This document shows, in pieces, positions 1 to 64,000 of a DNA stretch of 64,000 nt. The stretch is from Sphingomonas sp. LY54. GTDB taxonomy: Bacteria; Pseudomonadota; Alphaproteobacteria; Sphingomonadales; Sphingomonadaceae. How positions within the stretch are numbered: position 1 is the first letter of the stretch; each line of letters starts with the position of its first letter. The DNA lies in contig NZ_CP141588.1 in the NCBI RefSeq assembly GCF_035594035.1, forward strand, positions 3,068,501 through 3,132,500, written 5' to 3'. Position numbers and translations under genes: made by a program. Below the pieces are notes generated by a model that saw only the letters and a list, made by a program, of their open reading frames with translations, was not told the origin of the DNA and made no database searches.

Positions 1-201
1 CTGGCCGAGGGCGGGGAGGACCAGGCGCTGGCTGCGGTGGTGCGCCTGCTCGACCGCAAGCTGGCGGCGCTCAATCGGATCCGGCGCCATCTGAAGATCA
101 AGGCGCGGCTCGAAGTGTGGCTCTACGTCCATGTGCCGATAACCTTTGCGCTGATCGCCGCGCTCGCCGCCCATATCGTCAGCGTGTTCTTCTACTGGTG
201 A
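1..201 (+). CDS. C-terminal end of a membrane protein with a possible b-haem helix (partial)
   Basis: An open frame runs in from the left edge and stops at TGA 199-201, giving 66 residues. It has a basic amphipathic stretch (RIRRHLKIKARLEVW) followed by one strongly hydrophobic helix ending in VFFYW. Within the helix two histidines are separated by 13 residues (HVPITFALIAALAAH), a spacing like that of bis-histidine b-haem ligands in a single membrane helix. The next gene can start on the overlapping GTG at 198 or at ATG 210, so the two are probably one operon. A role in passing electrons between the quinone pool and the multihaem protein downstream is an inference. The family cannot be fixed from this fragment. 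Confidence 0.6.
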   Translation: MAEGGEDQALAAVVRLLDRKLAALNRIRRHLKIKARLEVWLYVHVPITFALIAALAAHIVSVFFYW

Positions 202-209
202 GCGGCGCG

Positions 210-2018
210 ATGGCCTTCCTTCTCCGCCTGGTCTCGCGCAGCGCCGCGGGTCGAGAGATCGTCCGCACGTCGCGGATCGAGACCGACCGGCTCGACATCG
301 GCCGCGATCCGGCCAGCCATGTCCGCCTGTCGGACCTCGCGGCGGCCTTGCACCACGCGACGATCGAGCGGACGAGCCCGGGCCAACTCAGCGTCACCGC
401 CGGGGAAGGGCTCTATGTGGAGCTCGACGGCCGCAAGAAAGTCCGCAGCGGAACGATCGAACTGCCTGCCGGCGGCGACATCCGCATCGGGAGCCACTTG
501 CTGCGCGTGATGCCCGCGGCGATCGGCGCCGAAGAAGTGGCGATCGTGATGGAGAAGGTGCCCGTCGGCGAAGCGGACCGCCGCCCGGATGCCGACCGGC
601 TCTTCTCGCTGTCCGCCGTGATGCCAGGCAAGCGCAAGACGGCGTGGATCGGTGCGCTCGCCGTGCTGGCGCTGTTCCTCGCCTGGCCGGTCTGGTCTTA
701 CTACCAGCAGCGGCAGGACCGCGAGGCGGCGCGCTTCCATGCGGACTCGATGTGGACGCCCGGCGCGCTCTCGACCGCGCACGCAGGCCTCGAAAAGGAC
801 TGCCAAGCCTGCCACGTCAAGCCGTTCGAGGCGGTGCGCGACGACAGCTGCACGGCCTGCCACACCCAGGTCCACGATCATGCCGAGCCGTTCCGGCTGG
901 CGCGGGCCCAGCCCGATCTCGGCACCCGCGGGCGGGTCGAGCTCGCCTTCAAGGAAACGTTCGGCATCCCGCCGGGACGCTGCGTCGAATGCCATGTCGA
1001 GCATGAAGGCGCGCAGAAGATGCCGGTGACGGCGCAGCGTTTCTGCAGCGACTGCCATGCCGACCTCAAGGCCAAGCTGCCCGACACCAAGCTGCCCGAC
1101 GCCGGCGACTTCGGCACCGCGCATCCCCAGTTCCGCCCGGCGGTGCTAACCGACTGGCGCGGCGACCGGCCGGTGATCCGGCGCGTCTCGCTGGACGCCG
1201 AGCCGCGCGAGGATAGCGGGCTCAAATTCCCGCACGCGATGCATCTTTCCACCACCAACGGCGTCGCCCAGATGGCGCGGCGACTGGGCCGGGATTACGG
1301 CTTCGGCCAGGCGCTCGATTGCAAGGATTGTCACGATCCGACGCCCGACGGGGTGCGCTTCCAGCCGGTGACGATGGAGGAAGATTGCGCGATGTGTCAC
1401 AGCCTCGCGTTCGACCGCGTCGACGGGACCGTGCGCACGCTCCGGCATGGCGCGCCGGGCCAGGTCGTCGCCGACCTGCGCGATTTCTACCGGGCGCGAG
1501 CGCCCAGCCCGCCGGCGACGCTCGGCGGCATGTCGCGGCGGAGGCCGGGCGACGTTCCGCAGGCGCAGGCGCGCGGGCGCTTTGCTTCGGGCACGATCGC
1601 GCCGGGCCGTGCGGAGCGGGCGATAAGGGCGGTCTTCTCGCCGGGCGGCGCCTGCTTCGATTGCCATGGCGTCGATGCGCCGCCGCGCGGCTCGCTCGCC
1701 TTCGGCATCCGGCCCGTCGCCTTCCCGCTACGCTACATGCACAAGGGCTGGTTCGACCATAAGGCGCACGAGACCCAGAGCTGCTCGAGTTGCCACGCCG
1801 CGGGACGCTCGAACAGCGCGACGGATCTGTTGCTGCCGGACCTCAAGAGCTGCCGGACCTGCCATGGCGGCGAAAGCTCCGCAACGGAGGTGCCGTCCGG
1901 GTGCGCAATGTGTCATGACTATCACATGGATGAGGGGGCGCCCGCGATGCTGGTCCGGCAGAGAGTCCGCGGCAAGAAGAAGGACACGAATGTGGCGAGC
2001 ATCGGGGCACGGAATTGA
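210..2018 (+). CDS. FHA domain-transmembrane-decahaem cytochrome c fusion protein
   Basis: A 602-residue protein from ATG 210; GTG 198, overlapping the preceding stop, is an alternative start. Residues about 18-100 look like a forkhead-associated domain (LDIGRDPASHVRL, then LHHATIE), although the usual serine of the phosphothreonine site is not evident. One membrane helix lies at about 146-163, just after KRK, which predicts a cytosolic FHA domain and a periplasmic C-terminus. The C-terminal part has ten CXXCH motifs: CQACH, CTACH, CVECH, CSDCH, CKDCH, CAMCH, CFDCH, CSSCH, CRTCH and CAMCH. The haem part resembles cytochrome c3/c7-like multihaem proteins and should accept or pass electrons in the periplasm. 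The FHA domain suggests regulation by, or docking to, a phosphorylated cytosolic partner (inference). Confidence 0.85.
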   Translation: MAFLLRLVSRSAAGREIVRTSRIETDRLDIGRDPASHVRLSDLAAALHHATIERTSPGQLSVTAGEGLYVELDGRKKVRSGTIELPAGGDIRIGSHLLRVMPAAIGAEEVAIVMEKVPVGEADRRPDADRLFSLSAVMPGKRKTAWIGALAVLALFLAWPVWSYYQQRQDREAARFHADSMWTPGALSTAHAGLEKDCQACHVKPFEAVRDDSCTACHTQVHDHAEPFRLARAQPDLGTRGRVELAFKETFGIPPGRCVECHVEHEGAQKMPVTAQRFCSDCHADLKAKLPDTKLPDAGDFGTAHPQFRPAVLTDWRGDRPVIRRVSLDAEPREDSGLKFPHAMHLSTTNGVAQMARRLGRDYGFGQALDCKDCHDPTPDGVRFQPVTMEEDCAMCHSLAFDRVDGTVRTLRHGAPGQVVADLRDFYRARAPSPPATLGGMSRRRPGDVPQAQARGRFASGTIAPGRAERAIRAVFSPGGACFDCHGVDAPPRGSLAFGIRPVAFPLRYMHKGWFDHKAHETQSCSSCHAAGRSNSATDLLLPDLKSCRTCHGGESSATEVPSGCAMCHDYHMDEGAPAMLVRQRVRGKKKDTNVASIGARN

Positions 2019-2020
2019 GC

Positions 2021-2875
2021 ATGCTGATCGCGCAGATCACCGACCTCCATCTCGGTTTCGAGCCCGACAATCCCGCCGAGTTCAACCGCAAGCGGCTCGA
2101 CCAGACGCTGCACGCCTTGTGCGAGATGCGCCCGCGGCCGGATCTCTTGCTCGCGACCGGCGACCTTGCCGACGCGGGCGACGACGACGTGTCCTACCAG
2201 AGGCTGAGCGACGCGCTCGCGGCCTGTCCGTTCCCGGTCTTCTACGCGATGGGCAATCACGACGCGCGCGATGCCTTCCTCCGCTATTTCCCGGACGTGC
2301 CGACCGTCGATGGCTTCATCCAATATGCGATCGAGGATTTCCCGCTGCGTATCCTCGTCCTCGATACGCTCGAGGACGGGCGCCACGGCGGCAGTTTCTG
2401 CGCGATCCGCGCCGAATGGCTGCGGGCGCGGCTGGCCGAGCAGCCGGACCGTCCGACCCTGCTGGTGCTCCATCACCCGCCGGTCGATTCCGGGCTGAGC
2501 TGGATGAACGAGGATCCGGATGCCGAATGGGTGCGGCGCCTGCACGGCGTCGTCTCGCAGCATCGCAACATCGTCGCGATGGTCACCGGCCACCTGCACC
2601 GGCCGGTGACGACGCAATGGGGCGGAACGACGTTGATGGTCTGTCCCTCGACGGCGCCGCAGGTCGCGCTCGATCTCGACACGATCGATCCCGACCGGCC
2701 GGACGGAAGGCCGATGATCGTTGCCGACCCGCCCGGCTACGCGCTGCATCTGTGGAACGGCACCTCGCTGATGTCGCACTACAACACCGCGGAGGAGCAT
2801 ACTGTCCTCGCCCGCTACGAGCCTGCCTTGCAACCCCTGGTGCAGATGCTGGCGGCCGAGAAGAACGGCGCCTGA
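2021..2875 (+). CDS. calcineurin-like metallophosphoesterase (CpdA-like)
   Basis: A 284-residue protein from ATG 2021; a TTG at 2015 overlapping the previous stop is an alternative. The metal-site motifs of the family appear in order: DLH near the N-terminus (ITDLHLG), GDLAD, GNHD (AMGNHDARD), HH (VLHHPP) and GHLHR (VTGHLHRPV). The closest known group is class III cyclic-nucleotide phosphodiesterases such as CpdA, which cleave 3',5'-cAMP. Substrate cannot be decided from sequence. It lies directly behind the FHA-cytochrome gene and appears co-transcribed with it. A nucleotide cyclase (19.9-21.9 kb) and a cyclic-nucleotide-binding protein (16 kb) are encoded within 20 kb. The last bases run almost into the convergent cytochrome operon, 9 bp away. 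Confidence 0.85.
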   Translation: MLIAQITDLHLGFEPDNPAEFNRKRLDQTLHALCEMRPRPDLLLATGDLADAGDDDVSYQRLSDALAACPFPVFYAMGNHDARDAFLRYFPDVPTVDGFIQYAIEDFPLRILVLDTLEDGRHGGSFCAIRAEWLRARLAEQPDRPTLLVLHHPPVDSGLSWMNEDPDAEWVRRLHGVVSQHRNIVAMVTGHLHRPVTTQWGGTTLMVCPSTAPQVALDLDTIDPDRPDGRPMIVADPPGYALHLWNGTSLMSHYNTAEEHTVLARYEPALQPLVQMLAAEKNGA

Positions 2876-2884
2876 TCCCCGGCG

Positions 2885-5800
2885 TCAGGGGACCCAGTCA
2901 GCGAAGGTGCCGGTGTCGCGCACCTTCCAGGGCAGGCCGCGGCGGGTGAGGAACAACCGCTCCATTTCCGCGCGGTTGAACGGACGCGAGCCGAGCCGCC
3001 CGAACACGGCGATCTGGCCGCCGCTCTCGTCGACGCCGCGGTCGCGGTCGAGGCCCTTGCTGAGGGCCAGCGCCGGCTTCGGCGTCTTCGCCCAGGCGAT
3101 CAGCTCGGGCCGGGGGGCGGGCGAGAAACCGTAGAAATTGGGCTGGCTGTCGGGCGAGGTGAGCTGGACCACCTTGAGGCCGTTGCGCCCGTCGGCGACG
3201 TAGGCGAACAAAGAGGCGTTGGTGGAGGCGACGATCACGTCCTCGGCATCGTTCAGCGCGCCGTCCAGCGTCACGCGCTGCGCGATCCGCGGCGCTTCGG
3301 GATTCTTGACGTCGAGGATGACGAGCCCGTCGCGTTTGGCGGCGACATAGGCATAGGTGCGGGCGAGGTAGATACGGCGGACATCGGCGAGCGGCACGGT
3401 CGCCTGCGGCACGGCGCGCGGCGCATCGAGGCGCGTGACGTCGAACAGTTTCACGCCCTCGCCATCGGTGACCCACAGATAGCGGAATTGCAGCGCCGAC
3501 GCGCGGGCGGCGCGCAGCGGCAGCGTCGTCACGTGGCGCGGCCTGGGCGGATCGTCGAGATCGACCACGACCAGCCCGGCGTCGGCCGCAATGTACGCAT
3601 AGCGGCCGGCCAGCGTGACGTGGCGGGCGCCGGCGAGCACCCCGTTCTCGTTCCAGGTGACGGCGCGCTTCAGGAAATTGTTGCGCGGCTCGCCGTCGGC
3701 GAAGGTGTCGACGTCGACGAGGATCAGGCCCTCCTCGGCATCGGTCACCACGGCGTAGCCGTAGAGGGGGTGCAGCGCCTGTTCCTGGTTCTCCGGCATG
3801 GCGGCGCGGATCGCGGCGTTGCGCTGCAGGCTGATCGGCTGGTTGGTCGCGAGCGCCATGCAAGTCGCGTTGCGCGTGGAGACGTGGGCGTCGTGGCCGA
3901 GGGGAGAGAAGGGGGCGGTGACAATCCGGTCGGAAACGCCCTTGTTGCCGACGCTGGCGATGTCATAGACGCGGAAGCCGCCGCGCCCTTCGGCAACGAA
4001 CATATATTCGCCGCGCAATTGCAGGCAGCGCGCCGGTCCGCCCGTGTCCTGGACGATGTTGGCGAACTGCTCGAGCGCCTGCGTCTCGCCGCTGAGCTTG
4101 CGGTCGAACGCCTTGCCGCGCGTCCAGTTGAGCAGCTCGCGCTTGTTGCGGTCGACGTGCAGCCGCCAATAATCCGGATAGGCGAAACGGTGGAGGTAGG
4201 AGCCGATCACGGCCTGCGGCTCGTCCCATTCGGTGACGCGCGTCGCCTGGAAGCCGTCCTCCATGCCGACGAAGGCGTGGAGGCCGACGAAGTTCACGAA
4301 ATTGGTCCCCTGCAGCAGGAGCTGGGCCATGATCGCGTTATTGTCGTTGGTTTCGGAGAGGTGGCAGTCGCTGCATTGCTTGGTCTCGGTCCGCCGCACG
4401 GTGTGCGGGAAATGCGGCGCGAAGGCCTGGGACGAGAAACCGGCGGCGCTGATCGGCGGCTGCTGGACGTAGATGCGCTCGCGATTGATGTTGGTCGACG
4501 ACAGGATCAGCGCCGAAGTCGAGCGGATCGGCGCGATGATGTTGCCCTTGGTGGTCTGGTGGCGGCCGAGCTGGAACATGTCCTCGCGCGCCACCTGCGG
4601 GTTGTAGGTGGCGAAGTTGCGCGTCTCCATCCCCTCATATTTGTGGCTGGTCGTCTTCCAGTTCGCCTCGACGGGCAGGTGGCATCCCGCGCAGGAGGTG
4701 GTCCAGCTCAAATGGCAGGTGAAGCAGGCCATCTCGTCGGGCTTGTGGGCGAGGTCCTGCTCCGCCACGCCCGGCCCGAACGCGAACTGGCCGGTCTCGG
4801 CGCCGGCCTTCGCCATCAGCTTGGCGCGTGCCGATTTCATGTTGAAGCGCGGGTGGGTGCGGTCGACGCTGTCCTTGACCAGGCTCACCTCCCATTCGAG
4901 CGCCGGATCGACGATCGAGCGCTGGACGAGAACGCGGCGGCCGTCGTCGGCGACCATCCACTCGAAGCGGCGGCGGCCGTCCTCGTTGCGGAGCAAAGCG
5001 AGGTTGGTGCCCTTGGGCGGCGCGGCGGGGCCCGAGGTCAGCAAATTGGGATAGTCTTTGGCGGTGCCGTGGCAGTCCTTGCAGCCGATCTCGACCGCAT
5101 TGGCGACCTCGCCGTAGAGGAAACCGGTGCCGTGGCTGTCGCGCGAGAAATGGCAGTCGGCGCATTGCATGCCCTTCTCGGCATGGATGTCCATCAGGTG
5201 GACCGCCTTTCCCTTCTGCTCGCCGGGCGGGACGAATTGCGGCGCGCCGGCCTTGGCGAACTTCTCGGGGTCATCGGGCAAGACGATGGCGCCGTCGGCG
5301 TCGAGCAGATTGCCGTCGCGGTCGCGCTTGTAGACCGCGCGGAAATTCCAGCCATGGCCGTGATAGTCGGCGAACTGGGTATGCTTCGCCTGCGGGTTCA
5401 CGTCGTCATGGACCCGGCGCAGGAACTCCACGTCCGACCATTTGCCGCGCGGCGCGGCGCCCTCCGGGTTGCGGTCGAGCGTTTCCAGCACCTCTTTGGC
5501 GGGGGGGTATTTCTGCCGGTCCGGCCACATCAAGGGCGCGTCGGCCTCATAATCCCACATCGTGTAGCCGAGGAAGGAGTTCAGGAAGACGTTGGGCTGG
5601 TGCATGTGGCAGTTCATGCACTGCGCGGTGCTGATCGCGCGGGTGAAGACGTGGCCGATCGGGTGCCCGCTTTCTTTTCTTAGCTGATCCCCGGCTTTCG
5701 CCGGGGAACTGCCAGGCGCACCGTCCTTCAGAGCGCCGTGGTCGAGCTTCCTCGCGATCGTGGGATCGGCGGTCGCGGTCTGGCCGTCGCGGCCGAACCG

Positions 5801-6943
5801 GGCGTAGGTGAGGCTGTGGCGCGGCTCGCGGTCATTGGCATAGACGACGTGGCAGCCAGCGCAGCCCGACTGGCGATAGTCGCCCGGCTGGTCGTTGGTC
5901 CCCATGAACCACATGAACGGATCGTTGAGGCGCGTCTTGTGGATGTTGAGGATCGGGATCGAGACGCGCAGCCCGGTGCCGGGGCCGCGATTGGACTGGC
6001 GGATGTCGGGACGGCCGCTCTCCTCCAGCCGCTGGATCGATCCGGACGGGGAGGGGAGGCCGATCTCCGGGAACTGGGTGCCGATCGTGCGGCCGCCGCG
6101 CTCGAAGACGCGGAAGACGTCGCCCGGCGGAACGACATGCCATTGCGGCAGCGGGTAGAGCGCGCCGAGCACGCCGCGCGCCGCCTGCTCGGCGTACGGG
6201 CTCCCGTCGGGCTGCATCAACGGCGAGACGATCTTCGCGGGCTCGCCTTCGCGCGTATAGGCCTCGCCGAAGATATAATTCTTCATCGGAGCGATGCCGT
6301 TATTGTAGGCCGCGCCGCCGAAAAACATCGCGCCGGTCGCCATCAGCGAGCGTTCGGCCGCCTCGATCACCTCGATATGGCAGGCGCCGCAAGCATCACG
6401 GGCGACGCGATAGTCGGACGGATTGACGAAGCGGACGAATTCCGGCGCCTCGACATTGAGCAAGGTGTAGCTGCGCTTGGGGTTTGCGCTCGACGGCCAG
6501 TGCCACGCCTTGGGGTAGAGCGGCAGGACATGGGCCCGGTCGCGCGCGGCTACGTAAGCGGGCGCCTGGTGGTCGGAAACGTCCTGGGCGAAGACGGACG
6601 GGTTGCCGCCGTGGCAGTCGGCGCAGCCCAGCACCACCGCGGGCGACTTGTGCATCGTCCGCGCTTCGCTTGCGGTGTGGCAGCTGACGCAGCCGGCGCT
6701 TTTCGCGTCGGCCTGGTCCCATTCCTGCGTGCGCGGCGCGGGCGCGGCCCGGACGAGGCTGTAATCGCGCGCGACCGGCGTCTCGCCCTCGGAGGCGACC
6801 AAGGGGGTTGTTACCGCCAACGCGAGGAGCACGGCGCCCGCTCCCAGCTTACCGGCGAAAGCCGGTATCCCGCGCGTGGCCGCTGGACCCCGGCTTTCGC
6901 CGGGGAACAGCGTGGCCGGCACGGAGGGGCGGCGGCTACCCAT
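2885..6943 (-). CDS. decahaem cytochrome c with C-terminal LVIVD beta-propeller
   Basis: A 1352-residue exported protein, the last gene of a four-gene operon. The ATG at 6943 overlaps the preceding stop (ATGA). The signal peptide is unusual: a translated palindromic repeat (residues about 13-31, containing PGESRGP and IPAFAGK) sits before the hydrophobic core (GAGAVLLALAVTTPLVAS). Ten CXXCH motifs follow from residue 85: CVSCH, CADCH, CGACH, CAGCH, CMNCH, CADCH, CKDCH, CFTCH, CAGCH and CSDCH. The last third has LVIVD-type repeats (LILVDVD, LVVVDLDDP, VKLFDVTRLDAP, LVILDVKNPEAP, LKVVQLTSPD), which form a surface beta-propeller. A second palindromic repeat is inserted near residue 415 (SPAKAGDQ). 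The combination suggests a cell-surface or periplasmic electron-transfer protein or a multihaem oxidoreductase. The substrate is unknown. Confidence 0.85.
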   Translation of the reverse strand: MGSRRPSVPATLFPGESRGPAATRGIPAFAGKLGAGAVLLALAVTTPLVASEGETPVARDYSLVRAAPAPRTQEWDQADAKSAGCVSCHTASEARTMHKSPAVVLGCADCHGGNPSVFAQDVSDHQAPAYVAARDRAHVLPLYPKAWHWPSSANPKRSYTLLNVEAPEFVRFVNPSDYRVARDACGACHIEVIEAAERSLMATGAMFFGGAAYNNGIAPMKNYIFGEAYTREGEPAKIVSPLMQPDGSPYAEQAARGVLGALYPLPQWHVVPPGDVFRVFERGGRTIGTQFPEIGLPSPSGSIQRLEESGRPDIRQSNRGPGTGLRVSIPILNIHKTRLNDPFMWFMGTNDQPGDYRQSGCAGCHVVYANDREPRHSLTYARFGRDGQTATADPTIARKLDHGALKDGAPGSSPAKAGDQLRKESGHPIGHVFTRAISTAQCMNCHMHQPNVFLNSFLGYTMWDYEADAPLMWPDRQKYPPAKEVLETLDRNPEGAAPRGKWSDVEFLRRVHDDVNPQAKHTQFADYHGHGWNFRAVYKRDRDGNLLDADGAIVLPDDPEKFAKAGAPQFVPPGEQKGKAVHLMDIHAEKGMQCADCHFSRDSHGTGFLYGEVANAVEIGCKDCHGTAKDYPNLLTSGPAAPPKGTNLALLRNEDGRRRFEWMVADDGRRVLVQRSIVDPALEWEVSLVKDSVDRTHPRFNMKSARAKLMAKAGAETGQFAFGPGVAEQDLAHKPDEMACFTCHLSWTTSCAGCHLPVEANWKTTSHKYEGMETRNFATYNPQVAREDMFQLGRHQTTKGNIIAPIRSTSALILSSTNINRERIYVQQPPISAAGFSSQAFAPHFPHTVRRTETKQCSDCHLSETNDNNAIMAQLLLQGTNFVNFVGLHAFVGMEDGFQATRVTEWDEPQAVIGSYLHRFAYPDYWRLHVDRNKRELLNWTRGKAFDRKLSGETQALEQFANIVQDTGGPARCLQLRGEYMFVAEGRGGFRVYDIASVGNKGVSDRIVTAPFSPLGHDAHVSTRNATCMALATNQPISLQRNAAIRAAMPENQEQALHPLYGYAVVTDAEEGLILVDVDTFADGEPRNNFLKRAVTWNENGVLAGARHVTLAGRYAYIAADAGLVVVDLDDPPRPRHVTTLPLRAARASALQFRYLWVTDGEGVKLFDVTRLDAPRAVPQATVPLADVRRIYLARTYAYVAAKRDGLVILDVKNPEAPRIAQRVTLDGALNDAEDVIVASTNASLFAYVADGRNGLKVVQLTSPDSQPNFYGFSPAPRPELIAWAKTPKPALALSKGLDRDRGVDESGGQIAVFGRLGSRPFNRAEMERLFLTRRGLPWKVRDTGTFADWVP
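5687..5708. repeat. REP-like palindrome inside a coding region
   Basis: A perfect 7-bp-arm hairpin, CCCCGGC (5689-5695), loop TTTC, GCCGGGG (5700-5706). On the coding (-) strand it is read as SPAKAG within the decahaem cytochrome, between its fourth and fifth haem motifs, without breaking the frame. The core is identical to one half of the paired element at 6849-6907. Confidence 0.75.
6849..6907. repeat. paired REP-like palindromes (translated repeat)
   Basis: Two hairpins in opposite orientation: ACCGGC-GAAA-GCCGGT (6851-6866) and CCCCGGC-TTTC-GCCGGGG (6888-6905), about 21 bp apart. This is the layout of the dispersed proteobacterial repeat that is often translated as IPAKAGIQ...WIPAFAGMT. 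Here it is read in frame in the N-region of the signal peptide of the decahaem cytochrome (PGESRGP...IPAFAGK). Confidence 0.8.
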
Positions 6944-8826
6944 CAGAAGGTCAGGATCGCGTTCAAGAGCACGGAATAATAAGCGTCGTGCCGGTCGTCA
7001 TTGGCGAACAATTGCCGGAAGCCCTTGCCGGGTACCAGGACGGCGGCGGAGCCGCGGAAGACGATATTCTGCGTCATCTTCGGCCGCCAGATCGCCGCCA
7101 CCGACAGATCGAAGCCGATCTCCTTCGCGATGCCGCCCTGGTTGCGCAGATTTTCCAGAACCGCGGTCTTGGCGAACCAGAGATGGTTGGCATTGGCGGT
7201 GACGCGGATCTCCGGCGTTACATCGGCATCGGCGCCGGCGCCGACCAGCATCGTGCCGGGATTGTTGAAATTGGACTGGCCCTGCTCCTTCGAGGAACGA
7301 AGCGCGTTGAGAATGCCGTTACGGCCGTTGACCGAGACGACGCGTCCGCCGCCCGCGAACGGGATGGTCTGGCGGATCCAGTAGCTGGTGTCGGCCCCGG
7401 CGAAGATCGGATTCTCGAAGATGGCGTCGAAGCCCGTTTCCTTGTCGTCATAAGGATTGCCGTCGCCGCTCGCGTAGAGGAAGGCGCCGCGGACGCGCAG
7501 CCAATCGACGTCGTAGCTCGGCTCGGCGGCGAAGAACCAGGCGCGGATGTCGGCTTTTTCGCCGGTGAAGATGCTGGCGCGGTCGCTCCCGAACGCGCCG
7601 TACGCCTGCGCCGAGAGGTTGATGCGGCCGATCCGCCCGTCGGCCGCATAGCCGATATAGGCGAGGTCGTAATTGCGTGTTTTCAGGTTGCCGATGAGCG
7701 CGGGCCGGACCGGAAAACCATTGGTGTCGACCTCGATCTCGCCGCGCTCACGGTTGGCGTTCCAGGTGAGGCTCGCCTGGCTGGTGAGGCCGACGAAGGG
7801 GAAATCCTGGCGGTAGAGGTTGGCCGTCACCACCCAGTCGTCGCGCGGCCGCTGCGTGACGTCGTTGAGGCCGCTGTTCGTGTCCTTCTCCAGCCGCCAG
7901 AAGGCGGCGAGATTATATTGGAAGCGGTTGTTGTCGCGGTTGCCGAACAGGCGCACGCCCAATTGCTGGTCATTGAACAGGAAGCCGCGGAAATCGGCCT
8001 GGAACGGCTGGATGCCGACGCGCACGGAATCGAAATCGTAGCGGTCCGAGACGTTGCGGATATGATAGTCGACGAACGCTTCCTGCACGCCGAGGAAGTG
8101 GTCGAGGCGGTCGGTTCCCGCGGACGGGCGCACCGACAGGATGCGCCGCTCGGACACGTCGACATAATTGACATTGTAGGCGAGCGTCAGCCGGTACTCG
8201 ACGTCGGGCGGCTTGTAGGCGGTCGAGCCCTTGAGCAGGGCGACGCTGGCGATGAAGGTCTGGGCGAAGACCAGGCTATCATTCTCGCCGAACACGTCGT
8301 TGCTGTCGGGATCGTCGGTGGTCTGGACGCCGACCGGGATCGGAAAGGTGCGCGGCTCGACCACCGTGTCCGAGACGGCGTTGGCGACGAAGAACCAGTC
8401 CTGGCCCTTAAGGCCGAGGAAGCGCGGCGTCCGGCATTTGGGTAGGCCTTCGCGTGCTCGGCGCGCCTGCTCCTCCGCGGTCGGGATGCAGAGCGGGCGG
8501 TCTCCCTTCAGCGTGTTCTGGTTGTACGGGTCCCACCAGCGCTCCCTGGCGATGCCCAAAGTCTCGACCAGCCGCCAGCGGTCGGGGACCGGGATCTGGT
8601 CGGTGGGAAAGGCTTCGGGCGGGGGCGAGCGGACCGCGCCGACATTGGTCTGGCTGACCGCGTCGGGCAGCTCATGCTGCGGCACGCCTGGACGGCGCCG
8701 GCCTTCCAGCAGCGGATCGTCGGCCGTGATATCCTCGATCACCGGCGGCTCGGGCGGAGGCGGCGCGGGCTGCTGCATCGCCATCAGGGCGGCCACGGGC
8801 AGGAAGGGAAGGGCGAGGGCCACCAC
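6943..8826 (-). CDS. outer-membrane beta-barrel protein of the multihaem cytochrome operon
   Basis: A 627-residue protein. It starts at GTG 8826, five bases after the stop of the lipoprotein gene; the signal peptide (VALALPFLPVAALMAMQ) supports this start. A proline-rich linker follows, then a long region of alternating hydrophobic and polar residues typical of antiparallel beta strands (for example YRLTLAYNVNYVDV and FQYNLAAFWRLEKD). The chain ends in phenylalanine (LLNAILTF), as outer-membrane barrels do. It has no CXXCH motif. Its stop overlaps the ATG of the decahaem cytochrome gene. A barrel encoded between periplasmic and large multihaem cytochromes resembles porin-cytochrome conduits such as MtrAB-type systems in layout. 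Homology to MtrB is not evident by eye, so the conduit role is inferred from context. Confidence 0.8.
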   Translation of the reverse strand: MVALALPFLPVAALMAMQQPAPPPPEPPVIEDITADDPLLEGRRRPGVPQHELPDAVSQTNVGAVRSPPPEAFPTDQIPVPDRWRLVETLGIARERWWDPYNQNTLKGDRPLCIPTAEEQARRAREGLPKCRTPRFLGLKGQDWFFVANAVSDTVVEPRTFPIPVGVQTTDDPDSNDVFGENDSLVFAQTFIASVALLKGSTAYKPPDVEYRLTLAYNVNYVDVSERRILSVRPSAGTDRLDHFLGVQEAFVDYHIRNVSDRYDFDSVRVGIQPFQADFRGFLFNDQQLGVRLFGNRDNNRFQYNLAAFWRLEKDTNSGLNDVTQRPRDDWVVTANLYRQDFPFVGLTSQASLTWNANRERGEIEVDTNGFPVRPALIGNLKTRNYDLAYIGYAADGRIGRINLSAQAYGAFGSDRASIFTGEKADIRAWFFAAEPSYDVDWLRVRGAFLYASGDGNPYDDKETGFDAIFENPIFAGADTSYWIRQTIPFAGGGRVVSVNGRNGILNALRSSKEQGQSNFNNPGTMLVGAGADADVTPEIRVTANANHLWFAKTAVLENLRNQGGIAKEIGFDLSVAAIWRPKMTQNIVFRGSAAVLVPGKGFRQLFANDDRHDAYYSVLLNAILTF

Positions 8827-8831
8827 TTCGG

Positions 8832-10805
8832 CTATTTGCCTTGGCAGACATTCTGGTCGCTGCTGCCGAGGAACGGCGCGAACGGGCAGTTCACCCAGCG
8901 CAGCCGGACCGTGCGATTGTCGACCGGGACTTCGATCCGATCCGAGCGGACGTCGGGCGCGGCGTTGCCGATCGAGCCGATCCGAACCCCGGCATTATGG
9001 ACGCCGAGGAAGCTGATCATGTCGTCCTGGTCGATGCCGTCGCCCGAAACGCCGATCGCGCCGACCAATTGCGTGCCGCGATAGACCGGCACCGCGCCCG
9101 GGAATATCTGGATGCCGTTCTGGAGCGGGTTCTGGCCCGCCGCCACGTCGGGCGTGAACGTGCAGCGCGGCGGCGTATCGGCGCCGGCGCCGAGCAGGAA
9201 GCCGGCATGATCGCGGATATTCTGCTCGACCAGCGCCGATTGCAGGCCGGTCGAGAAAGGATTGAACTCGGCGATCGCGCGCGAGAACGGGCCGGGCGGG
9301 CGGCCGAGCTCGCCGTCGGGGAAATAGGGCCGCGAGACATTGCCGACGGCGCGCGCCGAGAAGGCATATTTGCCGGTGAGGGCGGCCTGATCGGCGAAGA
9401 AGGTGCGGGCGGCGCCGACGAACATGCGCACGTCGGCATCGGGATTGCTCTGCAGGAAGGCGCCGGCGCGCGCGCTCGAGAAGAAGGCCGCCGTGCGGGC
9501 CTTCTGCAGCGACACGTCGATGCCGAAGACCGGGGCGTCGGGCGACCGGACGATGCCCAGCACCGCGCCATGGGTGTCGACCGCCGCGATCGACACCTGC
9601 GCGCGGCTGTCGAGCGGGCGGCGGATCTGCGCCCGGGCTGCGCTCATGATCTTGAACGCCTCCTCGAGCAGGGCGGTGACCTCGGCCTGGCTGAGCGGCT
9701 GCGCGACGCTGCCGGCATCGGTGCCGCCGCGCAGCGGGAAGCGGTTGCCGCCGGCCCCGTTGCTGAGCACGAAGGCGTCGCGGTTGGAGAATTCGGCGGG
9801 CGCGGCGGGGCGGATGCCGGACGCGTCGCTGCCATAGACGCGGCCGGCAAGGACGCCGCCCGAACTGTCGTAATAGCCGCGGACCGACGTCAGGACGCCG
9901 GCCGTGCCGTTGATCGCCGCGAAGGTCGGTGCCGAGGCCGGATTGCTGGCAAGATCGCCGGGCTCGGCGTCGGAGAAGCGCAAAGTCGTTCCGTCGACCG
10001 GAATGCGATCGGCGCGGATCGCGTCGGGCGCGGCGAAGCCGGTGCTGCCGGCGAGGGCGACGATCTCCTCGGCGTCGCGATCATCGTCCTGCGTCTCGGG
10101 ATCGAAGCCGTAGATCCCGTCGGCCATGATCCCGACGCCGCCGACGAGTACGCCGTTCTTGTAGAGCGGAAATCCCCCCGGATCGGCCGCTAGGCCGAGC
10201 GGCGATCGCTTGGGGCCGATGAAGGCGGCCGGCCCGGCTGTGCCGGCGAAGCGCGCGGCGAGATCGGAGCAGGGGAGCTGGCTGAACTGCACGCCGAACA
10301 GCGGGCCGCTCTCGAGGCCGCGCGCGACCGCCGATGGCGGGAAATGCTCCTGCACGATCATCGAGGCGGTGCGGGTTGAAAAGGCGTTGCCGCCCGAGGA
10401 GAGATAGGCGCCGGTGATCGCCTTGGCGATCGCGCCCGCGGCGGCCGCGGGGACATCGATCCCCTGCAGATCGTGGGTGCTGCCATTGGGCCCGCGCGGC
10501 ACGGCGAGGCGCTGGTTGGCGTTGGTCATCGCGAAGATGGCGAGGACGTTGCCGACCCGGTCGACGACGGCGATCGTGGCGGGGAGCGTGCGCGCGGAAG
10601 CTTCCGCCACTGCCTGGGCGATGACGCGTCCCACATCGGCCTCGCTCAGCGCCTCGGCGGCCGGCACGGCGTAGAGATTGGCCGGCGTCGGCGCGGGCGG
10701 CGGCGTGACCGGATCCTGCGTGCCGCCTCCGCCGCCGCCGCCGCCCCCGCCGCCGCATGAGGCGAGGAGCAAGGAGACGATTGCGATAGTAGGGGTAAGG
10801 CGCAT
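8832..10805 (-). CDS. lipoprotein with two GlcG/HbpS-like (haem-binding family) domains
   Basis: A 657-residue protein; ATG 10805 overlaps the preceding TAA by one base, so translation is coupled. It has a lipoprotein signal (MRLTPTIAIVSLLLASC) followed by eleven consecutive glycines and a proline-rich linker. Two GlcG/HbpS (DUF336) modules follow, one opening near ALSEADVGRVIAQAV and the other near PLSQAEVTALLEEAF. Each has an AVVD/AAVD strand and a glycine-rich GGVGI or GAIGVSGDGID element. Single-domain relatives include the extracellular haem-binding HbpS of Streptomyces and GlcG. Tandem fusion as a lipoprotein inside a multihaem operon is unusual. It might deliver or hold haem or act as a structural partner of the cytochromes (inference). 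Some cysteines in the second module could form a disulfide. Confidence 0.8.
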   Translation of the reverse strand: MRLTPTIAIVSLLLASCGGGGGGGGGGGTQDPVTPPPAPTPANLYAVPAAEALSEADVGRVIAQAVAEASARTLPATIAVVDRVGNVLAIFAMTNANQRLAVPRGPNGSTHDLQGIDVPAAAAGAIAKAITGAYLSSGGNAFSTRTASMIVQEHFPPSAVARGLESGPLFGVQFSQLPCSDLAARFAGTAGPAAFIGPKRSPLGLAADPGGFPLYKNGVLVGGVGIMADGIYGFDPETQDDDRDAEEIVALAGSTGFAAPDAIRADRIPVDGTTLRFSDAEPGDLASNPASAPTFAAINGTAGVLTSVRGYYDSSGGVLAGRVYGSDASGIRPAAPAEFSNRDAFVLSNGAGGNRFPLRGGTDAGSVAQPLSQAEVTALLEEAFKIMSAARAQIRRPLDSRAQVSIAAVDTHGAVLGIVRSPDAPVFGIDVSLQKARTAAFFSSARAGAFLQSNPDADVRMFVGAARTFFADQAALTGKYAFSARAVGNVSRPYFPDGELGRPPGPFSRAIAEFNPFSTGLQSALVEQNIRDHAGFLLGAGADTPPRCTFTPDVAAGQNPLQNGIQIFPGAVPVYRGTQLVGAIGVSGDGIDQDDMISFLGVHNAGVRIGSIGNAAPDVRSDRIEVPVDNRTVRLRWVNCPFAPFLGSSDQNVCQGK

Positions 10806-12187
10806 TAGCGGAGCTTTCCTATCGCGGCGGCGGCGCGGCCGAGGCTGGCCCGGAATTCGCGGGGTCGGTAAGCATTGGGGTCGCGCACGGCCTGGTAGGC
10901 GCTGTTGATGTCGGCGCGGATGGTTTCGGCGCTGGCGGTCTGGACGTCGCCGGCATTGACGAGCGCCGAGAGCAAGGTGTCGGTCGCCATCACGGCCTGC
11001 ACGCTGCCGGCATAATCGGTGAAGCGCTCGGACACGGCGTTGCTGGTGATCGCGTCGATGATCGCGAAGGTCTGGTCGCGGCCCATCGGCGCGCCGGCAA
11101 AGGCGCTGGCGAGCGCACGCGCGCTTTCGCGCAGGGCGGCGGCGGCGGCGATGGCGGAGGCGCGGTCCTTGGCGATCGTATTGTGGAAGGCGCGGCTGTC
11201 GCGGTCGAAGCGCGCCGCCTGAGCGGGCACGACCACGCGCGCGGCGGCCGAGAGCATGATCATGTTCTCGTCGTTGAACGCTGGCATGCCCTGCGGGATC
11301 GGCCGTCCGGGATTGGCGAGGGCGGTCGGCTCGAAGCGCGGATCGTCCGAGATCGGGCGGTGGCAGGTGTGGCAGTCGAAGAAATAGAATTCGGGGAAGA
11401 GGCCGTCGCTGCCGCGCGCGCCCGCGAACAGGGTCAGCGCACGGTCCAGCGCCATCGCCTGGCCGATCGCCCACATCTGGACGTTGCTCGTGCGGCGCTT
11501 GCGGCTTGCATAGTCGCCGTCCTCGTCATGATGCTGCTGCAGCGTCGAGAAGAGGTCGAGCTCGAAGCTGATGCGCGGGTGGCCGGCCGCCATGATGCGG
11601 TGATTGACGAACTGGCCGGCGTCGCTGCTGCCGAAATGGCAGTCGAGGCAGACCGAAGCGCGCGCCTTGGGGTTGTCGAGCGGGACCATGCCGCGGGCGA
11701 CGTTGGCGGCGTGGCTGGCGCCGACCGCATAATGGCTCGCCAGCCAGGCCGAGGCGGCGCCGTGGCAGCCCTCGCAGCCGACGCCGTCCGAAGTCTGGAA
11801 GCGCGGGCCGCGCGCGCCGGCGGCGGCCGGCGTCGCATGGCAGCCGAGGCACATCGGCGCGCTGGTCGCCTCGCCGATGCCGAGCCGCTGGGCGATGGCG
11901 CGCGAGCGCGGTTCGGCGAGCACCCGCCAAGCGCGGCTGTGGGCGCCGCTCGGGCTCGCCTCGTCCTGCCAGATCATGAGCTCGTCCTGCCGGACGATCT
12001 TGCCGTCGGCCTCGGAGCGGCCGTGGCAGGTCGTGCCGCCGCAGCTCGCCACGCCGACCAGGGAGCCGCCACGCTGGGCCTGGGCGGTCGCGGTCGCCGG
12101 CCCGGGCCGCAGCACGAACGCCATCGCCAGCGCACAAAGCAAAGCCGTCGCCAGAAACATGATCGCGCTGTTGCGAGTGCGCCCCAT
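10805..12187 (-). CDS. multihaem cytochrome c, cytochrome c554-like
   Basis: A 460-residue exported protein, the first gene of the four-gene cytochrome operon. ATG 12187 is chosen because AGGGGGA lies just upstream; the overlapping GTG at 12190 is too close to it. The signal peptide is hydrophobic (SAIMFLATALLCALAMAF). Canonical haem motifs are CLGCH, CEGCH, CLDCH and CHTCH. An additional N-terminal CGGTTCH (CX4CH) fits a fifth, non-canonical haem site, as in cytochrome c554-type proteins whose first motif is CxxxCH or longer. Conserved histidines (GAHSRAW, HRIMAAGHPR) may be distal ligands. The C-terminal 180 residues are helical and lack haem motifs. It probably carries electrons in the periplasm towards or from the downstream barrel and decahaem protein (inference). 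Confidence 0.82.
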   Translation of the reverse strand: MGRTRNSAIMFLATALLCALAMAFVLRPGPATATAQAQRGGSLVGVASCGGTTCHGRSEADGKIVRQDELMIWQDEASPSGAHSRAWRVLAEPRSRAIAQRLGIGEATSAPMCLGCHATPAAAGARGPRFQTSDGVGCEGCHGAASAWLASHYAVGASHAANVARGMVPLDNPKARASVCLDCHFGSSDAGQFVNHRIMAAGHPRISFELDLFSTLQQHHDEDGDYASRKRRTSNVQMWAIGQAMALDRALTLFAGARGSDGLFPEFYFFDCHTCHRPISDDPRFEPTALANPGRPIPQGMPAFNDENMIMLSAAARVVVPAQAARFDRDSRAFHNTIAKDRASAIAAAAALRESARALASAFAGAPMGRDQTFAIIDAITSNAVSERFTDYAGSVQAVMATDTLLSALVNAGDVQTASAETIRADINSAYQAVRDPNAYRPREFRASLGRAAAAIGKLR

Positions 12188-12275
12188 CACTCCCCCTGAA
12201 GTTCCGCCGCCAAGTCATGGCAGCGACTGGAGCTTCCGCCCGACTATGTTCAAGTTGCCGGGGTCATTCAAGCAA

Positions 12276-12295
12276 GATGATCGCCAGAGATCATC
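12276..12295. promoter_or_regulatory. inverted repeat upstream of the multihaem operon
   Basis: Perfect 7-bp arms GATGATC (12276-12282) and GATCATC (12289-12295), separated by 6 bp. It lies about 90-110 bp before the start of the cytochrome operon and some 190 bp before the small secreted protein gene on the other strand. It is a candidate operator in this 300-bp divergent region. No other clear feature is seen there apart from the half-sites at 12441-12466. Confidence 0.35.
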
Positions 12296-12440
12296 CTGTC
12301 GGGACGCAATAGCGCCTGCTTCCTATACAGGCTCACGACAGCGACGACGGTAAGGCGGGTCGGGACGCGCGAGGCCGGGATTGTGCGAGGTGGTCCGGCA
12401 ATTTCGCAAGAACGATCAGGGCCTTGGCGCTTCGACTCGG

Positions 12441-12466
12441 GTAAGTGTGTCAGTGGGATGTGACAC
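12441..12466. promoter_or_regulatory. AAGTGT...ACACTT inverted repeat before the small secreted protein
   Basis: Arms AAGTGT and ACACTT flank a 14-bp spacer directly in front of the ribosome binding site (GGAGAG) of the gene at 12485. The position suits an operator overlapping the transcription start. The function is not known. Confidence 0.25.
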
Positions 12467-12484
12467 TTGCTGTGGAGAGACGAA

Positions 12485-12751
12485 ATGACTGGATCGCACT
12501 ATCTCGCGACGGGCCTCGCAGCCTTGATGCTGATCGCCGCAGCGCCGGCCGACGCCAAGACGGACACCTCCGCGGGCCCGCCTGACATGACGCCGAATGC
12601 CTCCGAGCGAATGGAGACCCAGGGCGGCGCGACCACGGCGCGCCAGCCGCTGATCTGCAAGCGCTGGGCGAATACCGGCTCGCGCATTGCCAAGCAAAAG
12701 GCCTGCCATACCGCCGAGGAGTGGAAGAGGATCGAGGACGGCGACTATTGA
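12485..12751 (+). CDS. small secreted protein, conserved type, unknown function
   Basis: An 88-residue protein from ATG 12485, preceded by GGAGAG at good spacing. It has a clear signal peptide (HYLATGLAALMLIAAAPADA). The mature part ends with CKRWANTGSRIAKQKACHTAE followed by EW. The pattern C...TGSR...C.T..EW recurs in many short secreted proteins of sphingomonads; the two cysteines probably form a disulfide. No function is known. It stands alone between the divergent cytochrome operon and the convergent autotransporter gene and is followed by a strong hairpin. Confidence 0.75.
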   Translation: MTGSHYLATGLAALMLIAAAPADAKTDTSAGPPDMTPNASERMETQGGATTARQPLICKRWANTGSRIAKQKACHTAEEWKRIEDGDY

Positions 12752-12777
12752 TCGGGCCGGGCCCTGAACACGAAGTT

Positions 12778-12803
12778 GCCGGCCCCGCTTGCGCGGAGCC
12801 GGC
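12778..12803. terminator. bidirectional hairpin between convergent genes
   Basis: GCCGGCCCCGC (12778-12788), loop TTGC, GCGGAGCCGGC (12793-12803): an 11-bp stem with one G-U pair. It sits between the 3' ends of the small secreted protein gene and the autotransporter gene. The T tract is weak on both sides, with a T-rich stretch (ATCCTTTCGTTTC) on the + side. Confidence 0.55.
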
Positions 12804-12824
12804 ATCCTTTCGTTTCGGCCAGGC

Positions 12825-15800
12825 TTAGAAGCGGAAGCCCGCGCGCAGGCCGATGCTGCTCGTGTCGCCCATCTCGCCCCAGCCGGCGAGGTAGAGGCCC
12901 CCAAGCGAGCTCGGGCCGGAGACGCCGATCTCGGCGCGCACCGAGGTGCCGATGCCGCGATCCTCGAGCGGGAGCGTGTAGCCGCCGCTGAGGAAGCGGA
13001 CATCGCCGTCGCCGAGGAACTCGTGGCGGAGCCTGACGTCGGCATAAGGCGTGAACGCGCCGCTCTGGCCGCTCAGGCGGAAGCCAACCTGGCCGCGCAG
13101 GCTGTCGCTGTCGTCGACTTCGAACACGGCGTTGGAAGCGGCAAAGCCGTCCATGTCAGTGCGGACGTAAGCGAGGCCCGCGCCCAGGTCGAAGTTCGCG
13201 CCCGCAATCTGGGTGCGGTAGCCGACCTCGCCGTCAACGCCATAGGCCTTGCCGTCGATCTCGGCGCCGGTGAACAACGTGCCGTTCTCCAGCTCGACCT
13301 CGAAGTCGTCATACTTGCCGAGCAGCTGGGCGTAGAAGCCCTGCGGCGCGCCGTAGATCATGTAGGCGCCGGCGTTCCAGCCCTTCAGCTCGGCCTGGGT
13401 GCCCGAATTGAAGTCGGACTCGGCCTTCTGGTAGCCGCCGGTGACGCCGACCACGAAATTGCCGTTGCCGGGGCGGAAGTCGAACCCGCCCTGCGCGCCC
13501 TGGGCTTCGGTCTCGTAGCGCAGATCGACGTTACGGGTGGTGCCGAAGACATCGACGTCGCGACGGTCGCCGCGATCCTCCTGGGTGCCGTAGACCTGGC
13601 CCCAGACGCCGAACGAGCGGCCGCTGCCGGTAAGCAGGTCGTTGCGGCGCTGCGCCGCTGCCGACTCCCAGGCATCCGCCGAGCGATACCAGAAGCCCTG
13701 GCCGAGCTGCGGAAGCATCGCCATTTCGACGGCGCGGTCGTTCGCGGTGGCAAGGACGAGCGTGTCGCCGCCGGCATTGGTGCCGAGGTCGTAATCGACG
13801 AAGCCGGCCGTGACCGGGCTGCCGAGCACGAAGGTGCCGGTGCCGCCAGTGGCATCGACGATCACCGCGCCATCGAGATCGACGACGCCCGCGCCGCCGA
13901 GCGGGTTGAGATCGACCACGGTGGTGCCGCTGGTGGTCCCGCCGACAACCAGGCGGTCGGCGACGGTTCCGGTGGCGCCAGTGCCCACGTCCACTGCCAG
14001 GCGGGCGCCCGGAGCAGCATTGTAGGCGCCGGGGATCGTCAGTACGTCGTCGGCGACGCCGTCGATCATGGTGACGAGACCGTTATTGTTCAGCGTCTCG
14101 AGCCCGGCGAAGGTCACCGCGCCGTTGGCGCTGAGCGTACCGTTGTTGGTGAGAACGTCGACGCCCGCGCCGAAGTCGCTGTTGCCGACAGCGGCGAAGG
14201 TGCCGTTGTTGAGCAGGGTGTCGGCGCCGGCGGTGAGATCGACGCGGCCGTTGATGCGGCCGGTCGGGGCGACGACGATCGTGGCGGGGCCGCCGTCGGC
14301 GTCGATGGCGAGGCCGTTGGCCGCGCCGACGGTGCCGCCGATCGTGATGGCCGTGCCGGTGCCCGAAGTGGCGTCGATGCCCGCCAACGCGCCGTTGACG
14401 GTCGTGCCCGCCGCGGTGCGGATGTCGAGCGCCGCGCCGGTGTCGGCGAGGATGCCGGTGCCCTGAGCGGCGTTGATGTTGCCGTTCGCAACAAGGCCGA
14501 CATTGCCGGTCGCCGAGGTCGCGACGATGCCGTTGGCGCCGGCGCCGGTGGTGGCGATCGGGCCGGCGAGGATGGTCTGCACGCCGGCGTCGGTGGTCAC
14601 CGCGATGCCGCTGGCATTGGCGCCTGCGGTGGTGATGGCGCCGCTAGCGACGCGGACCGGGCCGTCGGCGCCTGCGACATCGATGCCCGCGCTGCCCGCG
14701 CCGCTGGTGGCGACGGTGCCGCCTGCGACGTTGATCGCGCCGTCGGCGGTGATGGCCACGCCGTCGGCATTCGCGCCGCGGGTGACGACGCTGTCGAAGG
14801 CCACGGCGACCGGATCGAGACCCGCATGGACCGCGATGCCGGTGGCGAGGTTACCGGTGGTGCTGACGACGCCGGCATCGATCGCGACCGGGCCAAGCGC
14901 CCTCACGTCGATCGCCGCGGCTTCGGCACCGAGCGTGCGGACCGTGCCGGCCGTCAGGTTGACCGCGTCGGCGCTGGTGAGAAGAACGCCGGTCGAGAGG
15001 TTGGCGGCGGTATCGACGGTGCCGACAGTGACGTCGAGCGGGCCGGCGAGCGTGGTCGCGACGACGGCATCGGAGTCGAGACCGGCGGTAGCGACGGTGC
15101 CGAGATCGAGCGCGACCGAAGCGCCGGTGGCAACCACGGCGTCAGCATTCGCGCCGGCCGTGCGGACCGTGCCGGCAGTGGCATCGATGGCGGCGGCGCC
15201 GTCAAGCAGCAGGCCGGACGAGAGATTGCCGGCGGTCGTTACCGTGCCGACCGTGACGTCGAGCGGGCCGGCAAGCGCCGTCGCCTGGACGGCGTCCGAA
15301 TTGACGCCGGCGGTCGTGACCGTGCCGAGGGCGAGGTCGACCGACGCGCCGGTGGCGTTCACGGCGTCGGCGGCATTGCCGAGCGTAGCGATCGTGCCGT
15401 CGGCGGCGAAAGCGAGGTCGCCCGCCGCGTCGAGGCTCACGGCGGTGGCGGCGTTGGCCGTCGTAGTGGCGCCAGTGAGGTTAGCGTCGATATCGGCTGC
15501 CGAACCAATGACGAGAGCGGGACCGGCGGTAGCGATCCGCGCGGTGCCGGCCGAGGCGAGGTCGACGCCGCCGGTCAGGGTCGAAACGGCGACGGTTCCG
15601 GTCGAGAGGAAGCCGTTCTGGAGGTTGACGGAGACGGGCGCGGTGGCGCCGGTAACGGCGAGCCCGGCCCCGACGGTTCCGGCGACGTCTGCGCCGGTGC
15701 AATCGATGACACCGTTCGGCAGGGTCACGCACACGGCCTGGGCGGCGGCGGGAGCGGCGGTGAGGAGGGTGGCCGACACGGTGGCAAGACTGGCAAGGAC

Positions 15801-15848
15801 CAGCGACTTGGCGCTCGTGCTACTGACGAGCGAACGCTTACTCAACAT
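12825..15848 (-). CDS. autotransporter (type Va) with repeat-rich passenger
   Basis: A 1007-residue protein from ATG 15848, with GGAGA upstream; the preceding TTG is not needed. An extended signal peptide ends in AAPAAAQA. The passenger (about 40-720) is very rich in Ala, Thr, Val and Gly. It is built of degenerate strand repeats such as LDVTVGTV, DAVVATGAS and TAGTVRT, as expected for a beta-helix. It contains a 75-residue tandem duplication (residues about 161-310). The last about 280 residues form the autotransporter beta-domain (FGVWGQVYGTQEDR onward) and end in GFRF. The passenger should be displayed on the surface or released. No enzymatic motif or RGD is obvious, so adhesion is only a guess. 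It lies 131 bp downstream of the cyclic-nucleotide-binding protein gene, same strand. Confidence 0.85.
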   Translation of the reverse strand: MLSKRSLVSSTSAKSLVLASLATVSATLLTAAPAAAQAVCVTLPNGVIDCTGADVAGTVGAGLAVTGATAPVSVNLQNGFLSTGTVAVSTLTGGVDLASAGTARIATAGPALVIGSAADIDANLTGATTTANAATAVSLDAAGDLAFAADGTIATLGNAADAVNATGASVDLALGTVTTAGVNSDAVQATALAGPLDVTVGTVTTAGNLSSGLLLDGAAAIDATAGTVRTAGANADAVVATGASVALDLGTVATAGLDSDAVVATTLAGPLDVTVGTVDTAANLSTGVLLTSADAVNLTAGTVRTLGAEAAAIDVRALGPVAIDAGVVSTTGNLATGIAVHAGLDPVAVAFDSVVTRGANADGVAITADGAINVAGGTVATSGAGSAGIDVAGADGPVRVASGAITTAGANASGIAVTTDAGVQTILAGPIATTGAGANGIVATSATGNVGLVANGNINAAQGTGILADTGAALDIRTAAGTTVNGALAGIDATSGTGTAITIGGTVGAANGLAIDADGGPATIVVAPTGRINGRVDLTAGADTLLNNGTFAAVGNSDFGAGVDVLTNNGTLSANGAVTFAGLETLNNNGLVTMIDGVADDVLTIPGAYNAAPGARLAVDVGTGATGTVADRLVVGGTTSGTTVVDLNPLGGAGVVDLDGAVIVDATGGTGTFVLGSPVTAGFVDYDLGTNAGGDTLVLATANDRAVEMAMLPQLGQGFWYRSADAWESAAAQRRNDLLTGSGRSFGVWGQVYGTQEDRGDRRDVDVFGTTRNVDLRYETEAQGAQGGFDFRPGNGNFVVGVTGGYQKAESDFNSGTQAELKGWNAGAYMIYGAPQGFYAQLLGKYDDFEVELENGTLFTGAEIDGKAYGVDGEVGYRTQIAGANFDLGAGLAYVRTDMDGFAASNAVFEVDDSDSLRGQVGFRLSGQSGAFTPYADVRLRHEFLGDGDVRFLSGGYTLPLEDRGIGTSVRAEIGVSGPSSLGGLYLAGWGEMGDTSSIGLRAGFRF
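14919..15368 (-). repeat. tandem 225-bp duplication in the autotransporter passenger
   Basis: Two successive 75-codon units (15144-15368 and 14919-15143). Both translate to DAV-ATGASV...LGTV-TAG..SDAV.AT.LAGPLDVTVGTV and continue to TAGTVRT. The copies have diverged at about a third of positions by eye. This marks recent expansion of a beta-helix passenger. Confidence 0.65.
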
Positions 15849-15956
15849 CAACTTCTCCGGATAGGTTAGAATATGGGTCGCCTGACTGGCGAGTTCGTTC
15901 TAACCCGGCAGAAATCGGATAGTTTCGGATGTCACACTGAAAATTTTTTAACCGCA

Positions 15957-15970
15957 ATATGGAACCATAT
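15957..15970. repeat. short palindrome ATATGG-AA-CCATAT
   Basis: Perfect 6-bp arms with a 2-bp spacer in the AT-rich gap between the cyclic-nucleotide-binding protein gene and the autotransporter gene, about 110-120 bp upstream of the autotransporter start. It could be an operator or a weak hairpin behind the upstream gene. Confidence 0.25.
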
Positions 15971-15979
15971 CGGAGCGGG

Positions 15980-16681
15980 TCAGGCCGTCACGCCGCCCGC
16001 CTCGGCGATCCGCTGGTTGCTGGCGCGCAATTTGCTGCGCAGCGCGGCGGTGAAGCCCTGCTCCAGCGCGTGCCGGACATCGTCATGCGCGACCAGATAA
16101 GGCCGGAGCGCGCTGGCGGGCGCGCACCAGAAGCGCGCGGGACCGGCGAGGACGACGGTGGCGCTCGCCTGGTCGCCGGAGAGGACGGTGACTTCACCGA
16201 TCAAGTCGCCGTTGCGGCACAAGCCGACCTGGCGGCCCTGGCTCATCACGCGGGCCTCGCCCGCAGCGAGGTAGAAGAGGTGGCTGACCGCCTCGTCCTC
16301 GCGGGTCAGCGTGTCGCCTTCGCGGCCGCTCAGCCAAAAGCCCTGATCGAGCAGGTGGCGGGCGCGGTTGCGGGTGAGGCCGGCAAGGATGCCCTTCAGC
16401 ATCTCCTCCTCTTCGGGCGTGAAGCGGACCTTGCTGCTCTCGTAGAGGCGCTGGCCGAGCAGGATCAGGGTCGCTCCGAGCAGCAGGCCCCACCAGATTG
16501 CGAGCAGGACGTTGCCGGACCAGTAGAGGGCGTGGAACAGGCCGATCAGCGCGCCCGCCGCCACGATCGCGCGGAGACGGTGCAGCTGCCGGCGGAACAT
16601 GGCGATGACCAGCAGCAAGAACGGCAATTGGCCGATCAGGTCGCCCCACGAGATTTCAGACCAGAAACCCTGAACCTCCAT
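15980..16681 (-). CDS. Popeye-like membrane protein with cyclic-nucleotide-binding fold
   Basis: A 233-residue protein. The N-terminal third has two or three membrane helices (about 12-28, 38-55 and 57-76; the last is LAIWWGLLLGATLILL). The segment from about 85 to 190 reads as a cyclic-nucleotide-binding beta-roll (GDTLTREDEAVSHLFYLAAG, then NGDLIGEVTVLSGDQASATV). Helices followed directly by such a domain, with no effector behind it, is the layout of Popeye (POPDC) proteins. The phosphate-binding cassette has GE but lacks the arginine usual in CRP-type sites, as Popeye proteins also do. It probably binds or senses cAMP at the membrane; a nucleotide cyclase gene is 4 kb away. The gene stands alone, divergent from the M3 peptidase gene. 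Confidence 0.7.
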   Translation of the reverse strand: MEVQGFWSEISWGDLIGQLPFLLLVIAMFRRQLHRLRAIVAAGALIGLFHALYWSGNVLLAIWWGLLLGATLILLGQRLYESSKVRFTPEEEEMLKGILAGLTRNRARHLLDQGFWLSGREGDTLTREDEAVSHLFYLAAGEARVMSQGRQVGLCRNGDLIGEVTVLSGDQASATVVLAGPARFWCAPASALRPYLVAHDDVRHALEQGFTAALRSKLRASNQRIAEAGGVTA

Positions 16682-16869
16682 CGCACGCCCCCTTTGATCT
16701 TGGCGGCGCCATCATGCGCCCGAACCGGGGCGAATCAAAGCGGCTGCGACGGGCGCGGTGGGACAAGCGACCAAGTTGCCTAAGGTTCAGGGTTGATCGT
16801 ATACGAAGCCGGCCAACATCGGCCGCCGCCTTCCCGCGACGGCCGGTCACGAATATTGGAGATTTCGAG

Positions 16870-19035
16870 TTGAAAGCAGTTCTTCTGGCGAGCGCAACCG
16901 CGCTTGCGCTCGGTGGTTGCACCACCATGACCAGCGACAGCGCAGCCGTTGAAACGGCGTCCGCGACGCCGGCGGCCCAGGCCGCCGTTGCCGTCCCCGA
17001 CAATATCCTGCTCGCCGACTGGCAGGGCGGCTATGACGGCGTGCCGCCGTTCGACAAGGTGACCCCGGAGCTGTTCCCCGAGGCCATCCAATTCGGCATC
17101 GACGAGCAGCGCCGCGAGGTGCTCGCCATCGCCAACAACGGCGCCGCGCCGACCTTCGCCAACACGGTCGAAGCGCTCGAGAAGGTGGGCGAGCGGCTCG
17201 ACCGCGTGCTCTCCGTGTTCGGCGTGATGACCAGCAACGTGACGACTCCGGCCTACCAGGCGCTCGACAAGGAATGGTCGCCCAAGCTTTCGGCCGCCTA
17301 TGACGAGATCAATCTCAATCCGAAGCTCTTCGAGCGCATCAAGGCGGTCTACGAGGCCCGCGCCAATTCCGGGCTGGATGCCAAGCAGCAGCGCCTCGTC
17401 ACCCGCCTCTACGACAGCTTCGTCCGCCGCGGCGCCAACCTCGACGACGCGCAGAAGCAGCAGCTTTCGGCCTACAACCAGCAGCTCGCCGCCAAGTTCG
17501 CGACCTTCAGCGAGAAGGTGCTGGCCGACGAAAGCACCTTCATCACCGCCACCGAGGCCGAGCTGAAGGGCGTTCCGGCCGACGTGAAGGCCGCCGCGGC
17601 ATCCGCCGCCAAGGAGCGCAAGCTCCCCGCCGGCAGCTACGCGATCGTCAACACCCGTTCGGCGGTCGATCCGATCCTGACCTTCGCCGACAATCGCGCG
17701 CTGCGCCAGAAGGTTTGGCAGGCGTTCGTCAATCGCGGCGACAACAAGGACGCGAACGACACCAACCAGATCATCGCCGAGATCGTGAAGCTGCGCGCCG
17801 ACCGCGCCAAATTGCTCGGCTTCGGCAGCCACGCCGACTGGCGCATGCAGGACACGATGGCCAAGACCCCGGCCGCCGGGATGGCCCTGATGAACCGCGT
17901 TTGGCCGGCCGCCGTGGCGCGTGTGAAGGAGGAGGTCCGCGACCAGCAGGCGCTGGCCACCAAATCGGGCGCCAAGATCACGATCGAGCCGTGGGACTAT
18001 CGCTACTATCAGGAGAAGGTCCGCAAGGATCGCTACGACCTCAGCCAAGACGAGGTGAAGCCCTATTTCGCGCTCGATAACATCATCGAGGCGTCCTACT
18101 GGGCGGCGGGCGAATTGTACGGGCTCGACTTCAAGGAAGTGACCGGCACGGTCCCGACCTGGCATTCGGACATCCGCGTCTACAGCGTCACCGACCGGGG
18201 CACTGGGAAGCAGGTGGGCCTGTTCTACCGCGACGACTATGCCCGCACCGGCAAGCGCTCGGGCGCCTGGGCGACGACCTACCGCAGCCGCGCCGGCCTG
18301 CTCGGCGACGACATCGTGCTCGGCTCGAACAACAACAATTTCGTGAAGCCCGCGCCTGGCGAGCCGGTGCTGATCAGCCTCGACGATGCCGAGACCCTGT
18401 TCCACGAGTTCGGCCACGCCATCCATTATTTCCTGTCGGACGTTTACTATCCGAGCTTCGGCGGCACGCCGCGGGACTTCGTGGAATATCCGAGCCAGGT
18501 GAACGAGAATTGGCTGCTGACGCCGCAGGTGCTGAGCAAGTTCGCAAAACACTATAAGACCGGTCAGCCGATGCCGAAGGCGCTGCTCGACAAGATCGAG
18601 GCCTCGTCCAAGTTCAACCAGGGCTTTGCGACGGTCGAGTATCTTTCGTCGGCTCTGGTCGACATGGCGCTGCACATGGACCCGAACGGCGTCGTCGATC
18701 CCGACAAGTTCGAGCGGGAGACGCTGACCAAGCTCGGCATGCCGAAGGAGCTGGTGATGCGGCACCGCCTGCCGCAGTTCAACCATCTCTTCTCGTCCGA
18801 CGCTTATTCGGCCGGCTATTATTCCTACCTCTGGTCGGAGACGATGGACGCCGACACCTGGGCGGCGTTCGAGGAGACCGGCAACCCGTTCGACAAGGCG
18901 ACCGCGGACCGTTTCCGCCAGACCCTGCTTTCGACCGGCAACGAGACCGACCGCGCCGAGGCCTATCGCGCCTTCCGCGGCCGCGATCCGGACGTGAACG
19001 CGCTGCTCCACAAGCGCGGCTTCCCGACCAATTGA
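16870..19035 (+). CDS. M3 family metallopeptidase lipoprotein (peptidyl-dipeptidase Dcp-like)
   Basis: A 721-residue protein. I chose TTG 16870 because GGAG lies eight bases upstream and the resulting N-terminus is a lipoprotein signal (KAVLLASATALALGGC). The zinc site HEFGH is in LFHEFGHAIHYF, with the second-shell glutamate region FVEYPSQVNENW downstream. These and the length match the thimet-oligopeptidase/Dcp group, which removes dipeptides from the C-terminus of short peptides. Lipidation would place it in the periplasm, unlike cytosolic Dcp and OpdA. A strong hairpin follows the gene. Confidence 0.88.
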   Translation: MKAVLLASATALALGGCTTMTSDSAAVETASATPAAQAAVAVPDNILLADWQGGYDGVPPFDKVTPELFPEAIQFGIDEQRREVLAIANNGAAPTFANTVEALEKVGERLDRVLSVFGVMTSNVTTPAYQALDKEWSPKLSAAYDEINLNPKLFERIKAVYEARANSGLDAKQQRLVTRLYDSFVRRGANLDDAQKQQLSAYNQQLAAKFATFSEKVLADESTFITATEAELKGVPADVKAAAASAAKERKLPAGSYAIVNTRSAVDPILTFADNRALRQKVWQAFVNRGDNKDANDTNQIIAEIVKLRADRAKLLGFGSHADWRMQDTMAKTPAAGMALMNRVWPAAVARVKEEVRDQQALATKSGAKITIEPWDYRYYQEKVRKDRYDLSQDEVKPYFALDNIIEASYWAAGELYGLDFKEVTGTVPTWHSDIRVYSVTDRGTGKQVGLFYRDDYARTGKRSGAWATTYRSRAGLLGDDIVLGSNNNNFVKPAPGEPVLISLDDAETLFHEFGHAIHYFLSDVYYPSFGGTPRDFVEYPSQVNENWLLTPQVLSKFAKHYKTGQPMPKALLDKIEASSKFNQGFATVEYLSSALVDMALHMDPNGVVDPDKFERETLTKLGMPKELVMRHRLPQFNHLFSSDAYSAGYYSYLWSETMDADTWAAFEETGNPFDKATADRFRQTLLSTGNETDRAEAYRAFRGRDPDVNALLHKRGFPTN

Positions 19036-19040
19036 TCCGG

Positions 19041-19106
19041 CACCCTCCCGTTCGCGGGAGGGCAGCCAAAAAGAAAGCGGCGTCTCCTTGCGGAGGCGCC
19101 GCTTTC
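19041..19106. terminator. two hairpins between convergent genes
   Basis: First hairpin: CCCTCCCG-TTCG-CGGGAGGG around 19043-19062. Second and longer: GAAAGCGGCGTCTCC (19073-19087) pairing with GGAGGCGCCGCTTTC. The A-rich stretch before the second stem becomes a T tract on the - strand, so this can terminate transcription from both sides. Confidence 0.75.
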
Positions 19107-19129
19107 CGTTTCCCCTGCTCAGGAGAAGG

Positions 19130-19867
19130 TCAGCCCGAAGGCGCGGACTGGTCGTCGGGCAGCTTCACCGTCTCGATCAGCACGTCGAGTTGGGCTTCGC
19201 AGCCATTCTGGATCAGCGAGGACGCCATCTCCTCGAGCCCGCCCGGCTTGGCGGGGAGGGTGCGAAATTTGAGGTTGGTGGGCTGCGCGGCGCCCGGCCA
19301 GGTCAGGCGATAATCGGAGCCGTCCTGGATCGCGAGGTCGGCCGGCCAGCCGAGCGTGGTCTGGCCCTTGGCCCAGTTCAACTGGCGGGTGGCGCCGTCG
19401 CCCGGGCGCGTCACCGTGAGCGGGGCGGCCTTGCTCGCGTCGCCGCGCCACAAAGTGACGTTGGTCGGGTCGGCGAGGCAGATGTTCGAGCTCCTGGCGA
19501 CGTCGACGTGCCAGATCGACGGGCTGCGCGCGGCGGTCGCTCCGCCGACGTTGCGCACCGCCCCGATGCGGGCGCGGCGGCTGGAGCCGGCGGTCGCCGC
19601 TGAGGCGAGGACCGAGCCCTGGGCCGCCTGGGCGGGGCCGGAAGGCGTGAAGGTGCCGGGCCCGCGCAAAGTGCGCGTGCCGCGCGCGTCGAGCAGCACC
19701 AGCGAGTCGTTCGCCTTGAGCGTGATCCGCGCATTGTCGGGGATGGCTTTCCCGGCCGGATAGGCTTTGGCCGAAGGGCCGGACGCGCGCACGACAAGGA
19801 CTTCTGCGCCCGCCGCGCTGGCGAGCGAGGCGATCATCAAGACCGGGGCAAGATATCGAAGCTTCAT
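19130..19867 (-). CDS. secreted FecR-like domain protein, partner of the cyclase
   Basis: A 245-residue protein from ATG 19867, one base after the stop of the cyclase gene, so probably translationally coupled. The signal peptide is MKLRYLAPVLMIASLASAAG. The segment with KANDSLVLLDARGTRTLRGPG looks like a FecR-type beta module. The remainder (WHVDVARSSNICLADP, LNWAKGQTTLGWPAD) has no catalytic signature. In other bacteria CHASE2 cyclases are often paired with FecR-domain periplasmic proteins, which suggests a ligand-binding or signal-presenting role for the CHASE2 sensor (inference). Confidence 0.7.
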   Translation of the reverse strand: MKLRYLAPVLMIASLASAAGAEVLVVRASGPSAKAYPAGKAIPDNARITLKANDSLVLLDARGTRTLRGPGTFTPSGPAQAAQGSVLASAATAGSSRRARIGAVRNVGGATAARSPSIWHVDVARSSNICLADPTNVTLWRGDASKAAPLTVTRPGDGATRQLNWAKGQTTLGWPADLAIQDGSDYRLTWPGAAQPTNLKFRTLPAKPGGLEEMASSLIQNGCEAQLDVLIETVKLPDDQSAPSG

Positions 19868-19868
19868 A

Positions 19869-21875
19869 TCACTTGGATCCCAACACATAGTGCCCCCCCG
19901 GACCGGCTTCCCTGATGCGATACACGAAATTGGCGAGCGCCGCATCATCCTTGTGATTGTCCGAGACAGCCTGCAGCTCTGCAAGAGCCGTCCTATCATT
20001 GGCTTCGAAGCGCTCCCAGAGCTTAACCAATGTTTGCCGCAGACCGGCGTCCATTTGCGGGACGGGCTCCCAGACTTGGACGGGAGTGGCGCGGCCCGAC
20101 AGCACGATCCGGCCCATCGGCCGGAAGATGTCGAGCGTCGATTCCCGTTTCGCCTCGTCGCTGACCAGGATCGTCGTCTTCAGGGACTTGTTGGCCGATT
20201 CGAGCCGTGCGGCGGTGTTCATGCCGTCGCCGAGCGCGGTGTATTGGATGCGGCCCTCGCCGCCGAAATTGCCGACCACCGCCTCGCCGCGGTGCAGGCC
20301 GACGCGGGTGCAGCCGAGCGGCGGGATTTCGGGCCCACCGGCGCGACGGAATTCCTCGCCGCATTCGTACATGGCGACGGCGGCGCGAGCGGCCCGGTCG
20401 GCGTCGTCGGGCCGCGCGATCGGCGCGCCCCAGAAGGCCACGACGGCGTCGCCGACGAACTTGTCGATCGTGCCGCCATGCTTGAGCACGGTGTCGCTCA
20501 ATTCATCGAGATAGCGGTTGAGGAGGGACGACAATTGCTCGGGCTTGATCGCGTGGCTGAGCTTGGTGAAGCCCTCCATGTCGGTGAACATCGCGTAGAT
20601 CTGCTTCTTCTCGCCCTTCAGCGCGAGCCGCTCGGGATCGCGCAAGATCTGGTGGGCGATGTCGGCCGGGAGATATTTGCCCAGCGTATGCTCGGCGAAG
20701 CGGCGTTCCTCGGCGCCGACCGCGCGCGCGGCGGTGCCGATCGCGGCGAAGGCGAACAGCCAGCCGACCGCCCAGCCGAAAGCGGGCAGGCCGAGCGTGT
20801 CGACGTTGATCGACTGCAGATAGAAAGGGAGGGTGACGAAGAAGATCACCTGGCCGACGAGGACGAGCGCCAGCTTCCAGCTCCGCATCTCGAGCAGGCT
20901 GGTGAGCCCGCCGGCCACCACCACGGCGAAGGCGACCGCCCAGAGCGACCAGGACGGGATCGCGCCGGGCATGCGGCCGTCGAGCAATTGAGCGAGCAGA
21001 TGGGCGTGTATGTCCAGGCCCTTGGTCAGCCGCCCGTCGACGCGCGTCATCGGCGTCTCGTAATCGTCCATGTCCTGGATATCGCCGCCGATCAGGACGT
21101 AGCGACCCTCGACCTGCGGGCGCAGGGCCGCCGCCATGTCGGTGGCGAACAGGTCGATCGGCAGTTTGGAAAAGACCGGATATTCCTCGCTCCTGGGCAG
21201 GCGGAAGGCGATGCTGCGGGTGTAGTCGCGAAACCGCGGCTGCTCCGGCGCCATCGCATTGGCGAGCAAAGGCGGCAGGCTTGCGGGCTGCGCGGGCCAG
21301 GACCGGGTGACGCCGTCCTCCAGATCGGGCTCGAGCATGATGCTGGCCGGCTTGACCGGACCCGGCTTCAACTGGCCGAGGAAGCTGGTGAGATATTCCT
21401 CCTGCCACAGCTTGATGTAATCGGGATTGGTCGCGTTCGAGGCGAAGGCGAGATAGGTCGGCGTCTTCATGCCTCGGAAGGCGTCGATCAGGATCGGGTC
21501 CTCGGCCTGGGGCTGGTCCATCAATATGTCGATCCCGATCGCCTTCGGGTTCATCGCGTCGAGCTTCAGCAGCGCATCGGCGAGCATCTTGCGGTCGAGC
21601 GGCGAACGCTTCGCCAGCGCCTCCAGCGTCTCGTCGGTATAGACGACGAGCACGATGCGATCGTCCTGATCGACCCGATCGGCGGTCTCCAGCAGCCGCA
21701 GGTCATAGAGGCCGCGCTCGGCGTCCTTGGCGAGCGGTATTTCCCAGCTGTAGCGCGCGAAGAGCAGGCCGATGACCAGGAAGAGAGCGGTCGCGGCGAG
21801 CCGGAACGGCCCGATCTGCCGGGCGACGCGGCGGGCCCGGGTCGGCCAGTTCGGACCTTCGCTCTCGCCTCCCAC
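19869..21875 (-). CDS. CHASE2 sensor adenylate/guanylate cyclase
   Basis: About 668 residues. GTG 21875 has GGGGAG six bases upstream; a TTG at 21890 would add five residues. After a first membrane helix comes an extracytoplasmic CHASE2 domain (about 40-315; DDRIVLVVYTDETL, IGIDILMDQPQAEDP, YVLIGGDIQDMDDYETP). Two or three further helices follow, then a class III cyclase domain. It keeps both metal-binding aspartates (MFTDMEGFT and KFVGDAVVAFWG) and the GDGMNTAARLE motif. It should make cAMP (or cGMP) in response to a periplasmic signal. The FecR-like gene lies immediately downstream. Possible readers of the product nearby are the Popeye-like protein at 16 kb and the CpdA-like enzyme at 2 kb. 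Confidence 0.88.
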   Translation of the reverse strand: MGGESEGPNWPTRARRVARQIGPFRLAATALFLVIGLLFARYSWEIPLAKDAERGLYDLRLLETADRVDQDDRIVLVVYTDETLEALAKRSPLDRKMLADALLKLDAMNPKAIGIDILMDQPQAEDPILIDAFRGMKTPTYLAFASNATNPDYIKLWQEEYLTSFLGQLKPGPVKPASIMLEPDLEDGVTRSWPAQPASLPPLLANAMAPEQPRFRDYTRSIAFRLPRSEEYPVFSKLPIDLFATDMAAALRPQVEGRYVLIGGDIQDMDDYETPMTRVDGRLTKGLDIHAHLLAQLLDGRMPGAIPSWSLWAVAFAVVVAGGLTSLLEMRSWKLALVLVGQVIFFVTLPFYLQSINVDTLGLPAFGWAVGWLFAFAAIGTAARAVGAEERRFAEHTLGKYLPADIAHQILRDPERLALKGEKKQIYAMFTDMEGFTKLSHAIKPEQLSSLLNRYLDELSDTVLKHGGTIDKFVGDAVVAFWGAPIARPDDADRAARAAVAMYECGEEFRRAGGPEIPPLGCTRVGLHRGEAVVGNFGGEGRIQYTALGDGMNTAARLESANKSLKTTILVSDEAKRESTLDIFRPMGRIVLSGRATPVQVWEPVPQMDAGLRQTLVKLWERFEANDRTALAELQAVSDNHKDDAALANFVYRIREAGPGGHYVLGSK

Positions 21876-21932
21876 CAAGCACTCCCCCAAGCGGCCAAGA
21901 GCGACGGAGCTTAGTGCTTTCGCCTGCGGAGT

Positions 21933-23012
21933 CTACGGTATGCCGGCGGCGCCGGCCTTGCGCGCCTGGGCCCAGGCGAGATCGGCGAGCGGCTCCAGCC
22001 CCGCGGCCATCCGGTCGGCATGGGCCGAGGCGGCGGTTCCGCGGGCGATCCGGCCCTTGATGCCGTGCAGGATCGCAGCGAGGCGGAACATGTTGAAGGC
22101 GATGTAGAAATCGAGGTGCGGGATGCCCTCGCGCCCGGTGCGGCGGCAATAGGCCGCGACATAGTCCGCCTCGGAGGGGATGTTGAGCGCGCGAAGGTCC
22201 ACGCCGGCCAGCCCGGTCGTCATGCTGGCGGGCATCCGATAGACCATCAGGTGGTAAGCGAAATCGGCGAGGGGATGGCCGAGCGTCGACAATTCCCAAT
22301 CGAGCACCGCCAACACCCTGGGCTCGGTCGGGTGGAAGATCATATTGTCGCAGCGGAAGTCGCCGTGGATGATCCGCGCGACCTCTTCGTCGGCGGGGAT
22401 GTTCTGCGGCAGCCATTCGACCAGCCGGTCCATCGCCGGCACGCGCCCCGCCTCGACGTCGCCGAGATATTGCTTCGACCAGCGGCCGATCTGGCGCTCG
22501 AAATAGTTGCCGGGCTTGCCGTAATCGCCAAGGCCGAGCGCTTCGGGATCGAGGCTGTGGAGCTGCGCGATCGTGGCGTTCATCGCGTCGAAATAAGCGG
22601 GGCGCTCGGCGTCGCTCACCTCGGGGAAGCTCGGCTCCCAGAAGATCCGGCCCTCGACCATCTCCATCACATAGAAGGGCGTGCTGATCACGGCCTCGTC
22701 CTCGCACAGGCCGTAGCTGCGCGCGACCGGGAAGCCGGCTGCCCCAAGCGCGGTGATGACGCGATATTCGCGGTCGACGGCGTGCGCGCCGGGGAGGAGC
22801 TTGCCGGGGGGCTTGCGGCGCAGGACATAGCTGCGGGCGGGCGTCACGAGCTTGTAGGTTGGGTTGGACTGGCCGCCCTTGAACTGCTCGACCGCGAGCG
22901 GTCCGGCGAAGCCGTCGACCGCGTGCTCCATCCAGGCCGCAAGCGCCGCGACGTCGAAGCGGTGCGCCTCGCGGACTTCGCGCGTGCCGCTATTGTCGCT
23001 GCTGCGGCTCAT
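21933..23012 (-). CDS. APH-fold phosphotransferase family protein (ACAD10/11 N-domain-like)
   Basis: A 359-residue protein. ATG 23012 overlaps the end of the malate synthase gene by 4 bp. Kinase-like motifs: [10 protein letters not shown] for the glycine loop, YVLRRKPPG with the ATP lysine region, IHGDFRCDN as the catalytic loop, and [17 protein letters not shown] carrying the metal-binding aspartate. This is the group related to the kinase domain of human ACAD10/ACAD11, which phosphorylates 4-hydroxyacyl-CoAs. In bacteria these genes usually lie with fatty-acid oxidation genes. Here it follows malate synthase, which consumes acetyl-CoA- and glyoxylate-derived carbon, so a role in growth on acids is plausible. 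Aminoglycoside resistance is unlikely. Confidence 0.82.
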
Positions 23013-25135
23013 CCTTCTTCGGTCTCCTTCAGCGCGAGCCGGTGGGCGTGGAGCAGGGGCTCGGTGTAGCCGGACGGCTGCGTCTCGCCCTCGAAGACCA
23101 AAGCCGCGGCGGCGCGGAAGGCGGTGCTGGCCGCGAAATCGGGCGCCATCGGCCGGTACAAGGGATCGCCTTCATTCTGGCGGTCGACCACGGCCGCCAT
23201 CCGCTCCAGCGCGGCCTGGACCTGGTCGCGGGAAACCACGCCGTGGCGCAGCCAGTTGGCGACATGCTGGCTGGAGATGCGGCAGGTCGCGCGGTCCTCC
23301 ATCAGGCCGATATCGTGGATGTCGGGCACCTTCGAGCAGCCGACGCCCTGGTCGATCCAGCGGACGACATAGCCGAGTATGCCCTGGACGTTGTTGTCGA
23401 GCTCCTCGCGCACTTCGTCGGCCGACCAGTTGCGGCCTTCGGCGACCGGGATCGTCAAGATGTCGTGGAGTCGCGCCGGGGTGCGGCCGGCGATCTCGCG
23501 CTGGCGCTCGGCGACGTCGACCTGGTGGTAATGGAGGGCGTGCAATGTCGCGGCGGTCGGGGAGGGGACCCAGGCGGTGGTGGCGCCGCTCTTCGGGTGC
23601 GCGGCCTTCTGCGCGAGCATGTCGGCCATCCGGTCGGGGATCGCCCACATGCCCTTGCCGATCTGGGCGCGCCCGGCGAAGCCGCAGGCGAGGCCGACAT
23701 CGACATTGTTGTCCTCATAGGCCTGCAGCCAGCGCGCCGCTTTCATCTCGCCCTTGCGGACCATGGGCCCCAATTTCATCGACGTGTGGATCTCGTCGCC
23801 GGTGCGGTCGAGGAAGCCGGTGTTGATGAAGACGACCCGGTCCTTCACCGCGTGGATGACGGCGGCGAGATTGACGCTGGTGCGTCTCTCCTCGTCCATC
23901 ACGCCGATCTTGACCGTGTTGCGGGGCAGGCCGAGCAGGTCCTCGACGCGGTCGAACAGGCGCTTGGCGAAGCCGGCCTCCTCGGGCCCGTGCATCTTGG
24001 GTTTGACGATGTAGATCGACCCGGCGGGGCTATTGGCGCGCGCGCCGTATATGTCGTGGAGGCCGATCAGCGACGTGACGGCGGCGTCGACCAGGCCTTC
24101 GAACACTTCCTCGCCGTCGATCCGCATCATCGGATTGGTCATCAGGTGGCCGACATTGCGGACGAACAGCAGAGACCGGCCGCGCACGGCGAGCGGGCCG
24201 TCGGCGGTTTCGTAGGTCCGGTCGGGTTCGGCGCGGCGCTCGACGGTGCGGCCGCCTTTGTCGAAGCGGGCGGAGAGATCGCCGCGCATCAGCCCGAGCC
24301 AGTTGCGATAGGCGCCGATCTTCTCCTCGGCATCGACCGCGGCGACCGAATCCTCGCAATCCATGATCGCCGTGATCGCGCTTTCGAGCCGGATGTCGGC
24401 CACTCCGGCTTTGTCGGGCCGGCCGATCGGGTGGGCGGCGTCGATCAGCAACTCGACATAGAGGTTGTGGTGGCGGAGCAGGACCGCGCCTTCGCGCCAG
24501 CCGGCGAGCAGCGACGGATCAGCGAGGCCGCCGCGGTCGGTCGCCAGCGCGCCATGCTCGATCCCGTAGGAGGTGACGTCGGCATGGCTGCCGCCGGTTA
24601 GCGGCGCGATCTCGTCGAGAAAGTCGCGGCCCCATGCCACAACGCGCGCGCCGCGTTCGGCATCATAGCCGCCGCTTTTGGGCAGGTCGCCGAGCGCGTC
24701 GGTGCCGTAGAGCGCGTCATAGAGGCTGCCCCAGCGGGCGTTGACGGCGTTCAGCGCATAGCGGGCGTTGTTGACCGGAACGACGAGTTGCGGACCGGCA
24801 ATCGCGTCGATCTCCGGATCGACGCCGTCGGTGGCGATCGTGAATGAGGCAGGGGGATCGACCAGATAGCCGATCTCGCGCAGGAAAGCTTCCTCCTCGG
24901 CCGGGTCGGGTGCGCGTCCGTCGAGCGCGGCGTTGCGGGCGTCGATCGCCGCTTGCAGGGTCTCGCGCCGGCGCAGCAGGCGGCGGTTCTCGGGGGTGAG
25001 GTCGCGCAGCAGGCCGGACAGGCCGAACCAGAAGTCCCTCGCCGCAAGGCCGGTTCCGGGGAGGGCCTCGTTCTCGATGAAGGCCTTGAAGGCCGGATCG
25101 ACTTCCAGTCCCGAAATCAGCTCGTAGCGCGGCAA
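23009..25135 (-). CDS. glcB: malate synthase G
   Basis: About 708 residues from TTG 25135, which has GGGGAC at good spacing and gives a start like other family members ([15 protein letters not shown]). ATG 25192 is an alternative that adds 19 unlikely residues. Signature stretches are [46 protein letters not shown] with the acetyl-CoA/metal region, [31 protein letters not shown] and VGCSKVPDI. The length fits isoform G (about 720). It condenses glyoxylate with acetyl-CoA to malate in the cytosol. No isocitrate lyase gene is in the window. It is coupled to the phosphotransferase gene by a 4-bp overlap. Confidence 0.95.
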
Positions 25136-25205
25136 GGCTGGTCCCCTATCGGTGCGTGCGGGCTCCGCTATGTTCGAGCCGCGCCGCCGCATCAATAGGG
25201 CATAG

Positions 25206-25238
25206 AAAAAGGGAGGAAGCGCCAGGCGCTCCCTCCCC
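25206..25238 (-). terminator. intrinsic terminator of the small outer-membrane barrel gene
   Basis: Read on the - strand: GGGAGGGAGCGCC, short loop, GGCGCTTCCTCCC, then TTTTTC. This is a strong stem with a U tract about 30 bp after the stop of the gene at 25266, and it separates that gene from malate synthase. Confidence 0.85.
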
Positions 25239-25265
25239 AATTCTTCTGAAGGGGCGAAAAGCCTC

Positions 25266-25838
25266 TTAGAAGCGGAAGCCGAACGTGGCGACTGCCTGGT
25301 GACGCGAGAAGTCACCCTCGTAGTTCGAGTAGCGATACTCGGTGCCCACGAACGAGTTCGGGCCGATGGCGAACTGCGCGCCGAGGCCGGCGCGAACGCC
25401 GTCCGCATTGGCGGAGTCGCTGACGGTGGTGCCGCCGGTGGTCACCGAGCCCTTGATGCGGGCGTTGGTGTAGCCGAGCTTGGCGTAGAGGTTCACCTTG
25501 TCGTTGACGGCGGCGGTGTAGCGGCCACCGACATAGAGGTCGCGGTTGACGGCGATCTTGGCGCTGTCGGTGCCGTCGACGAACTCGAGGTCAGCGGTGG
25601 AGTCGGTGATCTCGGCGTCGATGCCGAAAGCGCCGTTGGCGCCGACCGCGAAGTCGTAACCGATGCCGACGCCGTAGACGACGCCGCCGGCGTCCTCATC
25701 CGAGCCGCCGATGTCGGTGAAATCGACCTGGGCGTGGTCGTAGCCGACGATGCCTTCGATGCGCGGACCCGACGGTGCGGCGAAAGCCGGGGCTGCGATG
25801 ACGGTGGCCGCAACGGCGGCGAGAGCGATGCGCTTCAT
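25266..25838 (-). CDS. small outer-membrane beta-barrel protein (OmpA-like/porin family)
   Basis: A 190-residue protein with a clean signal peptide ([19 protein letters not shown]) and eight or so amphipathic strands ([48 protein letters not shown]), ending in FGFRF. Size and pattern match the 8-stranded opacity/OmpA-like barrels common in sphingomonads. AGGGAT lies before the ATG. It has its own long upstream region with nested inverted repeats and its own terminator. It is probably abundant and structural. Confidence 0.85.
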
Positions 25839-25926
25839 TTAAAATCCCTTTCTGTGGTTCTCTCTCAGGAGAAGCGAGACCGGATTGAGTGGGGAAATGT
25901 GGCGGTGATGTGACAGCGCGCCTGTG

Positions 25927-26010
25927 GATTGTGGCATATGACTAATACACCTAAGCCGGTTTTCGCCTGAAACACCCTTGAAACCAATTGGTTAGGTGTC
26001 TGCCACAATC
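25927..26010. promoter_or_regulatory. nested inverted repeats in the divergent barrel/prfC intergenic region
   Basis: Outer perfect 10-bp arms GATTGTGGCA (25927-25936) and TGCCACAATC (26001-26010). Inside them lie perfect 8-bp arms ACACCTAA (25947-25954) and TTAGGTGT (25992-25999). A perfect 12-bp palindrome AACCAATTGGTT (25982-25993) sits against the right inner arm. The whole lies between the outer-membrane barrel gene and prfC, 90-170 bp from each. It may be a pair of operator sites or a remnant of a small inverted-repeat element. Nothing else is seen in the 315-bp gap. Confidence 0.55.
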
Positions 26011-26153
26011 TCTACCGAAAAAGTTGAATTGTAACGCCTCCAGCGTGTGAAAGCCCGCTTTCGCAGCACCTTAGCGCTCCGTAGTGCCACCGCCTCGCCT
26101 TTCCGGCCGGGCTTTGCTATGGGCCCGCGGAACGCTTATCCACGGATCCCCGC

Positions 26154-27743
26154 ATGCTGAACCGACCGACCGGCCGTCCCGACCGGCGCACCTTTGCCAT
26201 CATCTCCCATCCGGACGCCGGCAAGACGACGCTGACCGAGAAGCTGCTGCTGTTCGGCGGCGCGATCCATCTCGCCGGCGAGGTCAAGGCGCGCGGCGCG
26301 AACCGCCGCGCACGCTCGGACTGGATGAAGATCGAACAGCAGCGCGGCATCTCGGTCACCAGCTCGGTGATGACGTTCGAGCACAAAAGCGTGACCTACA
26401 ATCTGCTCGACACGCCGGGCCACGAGGATTTCTCCGAGGACACGTACCGCACGCTGACCGCGGTCGATTCCGCGGTGATGGTGATCGACGCCGCGCGCGG
26501 CATCGAGACGCAGACGCGCAAATTGTTCGAGGTCTGCCGCCTTCGCAACGTGCCGATCATCACCTTCGTCAACAAGGTCGATCGCGAGGGCAGGCCGCCG
26601 TTCGAACTGCTCGACGAGATTGCCGACGTGCTCGCGCTCGACGTTGCGCCGATGAGCTGGCCGGTGGGCATGGGCGGGGAGTTCGAGGGCGTCTACGACC
26701 TCGTCCACGATCGCCTGCATCGGCCGTCGAAGGAGGACAGCGGCCATTTCGAGGGCGACACGGTGGCTTTCTCCGGAATGGACGATCCCAAGCTGGCCGA
26801 GACCGTCTCGCCCGACGGCCTCGCTAAGCTGCGCGAGGAAGCCTCGCTCGCCGTCGCCGCTTATCCGACGTTCGATTCCGCCGCCTATCTCGCCGGCGAC
26901 CTCACCCCGGTCTATTTCGGGTCGGCGCTGAAGGAATTCGGGGTCGCCGAACTGATCGCGGCGCTAGGCGAGCATGCGCCGTCGCCGCTGCCGCAGCCGA
27001 CCACGGCCGGCCCGGTCGACCCCGATCATGACGCGGTCTCGGGCTTTATCTTCAAGGTGCAGGCCAACATGAACCCGCAGCATCGCGACCGCGTCGCGTT
27101 CATGCGGCTCTGCTCGGGCCGCTTCAAGCGGGGCATGAAATTGCTCCAGCCGTCGACCGGCAAGGCGATCGCGGTGCACAGCCCGATCCTGTTTTTCGCC
27201 CAGAATCGCGAGCTGGCGGACGAGGCCTTTCCGGGCGACATCATCGGCATTCCGAACCACGGCACTTTGCGCGTAGGCGACACGCTGACCGAGGACGCGT
27301 CGATCAGCTTCACCGGCCTGCCCAATTTCGCACCCGAAATCTTGCGGCGCGTCGTGCTCGGCGATCCGACCAAGACCAAGCAGCTCAGGAAGGCGCTCGA
27401 CGACATGGCGGAGGAGGGGGTGACCCAGGTCTTCTACCCCTCGATCGGCGCCAACTGGATCGTCGGCGTGGTCGGCCAGCTCCAGCTCGAGGTGCTGATC
27501 TCGCGGCTTGAGGTCGAATATAAGGTCGACGCGCGCTTCGAGCCTTCGCCCTGGGACACGGCGCGCTGGATCTCGGCCGACAATCCGGCCGATTTGAAGG
27601 CGTTCGTCGACGGGCACAAGAGCGCGGTCGCGACCGACCGCGACGGCGCACCGGTATTCATGGCCAAGGATTTGTGGGAGCTGAGCTTCCACGAGCAGCG
27701 CAACCCGGGTGTCCGCTTCACCGCGACGAAGGAACGCAGCTGA
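26154..27743 (+). CDS. prfC: peptide chain release factor 3
   Basis: A 529-residue GTPase from ATG 26154. G1 is ISHPDAGKTTLTEKLL, switch I region is EQQRGISVTSSV, G3 is LDTPGHEDFSEDTYR and G4 is FVNKVDREG. The stretch KARGANRRARSDWMKIEQQ is typical of RF3 rather than EF-G. It recycles RF1/RF2 from the ribosome after peptide release. Its stop codon overlaps the region where the next gene starts. Confidence 0.96.
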   Translation: MLNRPTGRPDRRTFAIISHPDAGKTTLTEKLLLFGGAIHLAGEVKARGANRRARSDWMKIEQQRGISVTSSVMTFEHKSVTYNLLDTPGHEDFSEDTYRTLTAVDSAVMVIDAARGIETQTRKLFEVCRLRNVPIITFVNKVDREGRPPFELLDEIADVLALDVAPMSWPVGMGGEFEGVYDLVHDRLHRPSKEDSGHFEGDTVAFSGMDDPKLAETVSPDGLAKLREEASLAVAAYPTFDSAAYLAGDLTPVYFGSALKEFGVAELIAALGEHAPSPLPQPTTAGPVDPDHDAVSGFIFKVQANMNPQHRDRVAFMRLCSGRFKRGMKLLQPSTGKAIAVHSPILFFAQNRELADEAFPGDIIGIPNHGTLRVGDTLTEDASISFTGLPNFAPEILRRVVLGDPTKTKQLRKALDDMAEEGVTQVFYPSIGANWIVGVVGQLQLEVLISRLEVEYKVDARFEPSPWDTARWISADNPADLKAFVDGHKSAVATDRDGAPVFMAKDLWELSFHEQRNPGVRFTATKERS

Positions 27744-28921
27744 GCCAGCCGCTCCAATATGACGCGATCGTCCTCGGCGCCGGCGGCGCCGGGCTGATGT
27801 GCGCTGCCGTCGCCGGACAAAGGGGACGGCGGGTGCTGCTCGTCGACCATTCCGACCAGGCCGGCAAGAAGATCCTGATCTCGGGCGGCGGCCGCTGCAA
27901 CTTCACCAACGTCCACACCGCGCCGGACCGCTACATCTCGGCCAACCCGCATTTCATGAAATCGGCGCTGCGCCGCTACACCGCGCAGGATTTCATCGAT
28001 CTCGTCGACCGCCACCGCATCGCCTGGCACGAAAAGACGCTGGGGCAGCTCTTTTGCGACGGCTCGGCGCGGCAGATCGTCCATATGCTGATGGAGGAAT
28101 GCGCCAAGGGCGCGGTGCGGATCGCCTTGGGCAGCCCGGTCCGCGACGTTACGCATGCCGACGGCTGCTTCACGGTGCGCCATGGTGATGCGGCAGCGTC
28201 GGCGCCGGCTCTTGTGATCGCGACCGGCGGGCCTTCGATCCCCAAGATGGGCGCGACCGGCTTTGCTTACGATCTTGCCCGCCAGTTCGGGCTGAAGGTC
28301 GTCGAGCCGCGCCCGGCATTGGTGCCGCTGACCCTGGGCGGCGACGAAGTGCTGTTCCGCGATCTTTCCGGAGTGGCGACCGAAATCGTCGCCAAAGCGG
28401 GCAAGACGCGCTTCCGCGAGGCGGCCTTGTTTACCCACAAGGGGCTTTCCGGCCCGGCGATCCTGCAAATCTCCTCTTACTGGCGCCATGGCCAGCCGGT
28501 CGGCATCGACTTCCTGCCGTCGCAGGAGCCGGACTGGGCGGTCACGGCCAAGCGCGAGCGGCCGCGCACGCATTTCCATACCTTGCTCGGCGAGCAGCTC
28601 CCCGTCCGACTCGCCGAAACCCTGGCAAAGAAGATCGGCTTGTGGGGCGAGCTTGCCAATCTACCCGACCGCAAGCTGGACGAGGCGGGCCGCCGTCTTG
28701 CCGACTGGCAGTTCAACCCGAACGGCACCGAAGGCTTCGCCAAGGCCGAGGTCACGGCCGGCGGAATCAGCACCGACGGCCTGTCTTCGCAAACAATGCA
28801 AGCCAAAAGCGTTCCGGGACTGTATGCGGTCGGCGAAGCGGTCGACGTCACCGGGTGGCTCGGCGGCTATAATTTTCAGTGGGCATGGGCGAGCGGCTGG
28901 GCCGCCGGCCAAGTCCTCTAG
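27674..28921 (+). CDS. BaiN/YhiN-like NAD(P)/FAD-dependent oxidoreductase
   Basis: The FAD motif VLGAGGAGLMCAAVAG and the family signature GGGRCNFTN are clear; ATGGPSIPKMG, FTHKGLSGPAILQISSYW and EAVDVTGWLGGYNFQWAW match the HI0933/BaiN group. The start is uncertain. The only ordinary start upstream of the FAD motif is GTG 27674, which overlaps prfC by 70 bp. A CTG at 27740, overlapping the prfC stop (CTGA) with AAGGA upstream, gives a more typical N-terminus (about 393 residues). The family reduces bile-acid or other enone substrates in gut bacteria; the substrate here is unknown. Confidence 0.85.
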   Translation: MGAELPRAAQPGCPLHRDEGTQLSQPLQYDAIVLGAGGAGLMCAAVAGQRGRRVLLVDHSDQAGKKILISGGGRCNFTNVHTAPDRYISANPHFMKSALRRYTAQDFIDLVDRHRIAWHEKTLGQLFCDGSARQIVHMLMEECAKGAVRIALGSPVRDVTHADGCFTVRHGDAAASAPALVIATGGPSIPKMGATGFAYDLARQFGLKVVEPRPALVPLTLGGDEVLFRDLSGVATEIVAKAGKTRFREAALFTHKGLSGPAILQISSYWRHGQPVGIDFLPSQEPDWAVTAKRERPRTHFHTLLGEQLPVRLAETLAKKIGLWGELANLPDRKLDEAGRRLADWQFNPNGTEGFAKAEVTAGGISTDGLSSQTMQAKSVPGLYAVGEAVDVTGWLGGYNFQWAWASGWAAGQVL

Positions 28922-28980
28922 GCTCAAAACCACCTTTTTTACCCTTGTCGCTTACGGCGGCACGACCCAATTGGAACAGC

Positions 28981-30936
28981 ATGCCATTCTCGAATCTTCC
29001 CGCGCAGCTTCAGGAGGCTCTCGCCGCCCGCGGCTATGAGGCCCCGACTCCGGTCCAGGCCGCCGTCCTCGAACCCGAAGCCGAAGGCCGCGACCTCGTC
29101 GTCTCCGCCCAGACCGGTTCAGGCAAGACCGTGGCCTTCGGCCTCGCCATGGCGCCGCAGCTCATCGAGCCGAACGGCGAGGCGGCCTATGTCCGCGAGC
29201 CGCTGGCGCTGATCATCGCGCCGACGCGCGAGCTGGCGCTGCAGGTCAGCCGCGAGCTGATCTGGCTCTACGGCAAGGCCGGCGCCCGCATCGCCACCTG
29301 CGTCGGCGGCATGGACGCCTCCAAGGAGCGCCGCAACCTCGCCCAGGGCGCGCATATCGTGGTCGGCACGCCGGGCCGCCTGCGCGACCATCTCGAGCGC
29401 GGCGCGCTCGACCTTCGCAACCTCCGCGCCGTCGTCCTCGACGAGGCGGACGAGATGCTCGACATGGGCTTCCGCGAGGACCTCGAAGAGATACTCGACG
29501 CGACTCCGGCCGAGCGCCGCACGCTCTTGTTCTCGGCCACCATGCCCAAGCCGATCGTCGCCCTCGCCAAGCGCTACCAGCGCGACGCTTTGCGCATCTC
29601 GACCGTCGGCGAGGATCGCGGCCATGGCGACATCAGCTACCAGGCGATCGCGGTCGCCCCTGCCGATATCGAGAATGCGGTCGTCAACCTGCTCCGCCTC
29701 TACGAGGCGGAGACGGCGATGCTGTTCTGCGCGACGCGCGACAATGTGCGTAGGCTCCACGCCAGCCTGATAGAGCGCGGCTTCGCAGCGGTGGCCCTGT
29801 CCGGGGAGCACAGCCAGAACGAGCGCAACGCGGCGTTGCAGGCCTTGCGCGACCGCCGCGCCCGCGTCTGCGTCGCCACCGACGTCGCCGCCCGCGGCAT
29901 CGATCTGCCGACCTTGAGCCTCGTCGTCCACGTCGAGCTGCCGCGCGACGCCGAGACGCTGCAGCACCGTTCGGGCCGCACCGGCCGCGCCGGCAAGAAG
30001 GGCACGGCCGTGCTGCTGGTGCCCTATCCGCGCCGCAAGCGCGTCGACATGATGCTGCGCGGCGCCAAGATCCCGGCCGAATGGGTGCCGGCGCCGACTT
30101 CGGACGACATCCGCAAGAACGATCGCGAGCGGCTGCTCACGACTCTGCTCGAGCCGATCGAGATCGACGAGGAGGATCGCGAGATCGCGCAGCGCCTGCT
30201 CGCCGAGCGTTCGCCCGAGGAGCTGGCAGCCGCGCTCGTGCAGGCGCATCGCGCCAAGATGCCCGCGCCCGAGGAACTGCTCGACCAGGGCGGAAGCGAG
30301 CGTCCGCAGCGCGACATGGGGCCGCGCCCCGGCTTCGAGGACACGGTCTGGTTCCGCATGGACATCGGCCGCCGCCAGAATGCCGATCCGCGCTGGATCC
30401 TGCCTTTGCTGTGCCGCCGCGGCCACATCACCAAGAACGAGATCGGCGCGATCCGCATTGCCGCGGGCGAGACGATGTTCGAGATCCCGCGCGCCATTGC
30501 CGGCAAGTTCGCGGACGCGCTGAAGCGCACCGAAGGCGGCGACCCCGAAGGCGAGGGCGGCGTCCGCATCGAGCCGTTCCAGGGCAAGCCCCGCGAGGAG
30601 GCGCGCGCCAACCGCCGCACCGGCCCTTCGCAGGGTGATCGTCCGTTCCCGCCGCGCGGCGACCGCCCGACCGGTCCGCGTGGAGACCGTCCGTCCGCTC
30701 CGCGCGGCGATCGCCCCCTGGGCCCGCGCACCGAGCGGCCGTCGGCGCCGCGTGGCGACCGTCCGTTCGAGGCCCGTGGGGATCGTCCCCTGGGCCCGCG
30801 CAGTCCGTCGGCGCCCCGCGGAGACCGTCCGTTCGAGCCCCGCGGCGATCGTCCTGCGGGCCCGCGCGGCGACCGTCCGACTTCGCCCCGCGGCGGCAAG
30901 CCGCCTTATCGGGCCAAGCCGAACCGGGACCGGTAA
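28981..30936 (+). CDS. DEAD-box RNA helicase with DbpA-type RNA-binding domain and GDRP-repeat tail
   Basis: A 651-residue protein from ATG 28981. Motifs: Q motif region (LPAQLQEALAARGYEAPTPVQ), I (AQTGSGKT), Ia (PTRELALQ), II (VLDEADEML), III (FSATMP), and VI (HRSGRTGRAGKKG). Residues about 450-525 fit a DbpA/CsdA-type RNA-binding domain (WFRMDIGRRQNADPRWILP). The last about 105 residues contain nine GDRP repeats alternating with short P/R-rich spacers, a basic disordered tail like those of DeaD-type helicases. It probably unwinds structured RNA in ribosome assembly or cold adaptation. The tail should add nonspecific RNA binding. Confidence 0.92.
   Translation: MPFSNLPAQLQEALAARGYEAPTPVQAAVLEPEAEGRDLVVSAQTGSGKTVAFGLAMAPQLIEPNGEAAYVREPLALIIAPTRELALQVSRELIWLYGKAGARIATCVGGMDASKERRNLAQGAHIVVGTPGRLRDHLERGALDLRNLRAVVLDEADEMLDMGFREDLEEILDATPAERRTLLFSATMPKPIVALAKRYQRDALRISTVGEDRGHGDISYQAIAVAPADIENAVVNLLRLYEAETAMLFCATRDNVRRLHASLIERGFAAVALSGEHSQNERNAALQALRDRRARVCVATDVAARGIDLPTLSLVVHVELPRDAETLQHRSGRTGRAGKKGTAVLLVPYPRRKRVDMMLRGAKIPAEWVPAPTSDDIRKNDRERLLTTLLEPIEIDEEDREIAQRLLAERSPEELAAALVQAHRAKMPAPEELLDQGGSERPQRDMGPRPGFEDTVWFRMDIGRRQNADPRWILPLLCRRGHITKNEIGAIRIAAGETMFEIPRAIAGKFADALKRTEGGDPEGEGGVRIEPFQGKPREEARANRRTGPSQGDRPFPPRGDRPTGPRGDRPSAPRGDRPLGPRTERPSAPRGDRPFEARGDRPLGPRSPSAPRGDRPFEPRGDRPAGPRGDRPTSPRGGKPPYRAKPNRDR
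30630..30900 (+). repeat. GDRP-coding tandem repeats at the 3' end of the helicase gene
   Basis: Nine imperfect units of about 27 bp reading (R)GDRP followed by PTGPR, SAPR, LGPR, FEAR and similar. They are in frame and give the basic disordered C-terminus of the helicase. Confidence 0.7.
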
Positions 30937-30945
30937 ACCCCGGCG

Positions 30946-31407
30946 GTGAGCGTCCCGCGGATCCTCGTCGATGCCGACGCCTGTCCGGTGAAGGAGGAGA
31001 TCTACAAGGTCGCCTTCCGCCGGGAGGTGCCGGTCACGATCGTCAGCAACGCCCATCTGCGCGTGCCCGACCATCCGCTGATCGCGCGGGTCGTGGTCAG
31101 CGACGGCTTCGATGCGGCCGACGACTGGATCGCCGAGGCCGCCGACGCCAAGTGCGTCGTCGTCACGGCGGACATCCTGCTCGCCGATCGCTGCATCAAG
31201 GCCGGCGCGACGGTGCTGGGGCCAAACGGCAAGCCGTTCACAGCCAATTCGATCGGCGCCGCCGTCGCCACCCGCGCGATCATGGCCGACCTGCGCGCCG
31301 GGATGGGGAACCCGCTCGCCGGCGGGCCCGCGCCATTCGCCAAGACCGACCGTTCGCGCTTCCTGTCGGCCCTCGACGAAGCGCTCGGGCGGCTCGCCCG
31401 CCCCTGA
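30946..31407 (+). CDS. YaiI/YqxD (DUF188) family protein
   Basis: A 153-residue protein from GTG 30946, ten bases after the helicase stop. Family signatures are ILVDADACPVKEEIYKVA, VSDGFDAADDWIAE, VVTADILLADRCIKAG and GPNGKPFTANSIG. These proteins have a PIN-like fold with conserved aspartates and are suspected nucleases, but no activity is established. It is probably co-transcribed with the helicase gene. Confidence 0.9.
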   Translation: MSVPRILVDADACPVKEEIYKVAFRREVPVTIVSNAHLRVPDHPLIARVVVSDGFDAADDWIAEAADAKCVVVTADILLADRCIKAGATVLGPNGKPFTANSIGAAVATRAIMADLRAGMGNPLAGGPAPFAKTDRSRFLSALDEALGRLARP

Positions 31408-31589
31408 TTTTCCGCCACTTTCGGCGCTGCGACGAACCGTTCGGCTTCGCTATCGGGCGACTGGTCCTGCCGCTTAGCCTCGTCGAACGACAGCGTCCCG
31501 TTCGTTCATCTGGCGTACAGCCGCCGGACCACTTTCTGGCTTCGTCGTTAACCACAGTTTCGGTTGACGGAGCGAGTAAGGGGCACATC

Positions 31590-31934
31590 ATGGCGATGTA
31601 TATTTATCAGACCGACGGCCATCCCGTCGGTTTCCGTTTCAGCAACTTCATCCACGATCTCGAGGGCCGGCCGCTGGGCCGTATCCTCGGCACCCACGTC
31701 TACCGGCTCGACGGCTCCTATGTCGGCGAGCTGTTCAAGGACAGCGTGGTCGACAAGCCGGCGCCGCCGGTGCGGCCGATCCAGGCGATCGCGCCGCCGC
31801 CGTCCATTCCGAGCCCGGGCGCCGGCTTCCAGCGCCGCGGCCTGGTCAATTACGGTTATCCGGACGTGTTTCATCGCCTTTACGAGGGCGATCACCTCTT
31901 GCTCGACGAAACGATGGCGATCGCCGCCGAATAG
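31590..31934 (+). CDS. conserved short protein of unknown function
   Basis: A 114-residue protein from ATG 31590, with AAGGGG at good spacing. The first half has two matching beta-hairpin-like units (FSNFIHDLEGRPLGRILG and THVYRLDGSYVGELFKD), that is, a repeated [LDG/LEG]..[V/L]G motif. A proline-rich linker (PPVRPIQAIAPPPSIPSPG) leads to a short C-terminal part. It has no signal peptide or catalytic motif. I do not recognise a characterised family. An excellent terminator follows, so it ends a transcript. Its 180-bp upstream gap shows no other feature. Confidence 0.7.
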   Translation: MAMYIYQTDGHPVGFRFSNFIHDLEGRPLGRILGTHVYRLDGSYVGELFKDSVVDKPAPPVRPIQAIAPPPSIPSPGAGFQRRGLVNYGYPDVFHRLYEGDHLLLDETMAIAAE

Positions 31935-31941
31935 TCGAGCT

Positions 31942-31982
31942 GCGCGGCGGCCGCTCCCCCCTGGCCGCCGCGCCCTTTTTTT
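31942..31982 (+). terminator. intrinsic terminator
   Basis: An 11-bp perfect stem GCGCGGCGGCC (31942-31952) / GGCCGCCGCGC (31962-31972), followed by CC and eight T residues. It is among the clearest terminators in the window and ends the transcript carrying the short protein at 31590. Confidence 0.92.
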
Positions 31983-31986
31983 CGCG

Positions 31987-33843
31987 TCAGCCGCGCAGCC
32001 GCTGCGCGATGCGCTGGTTGACCAGTTTCTCCAGGATCGTTAGCGGCACCGCGCCCTGCAGCAGCACCTGGTGGAAATCCCTGAGGTCGAAGCGCGCGCC
32101 GAGCCGCGCCTTGGCCTCGCGGCGCAGCCTGTCCCACATGATGTGGCCGACCTTGTAGCCGGTCGCCTGGCCGGGCCAGACCGTGTATCGGTCGATCTCG
32201 CCCTGGCTGCGGCCGCGGGCGATGCCGGTCGTCTTGATGAAATAGTCGGTCGCCTGCTCGCGGCTCCAGCGCTTGGAGTGGAGGCCGGAATCGACGACCA
32301 GCCGGGTCGCGCGGAACAGATAGGATTGCAGCATCCCGGCGCGGCCGAGCGGATCGCCTTCATAGAGGCCCATCTCGTCGGCGAGCTGCTCGGCATAGAG
32401 CGCCCAGCCCTCCGAATAAGCCGAATAGCCGCCGAGGCGGCGGATCAGCGGGATGTCCTCCGATTCCTGGGCGAGGCTGACCTGGAGATGGTGGCCCGGA
32501 GTCGCCTCGTGGAAGGTGAGGGTGGCGAGGCCGAATTTGGGACGATCGAACGTGTCGCGCAGGTTGATGTAGTAAATGGCCGGGCGCGAGCCATCGAGCG
32601 GCGCGCTGTCATAATAGCCGCCCGGCGCGCCCGCCTGGATGAGCGGCGGCACGCGGCGCACTTCCACCTCGGCCTTGGGCAGGGTTGCGAACGCCTCGGG
32701 CAGGCGCGCGTCCATCCGCTCGATGTGGCGGTTGAGTTCGGCGAGCAGGGCGGCGCGGCCTTCGTCGGTATTGGGATAGAGCTGCGACGGCTCCTTGTTG
32801 AGCTGGGCGAGTCGCTCGCCGGCCGTGCCCTGGGTGAGGCCGTGGCCGCGCAGGATCGGATCGAGCCTGGCCTCGAGCTCGGCAACCTGCTCCAGCCCGA
32901 GCCGGTGGACGTCGTCGGGCGCCATGTTGGTCGTGGTCGCGGCCTTGAGCGCGCCGGCATAATAAGCCTCGCCGTCGGGCAGGCGCCATACGCCGGCATC
33001 GTGCGTCGCGCGTCCGCGCAGTTCGGTGACGGTGGCGATGTGGCGGTCGAGCGCGGGGAAGACCTCGCTGGCGACGATCTTCTCGGCCTGCGCGGCATAG
33101 GCGTCGCCGAGCCCGGCCGCCTTGGCGCGGCGGGCGAGCGAGGCCACGAGCAGCGTGTTCGCGGCCGGCTGGTCGCGCAGCGAGCGGAGCTGCTTCAGCG
33201 TCGTGTCGAGGATGTAGTCGGGCGCGAAGACCCCGCCCGCGGCATCCTGCTTCTGCCGCTCGAGGCTCTCGTCGAGCGCGCGCGGGAACTGGGCGACGCG
33301 CGCCACGTAGCTTTCGGCGTCGGCCCGATTCTCGATGCTGTGCTGGGTGTCGAGGAAATCGGGGATGCCGCGATAGGGCCCGGTGAGCTGGCTCAGGACA
33401 TAGGGCGCGAAGCGGCCGCCGGCAGAGCCGTAGGTGAAGCGCTCGCTGGCCTGGATGCGGTTGAGCAGGCCATATTCGACGACGTCATAATCGAGCCCGG
33501 CGGCCTCGGAGAGGCGGGCCCGGTCGACCTGGCGCAGTTCGGCGAGCTCGGCCTTGGCCCGCGCCAGATCCTTCGCCTGGCCGGCCGCGCTGTAATCGTC
33601 GAGCTTGCTGCGGAGGTGGGCGCGCTCGCCCTTGTCGAGGCCGAGGCCGGTCGCTTGCTCGGGATTGTCCTCCAGCCGGGCGTAGAAGAAGCGGTCGAGC
33701 ATGGTCCGCAACCGCTGGTCCTCGCTGCCGCCGGTGGCGGTTGGGGTGAGGGCGGCGCTGTCGCCGCCGGCGGTCGTGCAGCCGGGAAGCGTGGCGCCCA
33801 GCGCCAGCGCGCCGGCCGATGTCATGAACGAGCGGCGATCCAT
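31987..33843 (-). CDS. DUF885 family protein, probable zinc peptidase, Tat-exported
   Basis: A 618-residue protein from ATG 33843, with GAGGAGA upstream. The N-terminus MDRRSFMTSAGALALGATLPGC has a twin-arginine motif and a lipobox-like LPGC. The HExxH-like site is in TFHEATPGHHLQVSLAQE; GYSAYSEGWALYAEQLADE with its second glutamate follows, as in the DUF885 family. Members are assumed to be metallopeptidases of the periplasm, but substrates are not established. It stands as a single gene, with no convincing terminator of its own apart from the shared hairpin at 31942-31972. Confidence 0.85.
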   Translation of the reverse strand: MDRRSFMTSAGALALGATLPGCTTAGGDSAALTPTATGGSEDQRLRTMLDRFFYARLEDNPEQATGLGLDKGERAHLRSKLDDYSAAGQAKDLARAKAELAELRQVDRARLSEAAGLDYDVVEYGLLNRIQASERFTYGSAGGRFAPYVLSQLTGPYRGIPDFLDTQHSIENRADAESYVARVAQFPRALDESLERQKQDAAGGVFAPDYILDTTLKQLRSLRDQPAANTLLVASLARRAKAAGLGDAYAAQAEKIVASEVFPALDRHIATVTELRGRATHDAGVWRLPDGEAYYAGALKAATTTNMAPDDVHRLGLEQVAELEARLDPILRGHGLTQGTAGERLAQLNKEPSQLYPNTDEGRAALLAELNRHIERMDARLPEAFATLPKAEVEVRRVPPLIQAGAPGGYYDSAPLDGSRPAIYYINLRDTFDRPKFGLATLTFHEATPGHHLQVSLAQESEDIPLIRRLGGYSAYSEGWALYAEQLADEMGLYEGDPLGRAGMLQSYLFRATRLVVDSGLHSKRWSREQATDYFIKTTGIARGRSQGEIDRYTVWPGQATGYKVGHIMWDRLRREAKARLGARFDLRDFHQVLLQGAVPLTILEKLVNQRIAQRLRG

Positions 33844-33985
33844 TTCAGTCTCCTCATCCGGTCGCGACCGCCTCGTGCCGGGCGGCGTGCGTCGGACGCA
33901 GGGCTAATGCGCCCGCCGCGCCGAGTAAACGAGGGAAGTACGGTGTGCCGTTGGCGGCCACCGCAAGAGCGAAATTTCAAGGAAG

Positions 33986-34059
33986 TGGAGGCCCGAGCCG
34001 GAATCGAACCGGCGTGCAAGGATTTGCAGTCCTCTGCGTAACCACTCCGCCATCGGGCC
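33986..34059 (-). tRNA. tRNA-Cys (GCA)
   Basis: A 74-nt cloverleaf on the - strand: acceptor stem GGCCCGA/TCGGGCC, D-arm GCGGAGTGGTTACGC, anticodon stem-loop with GCA (AGGACTGCAAATCCT), T-arm CCGGTTCGATTCCGG, discriminator T, and an encoded CCA (33986-33988). Confidence 0.97.
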
Positions 34060-34163
34060 GAGGCCGCGGATTTGTGCGGCTTTGCTCTCCGTGTCAACAG
34101 CGAGTTGGTGGAAAAGGCGCGCGGGTTCGCTGGCGCGCGCCTATCCAGGGGTGAGCGTCGCCC

Positions 34164-34604
34164 TCAGGCGGCCGGGGCAGCCCGCGGCGTGCGGCGCTTG
34201 CGGCCGCCGCCTGTCTTCTTGCCGAGGCCGAGTTCCTTTGCCAGCGAGCGCCGCCGCTCGGCATAATTGGCGGCCATCATTGGATAGTCCGCTTTCAATC
34301 CCCATTTCTGGCGATATTGGTCCGGCGTCAGTTTGTGGTCGACCATCAAGTGGCGCTTCAGCGTCTTGAGCTTGCGGCCGTCTTCGAGACAGACGATGTA
34401 ATCGGGCTTGATCGAAGAACGGATAGGTACCGCAGGTTCCTGCTTGACTTCCGATTCTTTGGAGGACCGGCCAAGCCCGACAAGCGTTTCGTGGACCGTG
34501 TTGATCAGCTTGGGAAGATCGTTAACGGCGACGACATTGTTGCGAACATGCGCGCAAACGATATCGGCGGTGAGCAGCGTAAGGTCTTCGTCTTGTGCGT
34601 CCAT
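34164..34604 (-). CDS. mucR: MucR/Ros-family zinc-finger transcriptional regulator
   Basis: About 146 residues from ATG 34604, chosen for GGGGAA seven bases upstream; ATG 34652 would add 16 residues. The N-terminal part (LLTADIVCAHVRNNVVAVNDLP) and the C-terminal zinc-finger region (DYIVCLEDGRKLKTLKRHL, then VDHKLTPDQYRQKWGLKADYP) are typical of MucR. MucR proteins bind AT-rich DNA, oligomerise through the N-terminus, and control exopolysaccharide, motility and cell-cycle genes. The upstream region is unusually AT-rich for this genome (34660-34740), which would fit autoregulation. Confidence 0.92.
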   Translation of the reverse strand: MDAQDEDLTLLTADIVCAHVRNNVVAVNDLPKLINTVHETLVGLGRSSKESEVKQEPAVPIRSSIKPDYIVCLEDGRKLKTLKRHLMVDHKLTPDQYRQKWGLKADYPMMAANYAERRRSLAKELGLGKKTGGGRKRRTPRAAPAA

Positions 34605-34861
34605 GGCCACGTTCCCCGAATTTTGTTCTTGGCGTAATGGGGATACATCCATTCCGGAGTGAAAATCAATTTGAAGCGGCGTGAAAGATAAAGTTTTTTT
34701 CGGGGTCGTTACACCAACTTATGTTAGTATTTGAATCGCGACCCTATCGAGCGAGTACGGGGCAGTTGCCGCTTGGCCTCTTCGGCCCTTGCGGATAAAA
34801 GCCCGCAGAGACAGTTTTGCTGTATTGCATCGCTAAGACAGTTATGCGAATAGGGATCCCA

Positions 34862-35512
34862 ATGACCGAGCACAATTTCGACCAGATGCGGCGTGCCATG
34901 GTGGCGAGCCAGCTGCGGACCACGGGGGTGAGCGACGCCCGCGTCGTCGCGGCGATGGGCGAAGTGCCGCGCGAGCGTTTCGTGCCCGCCGATCGCGCTT
35001 CGATGGCTTATGCCGAGACGCTGGTGCCGCTCGGCAACGACCGCGCCCTCAATTCGGCGATGGCGACCGGCCGGCTGCTGACCGAAGCGCAGCCGAGCCC
35101 GCACGACAAGGCGCTCGTGGTCGGCGCCGCCACCGGCTATTCCGCCGCCGTCCTGGCCCGCTTGGTCGGGTCGGTCGTCGCGGTCGAGGAAGATCCTGCG
35201 CTCGTCGCGGCCGCCCGCGCTGCGCTCGGCAACACGTCGGTGGAGCTCGTCGAGGCGCCGCTTTCCGCGGGCCACGCCAAGGGCGCGCCCTATGATCTCA
35301 TCCTGATCGACGGGTCGGTCGAGTTCGTGCCCGATGCGATCGTCAAGCAGCTCGCCGACGGCGGGCGCCTGGTCGCGTCGGTGGTCGAGGACGGGGTGCA
35401 ACGCCTGGCGATCGGCCGCCGTTCGGGTTCTGCTTTCGGCATGACGGCCTTCGCCGACGTGGCGTCGGCCATTCTCCCGGGGTTCCAGAAACCCCGGGCA
35501 TTCACATTCTGA
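34862..35512 (+). CDS. protein-L-isoaspartate O-methyltransferase-like protein
   Basis: A 216-residue protein from ATG 34862. It matches the PCMT fold: N-terminal MRRAMVASQLRTTGVSDARV, VPRERFVP, an SAM-binding stretch ALVVGAATGYSAAVLARL with EED, and YDLILIDGSVEFVP. The classical motif (VLEIGTGSGY) is altered, and such proteins next to tolC in sphingomonads and related bacteria may not repair isoaspartate. It lies 15 bp before tolC and is probably co-transcribed with it. Confidence 0.82.
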   Translation: MTEHNFDQMRRAMVASQLRTTGVSDARVVAAMGEVPRERFVPADRASMAYAETLVPLGNDRALNSAMATGRLLTEAQPSPHDKALVVGAATGYSAAVLARLVGSVVAVEEDPALVAAARAALGNTSVELVEAPLSAGHAKGAPYDLILIDGSVEFVPDAIVKQLADGGRLVASVVEDGVQRLAIGRRSGSAFGMTAFADVASAILPGFQKPRAFTF

Positions 35513-35527
35513 GAGGCGGAGTAGCGT

Positions 35528-36964
35528 ATGCGGGGAGGTTTGCTGGCCGGGGCTTGTGTGGGGGCATTGCTGACCGGGGGCGTGGCGCAGGCCGACACGC
35601 TGCGCGAGGCTTTGGTCCAGACCTATAACAGCAACCCGACCATCACCGGGCAGCGCGCCCAGGTCCGGACGCTCGACGAGAGCGTCGCGATCGCCCGCGC
35701 TTTGGGCCGCCCGCAAGTGTCCGCCACCGCCGGCATCAACCAGGACCTCACCCGCACCGGCGGCGGCAACGGCCGCAACCTCAATGCCGGGGTCGACGTC
35801 AGCTACCCTTTGTTCAGCGGCGGAGCGGTGCGCAACTCGATCCGCGCCGCTGACGAGCGCGTGCTCGCCGGCCGCGCCGGCCTGCGCGCCACCGAGGGCG
35901 ACATCTTCACCGAGGCGGTCGGCGCCTATATGGACGTGATCCGCGACCGTTCGATCGTCACGCTCAATCGCAACCAGGTGCGCGTGCTCGACACCAACCT
36001 CCAGGCGAGCCGCGACCGGTTCGAAGTCGGCGACCTCACCCGCACCGACGTCGCCCAGTCCGAAGCGCGGCTGGCGCTCGCCCGCAGCAGCCTCGAGCTG
36101 GCCGAGGGACGCCTGATCTCCAGCGAGGAAAATTACCGGCGCGTGATCGGCGCGATGCCCGACGAACTGCAGCCGCCGCCGCCGCTGCCGCCGCTCCCGA
36201 CCACCGCCGACCAGGCGGTCGAGATCGCGCTTCAGAACAATCCCGACCTCGTCTCGATCGCCGCGCAGATCCGCGCCGCCGGCCGCGACGTCTCGATCGC
36301 CCGTGCCGATCGCCTGCCGACCGTGTCGGCGATCGCCTCGGGCCGCGCCACCGATTATCTCGGCACCGCCGACAAGCAGTTCGGCGTCGGCGCCGCCGAC
36401 AGCACCACCCAGACCGGCCTCGGCGTCCAGGCGCGTATCCCGCTTTACCAGGGCGGCCTGGTCGGTGCCCGCGTCCGCCAGGCCCAGGCCTTCCAGAGCC
36501 AGCTGCTCGAGCAGGGGGTCGCGGTCGAGCGCTCCGTGGTTGCCCAGACCCGCGCCGCCTTCGCCAGCTACCAGGCGGCGATGGACTCCATCGAATCGAA
36601 CGAGGTGGCGGTCTCGGCCAACCAGCTCGCGCTCGAGGGCACCCGCGCCGAGCAGAGCGTCGGCACGCGCAACGTGCTCGACGTGCTCAACGCCGAGCAG
36701 GAGTTGCTGAACAGCCAGGTGTTGCTCGTCACCGCCCGCCGCGACGCCTATGTCGCCGGCTTCGCCTTGCTCAACGCGATGGGCCAGGCCGAGGTCGAGG
36801 ACCTCAATTTGGACGGCGGCGCGCTCTACGATCCGGTCGCCAACTACAAGCGCGTCAGCCGCCGCGCCTCCGACTGGTCGGACGATGCAACGCCCGCGCC
36901 GGTCGCGACGCGGACCGTGATGGGGCCGCCCGCAAACACCCCCGTGACACCGCCCAACGAATAG
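35528..36964 (+). CDS. tolC: TolC family outer-membrane efflux channel
   Basis: A 478-residue protein from ATG 35528, with GGCGGAG upstream. A short signal peptide ends in GGVAQA. The two structural repeats of TolC are visible, each beginning with a TLREALVQTYNSNP- or QAVEIALQNNPDL-like helix. They are followed by strands (VDVSYPLFSGG and VQARIPLYQGG) and long heptad helices. The exit duct of type I secretion and RND efflux systems is the known role. No inner-membrane or adaptor partner is encoded in the window. Confidence 0.93.
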   Translation: MRGGLLAGACVGALLTGGVAQADTLREALVQTYNSNPTITGQRAQVRTLDESVAIARALGRPQVSATAGINQDLTRTGGGNGRNLNAGVDVSYPLFSGGAVRNSIRAADERVLAGRAGLRATEGDIFTEAVGAYMDVIRDRSIVTLNRNQVRVLDTNLQASRDRFEVGDLTRTDVAQSEARLALARSSLELAEGRLISSEENYRRVIGAMPDELQPPPPLPPLPTTADQAVEIALQNNPDLVSIAAQIRAAGRDVSIARADRLPTVSAIASGRATDYLGTADKQFGVGAADSTTQTGLGVQARIPLYQGGLVGARVRQAQAFQSQLLEQGVAVERSVVAQTRAAFASYQAAMDSIESNEVAVSANQLALEGTRAEQSVGTRNVLDVLNAEQELLNSQVLLVTARRDAYVAGFALLNAMGQAEVEDLNLDGGALYDPVANYKRVSRRASDWSDDATPAPVATRTVMGPPANTPVTPPNE

Positions 36965-36981
36965 GTAATAAGGCCCTCATT

Positions 36982-37410
36982 ATGGGGGATATTAACCGGG
37001 ATCCGTCGATGGAAGAGATACTCGCTTCCATCAAGCGCGTCATAGCCGAGGATGGCCGTGCGGCCATGGCCTCGCCGCGCGGCCGCGGCGCGCGCGTCGA
37101 GCCGGGAGCGATTCCGCCGATCGCGCCGGAAGACGATGTGCTCGAGCTGAACGATCCCGTCTCGGACGAGGACCGCATCATGTCCGACGGCGCGGCCGAG
37201 GCCAGCCGCCAGGCGCTGGCGGCGCTCGCCGCGATGAACCAGGGCGAGGCGCCGGCCCCGGCCGCCGCCGGTGATGGCCCGCTCGAAGCCGCCGTGAAGG
37301 ACATGCTGCGGCCGATGCTCAAGGCCTGGCTAGACGAGCATCTTCCTGAGATGGTCGAGGAACTCGTTACCCGCGAGATCGCCCGCATCACCGGCAAGCA
37401 TTTCCGCTAA
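36982..37410 (+). CDS. popZ: PopZ-like polar organising protein (DUF2497)
   Basis: A 142-residue protein. N-terminal helix [17 protein letters not shown], an acidic and alanine/proline-rich disordered middle, and the C-terminal oligomerisation region [20 protein letters not shown] with VTREIARI. This is the PopZ architecture of alphaproteobacteria; position directly before valS is also typical. PopZ forms a polar matrix that anchors chromosome and signalling proteins. Confidence 0.92.
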
Positions 37411-37463
37411 TCCCCCGCCGGAAAGACTTGGCCCGTCCGCGGGCCTTGGCTAAGCGCGTCGGC

Positions 37464-40157
37464 ATGAGCGAATTGCCGAAGACCTTCGATCCGGGCGCCA
37501 TCGAGGCCCGCTGGTATCCTTATTGGGAAGAGAAGGGCCTGTTCGCCCCGAAGCGCCCGGGCGCCGAGCCGTGGACCCTGGTCAACCCGCCGCCCAACGT
37601 CACCGGCAGCCTGCATATCGGCCATGCGCTCGACAATACGCTGCAGGACATCCTCGTCCGCCACGCGCGGCTGAAGGGCAAGGATGCGCGCTGGGTGGTC
37701 GGCACCGACCACGCCGGCATCGCGACGCAGATGGTCGTCGAGCGCCAGATGGCCGCGCGCCAGCAGAAGCGCACCGATTTCACGCGCGACGAATTCGTCG
37801 CCAAGGTCTGGGAATGGAAGGCCGAGAGCGGCGGCGAGATCACGCAGCAGCTCCGCCGCCTCGGCTGTTCGATGGACTGGGCCAATGAGCGGTTCACGAT
37901 GGACGAGGGGTTTTCGAAGGCGGTCCTCAAGGTCTTCGTCGAGCTCTACAAGCAGGGCCTGCTCTACCGCGACAAGCGCCTCGTCAACTGGGACCCGGGC
38001 CTCGGCACCGCGATCAGCGACCTCGAGGTCGAGACCAAGGACGTCAACGGCAAGTTCTGGAATCTGCGCTATCCGCTCGCGGACGGCAGCGGCTTCATCC
38101 AGGTCGCCACGACGCGCCCCGAGACGATGCTCGCCGATATGGCGGTCGCGGTCCATCCCGAAGACGAGCGCTACAAGAGCCTGGTCGGCAAGCAGGTGAA
38201 GCTGCCGATCACCGGCCGCCTGATCCCGATCGTCACCGACGAGCATGCCGATCCCGAGTTGGGCTCGGGCGCGGTCAAGATCACGCCGGGCCACGATTTC
38301 AACGACTTCGAGGTCGGCAAGCGCGCCGGCTTCAAGGCGTCCGAGATGCTTAACATGCTCGACGCCAAGGCGCGGATCGCGCAAACCGCGGACGGGCTGA
38401 TTCCGGACGACCTGCTCGGCCTCGACCGCTTCGAAGCGCGCAAGCTGGTCGTCGAGCGGCTGAAGGCCGAGGGCTTCCTCGTGCCCCATGTCGACAAGGA
38501 AGGCGTGGAGCACGACGCCGAGCCGCGCACGATCGCCACCCCGTTCGGCGATCGCTCGGGCGAGGTGATCGAGCCGTGGCTGACCGACCAATGGTATGTC
38601 GATGCCGCGACCTTGGCCAAGCCGGCGATCGAGGCGGTCCGCTCGGGCGCGACCAAGATCGTGCCGAAGACCTGGGAAAAGACCTATTTCAACTGGATGG
38701 AGAACATTCAGCCCTGGTGCGTCTCGCGCCAGCTCTGGTGGGGCCACCGCATCCCGGCGTGGTTCGCCGAGGACGGCCGCGTGTTCGTCGCCGAGACCGA
38801 AGAAGAGGCTCAGGCCGAAGCGGGCGCCGGCGTCGTCTTGACCCGCGACAATGACGTCCTCGACACTTGGTTCTCTTCCGCGCTCTGGCCGTTCGCGACG
38901 ATGGGCTGGCCGGACGAGGACGTGAAGGCGAAGGGGCGCTACCCCAACGACGTGCTCATCTCCGGCTTCGACATCCTGTTCTTCTGGGATGCGCGCATGA
39001 TGATGCAGGGCTTGCACTTCATGAAGGAAGTGCCGTTCAAGACCTTGTATCTGCACGGTCTGGTGCGCGCCGCGGACGGGCAGAAAATGTCCAAGTCCAA
39101 GGGCAATGTAGTCAATCCATTGGGGCTGATTGACCGCTATGGCGCGGATGCCTTGCGCTTCTTCATGGCGGCGATGGAGAGCCAGGGCCGCGACATCAAG
39201 ATGGATGAGAAGCGCATCGAGGGCTATCGCAACTTCGCGACCAAGCTCTGGAACGCCGCGCGCTTCTGCCAGGCCAACGGGATCGGCGCGAGCGTGACGA
39301 TCGATCCGCCCGTGGCCAATCTCGCGGTCAATCGCTGGATCGTCGCCGAGACGGTGGCGACCGTGCAGGCGCTCGATCTCGCGCTGGCCGAACTGCGCTT
39401 CGACGAGGCGGCGAGTACGATCTACCAGTTCACCTGGAGCCGCTTCTGCGACTGGTATCTGGAGCTGATCAAGCCCGTGATCCAGGGCGAGGGCGGCGTG
39501 CCGGCGACCGGCGCTGACGCTGACGAGACCCGTTCAGTGGCGGGCTGGGTGCTCGACCAGATCCTGGTCATGCTGCACCCGTTCATGCCGTTCATCACCG
39601 AGGAATTATGGCACGCCATGGGCCGCCGCGATTACGACCTCATCACTGCCAAATGGCCTATGCCCGACGCGCGCGCGCTCGACCCCGAGGCGGGGCCCGA
39701 GATCGACTGGCTGATCCGACTGGTCGGCGGCATCCGCGCCACCCGTTCGGAGCTGAACGTGCCCCCGGGCGCCAAACTCGCACTGCACGTGCGCGACGCC
39801 GCGCCGGCGACCCGCGTCCGGCTGGAGCGCAACGAGGCGGCGCTGAAGCGCCTCGCCCGGATCGAGACGATCAGCGTCGAAGCGCCCCCTGCCGGCGGCG
39901 CCGCGCAGGTCATCGTCGACGAGGCGACCTTCGTGCTGCCGCTCGAGGGCGTCATCGACATCGAGGCCGAAAAGGCGCGGCTCGCCAAGGCGCTGCAGGC
40001 GGCCGAGAAGGAGCGGGATTCGCTCGCCGGGCGGCTCGGCAATCCGAGCTTCGTCGAGCGCGCCAAGCCTGAGGCCGTCGAGAAGGCCAAGGCCGATCAT
40101 GCCGAAAAGGCGTCGGATGCCGAGCGCTACGCAGAGGCGCTCAAGCGCCTCGGCTGA
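37464..40157 (+). CDS. valS: valyl-tRNA synthetase
   Basis: About 897 residues from ATG 37464 ([20 protein letters not shown]); TTG 37428 is a less likely start. HIGH-type motif: [20 protein letters not shown] loop: [14 protein letters not shown]. It has the editing domain ([19 protein letters not shown]) and a C-terminal coiled-coil arm ([19 protein letters not shown]). It charges tRNA-Val. It lies 53 bp behind popZ and ends 2 bp from the convergent lipid kinase gene. Confidence 0.97.
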
Positions 40158-40159
40158 GG

Positions 40160-41053
40160 TCAGGCCGGCACCACCACCTCGATCGCCTTGTGCGCCACTT
40201 CGACGACGGCGGGGGTCTTGGCCAGCACCTCGCCGTCGATCGAGATCTTCTGGCGCGGCTTGGTGTCGATGCGCAGCTGCTGCCCGCGAAACTCCTCGTG
40301 CGCCGCCTCGCGGGCGGGCAATTTGAAATATTTGGCGAACCAGTCCCAGAGCAGGTGCGCCATGCTGCGCCCGACGACGGCCTGGATGACGATGTCGCCG
40401 CTGTCGACCTCGGCCTGCTCGATCAGCTCCACGCCGCCGTGGAAGCGGCCGTTGGCGATGCGGACCTCGGTCGCCCAGATCGTATGCTTCTGGACGCCGT
40501 CGTCGATCGAAAGCTTGAACGGGCGGAAGCGGAACACGCAATAGATCGCCCAGATCAGGTAGCCGACGCGGCCCAGATAGCGCTTCAGATTGTGCGGTAT
40601 GCCTTCTCCGATCATCGGCGAGAGGCCCATGGCGGCGCAGTTGGCGAAATAGTCGCCGTCGAGGACGCCGAGATCGATCCGCTTGCGCTTGCCCGTGGCG
40701 ATCGTGGCGATCGCGCCGTCGAGGTCGAGCGGGATGCCGAGCGTGCGGGCGAAGCTGTTGGCGGTGCCGAGGGGCAGCAAAGCGAACACGCAGTCACGGT
40801 CGACGACGTCGTCGACCGTGCCGGAGAGCGAGCCGTCGCCGCCGCCGACGATCACCATCGGCGTGCCGCTCGCCACGGCCTGCTGCATCGTCGAGGTGAG
40901 CTTTCGCGGGTTCCGGACGGGGTAGGCGGCGGTGATGCGGATGCCGGCCGCCTCCAGCTTGGTCTTGGCCTCGCGGAACAGGTCCCGCCCCTTGCGCGAC
41001 GCCGCGTTGACGACGAGGACGGCTTCGCGGGGAACGGGGCGCGGTGCATGCAT
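40160..41053 (-). CDS. diacylglycerol-kinase-family lipid kinase
   Basis: About 297 residues from ATG 41053. Motifs: LVVNAASRKGRDLF at the N-terminus, the nucleotide-binding GGGDGSLSGTVDDV, LPLGTANSFARTLGIP, and a C-terminal beta domain with ISIDGEV. This is the YegS/BmrU/DgkB group; the lipid substrate (diacylglycerol, sphingosine or other) is undetermined. In a sphingolipid-making order a sphingoid-base substrate is conceivable but unproven. Confidence 0.88.
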   Translation of the reverse strand: MHAPRPVPREAVLVVNAASRKGRDLFREAKTKLEAAGIRITAAYPVRNPRKLTSTMQQAVASGTPMVIVGGGDGSLSGTVDDVVDRDCVFALLPLGTANSFARTLGIPLDLDGAIATIATGKRKRIDLGVLDGDYFANCAAMGLSPMIGEGIPHNLKRYLGRVGYLIWAIYCVFRFRPFKLSIDDGVQKHTIWATEVRIANGRFHGGVELIEQAEVDSGDIVIQAVVGRSMAHLLWDWFAKYFKLPAREAAHEEFRGQQLRIDTKPRQKISIDGEVLAKTPAVVEVAHKAIEVVVPA

Positions 41054-41098
41054 GGGGGGCCTAACCCCCCACCCACGGCAAAGTGCCAAGCGGTATCG

Positions 41099-41539
41099 CT
41101 ACATCGTCGTGTCCGCGAGGTTGGACTTGTAGCTGGTGTTGGTCTGGCGGTCGGTCATCACGATATAGACGTAGCTCGGCGGAACCACGCCCTCGGCGGT
41201 CGCGAACCAGATCGAGCCCAGATTCTGGGGACTTCCCAGCGCGCAGAAACCGTAGAGGCGCTTGCCGCGGGAATCGAAGAAATCGACCCAGGTGCGCGAC
41301 GAATTGGTGTTCTTCCCGCACGGCGGCAGATTGGGAGCCGGTGTAAACATGTCCGCCGGATAGGCGGCCTTGTTGAACACGTCGTAGCGGTAGCGCACGA
41401 AATTGCCGCTCCCGGTCGAATAGTTCTCGACGGCCGTCAGATAGAGGACGGGGTTCGGAAGTGCTGCGCCCGCCGGCGCCGCGAGTCCCAGCGCGGCGGC
41501 GGTGACGACGATTTTCCAGAGCGAGTTTGCCGGCTTCAT
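41099..41539 (-). CDS. small secreted protein of unknown function
   Basis: A 146-residue protein with a signal peptide (SLWKIVVTAAALGLAAPAGA). The mature part has a strand-rich sequence (NFVRYRYDVFNKAAYPADMF, KRLYGFCAL, YVYIVMTDRQT) and two cysteines (PPCGK and FCAL) that may form a disulfide. AAGGA precedes the ATG at good spacing. I do not recognise a characterised family. It stands alone between the lipid kinase gene and hemB. The 172-bp gap to hemB shows no distinct feature. Confidence 0.7.
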   Translation of the reverse strand: MKPANSLWKIVVTAAALGLAAPAGAALPNPVLYLTAVENYSTGSGNFVRYRYDVFNKAAYPADMFTPAPNLPPCGKNTNSSRTWVDFFDSRGKRLYGFCALGSPQNLGSIWFATAEGVVPPSYVYIVMTDRQTNTSYKSNLADTTM

Positions 41540-41702
41540 CGACGATCCTTTCTTTTAAGAAGGACGCGGACGCTTCGGCGCTGAACGCAACCGGTGGCCG
41601 GAGCGGCGACCTTGCCATGCTGAGGGCGCGCGTTCAACGAAACCACCATCTTGGTGAGACCGTTGCCCGCCGCGCTTTGCAAGGCCGCGCCCTGCGGGCT
41701 AG

Positions 41703-44947
<3,245 letters not shown>

Positions 44948-44971
44948 TCCCGCGAGCGCTACGCCTCGCTC

Positions 44972-45511
44972 ATGATCGAGACCGAACGGCTTTGCCTGCG
45001 GAACTGGCGCCACGGCGACGCCGCCTTGTTCTCGCGCCACACCAATACGCCTGCGGTGATGCGCTGGCTCGGCGGCGTGCAGACGCCTGAGTTCCAGGAG
45101 GAGATCGTCCGCGACCGCTTCATGCGCTGGCAGGAGGAGCGCGGCTTCACCTTCTGGGTCGTCGAGCGCAAGGCCGACGGCGCCTTTCTCGGCTTTTGCG
45201 GCCTCAAGATCGCCGACGGCGACGGCAGCAGCATCTCCGGCGAGATGGAAATAGGCTGGCGGCTGCGCGAGGATGCGTGGGGGCAGGGCTATGCCAAGGA
45301 GGCGGCGATCGCCTCGCTCGACTACGCGTTCGATGTGCTGGGCGCGCCGCGCGTGTTCGCCATCACCTTCCAGCAGAACGAGGGCAGCTGGGGCCTGATG
45401 GAGCGGCTCGGCATGCGCCGCCGCGCCGATCTCAATTATGACGATCCTCGCTTCCCCACGCTCAACCCGACCATCATCTACGAGATCGATCGCGCGGACT
45501 GGCGCCGGTGA
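44972..45511 (+). CDS. GNAT family N-acetyltransferase (RimJ-like), copy 1
   Basis: A 179-residue protein from ATG 44972. GNAT features: N-terminal IETERLCLRNWRHGDAALF, acetyl-CoA loop region RLREDAWGQGYAKEAAIAS, and the C-terminal VFAITFQQNEGSWGLMERLGM. It resembles RimJ/RimL-like enzymes acting on protein N-termini or small molecules. The stop overlaps the GTG of the next gene, which is a paralogue. Confidence 0.88.
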   Translation: MIETERLCLRNWRHGDAALFSRHTNTPAVMRWLGGVQTPEFQEEIVRDRFMRWQEERGFTFWVVERKADGAFLGFCGLKIADGDGSSISGEMEIGWRLREDAWGQGYAKEAAIASLDYAFDVLGAPRVFAITFQQNEGSWGLMERLGMRRRADLNYDDPRFPTLNPTIIYEIDRADWRR

Positions 45512-46065
45512 GCGGAGGCGATTTCATCCTGGAGACGCCGCGGCTGATCTTGCGCAGCTGGCGTGAGGGCGACGAGGCTGAACTGGCCCGCCATTGCAAT
45601 TCGCCTGCAGTGATGCGCTGGACTGGCCCCGTCCAGTCGCCGGAGGAGATCGCCACCGGCATCGCCCGCTCGCGCGCGCTGCAGATCGAGCGCGGATTTT
45701 GCCACTGGGTGGTCGAGCGCAAGGCGGACCGCGCCTTCCTCGGCTTCTGCGGCCTGCGCGTCGCAGTTGCCGCGCCTTTCGCCGAGGCCGAGGAGCTCGA
45801 GATCGGCTGGCGCCTGCGCGAGGATGTGTGGGGCCAGGGTTTCGCGCGCGAGGCCGCGACCGCCTCGCTCGATTACGCCTTCGGGACGCTGGGCGCGGGG
45901 CGGGTCGTCGCGCTTACGGTCGCGCAGAACGAGGCGAGCTGGGGCCTGATGGAGCGGCTCGGCATGCGCCGCCGCGCCGATCTCGATCATCACGACCCGG
46001 CTTATTCGGCCGAACTCAACCCGACCATCGTCTATGTGATCGAGCGCGAGGAGTGGCGGCCATGA
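45508..46065 (+). CDS. GNAT family N-acetyltransferase (RimJ-like), copy 2
   Basis: A 185-residue protein from GTG 45508, overlapping the previous stop. It is clearly a tandem duplicate of the preceding gene: both share WVVERKAD, AFLGFCGL, EIGWRLRED, WGQG and GLMERLGMRRRADL. The acetyl-CoA loop is DVWGQGFAREAATAS. It overlaps the next gene by ATGA. Confidence 0.87.
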   Translation: MSGGDFILETPRLILRSWREGDEAELARHCNSPAVMRWTGPVQSPEEIATGIARSRALQIERGFCHWVVERKADRAFLGFCGLRVAVAAPFAEAEELEIGWRLREDVWGQGFAREAATASLDYAFGTLGAGRVVALTVAQNEASWGLMERLGMRRRADLDHHDPAYSAELNPTIVYVIEREEWRP

Positions 46066-46601
46066 CCTTGCTGACCTTCGGCGGCAAGAGCCCACAGGTG
46101 GACCCGGCTGCCTTCGTCGCGCCCGGCGCCCAACTGATCGGCGACGTCGCGATCGGGCCGGAATCCAGCATCTGGTACAATTGCGTGCTGCGCGGCGACG
46201 TGAACCGCATCCGGATCGGCGCCCGCACCAACATCCAGGACGGCAGCGTCGTCCATGTCGATTCGCCCAAGCCCGGCGCGGCGCAGGGCCATCCGACTTT
46301 GATCGGCGACGACGTCCTGATCGGCCACATGGCGATGGTTCATGGCTGCGTATTGCACGACCGTGCCTTCGTTGGCCTCGGCGCGATCGTGATGGACGGG
46401 TGCGAGATCGAAGGCGGAGCGATGCTCGCCGCCGGGGCGATGCTGACGCCGGGCAAGCGCATCCCGGCCGGCCAGCTCTGGGCAGGGCGCCCGGCCAAAT
46501 ATGTCCGCGACTTGAGCGACGAGGAGGTGGCCGGGCACCGGGCCGGAGTCGCCCATTATGTCGCTCTAGCCAGGGCGCACGCCGCGGCCCTGAAAGCCTA
46601 G
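46062..46601 (+). CDS. gamma-carbonic anhydrase family protein (left-handed beta-helix)
   Basis: A 179-residue protein from ATG 46062. Hexapeptide repeats form the beta-helix (VAPGAQLIGDVAIGPESSIW, VLIGHMAMVHGCVLHDRAFV). Candidate zinc ligands are VVHVDSP, IGHMAMVHGC. These match the YrdA/PaaY/CamH group. Activity varies in this group; many members have no proven carbonic anhydrase activity. It ends the run of overlapping genes from hemB; its stop overlaps the stop of the convergent gene. Confidence 0.88.
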   Translation: MTLLTFGGKSPQVDPAAFVAPGAQLIGDVAIGPESSIWYNCVLRGDVNRIRIGARTNIQDGSVVHVDSPKPGAAQGHPTLIGDDVLIGHMAMVHGCVLHDRAFVGLGAIVMDGCEIEGGAMLAAGAMLTPGKRIPAGQLWAGRPAKYVRDLSDEEVAGHRAGVAHYVALARAHAAALKA

Positions 46602-47086
46602 CTCAGGCGCGCCTGCAGCGCCGCGATCAGGCTGCTCTGGCGCTCGGCTATGCCCTGCGCCTCGACGAGCGCCTCCTGCACGGCGGCGAGGTTGGCCGGG
46701 TGGTAGGCGTGGGTGATGCCCAGCCGGTCGAGCTCGGCGATCGCATCGACCACCGGCCCGCGCGCCGCCACGGCGCGGGACAGGGCCTGCTGCGCTGCGA
46801 TCCATCCTTCCGATCCGACGCCGCCGGCGCGGCCCGTCGCCTGGTCCGCGGCGCGATAGGCCTCTTCGAACACGGCATTGGCCTGGCGCGCGCCGGCAAG
46901 CAATTGCGCGATCCGCGCGGTGACGGCGGCATCCGCCACGGTCGGCGGCGCGGGCTCCGGCGTCGCCTCGGCTTCCTTCTCGACTGCACGCGGGGCGAGC
47001 GAGGGAAACGGGCCGGACGCGGCGCAGGCCATCGTCAGGGAACAGGCGAGGGCGGCGATCAGCGGCCGCGAGGCGGGAAATTTCAT
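46598..47086 (-). CDS. exported helical protein of unknown function
   Basis: A 162-residue protein with an export signal (PLIAALACSLTMACAASG; a lipoprotein cleavage is possible but the lipobox is poor). A proline/glutamate-rich linker leads to a helical region with heptad-like alanine, leucine and glutamine pattern (AAVTARIAQLLAGARQANAVFEE). I recognise no family. It is monocistronic, and its stop codon shares CTAG with the convergent carbonic-anhydrase-like gene. Confidence 0.68.
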   Translation of the reverse strand: MKFPASRPLIAALACSLTMACAASGPFPSLAPRAVEKEAEATPEPAPPTVADAAVTARIAQLLAGARQANAVFEEAYRAADQATGRAGGVGSEGWIAAQQALSRAVAARGPVVDAIAELDRLGITHAYHPANLAAVQEALVEAQGIAERQSSLIAALQARLS

Positions 47087-47168
47087 GCTCCCTCCCTATT
47101 CTCCACAGCTTTTCGCGGCAACCGGGGTTGCGCCCCTCGATTTTCCCGTTAATAGCCAGCCCCACAAC

Positions 47169-47245
47169 GCGCCCGTAGCTCAGCTGGATAGAGCACCAGA
47201 CTACGAATCTGGGGGCCGGAGGTTCGAATCCTTCCGGGCGCGCCA
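47169..47245 (+). tRNA. tRNA-Arg (ACG)
   Basis: A 77-nt cloverleaf: acceptor GCGCCCG/CGGGCGC, D-arm GCTCAGCTGGATAGAGC, anticodon arm CCAGACTACGAATCTGG with ACG, variable loop, T-arm CGGAGGTTCGAATCCTTCCG, discriminator G, and encoded CCA. The 190-bp gap that follows shows only the palindrome GGTGATCGTCACC. Confidence 0.97.
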
Positions 47246-47433
47246 TTCTCCACATCGTCGGTACCATCCGCCATCGCCGCGGCGAGCGGCGTCTGCCACG
47301 GGCGGTCGCTGGGGTGATCGTCACCAGTTCGCGCCACTCGCGCGCGATGATGCTTTTGATCGCCGCCCAGCGCAGGGGCTTCATCGGCCTTCCGTCACGG
47401 TCCTTTTCGGACCGCCGCCTGGCCGCCGCCCGG

Positions 47434-48231
47434 TCACTCCGGCCGCGCCGCCGTGACCAAACAGCCCACTTCGTGGCGGTCGCCGAAGCGCACGTCGACC
47501 GTCTGGCCGGGCGTCACATCGTGCACGCCGCTGACCGCGCCGGAGGAAATCCACTGGCCGGGGCGCAGCGCGATGCCGCGGCGCGCCATCAGCTCGAACA
47601 GGAACCGCGCCGCTCCGATCGCGCCGTCGGGAAAGGCGGTGGCCTGGCCGCTGCCCACTTCGACGCCGTCGACGCGGGTCGCGACGGTCCACGCCTCGAA
47701 GCCGCTCGTCCGCCAATCCTCGATCGCGGGGCCAATCACGAGCCCGTTATTGTTGCCGAAGTCGGAGATGACCGCGACTGGACCGAGGGCGTTCAGCACC
47801 CGGAGCGGCGAACTGGCGATCTCGATGCCGACATGGACGCGATCGATCAGGTCCGCGCTTTCCTCGAGCGTGAAGCGGGTCTGGCCGGCCGGCGGCTCGG
47901 TGCCGATGCGGAGCAGGAACTCCGCCTCGACCGCGGCGGCGCCCTCGGCGAAGATCGGCATGGCCGACCGGTCGCCGGGCGCCGAAGCCGTCGCGCTCGC
48001 GAAAATCGGGCCGACGAAGCGGTCCGCCCCGAAACGGTCGGAGAGCGGCGGCAGGATGCGGCCGACCTTCCAGCCGATGACCGGCTTGTCCCAGGCCGCA
48101 ATCGCCGCGTCCTGGATGGTATAGCTGGCGTCGGGCGTCTCCGGGAGCGTGCCGGGATAGTCGGCGAGTCCGCTGGCGCTGCGCCGCGCCGCAAGAAAGC
48201 GCTCGGCGATCGCAGCCGCTTCGTCCGTCAC
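47434..48231 (-). CDS. 2-keto-4-pentenoate hydratase/fumarylacetoacetase-superfamily protein
   Basis: About 265 residues from GTG 48231, which has GGGAG eight bases upstream. A GTG at 48306 overlaps the thrC stop and would add 25 atypical residues. The sequence (YTIQDAAIAAWDKPVIGWKVG, VEAEFLLRIG, VHVGIEIASSPL, WISSGAVSGVHDVTPGQTVDV) matches the FAH-superfamily hydratases of aromatic meta-cleavage pathways. The metal-binding acidic residues sit in EAEF and VGIEIASS. Coupling to the threonine genes may be only transcriptional. Its substrate is unknown. Confidence 0.8.
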   Translation of the reverse strand: MTDEAAAIAERFLAARRSASGLADYPGTLPETPDASYTIQDAAIAAWDKPVIGWKVGRILPPLSDRFGADRFVGPIFASATASAPGDRSAMPIFAEGAAAVEAEFLLRIGTEPPAGQTRFTLEESADLIDRVHVGIEIASSPLRVLNALGPVAVISDFGNNNGLVIGPAIEDWRTSGFEAWTVATRVDGVEVGSGQATAFPDGAIGAARFLFELMARRGIALRPGQWISSGAVSGVHDVTPGQTVDVRFGDRHEVGCLVTAARPE

Positions 48232-48302
48232 TCGATTCACTCCCGTTTGGTTCGCCCAATGCGCGACCGCTATTGGTAACCGGCGCCGCAAAGTAAAGGA
48301 TT

Positions 48303-49604
48303 TCACTCGGCCAATACGGGTGTCCGCAGCGCTTCGGCGAGGGCGTCGAGCCGGGCCGGGATCGTCGTCTTGCGCGCCGTGCGGCCGACGATGCGTTGCA
48401 GGGCAGGCGGGGCGGGGATCGGCGCCCCGATCAGCGGTTCGACGACATCGGCGAACTTGAACGGATGGGCGGTGGCCGCGGTGATCCAGGGGCGCTCCGC
48501 CGCGCGGGCCGGGTCAAGCCGAGCAAAAGCCTCGGCAGCGGTGGCCGAATGCGGGTCCCAGACATAGCGGGTGGCGGCATATTCGGCGCGGATGCGGGCG
48601 CGGATGGCCTCGTCGTCGACCAGTTCGACCTCCAACTGGCGCGATGCCGCGTCGAGGTGGACCAGCCGCTCGAAATTGCTCGGCGCGCCGACATCCATCG
48701 CATTGGCGATGGTCGCGACCGACGGCCCGGGTTCGTAGGCGCCGCTCTCGTGCCAGCGCTGCAGCGTGCGATTGGCGTTGGTCACGGCGACGATCGGGCC
48801 GATCGGCAGGCCCAGCGCGCGCGCGTAGACGGCGGCGAAGCCGTGGCCGAGATTGCCGGTCGGGATGAGGAAACCGGGCTTCACCCCGCTTTCCTCGAAC
48901 AGTTTCAGCGCAGCATGGCCGAGATAGGCCATTTGCGGGAGCAGTCGGCCGATATTGATCGAATTGGCCGAGCTCAGCCGGTGTTTCTGCGCGAGCGCGC
49001 CGTCGGCGAACGCCGCCTTGGCGAGGCGCTGGCAATCGTCGAAATCGCCTTCGACCTCCAGCGCGCGCACCGGATCGTCCCAGCAGGTGAGCTGCAACTC
49101 CTGGAAGGCGGAGACCCGGCCCTTGGGATAGAGGATGACGGCGCTCACGGCGGCGCGTCCCTCCGCTGCGCAGCCGACGGCCCCGCCGGTGTCGCCGGAG
49201 GTCGCGGCCAGCACCGTCAGCGGCCGCGCGGCGTCGCCGATCCGGTCGAAGCAGCCCATTAGGAAGCGCGCGCCGAAATCCTTGAACGCTCCGGTTGGGC
49301 CATGAAACAGCTCGAGCGCGCGCAGGCCGGGACGGCTCGGATCCGGCGTCACCAGCGGCACGGGAAAGTCGAACGCTTTCGCCGCGATCGCCGGCAGGTC
49401 CGCGGCCAGCGCATCGCCCGCGAAGAAGGGCGCCAGCATCGCCGCGGCGAACTCCGCCAGCGGCATGGAACCGGAGAGGCCAGGGAGATCGACCTCGGGG
49501 ATGGCTTGCGGAACATAGAGGCCGCCATCGGCGGCGGCGCCGCGCAGGATCGCCTCGCTCAGGCCGAGCGGGGCCGCTTCGCCCCGCGTGCTCACATATT
49601 TCAT
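48303..49604 (-). CDS. thrC: threonine synthase
   Basis: 433 residues from ATG 49604, which overlaps the thrB stop (ATGA). The N-terminus KYVSTRGEAAPLGLSEAILR, the PLP-lysine region FHGPTGAFKDFGARFL, and AATSGDTGGAVGCAAEGR and GNLGHGFAAVYARALGLP are typical of the bacterial long-chain ThrC. It converts O-phosphohomoserine to threonine. Confidence 0.96.
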   Translation of the reverse strand: MKYVSTRGEAAPLGLSEAILRGAAADGGLYVPQAIPEVDLPGLSGSMPLAEFAAAMLAPFFAGDALAADLPAIAAKAFDFPVPLVTPDPSRPGLRALELFHGPTGAFKDFGARFLMGCFDRIGDAARPLTVLAATSGDTGGAVGCAAEGRAAVSAVILYPKGRVSAFQELQLTCWDDPVRALEVEGDFDDCQRLAKAAFADGALAQKHRLSSANSINIGRLLPQMAYLGHAALKLFEESGVKPGFLIPTGNLGHGFAAVYARALGLPIGPIVAVTNANRTLQRWHESGAYEPGPSVATIANAMDVGAPSNFERLVHLDAASRQLEVELVDDEAIRARIRAEYAATRYVWDPHSATAAEAFARLDPARAAERPWITAATAHPFKFADVVEPLIGAPIPAPPALQRIVGRTARKTTIPARLDALAEALRTPVLAE

Positions 49605-50542
49605 GCCGCTTCCGATACGCGCTCGAGGCAGGCGCCGGCGGAATCGACCGGCGCACGATAGGCGCGCGCCGCCAGCCCGCATTGGGCGAACGCCCACGCC
49701 ATCGCATCCTCCACCTTCCCAGCATCCTCCTCCGCGGCCCAGGCGAAGACCGACGGCCCCGAACCCGAGAAGGAGCAGCCCAGGGCGCCGGCCGCGAGCG
49801 CGGCTTTCTTCACCTCCGGCAAGGCCGGCAGCAATCGTTCGCGCTGCGGCTCGACCAGGACGTCGTCGAGCCCGGCCCGGATCAATGCGCGGTCGCCGAG
49901 CGCGCAGCCGGCGGCGAAGGCCGCGATCCGGCGGCTGTGCTCGACCGCCAGTGCCATCGGCACTTCGGGGCTGAGGATCTGGCGCGCTGCGCGGGTCTCG
50001 GTCTTGGCGGAGGGATGGAACAGGATCGAGACGATGCCGCGCGGCGGCGGCAGCCGGCGGATCAGCGGCGGATCGAGCCGCGCGGCGAGCACGAGGCCGC
50101 CCATCAGGCTCGCCATCACATTGTCCCAGGGCGGCGGGTCGGAGGAGACCCGTTCGCCCTCGATCGCGAACGGAAGCAGTTCCTCGAGCGTGTAGGGGAC
50201 AGGCAGCAAGGCGTTGACCGCAGCGGCGGCGGCGACCGCGGAAGCCGCCGAACCGCCCATGCCGGCCGAGATCGGAATGCCCTTGTCGATGTCGAGCCGC
50301 ACGCCGAACGTGGCGCCGGAGGCCGCGAGCAGGGCCGCCGCCGCCGCCAGCGCGGTGTTGCTGGCGGGACTGTCGGGAAGACTGGCGACGAGGCCCGAGA
50401 CCGCGCCGAGGCGCGCGCCGGGCGCGTCCTCGCGGATCGCCGTCACATGGTCGCGGACGGCGTCGAAGGCCTGGCCGAGCACGTCGAAGCCGACACCGAC
50501 ATTGCCGATGCTCGCCGGCGCGCTGGCCGAGGCCCTGTCCAT
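49601..50542 (-). CDS. thrB: homoserine kinase, GHMP type
   Basis: About 313 residues from ATG 50542, which has GAGGAGA at ideal spacing; ATG 50557, overlapping the preceding stop, is an alternative. The GHMP ATP-binding motif is IPISAGMGGSAASAVAAAAA; SIGNVGVGFDVLG lies at the N-terminus and SGSGPSVFAW at the C-terminus. It phosphorylates homoserine. Many alphaproteobacteria instead use an APH-fold homoserine kinase, so the GHMP form is worth noting. Confidence 0.94.
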   Translation of the reverse strand: MDRASASAPASIGNVGVGFDVLGQAFDAVRDHVTAIREDAPGARLGAVSGLVASLPDSPASNTALAAAAALLAASGATFGVRLDIDKGIPISAGMGGSAASAVAAAAAVNALLPVPYTLEELLPFAIEGERVSSDPPPWDNVMASLMGGLVLAARLDPPLIRRLPPPRGIVSILFHPSAKTETRAARQILSPEVPMALAVEHSRRIAAFAAGCALGDRALIRAGLDDVLVEPQRERLLPALPEVKKAALAAGALGCSFSGSGPSVFAWAAEEDAGKVEDAMAWAFAQCGLAARAYRAPVDSAGACLERVSEAA

Positions 50543-50553
50543 CAACACTCTCC

Positions 50554-52293
50554 TCATGCGCTCAGCCGGAGCGAAGCCGCTCCCGCGTCGGCGAGCCGGC
50601 CGAGCATGGCGCGCTGGACGTCCATCACGTCGGCGAACACCGACGCCGCGGTCGGCCAGCGGCCTGCGCCCTTACCATAAAGCGCATGGACGCGTCCGTC
50701 AGCCTCGGCGACGAGAAAGCGGTTGCCCTCGTTGACCGCGCCCGCCAGCGGATGCGCCCGCGGCAGCGCTTCGATCCGCACCTCGGCGGCGATGCTGCCG
50801 TCGGCCAACCGTCGGCAGCGGCCGACCTGCTTCAGTACCTCGCCGCGGGCGAGCGCGGCCTGGGCCAGTTCGGGAGAGACGTCGCGCAAGGACTGCTTGG
50901 CGATCCGCGCCGGCGCCAGCGAGACGCCGAAGGCTTCGCGCACCAGCAGCGACAATTTGTCGGCGGCGTCGTGCCCGTCGACATCGGCGGCCGGGTCGGC
51001 TTCGGCAAAGCCGAGTTCCTGCGCCTTGCGCACCGCGTCGTCGAAAGCCCAGCCTTCGCTGAGCCGGCCGAGCAGGAAATTGGCAGTGCCGTTCATCACG
51101 CCCTCGATCGATTCGACTTTGGAGCCGAGCCGCGCCAGCAATTCGAGGATGGGCACGCCGCCGCCCACCGCTGCCGAATAAGCGAGCAGCCCGCCGCCCG
51201 CCGCGGCGCAGGCGTGGAGCGTATCATAATGTTTGGCGACGGCGGCCTTGTTGGCCGTCACCACGTTGGCGCCGCTGCGCAGCGCCTCGCACATGATCTC
51301 GCCGGCCCCGTCGGCGCCGCCGATCAGTTCGACCACCAGATCCGGATCCTCGCCCAGCGCCTCATGAAGCGCGGTCGTGAAACGGGCATCTTCGCTATGG
51401 CGGGACGGATCCCGCACGAGCACGGGATTGACCTCGAACAGATCGGGCCGCTCCTGCAGGCAGGCGAGCACGCCCGCACCGACCGCGCCGCAGCCGAGCA
51501 AAGCGACGCGCAGCTTGGGGCCTTTCAGCGGGAGCGCCTTGCGCGGCGGCAGGTCGGCGATGGTGGTCGCCTCCAGCGCGCCCACGGCGGCGATCTCGAT
51601 CAGCACGTCCTCGCTTTGCGCGGCCTCGATCGCTTTGGGCTGGATCAGGCCGGCGCTCGCTTCGGCCGCCGCTTCATAGCCCAATGCGGCATAGCGCTCG
51701 GCATAGGGGTTGCGCGCCGGGTCCTCCGCATAGACGCCGTCGACATCCTTGATCAGGCGGACGCGGTGAGCGTCGAGCCGGGCGGCGAAGAAGACCGCGC
51801 TGAGATCGGTGCCGCCGCGGCCCAAGGTGACTACGCCATGCTCGGCATGACCGGCGGTGAAGCCGGGGACGACGACCACGTCATGCTCGGCGAGCTTGGC
51901 CAGCACCGCCTCGGCGTCGAGGTCGACGAGGTTCGAATCGAGCGGAGGACCGTCGGCGACCAGGCCCATTTCATGCGGGTCTGGGGCGCAGGCGCGAACG
52001 CCGATCCGGCCCAGCGCCAGCGCCATCAACGCGGCCGAATGAAGCTCGCCGACCCGCGCCACACGCGCCACCAGCGCGTCCTGCGCCTCGCCGCCGACCC
52101 GGGCGGCCTGGTCGAGCAGGCGGTCGGTCTCGCCGGCCAAGGCGGAGACGACCGCCACCACCTTCTCGCCGTCGCGGACGTGACGGTAGATTTCGAGCGC
52201 GGCTGCCGGATAGTCGCTCTCGGCGCCGAGCACCGAGCTTCCGAATTTGAGGACGCAGAGCCGTTCGGCCGGCGCGGAGACTTGCTGTTTCAT
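50554..52293 (-). CDS. thrA: short bifunctional aspartokinase-homoserine dehydrogenase lacking ACT domains
   Basis: A 579-residue protein. Residues about 10-250 are an amino-acid-kinase domain (VLKFGSSVLG, VVSALAGETD, VGELHSAAL, TLGRGGTDLSAVFF, IKDVDGVYAEDP). Residues about 262-579 are homoserine dehydrogenase (VALLGCGAVGAGVL, VVTANKAAVAKH with the catalytic lysine, GVMNGTANFLLGRL, DVDGHDAADKLSLL). Typical ThrA/MetL proteins have about 810 residues, with paired ACT domains between the two enzymes. Here the kinase runs almost directly into the dehydrogenase, and no C-terminal ACT domain is present either. The kinase P-loop-like motif (usually KFGGTS) is altered. Allosteric threonine control would therefore be weak or absent. 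A transcription attenuator lies upstream. Confidence 0.88.
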   Translation of the reverse strand: MKQQVSAPAERLCVLKFGSSVLGAESDYPAAALEIYRHVRDGEKVVAVVSALAGETDRLLDQAARVGGEAQDALVARVARVGELHSAALMALALGRIGVRACAPDPHEMGLVADGPPLDSNLVDLDAEAVLAKLAEHDVVVVPGFTAGHAEHGVVTLGRGGTDLSAVFFAARLDAHRVRLIKDVDGVYAEDPARNPYAERYAALGYEAAAEASAGLIQPKAIEAAQSEDVLIEIAAVGALEATTIADLPPRKALPLKGPKLRVALLGCGAVGAGVLACLQERPDLFEVNPVLVRDPSRHSEDARFTTALHEALGEDPDLVVELIGGADGAGEIMCEALRSGANVVTANKAAVAKHYDTLHACAAAGGGLLAYSAAVGGGVPILELLARLGSKVESIEGVMNGTANFLLGRLSEGWAFDDAVRKAQELGFAEADPAADVDGHDAADKLSLLVREAFGVSLAPARIAKQSLRDVSPELAQAALARGEVLKQVGRCRRLADGSIAAEVRIEALPRAHPLAGAVNEGNRFLVAEADGRVHALYGKGAGRWPTAASVFADVMDVQRAMLGRLADAGAASLRLSA

Positions 52294-52321
52294 TTCCTGT
52301 TCGATCCGATTTTCGAGGGCA

Positions 52322-52356
52322 TAAAAAAACCCGCTCGCCGGGGCCGGGGAGCGGGT
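52322..52356 (-). terminator. attenuator terminator of the threonine operon
   Basis: Read on the - strand: ACCCGCTC (52356-52349), a GC-rich loop, GAGCGGGT (52336-52329), then a run of seven T residues. It lies between the leader peptide and the thrA start (52293), where a terminator would block the operon unless prevented. Its left half can pair instead with the 3' end of the leader. Confidence 0.88.
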
Positions 52357-52405
52357 CTGGAAACTGAGGTTGTTCGACGACCTAGTTCAGACGCAGCCTC
52401 CCCGC
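52344..52405 (-). promoter_or_regulatory. candidate antiterminator of the threonine attenuator
   Basis: On the - strand CGGGGAG (within 52405-52398, the end of the leader coding region) can pair over 7 bp with CTCCCCG (52351-52345), which is part of the terminator's left arm and loop. CCCGC just upstream can alternatively pair with GCGGG. This gives the four-segment arrangement (1:2 and 3:4 against 2:3) of amino-acid attenuators. The pairings were found by eye, not by folding software. Confidence 0.65.
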
Positions 52406-52521
52406 GTGCGGGTGGTGGTAATGGTCGTCATGATGATGGTGGCCGGGCGCGCGGCAGCGGCCGCACCGGCAACGGTACGGGCTTCAGGCTGCAGATATGC
52501 GATCATCGACACGCGGCACAT
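52387..52521 (-). CDS. thrL: threonine operon leader peptide
   Basis: A short open frame on the - strand ending at TGA 52389-52387. Its C-terminal part reads TIIMTTITTTRTRGGCV: six Thr and three Ile codons in twelve, closely like the leader of the E. coli threonine operon (TTITTTITITT). Possible starts are ATG 52521 (44 residues), ATG 52506 (39 residues) and the internal ATG 52431 (14 residues). The longest has GAGG about nine bases upstream. The Thr codons lie just before the competing hairpins, so a ribosome stalled for charged tRNA-Thr or tRNA-Ile would favour the antiterminator. A histidine-rich alternative frame has no start codon. Confidence 0.8.
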   Translation of the reverse strand: MCRVSMIAYLQPEARTVAGAAAAARPATIIMTTITTTRTRGGCV

Positions 52522-52565
52522 TCTCCATGTCCTCGCCTTGCGGCTTGGACCTGATTGGGATCCCA

Positions 52566-52594
52566 AAACTGACCGCAGATGAGTGCGGCGTCAA
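52566..52594 (-). promoter_or_regulatory. possible promoter of the threonine operon
   Basis: On the - strand a TTGACG (52594-52589) is followed after 17 bp by CAGTTT (52571-52566). This would start transcription about 40 bases before the leader ATG. The -35 is good and the -10 is poor. Confidence 0.35.
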
Positions 52595-52683
52595 CCCAGA
52601 AACGTGCGTAGGGCCGATTCATTTAGAAATCGATAGCACGTGCCGTCGGTCAGTCCTTGGTTTGGGATACAATATCGATCGGC

Positions 52684-54393
52684 TCAGTCCTCGGCGAAAT
52701 AGCCTGCGCGCATCACGAAATCGCCGAAATGCTCGCCCGGCGTCCGCTCGCCGGCATAGCGCGCCAGCATCTCGCCGAGGATTTCGAGGATCGCCGGTTC
52801 GCCGATATTCTCGCGATAGAGCCGATTCAGCCGCTCGCCGTGGAAGCCGCCGCCGAGCCAGAGATTGTACTTGCCCGGCGCGCGGCCGGTGAAGCCGATC
52901 TCGGCGACATAGGGCCGGGCGCAGCCGTTCGGGCATCCGGTCATGCGGATCGTGATCGGCTCGTCGGTGAGCCCGTTCGCGGCCAGGATCGGCTCGATCT
53001 TCGAAATGAGCTCGGGCTGGTAGCGCTCGGCCTCGGCCATGGCGAGCGGGCAGGTGGGCATCGCCACGCAGGCCATCGAATTGACCCGCAACGCGCTGGT
53101 GCGGCCATTCCCGGCGAGGCCATGATGGGCGAGCAGGGCGTCGATCGCCGCGCGGTCGTCGGGCTCGACATCGGCGACGATCACATTCTGGTTCGGGGTC
53201 AGCCGGAACGCGCCCTTGTGGATCTCGGCAATCGCGCGCAGCGCTCCGAGGATCGGCTGTCCGGGCCGGTCGATGATGCGGCCATTCTCGACGAACAAAG
53301 TATAATTGAACCGCCCATTGTCGGTCGCCTGCCAGCCGTACACGTCGCCGTTCGATGAAAGCTCGTAGGAACGTGCAGGCTCGAAAGCGGCCCCCATGCG
53401 CCGCTCGATCTCGCCCTTGATCCAGTCCAGCCCCTTGTCGTCGACCGTATATTTGAAGCGGGCGCGGATGCGCTCCTTGCGGTTGCCGTAATCGCGCTGG
53501 ACGCCGATGATCGCGTCGGTCGCGGCGAGCAGCCGCTCCTTGGGGATGAAGCCGATCACGTCGCCGAGGCGGGCATAGGTGCGCGGCTCGTTGTCGGTGC
53601 GGCCCATGCCGCCCCCGATCGTGACGTTGAAGCCTTCGAGCCCGTCCGGGCCGACGATCGCGATATAGCCCAGATCCTGGGTGTAGACGTCGATGTCGTT
53701 CGACGGCGGGATCACGAAGCCGATCTTGAACTTACGCGGCAGGTACGTCTTGCCGTAGAGCGGCTCCTCGTTCTCCGAGGTCGCGACCCTTTGCTCGCCA
53801 TACCAGATTTCGTGATAGGCGCGGGTCTTGGGGATGACATGGTCGCTGAGTTGCTTGGACAAAGCGGCCACCTCGGCATGGATCGCACTGTCCTGCGGAT
53901 TGGCGGTGGCCATCACGGTGCGGGCATCGTCGCCGCAGGCCGCGATCGTGTCGAGCAGCGCCTCGTGCAGGCCCTGGATCGTCGCTTTCAGGTCCTCCTT
54001 CACCACCCAGTGGAACTGGAAGGTCTGGCGCGTGGTGAGGCGCAACTGGTCGCCGCCATGGGCGCGGGCGAGTTCGTCCATCTTCAGCCACTGCTCGGGC
54101 GTGCAGACGCCGCCGGGCAAGCGCACGCGCACCATGAAGGTGAAAGCCGGCTCCAGCTTCTGGCGCCGCCGCTCGTCGCGGATGTCGCGGTCGTCCTGCT
54201 GATAGATTCCGTGGAACTTCATCAGCTTGTTGTCTTCGAACTTCACGCCGCCGGTGATCTTGTCGAGCAGTCCCTGGTCGATCGAGCCGCGCAGATAGTC
54301 GCTGTTATATTTCAGCGTCTCGTCCGGCCCGAGGTTTTCGAGCGGTTGCGAAATGTCGGCGCTGCGGTCGACGATGCTGGTGTCGTTGGTCAT
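52684..54393 (-). CDS. cysI: assimilatory sulfite reductase, siroheme hemoprotein subunit
   Basis: 569 residues from ATG 54393. The ligands of the coupled iron-sulfur/siroheme centre are CVAMPTC and CPNGC (MTGCPNGCARPYVAEIGF). LRLTTRQTFQFHWVVK and GGGMGRTDNEPRTYARLGD are typical of the CysI family. It reduces sulfite to sulfide with six electrons from CysJ. It is the last gene of the cys operon, 17 bp after cysJ. Confidence 0.96.
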   Translation of the reverse strand: MTNDTSIVDRSADISQPLENLGPDETLKYNSDYLRGSIDQGLLDKITGGVKFEDNKLMKFHGIYQQDDRDIRDERRRQKLEPAFTFMVRVRLPGGVCTPEQWLKMDELARAHGGDQLRLTTRQTFQFHWVVKEDLKATIQGLHEALLDTIAACGDDARTVMATANPQDSAIHAEVAALSKQLSDHVIPKTRAYHEIWYGEQRVATSENEEPLYGKTYLPRKFKIGFVIPPSNDIDVYTQDLGYIAIVGPDGLEGFNVTIGGGMGRTDNEPRTYARLGDVIGFIPKERLLAATDAIIGVQRDYGNRKERIRARFKYTVDDKGLDWIKGEIERRMGAAFEPARSYELSSNGDVYGWQATDNGRFNYTLFVENGRIIDRPGQPILGALRAIAEIHKGAFRLTPNQNVIVADVEPDDRAAIDALLAHHGLAGNGRTSALRVNSMACVAMPTCPLAMAEAERYQPELISKIEPILAANGLTDEPITIRMTGCPNGCARPYVAEIGFTGRAPGKYNLWLGGGFHGERLNRLYRENIGEPAILEILGEMLARYAGERTPGEHFGDFVMRAGYFAED

Positions 54394-54410
54394 TTCTCTG
54401 TCCCGAAAAA

Positions 54411-56219
54411 TCAGTAGACGTCGCGCTGGTAGCGCTGGTCGGCGGCCAGCCGGCGGACGTAATCCTCGGCGCCGTCGCGATCGGTGCCGGCCTGCGCGGC
54501 GACGATCTGGATCAAGGTCTCGTGGACGTCGCGCGCCATGCTCTTCTCGTCGCCGCAGACGTAGATATGGGCGCCGTCCTCCAGCCAGGCGTAGAGGTCC
54601 TTCGCCTGCTCGATCATGCGGTGCTGGACATAGGTCTTGGGCTGGCCGCGGTCGCGCGAGAAGGCGGCGTCCATGCGCGTCAGCACGCCTTCCTTCAGCC
54701 ATTGCTGCCACTCGGTCTGGTAGAGGAAGTCCGAGCGGAAATTGCGCTCGCCGAAGAACAGCCAGGACTTGCCGCCTTCGCCCGTGACCTCGCGTTCCTG
54801 CAGGAAGCCGCGATAGGGCGCGACGCCGGTGCCGGCGCCGATCATCACGATCGGTGCGCCGTTGCTCGGCAAGGCGAAATGCGGGTTGTGCTGGATGTAG
54901 ACGGGAAGCGTGTCGCCGGCCGCGATCCGGTCGGCGAGCTGGCTCGACGCGACACCGGCGCGGGTCTCGTCGTGGAGGCTGTAGCGGACCGGCGCGACGG
55001 TGAGGTGCGCCTCGTCGGGCACGGCCTTGAAGCTGGACGCGATCGAGTAGAGCCGCGGCTGCAGCGGTCGCAGCCCGGCCACGAAGCTGTCGGCATCGAC
55101 GCCGCCGAGCGGAAACTTGCGGACGATGTCGACGACATGGTGATTGCGCAGGAAGAGCAGCCGCTCGGCCGTCGCCTCCTCGCCGCGAAGCTGCTCAAGC
55201 TCGGCCGCGCCGGTCAGCTTGGCCCATTGGTCGAGGAAGCGCGGGCTGGCGATGCTGACCTCGAACTTCTCCTCCAGCGCCTCGGCCAGCCTCAGGCTCT
55301 CGCCCTTCATGCTCACCTGCGCGTCCCCGGAGAGGCCGGCCACGTCGAGCAGCTGCGCCACCACCGTAGGGTCGTTGCGCGCGGCGATGCCGAGCGCGTC
55401 GCCGGGCTCGTAGCTGAGGCCCGATCCGGCAAGGTCGATCTCGATGTGCCGGGTTTCCTTGCTGGAGTGGCGGCCGACGATCGTGACGTTCTCGACCACG
55501 GTCGCCGAAAACGGCTTCTTCTTGTCATAGGCCGGCGCGGAGACAGGCGAGGCCGCCGCGGCCGGGAGCGACGGAGCGGCCGAAGCGGCAAGGTCGGCAG
55601 CGAGCTGCTCGACGACGATGCCGGTCCAGGCGAGCGCCGGTTCCTCATAATCGATGTCGCAATCGACGCGCGCGCTGATGCGGGTCGCGCCCAGTTCCTC
55701 GAGCCGGCGGTCGACGCGCTTCCCGGCCTCGCAATATTTCTCGTAGGTGGAATCGCCGAGCGCGAGCACCGAGAAGCGCACGCCTTCCAGCTTGGGCGCA
55801 CGCTGGCCCTCGAGGAACTCGAAGAAGCCGACCGAAGGCTGCGGCGGGTCGCCCTCGCCATAGGTGCTGACGATAACGAGCAGGTCCTGCTCGTCCTTCA
55901 ATGCGCGCGGCTTGTAGTCGGCCATGTCGACGAGCTGCGGCGAAAGGCCGCGCTTGGTCGCCGCCGCCGCGAGCGCCTTGCCGAGGTCGCGGCTGTTGCC
56001 GGTCTCGGTGCCGTAGAGGATGGTGAGGGTCCGCCCCTGCGGCGCCGGTGCCGCGGGCGCCTCGATCGCGTCGCCGCGGCTCAGCCCGGCGTCGAGACCC
56101 GAAAAATAGCCGCTGATCCAGCGCGCTTGCGCCGGCGTCAGGCTCCGGGCCAGCGCGTCGAGATGCTGCCACTGCTCGATCGAGAGCGCGCCTTCGGCGG
56201 AGAATGTCTGTGCGGTCAT
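54411..56219 (-). CDS. cysJ: sulfite reductase [NADPH] flavoprotein subunit
   Basis: 602 residues from ATG 56219. The flavodoxin domain (TILYGTETGNSRDLGKALAA, ALGDSTYEKYCEAGKRVD) is followed by an FAD-binding domain (RLYSIASS). The NADPH domain has MIGAGTGVAPYRGFLQER and WLFFGERN, and the protein ends in the conserved DVY tail. It passes electrons from NADPH through FAD and FMN to CysI. It lies 34 bp after cysN. Confidence 0.96.
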   Translation of the reverse strand: MTAQTFSAEGALSIEQWQHLDALARSLTPAQARWISGYFSGLDAGLSRGDAIEAPAAPAPQGRTLTILYGTETGNSRDLGKALAAAATKRGLSPQLVDMADYKPRALKDEQDLLVIVSTYGEGDPPQPSVGFFEFLEGQRAPKLEGVRFSVLALGDSTYEKYCEAGKRVDRRLEELGATRISARVDCDIDYEEPALAWTGIVVEQLAADLAASAAPSLPAAAASPVSAPAYDKKKPFSATVVENVTIVGRHSSKETRHIEIDLAGSGLSYEPGDALGIAARNDPTVVAQLLDVAGLSGDAQVSMKGESLRLAEALEEKFEVSIASPRFLDQWAKLTGAAELEQLRGEEATAERLLFLRNHHVVDIVRKFPLGGVDADSFVAGLRPLQPRLYSIASSFKAVPDEAHLTVAPVRYSLHDETRAGVASSQLADRIAAGDTLPVYIQHNPHFALPSNGAPIVMIGAGTGVAPYRGFLQEREVTGEGGKSWLFFGERNFRSDFLYQTEWQQWLKEGVLTRMDAAFSRDRGQPKTYVQHRMIEQAKDLYAWLEDGAHIYVCGDEKSMARDVHETLIQIVAAQAGTDRDGAEDYVRRLAADQRYQRDVY

Positions 56220-56253
56220 CGGTCGTTCCAGCAAGAAAATAAGGGGGCAGGGA

Positions 56254-57924
56254 TCAGATCACCCATTGGTCGTCTCCCTCGTCGCCGTCGCTGCCGGCCG
56301 CCACGCGGCGGCCCGGACGGCTCTGCTCGGGGGTGGCGTCGAGCGTCAGCAACGCATGCACGCCGGCCCGGCTCATCAGCCTGGCGACTTCGCGGCCGTG
56401 GCGGAGCATCTCGTCAGCGCTCGCGGCGCCAAGGCCGCTCAGCGCCTCCTCGTCGAGGATGATGGCGGGCCGCCCGAGCGCCTTCAGGCGGTCGGCGAAA
56501 CGCCGCGCGGCGGCCGCGCGCGCTGCGGGAGAGGAATCGGTGATCCAGACGATCGCACCGTCGGGCTCCTCCAATGCGCCGGCCGGCCTGGATGCGCCCT
56601 GGGGGAAGCCCTGGACCAGTCCGGCGGCGACGGTCGAGCGCGACACCTTGTCGATCAGGATGAAGCCGCCGAGCACCCGGTCGTCCGCGTAGCGCAGCGC
56701 CGGAATGCTGCGGTCGAGGTCGATCGTGACCTCGCCGATGTCGTTGAGGCCGAGCGAGAGGCCGCGCCTTTGCTCCATCGTGTTGACGTCGACGATCGGG
56801 CCGATGCCGCCGATGCTGGCCGACAAGGTCTGGGCGCCGATCTTCAGCCAGTAAGAGCGGTGCGGCACCATCGCTTCGTCCGCCATCCAGACCAGAGTCG
56901 CCTCGATGCGGCTGGCCGTCTCAGGCGCGCCGCCGGCGGCCGCGATCACGTCGCCGCGCGAGCAATCGACCTCGTCGGTGAAGGTGAGGGTCACCGACTG
57001 GCCGGCGCGCGCCTCGGGCAGGTCGCCGTCGAACGTGACGATCCGCTCGACGCGCGAGCGGCGGCCGGCCGGAAGCACGGCAATCTCGTCGCCCGGACGG
57101 ATGCGGCCGCTCGCGATCTGCCCGGCATAGCCGCGGAAATTCTGGTTGGGGCGGTTGACCCATTGGACCGCCATCCGGAACGGCGCGGCGGCAGCAGCGC
57201 GCGCCGCGACCGGCACCGTCTCGAGATGCGCGATCAGCGTCGGGCCGTCGTACCAGGCCATCGCTTCCGAACCGCTCGTGACGTTGTCGCCGGTGAGGCC
57301 GGACAGCGGGATCGCCTGGAAGTCCTCGATTCCCACCTCGCGGGCGAAGGTGCGATACTCCTCGACGATGGCGTCGAAAACGGCCTCGTCGTAGCCGACC
57401 AGGTCCATCTTGTTCACCGCCAGGACGAGGCTGCGGATGCCGAGCAGGTGGGCGAGGTAGGAGTGGCGCCGGGTCTGGGTCAGTATGCCCTTGCGCGCAT
57501 CGACCAGGATGATGGCGAGGTCCGCGGTCGAGGCGCCCGTTACCATGTTGCGCGTATATTGCTCGTGGCCCGGCGTGTCGGCGACGATGAACTTGCGCTT
57601 GTCGGTCGCGAAGAAGCGATAGGCGACGTCGATCGTGATGCCCTGCTCGCGTTCGGCGGCGAGGCCGTCGACGAGCAGCGCCAGATCGAGCGCCTCGCCC
57701 TGCGTGCCGGACTTCCTGCTGTCGCTGGCGAGCGCGGCCAGTTGGTCCTCGAACAGCAATTTGCAATCGTAGAGCAGCCGCCCGATCAGGGTCGACTTGC
57801 CGTCGTCGACCGATCCGCAGGTGATGAAGCGGAGCAGCGACTTCCGGCTGGTCGTGTCGAGATAGGCGTCGAGCTCGGCCCGCGCGACCTCGGCCGCGCT
57901 CGGGTTCCGGAAAGCGGTGGCCAT
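56254..57924 (-). CDS. cysN: sulfate adenylyltransferase large subunit with degenerate APS-kinase domain
   Basis: 556 residues from ATG 57924, which overlaps the cysD stop (ATGA). The GTPase domain is intact (CGSVDDGKSTLIGRLLYD, VADTPGHEQYTRNM, AVNKMDLVGYD). After about residue 450 comes a segment aligning with APS kinase (CysC): DGAIVWITDSSPAARAAAA, RPAIILDEEALSGLG and GREVARLMSRAGVHALL. The P-loop (normally GLSGAGKST) is replaced by DSSPAARAA and the DGD motif reads DEE. So the appended kinase should be inactive. With CysD it makes adenylylsulfate (APS) from sulfate and ATP. Confidence 0.93.
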   Translation of the reverse strand: MATAFRNPSAAEVARAELDAYLDTTSRKSLLRFITCGSVDDGKSTLIGRLLYDCKLLFEDQLAALASDSRKSGTQGEALDLALLVDGLAAEREQGITIDVAYRFFATDKRKFIVADTPGHEQYTRNMVTGASTADLAIILVDARKGILTQTRRHSYLAHLLGIRSLVLAVNKMDLVGYDEAVFDAIVEEYRTFAREVGIEDFQAIPLSGLTGDNVTSGSEAMAWYDGPTLIAHLETVPVAARAAAAAPFRMAVQWVNRPNQNFRGYAGQIASGRIRPGDEIAVLPAGRRSRVERIVTFDGDLPEARAGQSVTLTFTDEVDCSRGDVIAAAGGAPETASRIEATLVWMADEAMVPHRSYWLKIGAQTLSASIGGIGPIVDVNTMEQRRGLSLGLNDIGEVTIDLDRSIPALRYADDRVLGGFILIDKVSRSTVAAGLVQGFPQGASRPAGALEEPDGAIVWITDSSPAARAAAARRFADRLKALGRPAIILDEEALSGLGAASADEMLRHGREVARLMSRAGVHALLTLDATPEQSRPGRRVAAGSDGDEGDDQWVI

Positions 57925-58829
57925 CAGAAATAGCCTTCCTGTTTCTTGCGTTCCATGGAGGCGCTGCCGTCCTTGTCGATGGCGCGGCCCTGGCGTTCGG
58001 AGGTGGTGGCGACCAGCATTTCCTGGATGACTTCGGGCAGGGTCGCGGCTTCGCTCTCGACCGCGCCGGTGAGCGGATAGCAGCCCAGGGTGCGGAAGCG
58101 GATCGAGCGCTCGACGACCTCTTCGCCGGGCTGGAGCGGGAAGCGCTCGTCGTCGACCATCAGGATGAGGCCGTCGCGCACGACCGTCGGCCGCGGCGCG
58201 GCGAGGTAGAGCGGCACGATCGGGATCGCCTCGGCGTGGATGTAGTGCCAGATGTCGAGCTCGGTCCAGTTGGAGAGCGGGAACACGCGGATGCTCTCGC
58301 CCTTGGCCTTGCGGGCATTGTAGAGATTCCACAGCTCGGGCCGCTGGTTCTTCGGGTCCCAGCGGTGGCTCGCCGAGCGGAAGCTGAACACGCGCTCCTT
58401 GGCGCGGCTCTTCTCCTCGTCGCGCCGCGCGCCGCCGAACGCGGCGTCGAAGCCGTAGAGATCGAGCGCCTGCTTCAGCCCCTCGGTCTTCCACAGATCG
58501 GTGTGGAGGCTGCCATGGTCGAACGGATTGATGCCGCGCGCCTCGGCCTCGGGGTTGCGATGGACGATCAGCTCCATCCCGCTGTCGACGGCGACGCGGT
58601 CGCGCAGCGCGTACATGTCGCGAAACTTCCAGGTCGTGTCGACGTGGAGCAGGGGAAAAGGCGGCGGCGCGGGATAGAATGCCTTGCGCGCGAGGTGCAG
58701 CATCACCGCGCTGTCCTTGCCGATCGAATAGAGCATCACCGGCCGCTCGGCCTCGGCCACCACCTCGCGCAGGATGTGGATGCTCTCGGCCTCGAGCTGC
58801 TCGATATGGGTGAGGGAACGCGCGGTCAC
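57924..58829 (-). CDS. cysD: sulfate adenylyltransferase small subunit
   Basis: 301 residues from GTG 58829, overlapping the cysG stop (GTGA). PP-loop region [20 protein letters not shown], then [32 protein letters not shown], and [11 protein letters not shown] are typical of CysD. The C-terminus ends in [10 protein letters not shown], as usual. It is the catalytic ATP sulfurylase subunit; CysN supplies GTP-driven activation. Confidence 0.96.
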
Positions 58830-60202
58830 GATGCGAGGGCTTTCCTGAAGGGCAGCAGGGCGGCGGGGACATGCCCGCGCGTCACCCGGCCGATGATGAT
58901 GATGACGGGCGCGCCGGGCGGCAGCGTCTCGGCGGCGGCGGCGATCTCGGCGAAGGCGGCGCCGATATGCACCTCTTCGGGCCGCGTCGCCGAGGCGATG
59001 GCGACGGCGGGGGTCGCCGGATCGAGCCCCTTGGCGAGGCCCTTGCGGACGAACTCGGCGAGCGTGCGCCGCGGCATGTAGAGCACCGTGGTCGCGCGGC
59101 GGTCGGCGATGGCGCCCCAATCGATGTCGGACGGAAGCTTACCGTCGGCGCCGTGCCCGGTCACGAACTGGACCCGGCGCGCATCCTTGCGTTCTGTGAG
59201 CGAGATGCCGAGCGATGCCGCAGCTCCTTGCGCGGCCGAAATGCCGGGGACGATCGAGACCGGCACGCCGGCGGCGCGGCAGGCGTCGACCTCCTCGGTC
59301 GCGCGGCCGAAGACGAGCGGGTCGCCGCCCTTGAGGCGCACCACGCTTTCGCCGGCGAGCGCAAGGGCGATCATGCGCTGGTTGATGTCCGACTGCTTGC
59401 ACGACGGGCCGTGGCCGGTCTTGCCGACCGCGACCCTTTTCGCCTCGCGCCGGGCCAGCTCGAGTATGTCGGGCCCGACCAGATCGTCGTAGAGGATGAC
59501 GGTCGCGTTCTGCAGCGCGCGCACGGCTTTCAGCGTCAGCAATTCCGGATCGCCCGGACCGGCGCCGACGAGGGTGACGCTGCCCGCCGCACGCTCGGGC
59601 GTCGCGGCGACTAGGGCCGCAAAGTCCGCCTCGGCAGGCGCGCGGTCGACATGCGCCCAGGCGGTCTCGACGAAGCGTGTCCAGAAGCCGCGCCGCGCGG
59701 AGAAGTCGCCGAGCCTTTCCTTGAGGCGCGGACGCCAGGCCTTGGCCGCCGCCGCCCAGGCGGACAGGCCGAGCGGAAGCACGCTCTCGATGCGAGCACG
59801 GATCGACTGGCCGAGCATCGGCGCCGCCCCGTCGGTGGAGATGGCGAGCACGACCGGCGCGCGGTTGACGATCGTCCCGAACTGGACGTCGCACAGGTCG
59901 GTCTGGTCGATGATGTTGACCGGCACGCCCGCCGCCCGCGCCGCGGCGACGAAGCGCAAGGCTTCGTCGCGGTCGGGCAGATCGGCGATGGCGAGCGCCG
60001 CGCCGCGAAGGTCGTCCGGTGTCCAGCGCTCGGGCCGAACGACGTCAGCCCCGGCGGCTGCAGCCAGTTCGGCCTTCCAGCGCGCGCCGTCGGACGCGCC
60101 GACGACCACGATCTTGCGGCCCGTCACCTTGTGGAACAGCGGCAGGTTCGGCAGCGGCGCGATCCGCGCCGGCGCTTCGGCGGGGGAGCGTTCGATACTC
60201 AT
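58826..60202 (-). CDS. cysG: siroheme synthase
   Basis: 458 residues from ATG 60202, with AAGGAAG upstream; it overlaps the cysH stop. The N-terminal precorrin-2 dehydrogenase/ferrochelatase part has [17 protein letters not shown] (the usual GGG motif is altered) and [17 protein letters not shown]. The C-terminal uroporphyrinogen-III methyltransferase part has [31 protein letters not shown] and [13 protein letters not shown]. It makes siroheme for CysI, which explains its place in the operon. Confidence 0.94.
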
Positions 60203-60939
60203 GCAGCTTCCTTTCGGCGGACGAGGCGGCCATCGGCGCCGACGTGCAGCCCGCATTCCCTGGCGTCGTCGGACTCCCACCACCAGCGGCCGGCGCGCTC
60301 GGGCTCGCCCGGGCGCAGGGCGCGGGTGCAGGGCTCGCAGCCGATCGACAGGAAACCCTGGGCGTGGAGCGCGTTGACCGGCACGCCGAGCGCGGCGCAT
60401 TCGACCGCGACCTGGTGGCGCGTCCAGTCGAACAGGGGCGCAATCTTCACGAGGCCGCGTTCCGCGTCCCATGCGGCGAGCGGCACGGCGGCGCGCTGCC
60501 CCGACTGGTCGGCGCGAAGCCCGGTCACCCAGCCCGCCGCGCCGGCCAGCGCGCGCGTGAGCGGCTCGACTTTGCGAACGGCGCAGCAGGCGATCCGCGC
60601 TTCCTTCGAATGGTAGAACCCGTTGATGCCGGCGTCGGCGACCAGCGCCGCCACGGCCGGCGCCTCCGGGAAGAAGGCACCGATGCGGACGCCGTAGCGC
60701 TCCTCGGTTTTCTGCCAGAGGCGGTAGGTCGACGGGAAGAGGCGGCCGGTGTCGAGCGTGGCGACCGCGATCGGCAGCTTCTCGGTGAAGATGTGATGGG
60801 CGATCAACTGGTCTTCGATGCCGAAGCTGGTCGTGAAGACGAGTTCGCCGTCCACGGCCTCGACAGCCGAACGCAGCCGCGCCGCGATCGTGTCGCCGGC
60901 GATGCGCGCGGGGAGGGGGGATTGATCTGGTTCGGTCAT
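60199..60939 (-). CDS. cysH: assimilatory adenylylsulfate (APS) reductase
   Basis: 246 residues from ATG 60939. PP-loop-type region FTTSFGIEDQLIAHHI and the catalytic tail ECGLH are present. The pairs ACCAVRKVEPL and GCEPCTRAL give the CC...CxxC pattern of a [4Fe-4S] cluster, found in APS reductases and absent from PAPS reductases such as E. coli CysH. It should reduce APS directly to sulfite with thioredoxin or glutathione. It is the first gene of the cys operon, with a 15-bp palindromic site just upstream. Confidence 0.94.
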   Translation of the reverse strand: MTEPDQSPLPARIAGDTIAARLRSAVEAVDGELVFTTSFGIEDQLIAHHIFTEKLPIAVATLDTGRLFPSTYRLWQKTEERYGVRIGAFFPEAPAVAALVADAGINGFYHSKEARIACCAVRKVEPLTRALAGAAGWVTGLRADQSGQRAAVPLAAWDAERGLVKIAPLFDWTRHQVAVECAALGVPVNALHAQGFLSIGCEPCTRALRPGEPERAGRWWWESDDARECGLHVGADGRLVRRKEAA

Positions 60940-60962
60940 GGCGCGCAGTTCGGTCGGCTCGA

Positions 60963-60977
60963 TTGGAATAATATTCT
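60963..60977. promoter_or_regulatory. 15-bp operator-like site, copy 1
   Basis: TTGGAATAATATTCT, with the perfect core GAATA-A-TATTC. It lies 24 bp upstream of the cysH start. Read on the - strand it contains TATTAT, a -10-like hexamer, so a bound protein could block cys transcription. An identical copy lies at 61118. Confidence 0.6.
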
Positions 60978-61117
60978 AAGTGCGGTCCCAGGGTGCGACC
61001 TTGTCGTTCACCTGTCTCGACCGCGCTTTTCTCGGAACGCCGGAGATACGCCTCGAAAAAGGGGGGATCAACCGAGCCGGGACATTAACAGCGTCCTTGC
61101 GTGCGACGATGGAAGTG

Positions 61118-61132
61118 TTGGAATAATATTCT
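61118..61132. promoter_or_regulatory. 15-bp operator-like site, copy 2
   Basis: Identical to the copy at 60963, 155 bp away in the same 283-bp divergent region, and about 90 bp before the small gene at 61223. The pair is strikingly AT-rich for this genome and may be bound by one regulator controlling both directions. Confidence 0.6.
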
Positions 61133-61222
61133 CAATATCGGCGAGGCTGCGCATGGGTCGCCTTCCCCCTCGGCCGGAACGGCTCAGCCGGCGCCTCGTT
61201 CTACGCGAAAGGAGAGCCGATC

Positions 61223-61414
61223 ATGGGCGACGAGAAGCAGCCGCTCGAATCCGAGCAAATCCATCGCGACAAATGGCGCGGCGGCGAGACTCTGATCCCG
61301 TCATCGGACGCGCCGGGTCACACGCTCCCGGAGAGCGAGCGGGACCGCGCTACCGAGCCCGACGAAGAGCGGAGTGACCGAGCCTCACCCGACGTCATTC
61401 CTCCGCCGGATTGA
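61223..61414 (+). CDS. small acidic hydrophilic protein
   Basis: 63 residues from ATG 61223, with a strong GGAGA at proper spacing. It is rich in Asp, Glu, Arg and Pro (EKQPLESEQIHRDKW, ERDRATEPDEERSDR) and is probably disordered. It has no signal peptide or known domain. The ribosome binding site and position opposite the cys operon support a real gene. No function is known. Confidence 0.6.
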   Translation: MGDEKQPLESEQIHRDKWRGGETLIPSSDAPGHTLPESERDRATEPDEERSDRASPDVIPPPD

Positions 61415-61422
61415 TCGAACGG

Positions 61423-61441
61423 GGGCGGGCGCTAGCCGCCC
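61423..61441. terminator. hairpin between convergent small genes
   Basis: GGGCGG (61423-61428), a 7-nt loop, CCGCCC (61436-61441). It sits between the stops of the small acidic protein gene and the DUF3008 gene. No clear T tract follows in either direction. Confidence 0.4.
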
Positions 61442-61460
61442 GTCGTAAGGCGCTCAGCTC

Positions 61461-61640
61461 TTACTTGTGCTCGGGCTTGCCCTTGCGCTTGGTCGAGGCG
61501 AATTCCTCGAGCTGCTTTTCGCTCATCGACTCCGCCATCGATTTGGACGCGCCCTTGAGCTTGCTCTTGGGCGTGTCGCCGCGCTTGGCCGAAAGCGCCG
61601 CGCCGGCGGCTTTCTGCTGGGCCTGGGACTTGGCTGGCAT
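61461..61640 (-). CDS. DUF3008 family small basic protein
   Basis: 59 residues from ATG 61640, with a strong AGGAGG-type site. The sequence PAKSQAQQKAAGAALSAKRG and MAESMSEKQLEEFASTKRKG matches the short lysine-rich DUF3008 proteins seen in many proteobacteria. Their role is unknown; nucleic-acid binding or stress protection has been guessed from composition only. Confidence 0.85.
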   Translation of the reverse strand: MPAKSQAQQKAAGAALSAKRGDTPKSKLKGASKSMAESMSEKQLEEFASTKRKGKPEHK

Positions 61641-61754
61641 TTTCTCCTCCTTTCTCGACGTGCCGGTAACACGTCGCCATGGCGCCGGTTCCTGCCGCGC
61701 ACCCTTGCCCTCGGGGCGAGAAAAGCTAAGGCGGGCGCCACGACAGGAGAATTT

Positions 61755-62468
61755 ATGGACGAGATCGAATGGTGGGAGTTCGACACCCCCGCTGACATGG
61801 CCGAGCAGGTCGCTGGCGACATCGGCTTCGTGATCGAGAGCGCCATCGAGGCGCATGGCAGCGCCCGCATCGCCGTGCCCGGCGGCAAGACGCCCGACGT
61901 CGTCTACAAGGCGCTGGCCGCCAGGAAGGACCTCGACTGGTCCAAGATCACCCTGGTGCCGACCGACGATCGCCTGGTCGCGCTCGACGACGCGCTCAGC
62001 AATTACGCCAAGCTCGAATCCTTCTTCGGCGCCAAGGGCGCGAACGTCGTGCCGTTGGTCGATGAAGCGGCGCTCGGCGACTATCGCGAGGCAGGCCGGC
62101 TCGCCGACGAACGGCTGAAGCTGATCGATTGGCCGCTCGACCTGGTCATGCTCGGCATGGGCGCCGACGGCCATACCGCCTCGATCTTCCCGGGGCCCGA
62201 CCTCGACCGCGCCGTCGCCGGCCCGCGCGAGCGCCGCGCCGTCGGCGTCCGCCCCGATCCGCTGCCGCCCGAAGCGCCGGTTGAGCGGGTGACGCTCACC
62301 GCCGCGGCCTTATCCTCGGCGCGAGCGGTGATGATCGTCGTGACCGGGGCCGAGAAGCGCGCGGTGCTCGAACAGGCGATCGAGGAAGGCCCGCTTTCGT
62401 CCAAGCCGATCGGCCGCGTGCTTGCCGAGATCGACGCCGCGGTCGATATCTTCTGGAGCGCCGAATAG
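61755..62468 (+). CDS. pgl: 6-phosphogluconolactonase
   Basis: 237 residues from ATG 61755, with AGGAGA upstream. Signature stretches: ARIAVPGGKTPDVVYKAL, KITLVPTDDRLVALDDALSN, and LVMLGMGADGHTASIFPG. It hydrolyses 6-phosphogluconolactone in the oxidative pentose-phosphate and Entner-Doudoroff routes. No zwf or edd gene is within the window, so it is separated from the usual cluster. Confidence 0.93.
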   Translation: MDEIEWWEFDTPADMAEQVAGDIGFVIESAIEAHGSARIAVPGGKTPDVVYKALAARKDLDWSKITLVPTDDRLVALDDALSNYAKLESFFGAKGANVVPLVDEAALGDYREAGRLADERLKLIDWPLDLVMLGMGADGHTASIFPGPDLDRAVAGPRERRAVGVRPDPLPPEAPVERVTLTAAALSSARAVMIVVTGAEKRAVLEQAIEEGPLSSKPIGRVLAEIDAAVDIFWSAE

Positions 62469-62472
62469 GCGC

Positions 62473-63723
62473 CTAGAGCAGCGCGCCGAGCTCCAGCGCA
62501 TCGAGGAGCGCGGCGCGCGCGCCCTCGATCTGCGTCCACAATTCCGGTTTCTCGAGGTCGTCCGGCGCGATCTGCTCGGGCCAATGAGATTCGATCACCG
62601 CGGCGATGCGGTCGAGCTTGGCTTCGTCGACCATGAAGCGCGGATCGACCGTCAGCGGATCGGCGACCACGCGCAGGCGCAGGCAGGCGGGGCCGCCGCC
62701 ATTGGCCATGGACTGGCGCACGTCGACCACGAACAACCTGCGGATCGGGCCGTTGCCGGCGACCATGCCCTGCAGCCAGGCCCAGACCGACGGAGTCTCG
62801 CGCGCCTCCTCGGGCAGGATCAGCGCCATGCCGCCTTCCGGCAGGGTCACCAACTGGGCGTTGAACAGATAGGAGCGGATCGCGTCTTCCAGGTTGACCG
62901 CGCTGGCCGGGACCTCGACGATCTCCACCTGCGGAAGCAGCCGCTTCAGCTCGTCGTAGAACCCCGTCCGGTCCTCGAAGGCAAGCTCGTGGCAGAGTAG
63001 GACGGACTCGTTCGCGACCGCGACCACGTCATTGTGGAAGGCGCCGGCCGCGATCGCTTCCTCGGACTGGGCGACGAACAAGGTGCGCGCCTCATCGAGC
63101 CGATGGTAACGGGCGATCGCGCGCGACGCCTCGACATGCTGACGGGCCGGGAAGGCGCCGCCGCGCTTGCCGTAGACGAAAACCTCCACGCCCGCCTCGC
63201 CGTGCGCCGTGCCGAGCCGCATGTGATTGGCAGCGCCCTCGTCGCCGAACGTGCCGGGCACCGGGCCGTGCACTGCAAAATGCTCCGTGTCGGCGAAGGC
63301 GAGCTCGAGCTGCGCCAGCGTCGCCGCCCATTCGTGGCTGCGGTGCGCCATGGTGCGCAGATTGGCGACGGTCAGGTGGCAGCGGCCGTCGGCCGTGTCG
63401 GGCGCCGGCGAGACGGTCGCGGCATTGGCGGCCCACATCGCCGAGGCCGAGAAAGCGGCGGCGCGCAGCGAAGCCGGCACCGTCTCGACATGGGTGCCGA
63501 GCTCCTCGAGCCAGGCACGGTCCGGGCGGGGATGGGGCAGCAGCACGCCCTGCGGCAGGCCGAGCCGCAGATTGTGGCGCATCTTGGCGACGCCCTGCAG
63601 CGCCGCGGCGCGCGGGTGCGAGACATGCCCCTTGTTGGTGGAGGAGGCGAGGTTGCCGAGGCTCAGTCCGGCATAATTGTGGCTGGGCCCGATCATCCCG
63701 TCGAAATTGATCTCGTGCAGCAT
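62473..63723 (-). CDS. astB: N-succinylarginine dihydrolase
   Basis: 416 residues; ATG 63723 overlaps the astA stop. The N-terminus EINFDGMIGPSHNYAGLSLG, LPQGVLLPHPRPD, FHNDVVAVANESVLL and the catalytic-cysteine region NGGGPACLRLRVV match AstB. It releases ammonia and CO2 from N2-succinylarginine in the arginine succinyltransferase catabolic pathway. Confidence 0.96.
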   Translation of the reverse strand: MLHEINFDGMIGPSHNYAGLSLGNLASSTNKGHVSHPRAAALQGVAKMRHNLRLGLPQGVLLPHPRPDRAWLEELGTHVETVPASLRAAAFSASAMWAANAATVSPAPDTADGRCHLTVANLRTMAHRSHEWAATLAQLELAFADTEHFAVHGPVPGTFGDEGAANHMRLGTAHGEAGVEVFVYGKRGGAFPARQHVEASRAIARYHRLDEARTLFVAQSEEAIAAGAFHNDVVAVANESVLLCHELAFEDRTGFYDELKRLLPQVEIVEVPASAVNLEDAIRSYLFNAQLVTLPEGGMALILPEEARETPSVWAWLQGMVAGNGPIRRLFVVDVRQSMANGGGPACLRLRVVADPLTVDPRFMVDEAKLDRIAAVIESHWPEQIAPDDLEKPELWTQIEGARAALLDALELGALL

Positions 63724-64000
63724 CAGCGGCCCATCGCCAGGAAGCGGTCGCCTTTCGCGATGCCGAGCAGCTCGATGCTCTTGGGATCGAGCTTCGCGCT
63801 GCCGTCCGGGTCCACGCTGATATGGCCATAGCAGGCGCGGAAATCATGGCGCAGGCCGGCCGCCAGCATCAGCGGCTCGCCGTCCCAATCGTCGCTGACG
63901 CCGCTCAGCACCAGCTCGCGCGATTCGCGGATCGTGCGGATCTGGTCGGTCTCCGCGGCCATGGTCGGGCCGCCGTCGAAGATGTCGATATAGCAATCGA
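63723..64000 (-). CDS. astA: arginine N-succinyltransferase, C-terminal part (partial)
   Basis: The frame enters from the right edge. The visible 92 residues contain CYIDIFDGGPTMAAETDQIRT's family pattern, then RESRELVLSGVSDDW and a C-terminus ending in FLAMGR. This fits the end of AstA, which transfers succinyl from succinyl-CoA to arginine as the first step of the pathway. It overlaps astB by ATGA. Confidence 0.85.
   Translation of the reverse strand, partial: DCYIDIFDGGPTMAAETDQIRTIRESRELVLSGVSDDWDGEPLMLAAGLRHDFRACYGHISVDPDGSAKLDPKSIELLGIAKGDRFLAMGR

Follow-up and report, generated by a model that had tools for sequence, protein, structure and literature searches.

The window analysed here is a stretch of 64,000 nt from Sphingomonas sp. 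LY54 (NZ_CP141588.1, 3,068,501-3,132,500). Two convergent groups of genes were found at its left end: a - strand quartet consisting of a pentahaem cytochrome, an HbpS-type lipoprotein, a barrel and a decahaem LVIVD cytochrome, and a + strand input module consisting of a flavoprotein, a membrane cytochrome b (bMem), an FHA-decahaem cytochrome (FHAcyt) and an SpdA-like phosphodiesterase (Table 1). The + strand unit reaches ∼3.1 kb past the left edge, and the observation made in the window is one half of the larger system formed by both groups. To judge from its sequences, this unnamed gene set, present in many aerobic bacteria, looks like a carrier of electrons from the inside of the cell to the outer membrane, apparently under cyclic-nucleotide control.

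Table 1. Positions of the described features in window numbering, with the support for each assignment
Feature	Position	Strand	Support
bMem, 291-aa inner-membrane cytochrome b-like protein, C-terminal end	1..201	+	Gene starts 675 bp before window; L002:11827-12702
FHAcyt (~602 aa): 10 CXXCH cytochrome joined by a membrane helix to an FHA domain	210..2018	+	
SpdA-like calcineurin-like phosphoesterase, cyclic-nucleotide phosphodiesterase	2015..2875	+	Overlaps FHAcyt gene; PF00149 68 bits (cut-off 21.5)
Giant decahaem cytochrome, C-terminal LVIVD propeller repeats, 1352 aa	2885..6943	-	LVIVD 70.6 bits (cut-off 20.2)
18-stranded outer-membrane beta-barrel, 627 aa	6943..8826	-	AlphaFold2 model
Lipoprotein, HbpS-like domains, poly-Gly tether after lipid Cys, 657 aa	8832..10805	-	PF03928 76.7 bits (cut-off 25); ATG start 10805
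Secreted pentahaem cytochrome, C554 type, 4 CXXCH + 1 CX4CH, 461 aa	10805..12190	-	PF13435 37.6 bits (cut-off 20.8)
Membrane protein with cyclic-nucleotide-binding domain	15980..16681	-	PF00027 45.0 bits; relatives in 5 loci (L003, L012, L013, L034, L127)
CHASE2 - adenylate/guanylate cyclase, probable cyclic-nucleotide source	19869..21890	-	PF05226 92.2 bits, PF00211 56.9 bits

Proteins encoded at the locus

An earlier note on this DNA had placed about 25 c-haem motifs in three proteins, and the count bore this out: ten CXXCH in FHAcyt, ten in the giant cytochrome and four CXXCH plus one CX4CH in the C554-type protein (24 + 1 = 25), against a mean of 0.007-0.034 CXXCH when the same three proteins were shuffled. 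No other complete ORF of at least 100 aa in the window contained two or more CXXCH. The same note had read the - strand genes as one operon. This holds, as they are joined by stop/start overlaps (TGATG between giant and barrel, TAATG between C554 and lipoprotein) and a 5-bp gap (lipoprotein/barrel). The ten-haem + strand protein lies in the separate convergent unit and starts near 210 instead of at 117. When the DNA of the whole genome was scanned for a pattern resembling CXXCH, 125 matches were obtained versus 100 in the reversed control, and the result was not used; a promoter/terminator scan performed at chance level and an Rfam search over 1-26000 returned nothing.

The possible b-haem helix at the window's left edge does belong to a membrane protein, of which only the C-terminal end lies in the window. 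Full-length bMem has hydrophobic segments at residues 28-46, 58-76, 92-116, 123-141 and 264-288 and five His (97, 111, 121, 269 and 283) that are invariant in 18/18 aligned sequences; it matched no model in Pfam or NCBIfam. The membrane helix of FHAcyt was placed at residues 175-193 (numbered from a start at 117), its family profile matched the FHA domains of GarA at E 1.3e-8, and its ten motif His are accompanied by exactly ten other invariant His in 15/15 sequences. The phosphoesterase scored 129.9 bits against the NCBIfam SpdA equivalog (cut-off 400) and is therefore named SpdA-like only. The flavoprotein is predicted to contain a FAD domain, two cyclic-nucleotide-binding domains (PF00027, 119.3 bits in two stretches) and four [4Fe-4S] sites, the last corresponding to 16 conserved Cys in four groups. 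Both predicted cyclic-nucleotide domains carry a phosphate-binding cassette (FGE.GL..GR.R..T in the first; G-E-M followed by R and A in the second), with each letter kept in at least 90% of 27 rows.

The AlphaFold2 model of the proposed outer-membrane barrel has 18 long strands; it thus bears out a barrel, though one that resembles AlgE and not MtrB (MtrB has 26 strands). Its nearest folds are AlgE (13% identity) and the substrate-selective OprD/Occ channels. Approximately 140 residues, including a conserved DRW...DPYNQNTLKGDRP stretch, precede the first strand, and no relative was found in the PDB by sequence. Pfam holds an MtrB/PioB model; the window barrel matched no Pfam family, and the six families that 49 barrel members hit between them (E up to 1) included no MtrB-type model. 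Alginate_exp matched two of these 49, the window protein not being one of them. A second-look alignment of the barrel model returned no MtrB chain, an absence to which no weight was given.

In the giant cytochrome the ten motifs are invariant in 32/32 rows. A sequence search of the PDB gave no relative of it at E 0.01, and three of its 32 family members touch the NrfH model and one each two nitrite-reductase models, all weakly. An AlphaFold2 model of 1196 of the 1352 residues (32 sequences) reached a pLDDT of 51.7 and was well modelled only in the C-terminal propeller; Foldseek returned mostly beta-propeller proteins (including AztD, BamB and cytochrome cd1 nitrite reductase), the haem part of the model being unreliable. 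The adjoining protein had been described as a lipoprotein with haem-family domains, in agreement with its signal, its Cys followed by poly-Gly and its HbpS-like domains. At least three Gly occur in the six residues after the Cys in 73 of the 78 homologues with a lipobox (90 examined), a tether of the kind known from surface lipoproteins. The C554 family profile matched residues 18-112 of cytochrome c554 (1bvb; E 4.6e-8). Five motif His and exactly five other invariant His were counted in 19/19 rows, and a hydrophobic N-terminal segment lies at 9-27; the protein is presumably periplasmic.

For two of the three cytochromes, conserved non-motif His are thus as many as the haems, a parity that speaks for wires and not for a reductase of the nitrogen or sulfur cycle. 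Such a known soluble enzyme had been named as what the cytochromes might prove to be; it was rejected, as none of the three window cytochromes matched a family of this kind above cut-off and the ligation looks fully bis-His in two of them.

Distribution and linkage

The four-gene block was compared in 80 related loci, kept out of 317. Its order is conserved save for genes lost at locus ends: the barrel was found in 80, the giant in 79, the lipoprotein in 78 and C554 in 71, the C554 misses lying at locus ends. Across 197 sampled genomes of the order the barrel was present in 48 (approximately a quarter), all in one family. A close cytochrome b (E 3e-80 or better) occurs in the same 48 genomes, within 12 kb of the barrel in 26 and apart from it in the rest. 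At E 0.001 the cytochrome b search gave 56 genomes, of which eight were excluded because they matched only weakly, at 24-30% identity and E 7.7e-4 to 4e-14; the four of these eight that were examined have genes for 19- to 49-haem cytochromes and ferredoxins nearby. A close flavoprotein was found in 15 of the 16 barrel genomes examined.

The gene set also occurs in Gammaproteobacteria, the named carriers being Sphingomonadales and Colwellia, Haliea and Tahibacter. In 10 of the 11 loci outside the order, FAD protein, cytochrome b, FHAcyt, lipoprotein and barrel form one co-directional cluster. Sphingobium herbicidovorans MH carries the whole set together with the cyclase on the megaplasmid pMSHV, typed as conjugative, with generic annotations such as hypothetical protein, heme-binding protein and multiheme c-type cytochrome.

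The CHASE2 cyclase lies upstream, and no other protein of the genome matches PF00211. A close relative (E 1e-127 or better, 49 genomes) was present in 41/48 genomes with the barrel and 8/149 without it (Fisher P 6e-27, uncorrected for kinship); in 26/48 it shares the barrel's strand and lies upstream at a distance of no more than 30 kb. Weaker matches (E 1e-43 to 6e-77) in G051, G111, G133 and G182 (with barrel) and G175 (without) were excluded. The nearby membrane protein with a cyclic-nucleotide-binding domain is a possible further effector, not a universal one.

Among the papers listed in a literature search, judged by title and abstract and, in the longer result lists, from the top ranks, none deals with this gene set, and a term search of the main text of PMC11475568 returned no mention of sphingomonads. 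PMC13055281 lists, by annotation, genes for MtrA, MtrB and a DFE-type outer-membrane cytochrome in a Sphingomonadaceae MAG; a conduit of another type has therefore already been reported there by annotation.

A candidate electron path and its alternatives

We consider it somewhat probable (approximately 0.58) that the two groups encode a complete trans-envelope electron path, probably outward, fed by NAD(P)H and responsive to a cyclic nucleotide, which would work like a porin-cytochrome conduit while standing outside that family. Electrons from cytosolic NAD(P)H would pass through the FAD domain of the flavoprotein to its four [4Fe-4S] sites, and a two-haem cytochrome b would take them across the inner membrane. 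The FHA-anchored decahaem cytochrome would bring them into the periplasm, where the soluble pentahaem cytochrome may bridge the gap to an outer-membrane assembly of barrel, giant cytochrome and tethered HbpS-like lipoprotein, at which an extracellular acceptor would be reduced. The signal would be made by the CHASE2 cyclase, sensed by the two flavoprotein domains and removed by the SpdA-like enzyme; since sensing would take place on the flavoprotein itself, the input enzyme would be gated. Because the feed would be NAD(P)H and not quinol, redox balancing, detoxification or assimilatory metal reduction seems a likelier role than energy-conserving respiration.

This path is favoured because the quartet keeps its order, barrel and cytochrome b co-occur, the genes form single clusters outside the order and the flavoprotein accompanies the barrel. 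The His/haem parity of C554 (5/5) and FHAcyt (10/10), the 16 Cys and cassettes of the flavoprotein, the barrel model, the cyclase link and the set on pMSHV argue in the same direction. Motifs, domains, predicted barrel fold, conserved order and co-occurrence were observed; the redox partners and their order, the direction, gating, surface exposure, outer-membrane crossing and acceptor are inferred. Several findings count against it. A barrel of 18 strands would apparently not be wide enough to enclose a decahaem cytochrome in the manner of MtrB, and the giant has a plain signal-like segment with no lipobox by eye. The FHA domain scored 20.1 bits in Pfam, just under the cut-off of 20.7. A close cyclase is missing from seven of the 48 genomes with the barrel and present in eight of the 149 without it; G840 (a barrel genome, via a MAG contig) gave only a weak and partial flavoprotein match. 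Within the 20 kb read, input genes were absent from four same-family loci (L125-L128) and from L114; outside the order, C554 was found in 7/11 loci (twice on the opposite strand) and the SpdA-like gene in 1/11.

The nature of the barrel bears on an alternative that we regard as unlikely, though the strongest of those weighed: a channel that admits a small anion or metal chelate, which a periplasmic giant reduces via the NAD(P)H module, no electrons crossing the outer membrane. The AlgE and OprD/Occ folds, the many invariant charged residues and the conserved loop of 72 residues that links strands 13 and 14 would suit such a channel; so would the 14 invariant non-motif His for ten haems and six invariant Met of the giant, which make an open site possible, and a variable insert with at least three His in 60/72 sphingomonad sequences that could bind metal. 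The poly-Gly tether of the partner lipoprotein speaks against it, and the strong conservation of the barrel (51-82% identity across classes) suits a protein-protein complex equally well. The lipoprotein itself, of an HbpS-like family and adjoining the barrel in 78/80, 29/31 and 15/15 loci (misses at contig or locus ends), might instead bind haem or iron that the path reduces for uptake or release. We hold this to be very improbable: the 19 annotated features around the lipoprotein in pMSHV include neither a TonB-dependent receptor nor a haem oxygenase, and with no barrel found in 149/197 genomes of the order it would be no general iron route. The part list is in principle reversible, and an extracellular reductant such as Fe(II) might be oxidised at the outer membrane and its electrons imported as in Pio/Mto. 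This inward path is improbable as well: the flavoprotein in which the input ends is soluble and of NAD(P)H type, nothing points to an energy source that could drive NAD(P)+ reduction uphill, and none of the named carriers is known as a lithotroph.

Most work on extracellular electron transfer concerns iron oxidisers and anaerobes that reduce metals. The full candidate path described here occurs in roughly one in four genomes sampled from a mostly aerobic order and in Gammaproteobacteria. If true, cytochrome conduits can make use of an AlgE-type barrel, NAD(P)H can take the place of quinol as donor, and the flow can be gated by a cyclic nucleotide. More tentatively, and at somewhat less than even odds, the genes may represent an unnamed widespread class of outer-membrane conduit in aerobic Pseudomonadota, with an AlgE-type barrel driven from cytosolic NAD(P)H by a flavo-iron-sulfur protein gated by its own cyclic-nucleotide domains. 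The genes reside on chromosomes as well as on megaplasmids, of which some are typed as conjugative, and the gating would amount to second-messenger control of extracellular electron transfer exerted on the protein itself.

Comparison with known systems

That the components are largely unrelated to known conduits, as first judged by eye, was upheld by the PDB and barrel-family searches above, which left short local matches only. The selenite/tellurite cluster extHIJKLMNOPQS of Geobacter (PMC5877670, PMC6148476) likewise encodes a porin-like outer-membrane protein and a lipoprotein, together with an Fe-S protein, an inner-membrane cytochrome b and cytochromes with five, 12 and 10 haems. The giant shows local similarity to ExtM (32/32 rows), ExtN (23/32) and ExtO (22/32). 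Membership was rejected: the NCBIfam equivalog scores fall short of their cut-offs (ExtM 74.0/800, ExtN 28.8/200, ExtO 28.9/200 bits), the Ext porin models did not match the barrel, and neither the rhodanese-like domain of ExtH nor the Rieske domain of ExtO, both described in PMC5877670, was found in the Pfam scan of neighbouring genes. ExtI is also smaller than the barrel, at 380 aa (mature) with 12 or 21 predicted membrane segments (PMC5877670 and PMC6148476). Further differences from Ext are the cyclic-nucleotide domains of the flavoprotein that serves as input, and the fusion of a haem part to a propeller in the giant.

A fused cytochrome-porin of the Cyc2 type was discarded, CXXCH being absent from the barrel chain in the window and in 80 barrel ORFs. 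Unlike AlgE and OprD/Occ, the barrel sits among cytochromes, and its scanned or annotated neighbours include no alginate genes; unlike c554 (1bvb), the pentahaem protein has five motifs including CX4CH, ∼460 aa and apparently His as all five distal ligands.

FHAcyt gave short local matches to the MtrC/MtrF domain model (20.1 bits, cut-off 30) and to PDB entry 6r2q_A (E 4.5e-5), which we take to be MtrA of an Mtr complex. Membership of MtrCAB itself was rejected. The barrel is 18-stranded and AlgE/OprD-like instead of MtrB/PioB or OmbB-type, the lipoprotein contains no CXXCH and the decahaem protein shows no lipid anchor, so that a surface multihaem lipoprotein is lacking; a secreted multihaem cytochrome in the cluster, presumably periplasmic, is provided by C554. 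The MtrABC-like logic noted earlier stands in its outline, because conserved and co-inherited multihaem cytochromes, a barrel, a lipoprotein and an inner-membrane source are what a trans-envelope path needs. The parallel lies in logic and not in parts: an inner-membrane donor, a periplasmic multihaem cytochrome, an outer-membrane barrel and a large decahaem cytochrome.

Genes of the two units

The host genome is complete (3.28 Mb), and the window corresponds to G000:C1:3068501-3132500. Four − strand genes, encoding a secreted cytochrome (C554), a lipoprotein, a predicted 18-stranded AlgE/OprD-like outer-membrane protein (the barrel) and a giant decahaem cytochrome, are tightly joined, as the earlier note had described, and the haem motifs that it had counted in the cytochromes of the window lie far above chance. 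Convergent with this quartet is a + strand unit containing the genes of FHAcyt, a second decahaem cytochrome, and of a calcineurin-like (SpdA-like) phosphoesterase. Among the matches listed, the nearest named homologue of the barrel was from Sphingosinicella sp. LY1275 (97% identity).

Features of the window
Feature	Position	Strand	Remarks
C554, secreted cytochrome	10805-12190	-	4 CXXCH + 1 CX4CH
Lipoprotein	8832-10805	-	HbpS-like domains
Barrel	6943-8826	-	
Giant cytochrome	2885-6943	-	1352 aa, ten CXXCH + LVIVD repeats
FHAcyt	210-2018	+	10 CXXCH, FHA domain, one membrane helix
Calcineurin-like phosphoesterase	2015-2875	+	overlaps FHAcyt gene
CHASE2-cyclase	19869-21890	-	same strand as barrel; PF00211 match
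Small protein adjoining cyclase	19130-19999		FecR-like by eye, without Pfam match
Autotransporter	12825-15851		between cyclase and quartet

The 12.5 kb upstream of the window were also read and contain the beginning of the + strand unit. Its first gene lies upstream of the window and encodes an 811-aa flavoprotein; the gene of a 291-aa membrane protein follows after 28 bp, starting outside the window, and the tail of this protein is what had been noticed as a possible b-haem helix. On the other side of these two genes a TPR protein (CcmH/CycH type) is encoded. The flavoprotein combines a pyridine-nucleotide-disulphide oxidoreductase fold with two cyclic-nucleotide-binding domains and ferredoxin domains. 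An alignment of its family (27 rows) shows conservation of four sets of four Cys (16 in all), of the two cyclic-nucleotide cassettes and, following the second Rossmann motif, of an NR pair that would suit NADPH. Five His of the membrane protein were conserved in 18 aligned sequences; four of them form two pairs, each with a spacing of 14 residues, within two hydrophobic segments, a layout like that of two-haem cytochromes b.

Gene order, co-occurrence and spread

When 84,980 species genomes were scanned, relatives of the barrel were confirmed in 317 stretches, the best 80 of which were kept. The quartet was found in the same order in these 80 loci (barrel 80, giant 79, lipoprotein 78, C554 71), the absences falling, by their coordinates, at locus ends. 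From the same best 80 of 317 loci, four CXXCH were present in 70 of the 71 C554 ORFs recovered, and ten in 70/74 giant and 28/29 FHAcyt ORFs. Barrel matches in G111, G099, G133 and other genomes were split, with residues to ∼112 matching and then those from ∼142; the segment that separates the conserved N-terminal motif from the first strand is therefore variable.

Outside the Sphingomonadales, stretches of at most 20 kb were read from 11 genomes, nine belonging to the same class and two to the same phylum (L114-L124). The flavoprotein, cytochrome b, FHAcyt, lipoprotein and barrel genes formed one co-directional cluster in ten of these 11 loci, adjoined by the giant gene in nine of the ten (the exception, L116, being at a contig end); in L114 the input genes (flavoprotein, cytochrome b, FHAcyt) were not found within the stretch read. 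C554 was present in seven of the 11, on the other strand in two of these, and the SpdA-like gene in one. In four loci of the Sphingomonadaceae (L125-L128) the quartet was present and the input module was not seen nearby in the stretches read; L128 carries C554 as two separate ORFs. The two units that converge in the window thus belong together, though adjacency is not required.

The barrel was found in 48/197 genomes of the order, and a close cytochrome b, with E at most 3e-80, likewise in 48/197; these are the same 48 genomes, which are related by kinship, so that the counts are given without a corrected probability. The two genes were at most 12 kb apart in 26 of the 48, 21 kb to 2.2 Mb apart on the same contig in nine and on different contigs in 13, so the co-occurrence goes beyond linkage alone. 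Both genes were missing from two listed genomes of the same genus and from listed members of several mixed genera. A close flavoprotein was found in 15 of 16 barrel genomes chosen because it had been unseen in the fetched locus, the match in the other (G840) being weak and partial.

The barrel was also found in 19/289 genomes of a class sample (16 outside the family) and 12/397 of a phylum sample (four outside). With divergent queries, the matches listed named barrel homologues in Tahibacter, Dokdonella and Rudaea, and giant homologues in Colwellia, Thalassotalea, Haliea and Halioglobus. The family is large, since each protein search gave at least about 8000 scored candidates; 120 of these were listed, and its range is therefore only partly covered. 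The quartet is also borne on megaplasmids of Sphingobium herbicidovorans MH (pMSHV, L149), which carries the whole system, and Sphingopyxis indica (pMC4, L150). Plasmid records with the barrel comprised 12 from Sphingobium and one from Sphingopyxis, two of the 13 being typed as conjugative.

The cyclase neighbourhood

The genome has a single match to PF00211 (class III cyclase), the CHASE2-cyclase, which is encoded on the barrel strand 11 kb further upstream. In loci such as L053 and L014 a cyclase and a relative of the small FecR-like protein directly precede C554; on pMSHV a CHASE2-cyclase precedes C554 in the same orientation, with a two-partner secretion pair between them. A close cyclase, with E at most 1e-127, was found in 41/48 barrel genomes versus 8/149 others; in 26 barrel genomes it lay upstream on the same strand, no more than 30 kb away. 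As seven of the 48 barrel genomes lacked a match at this threshold, the cyclase is a frequent, not an obligatory, part; the eight genomes show that it also occurs without the barrel. The pMSHV secretion pair, with a 2092-aa protein, takes the position of the window's autotransporter, and a surface adhesin near the putative conduit may be more than chance.

Cytochromes and the proposed electron path

The sphingomonad giants carry, between haems 4 and 5 (approximately residues 400-426), an insert of variable length, often rich in His and Asp, which was absent from the ten sequences of other lineages compared. At least three His were present in 60/72 sequences, against at most one in the same region of ten giants from L114-L124; three of 85 sequences were dropped from this count because the flanking pattern was unmatched. 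The composition of the insert hints at a possible metal-binding loop, which would not be needed for the core function. That of the window's giant is His-poor and contains a REP-like palindrome, CGGCGAAAGCCGGGG, which with near copies lies in frame in the giant gene at 6853-6902 and 5689-5703, the signal region and the variable loop.

In the reading with the best support, electrons pass from NAD(P)H to the outer membrane under second-messenger control, in bacteria that are considered aerobic. The main alternative shares this path but lets it end at a periplasmic reductase supplied by a substrate channel. C554 and FHAcyt look like pure bis-His wires, because their motif His are equalled by other invariant His (five versus exactly five in 19 rows and ten versus ten in 15 rows, respectively). 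The giant has ten motif His versus fourteen other invariant His, one of them in the propeller (32 rows), and a catalytic site could hide there. Its haem part is locally similar to ExtM of the Geobacter Ext selenite/tellurite cluster in 32/32 members, to ExtN in 23/32 and to ExtO in 22/32, all far below cut-offs.

None of the papers listed by literature searches, which covered few subscription journals and no preprints, described this set. Four other loci of the Sphingomonadales (L141-L144; L142:9813-15529 is from G123) have ferredoxin-like genes near cytochromes with 19 to 49 CXXCH, the 49 being in one protein of 1229 aa, and a distant cousin of the cytochrome b (25-27% identity) was labelled in three of the four. 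MtrA and MtrB genes are reported from a Sphingomonadaceae MAG (PMC13055281); these would be a different system. The present set would work like a porin-cytochrome conduit; by the tests of sequence and fold it is not a member of that family.
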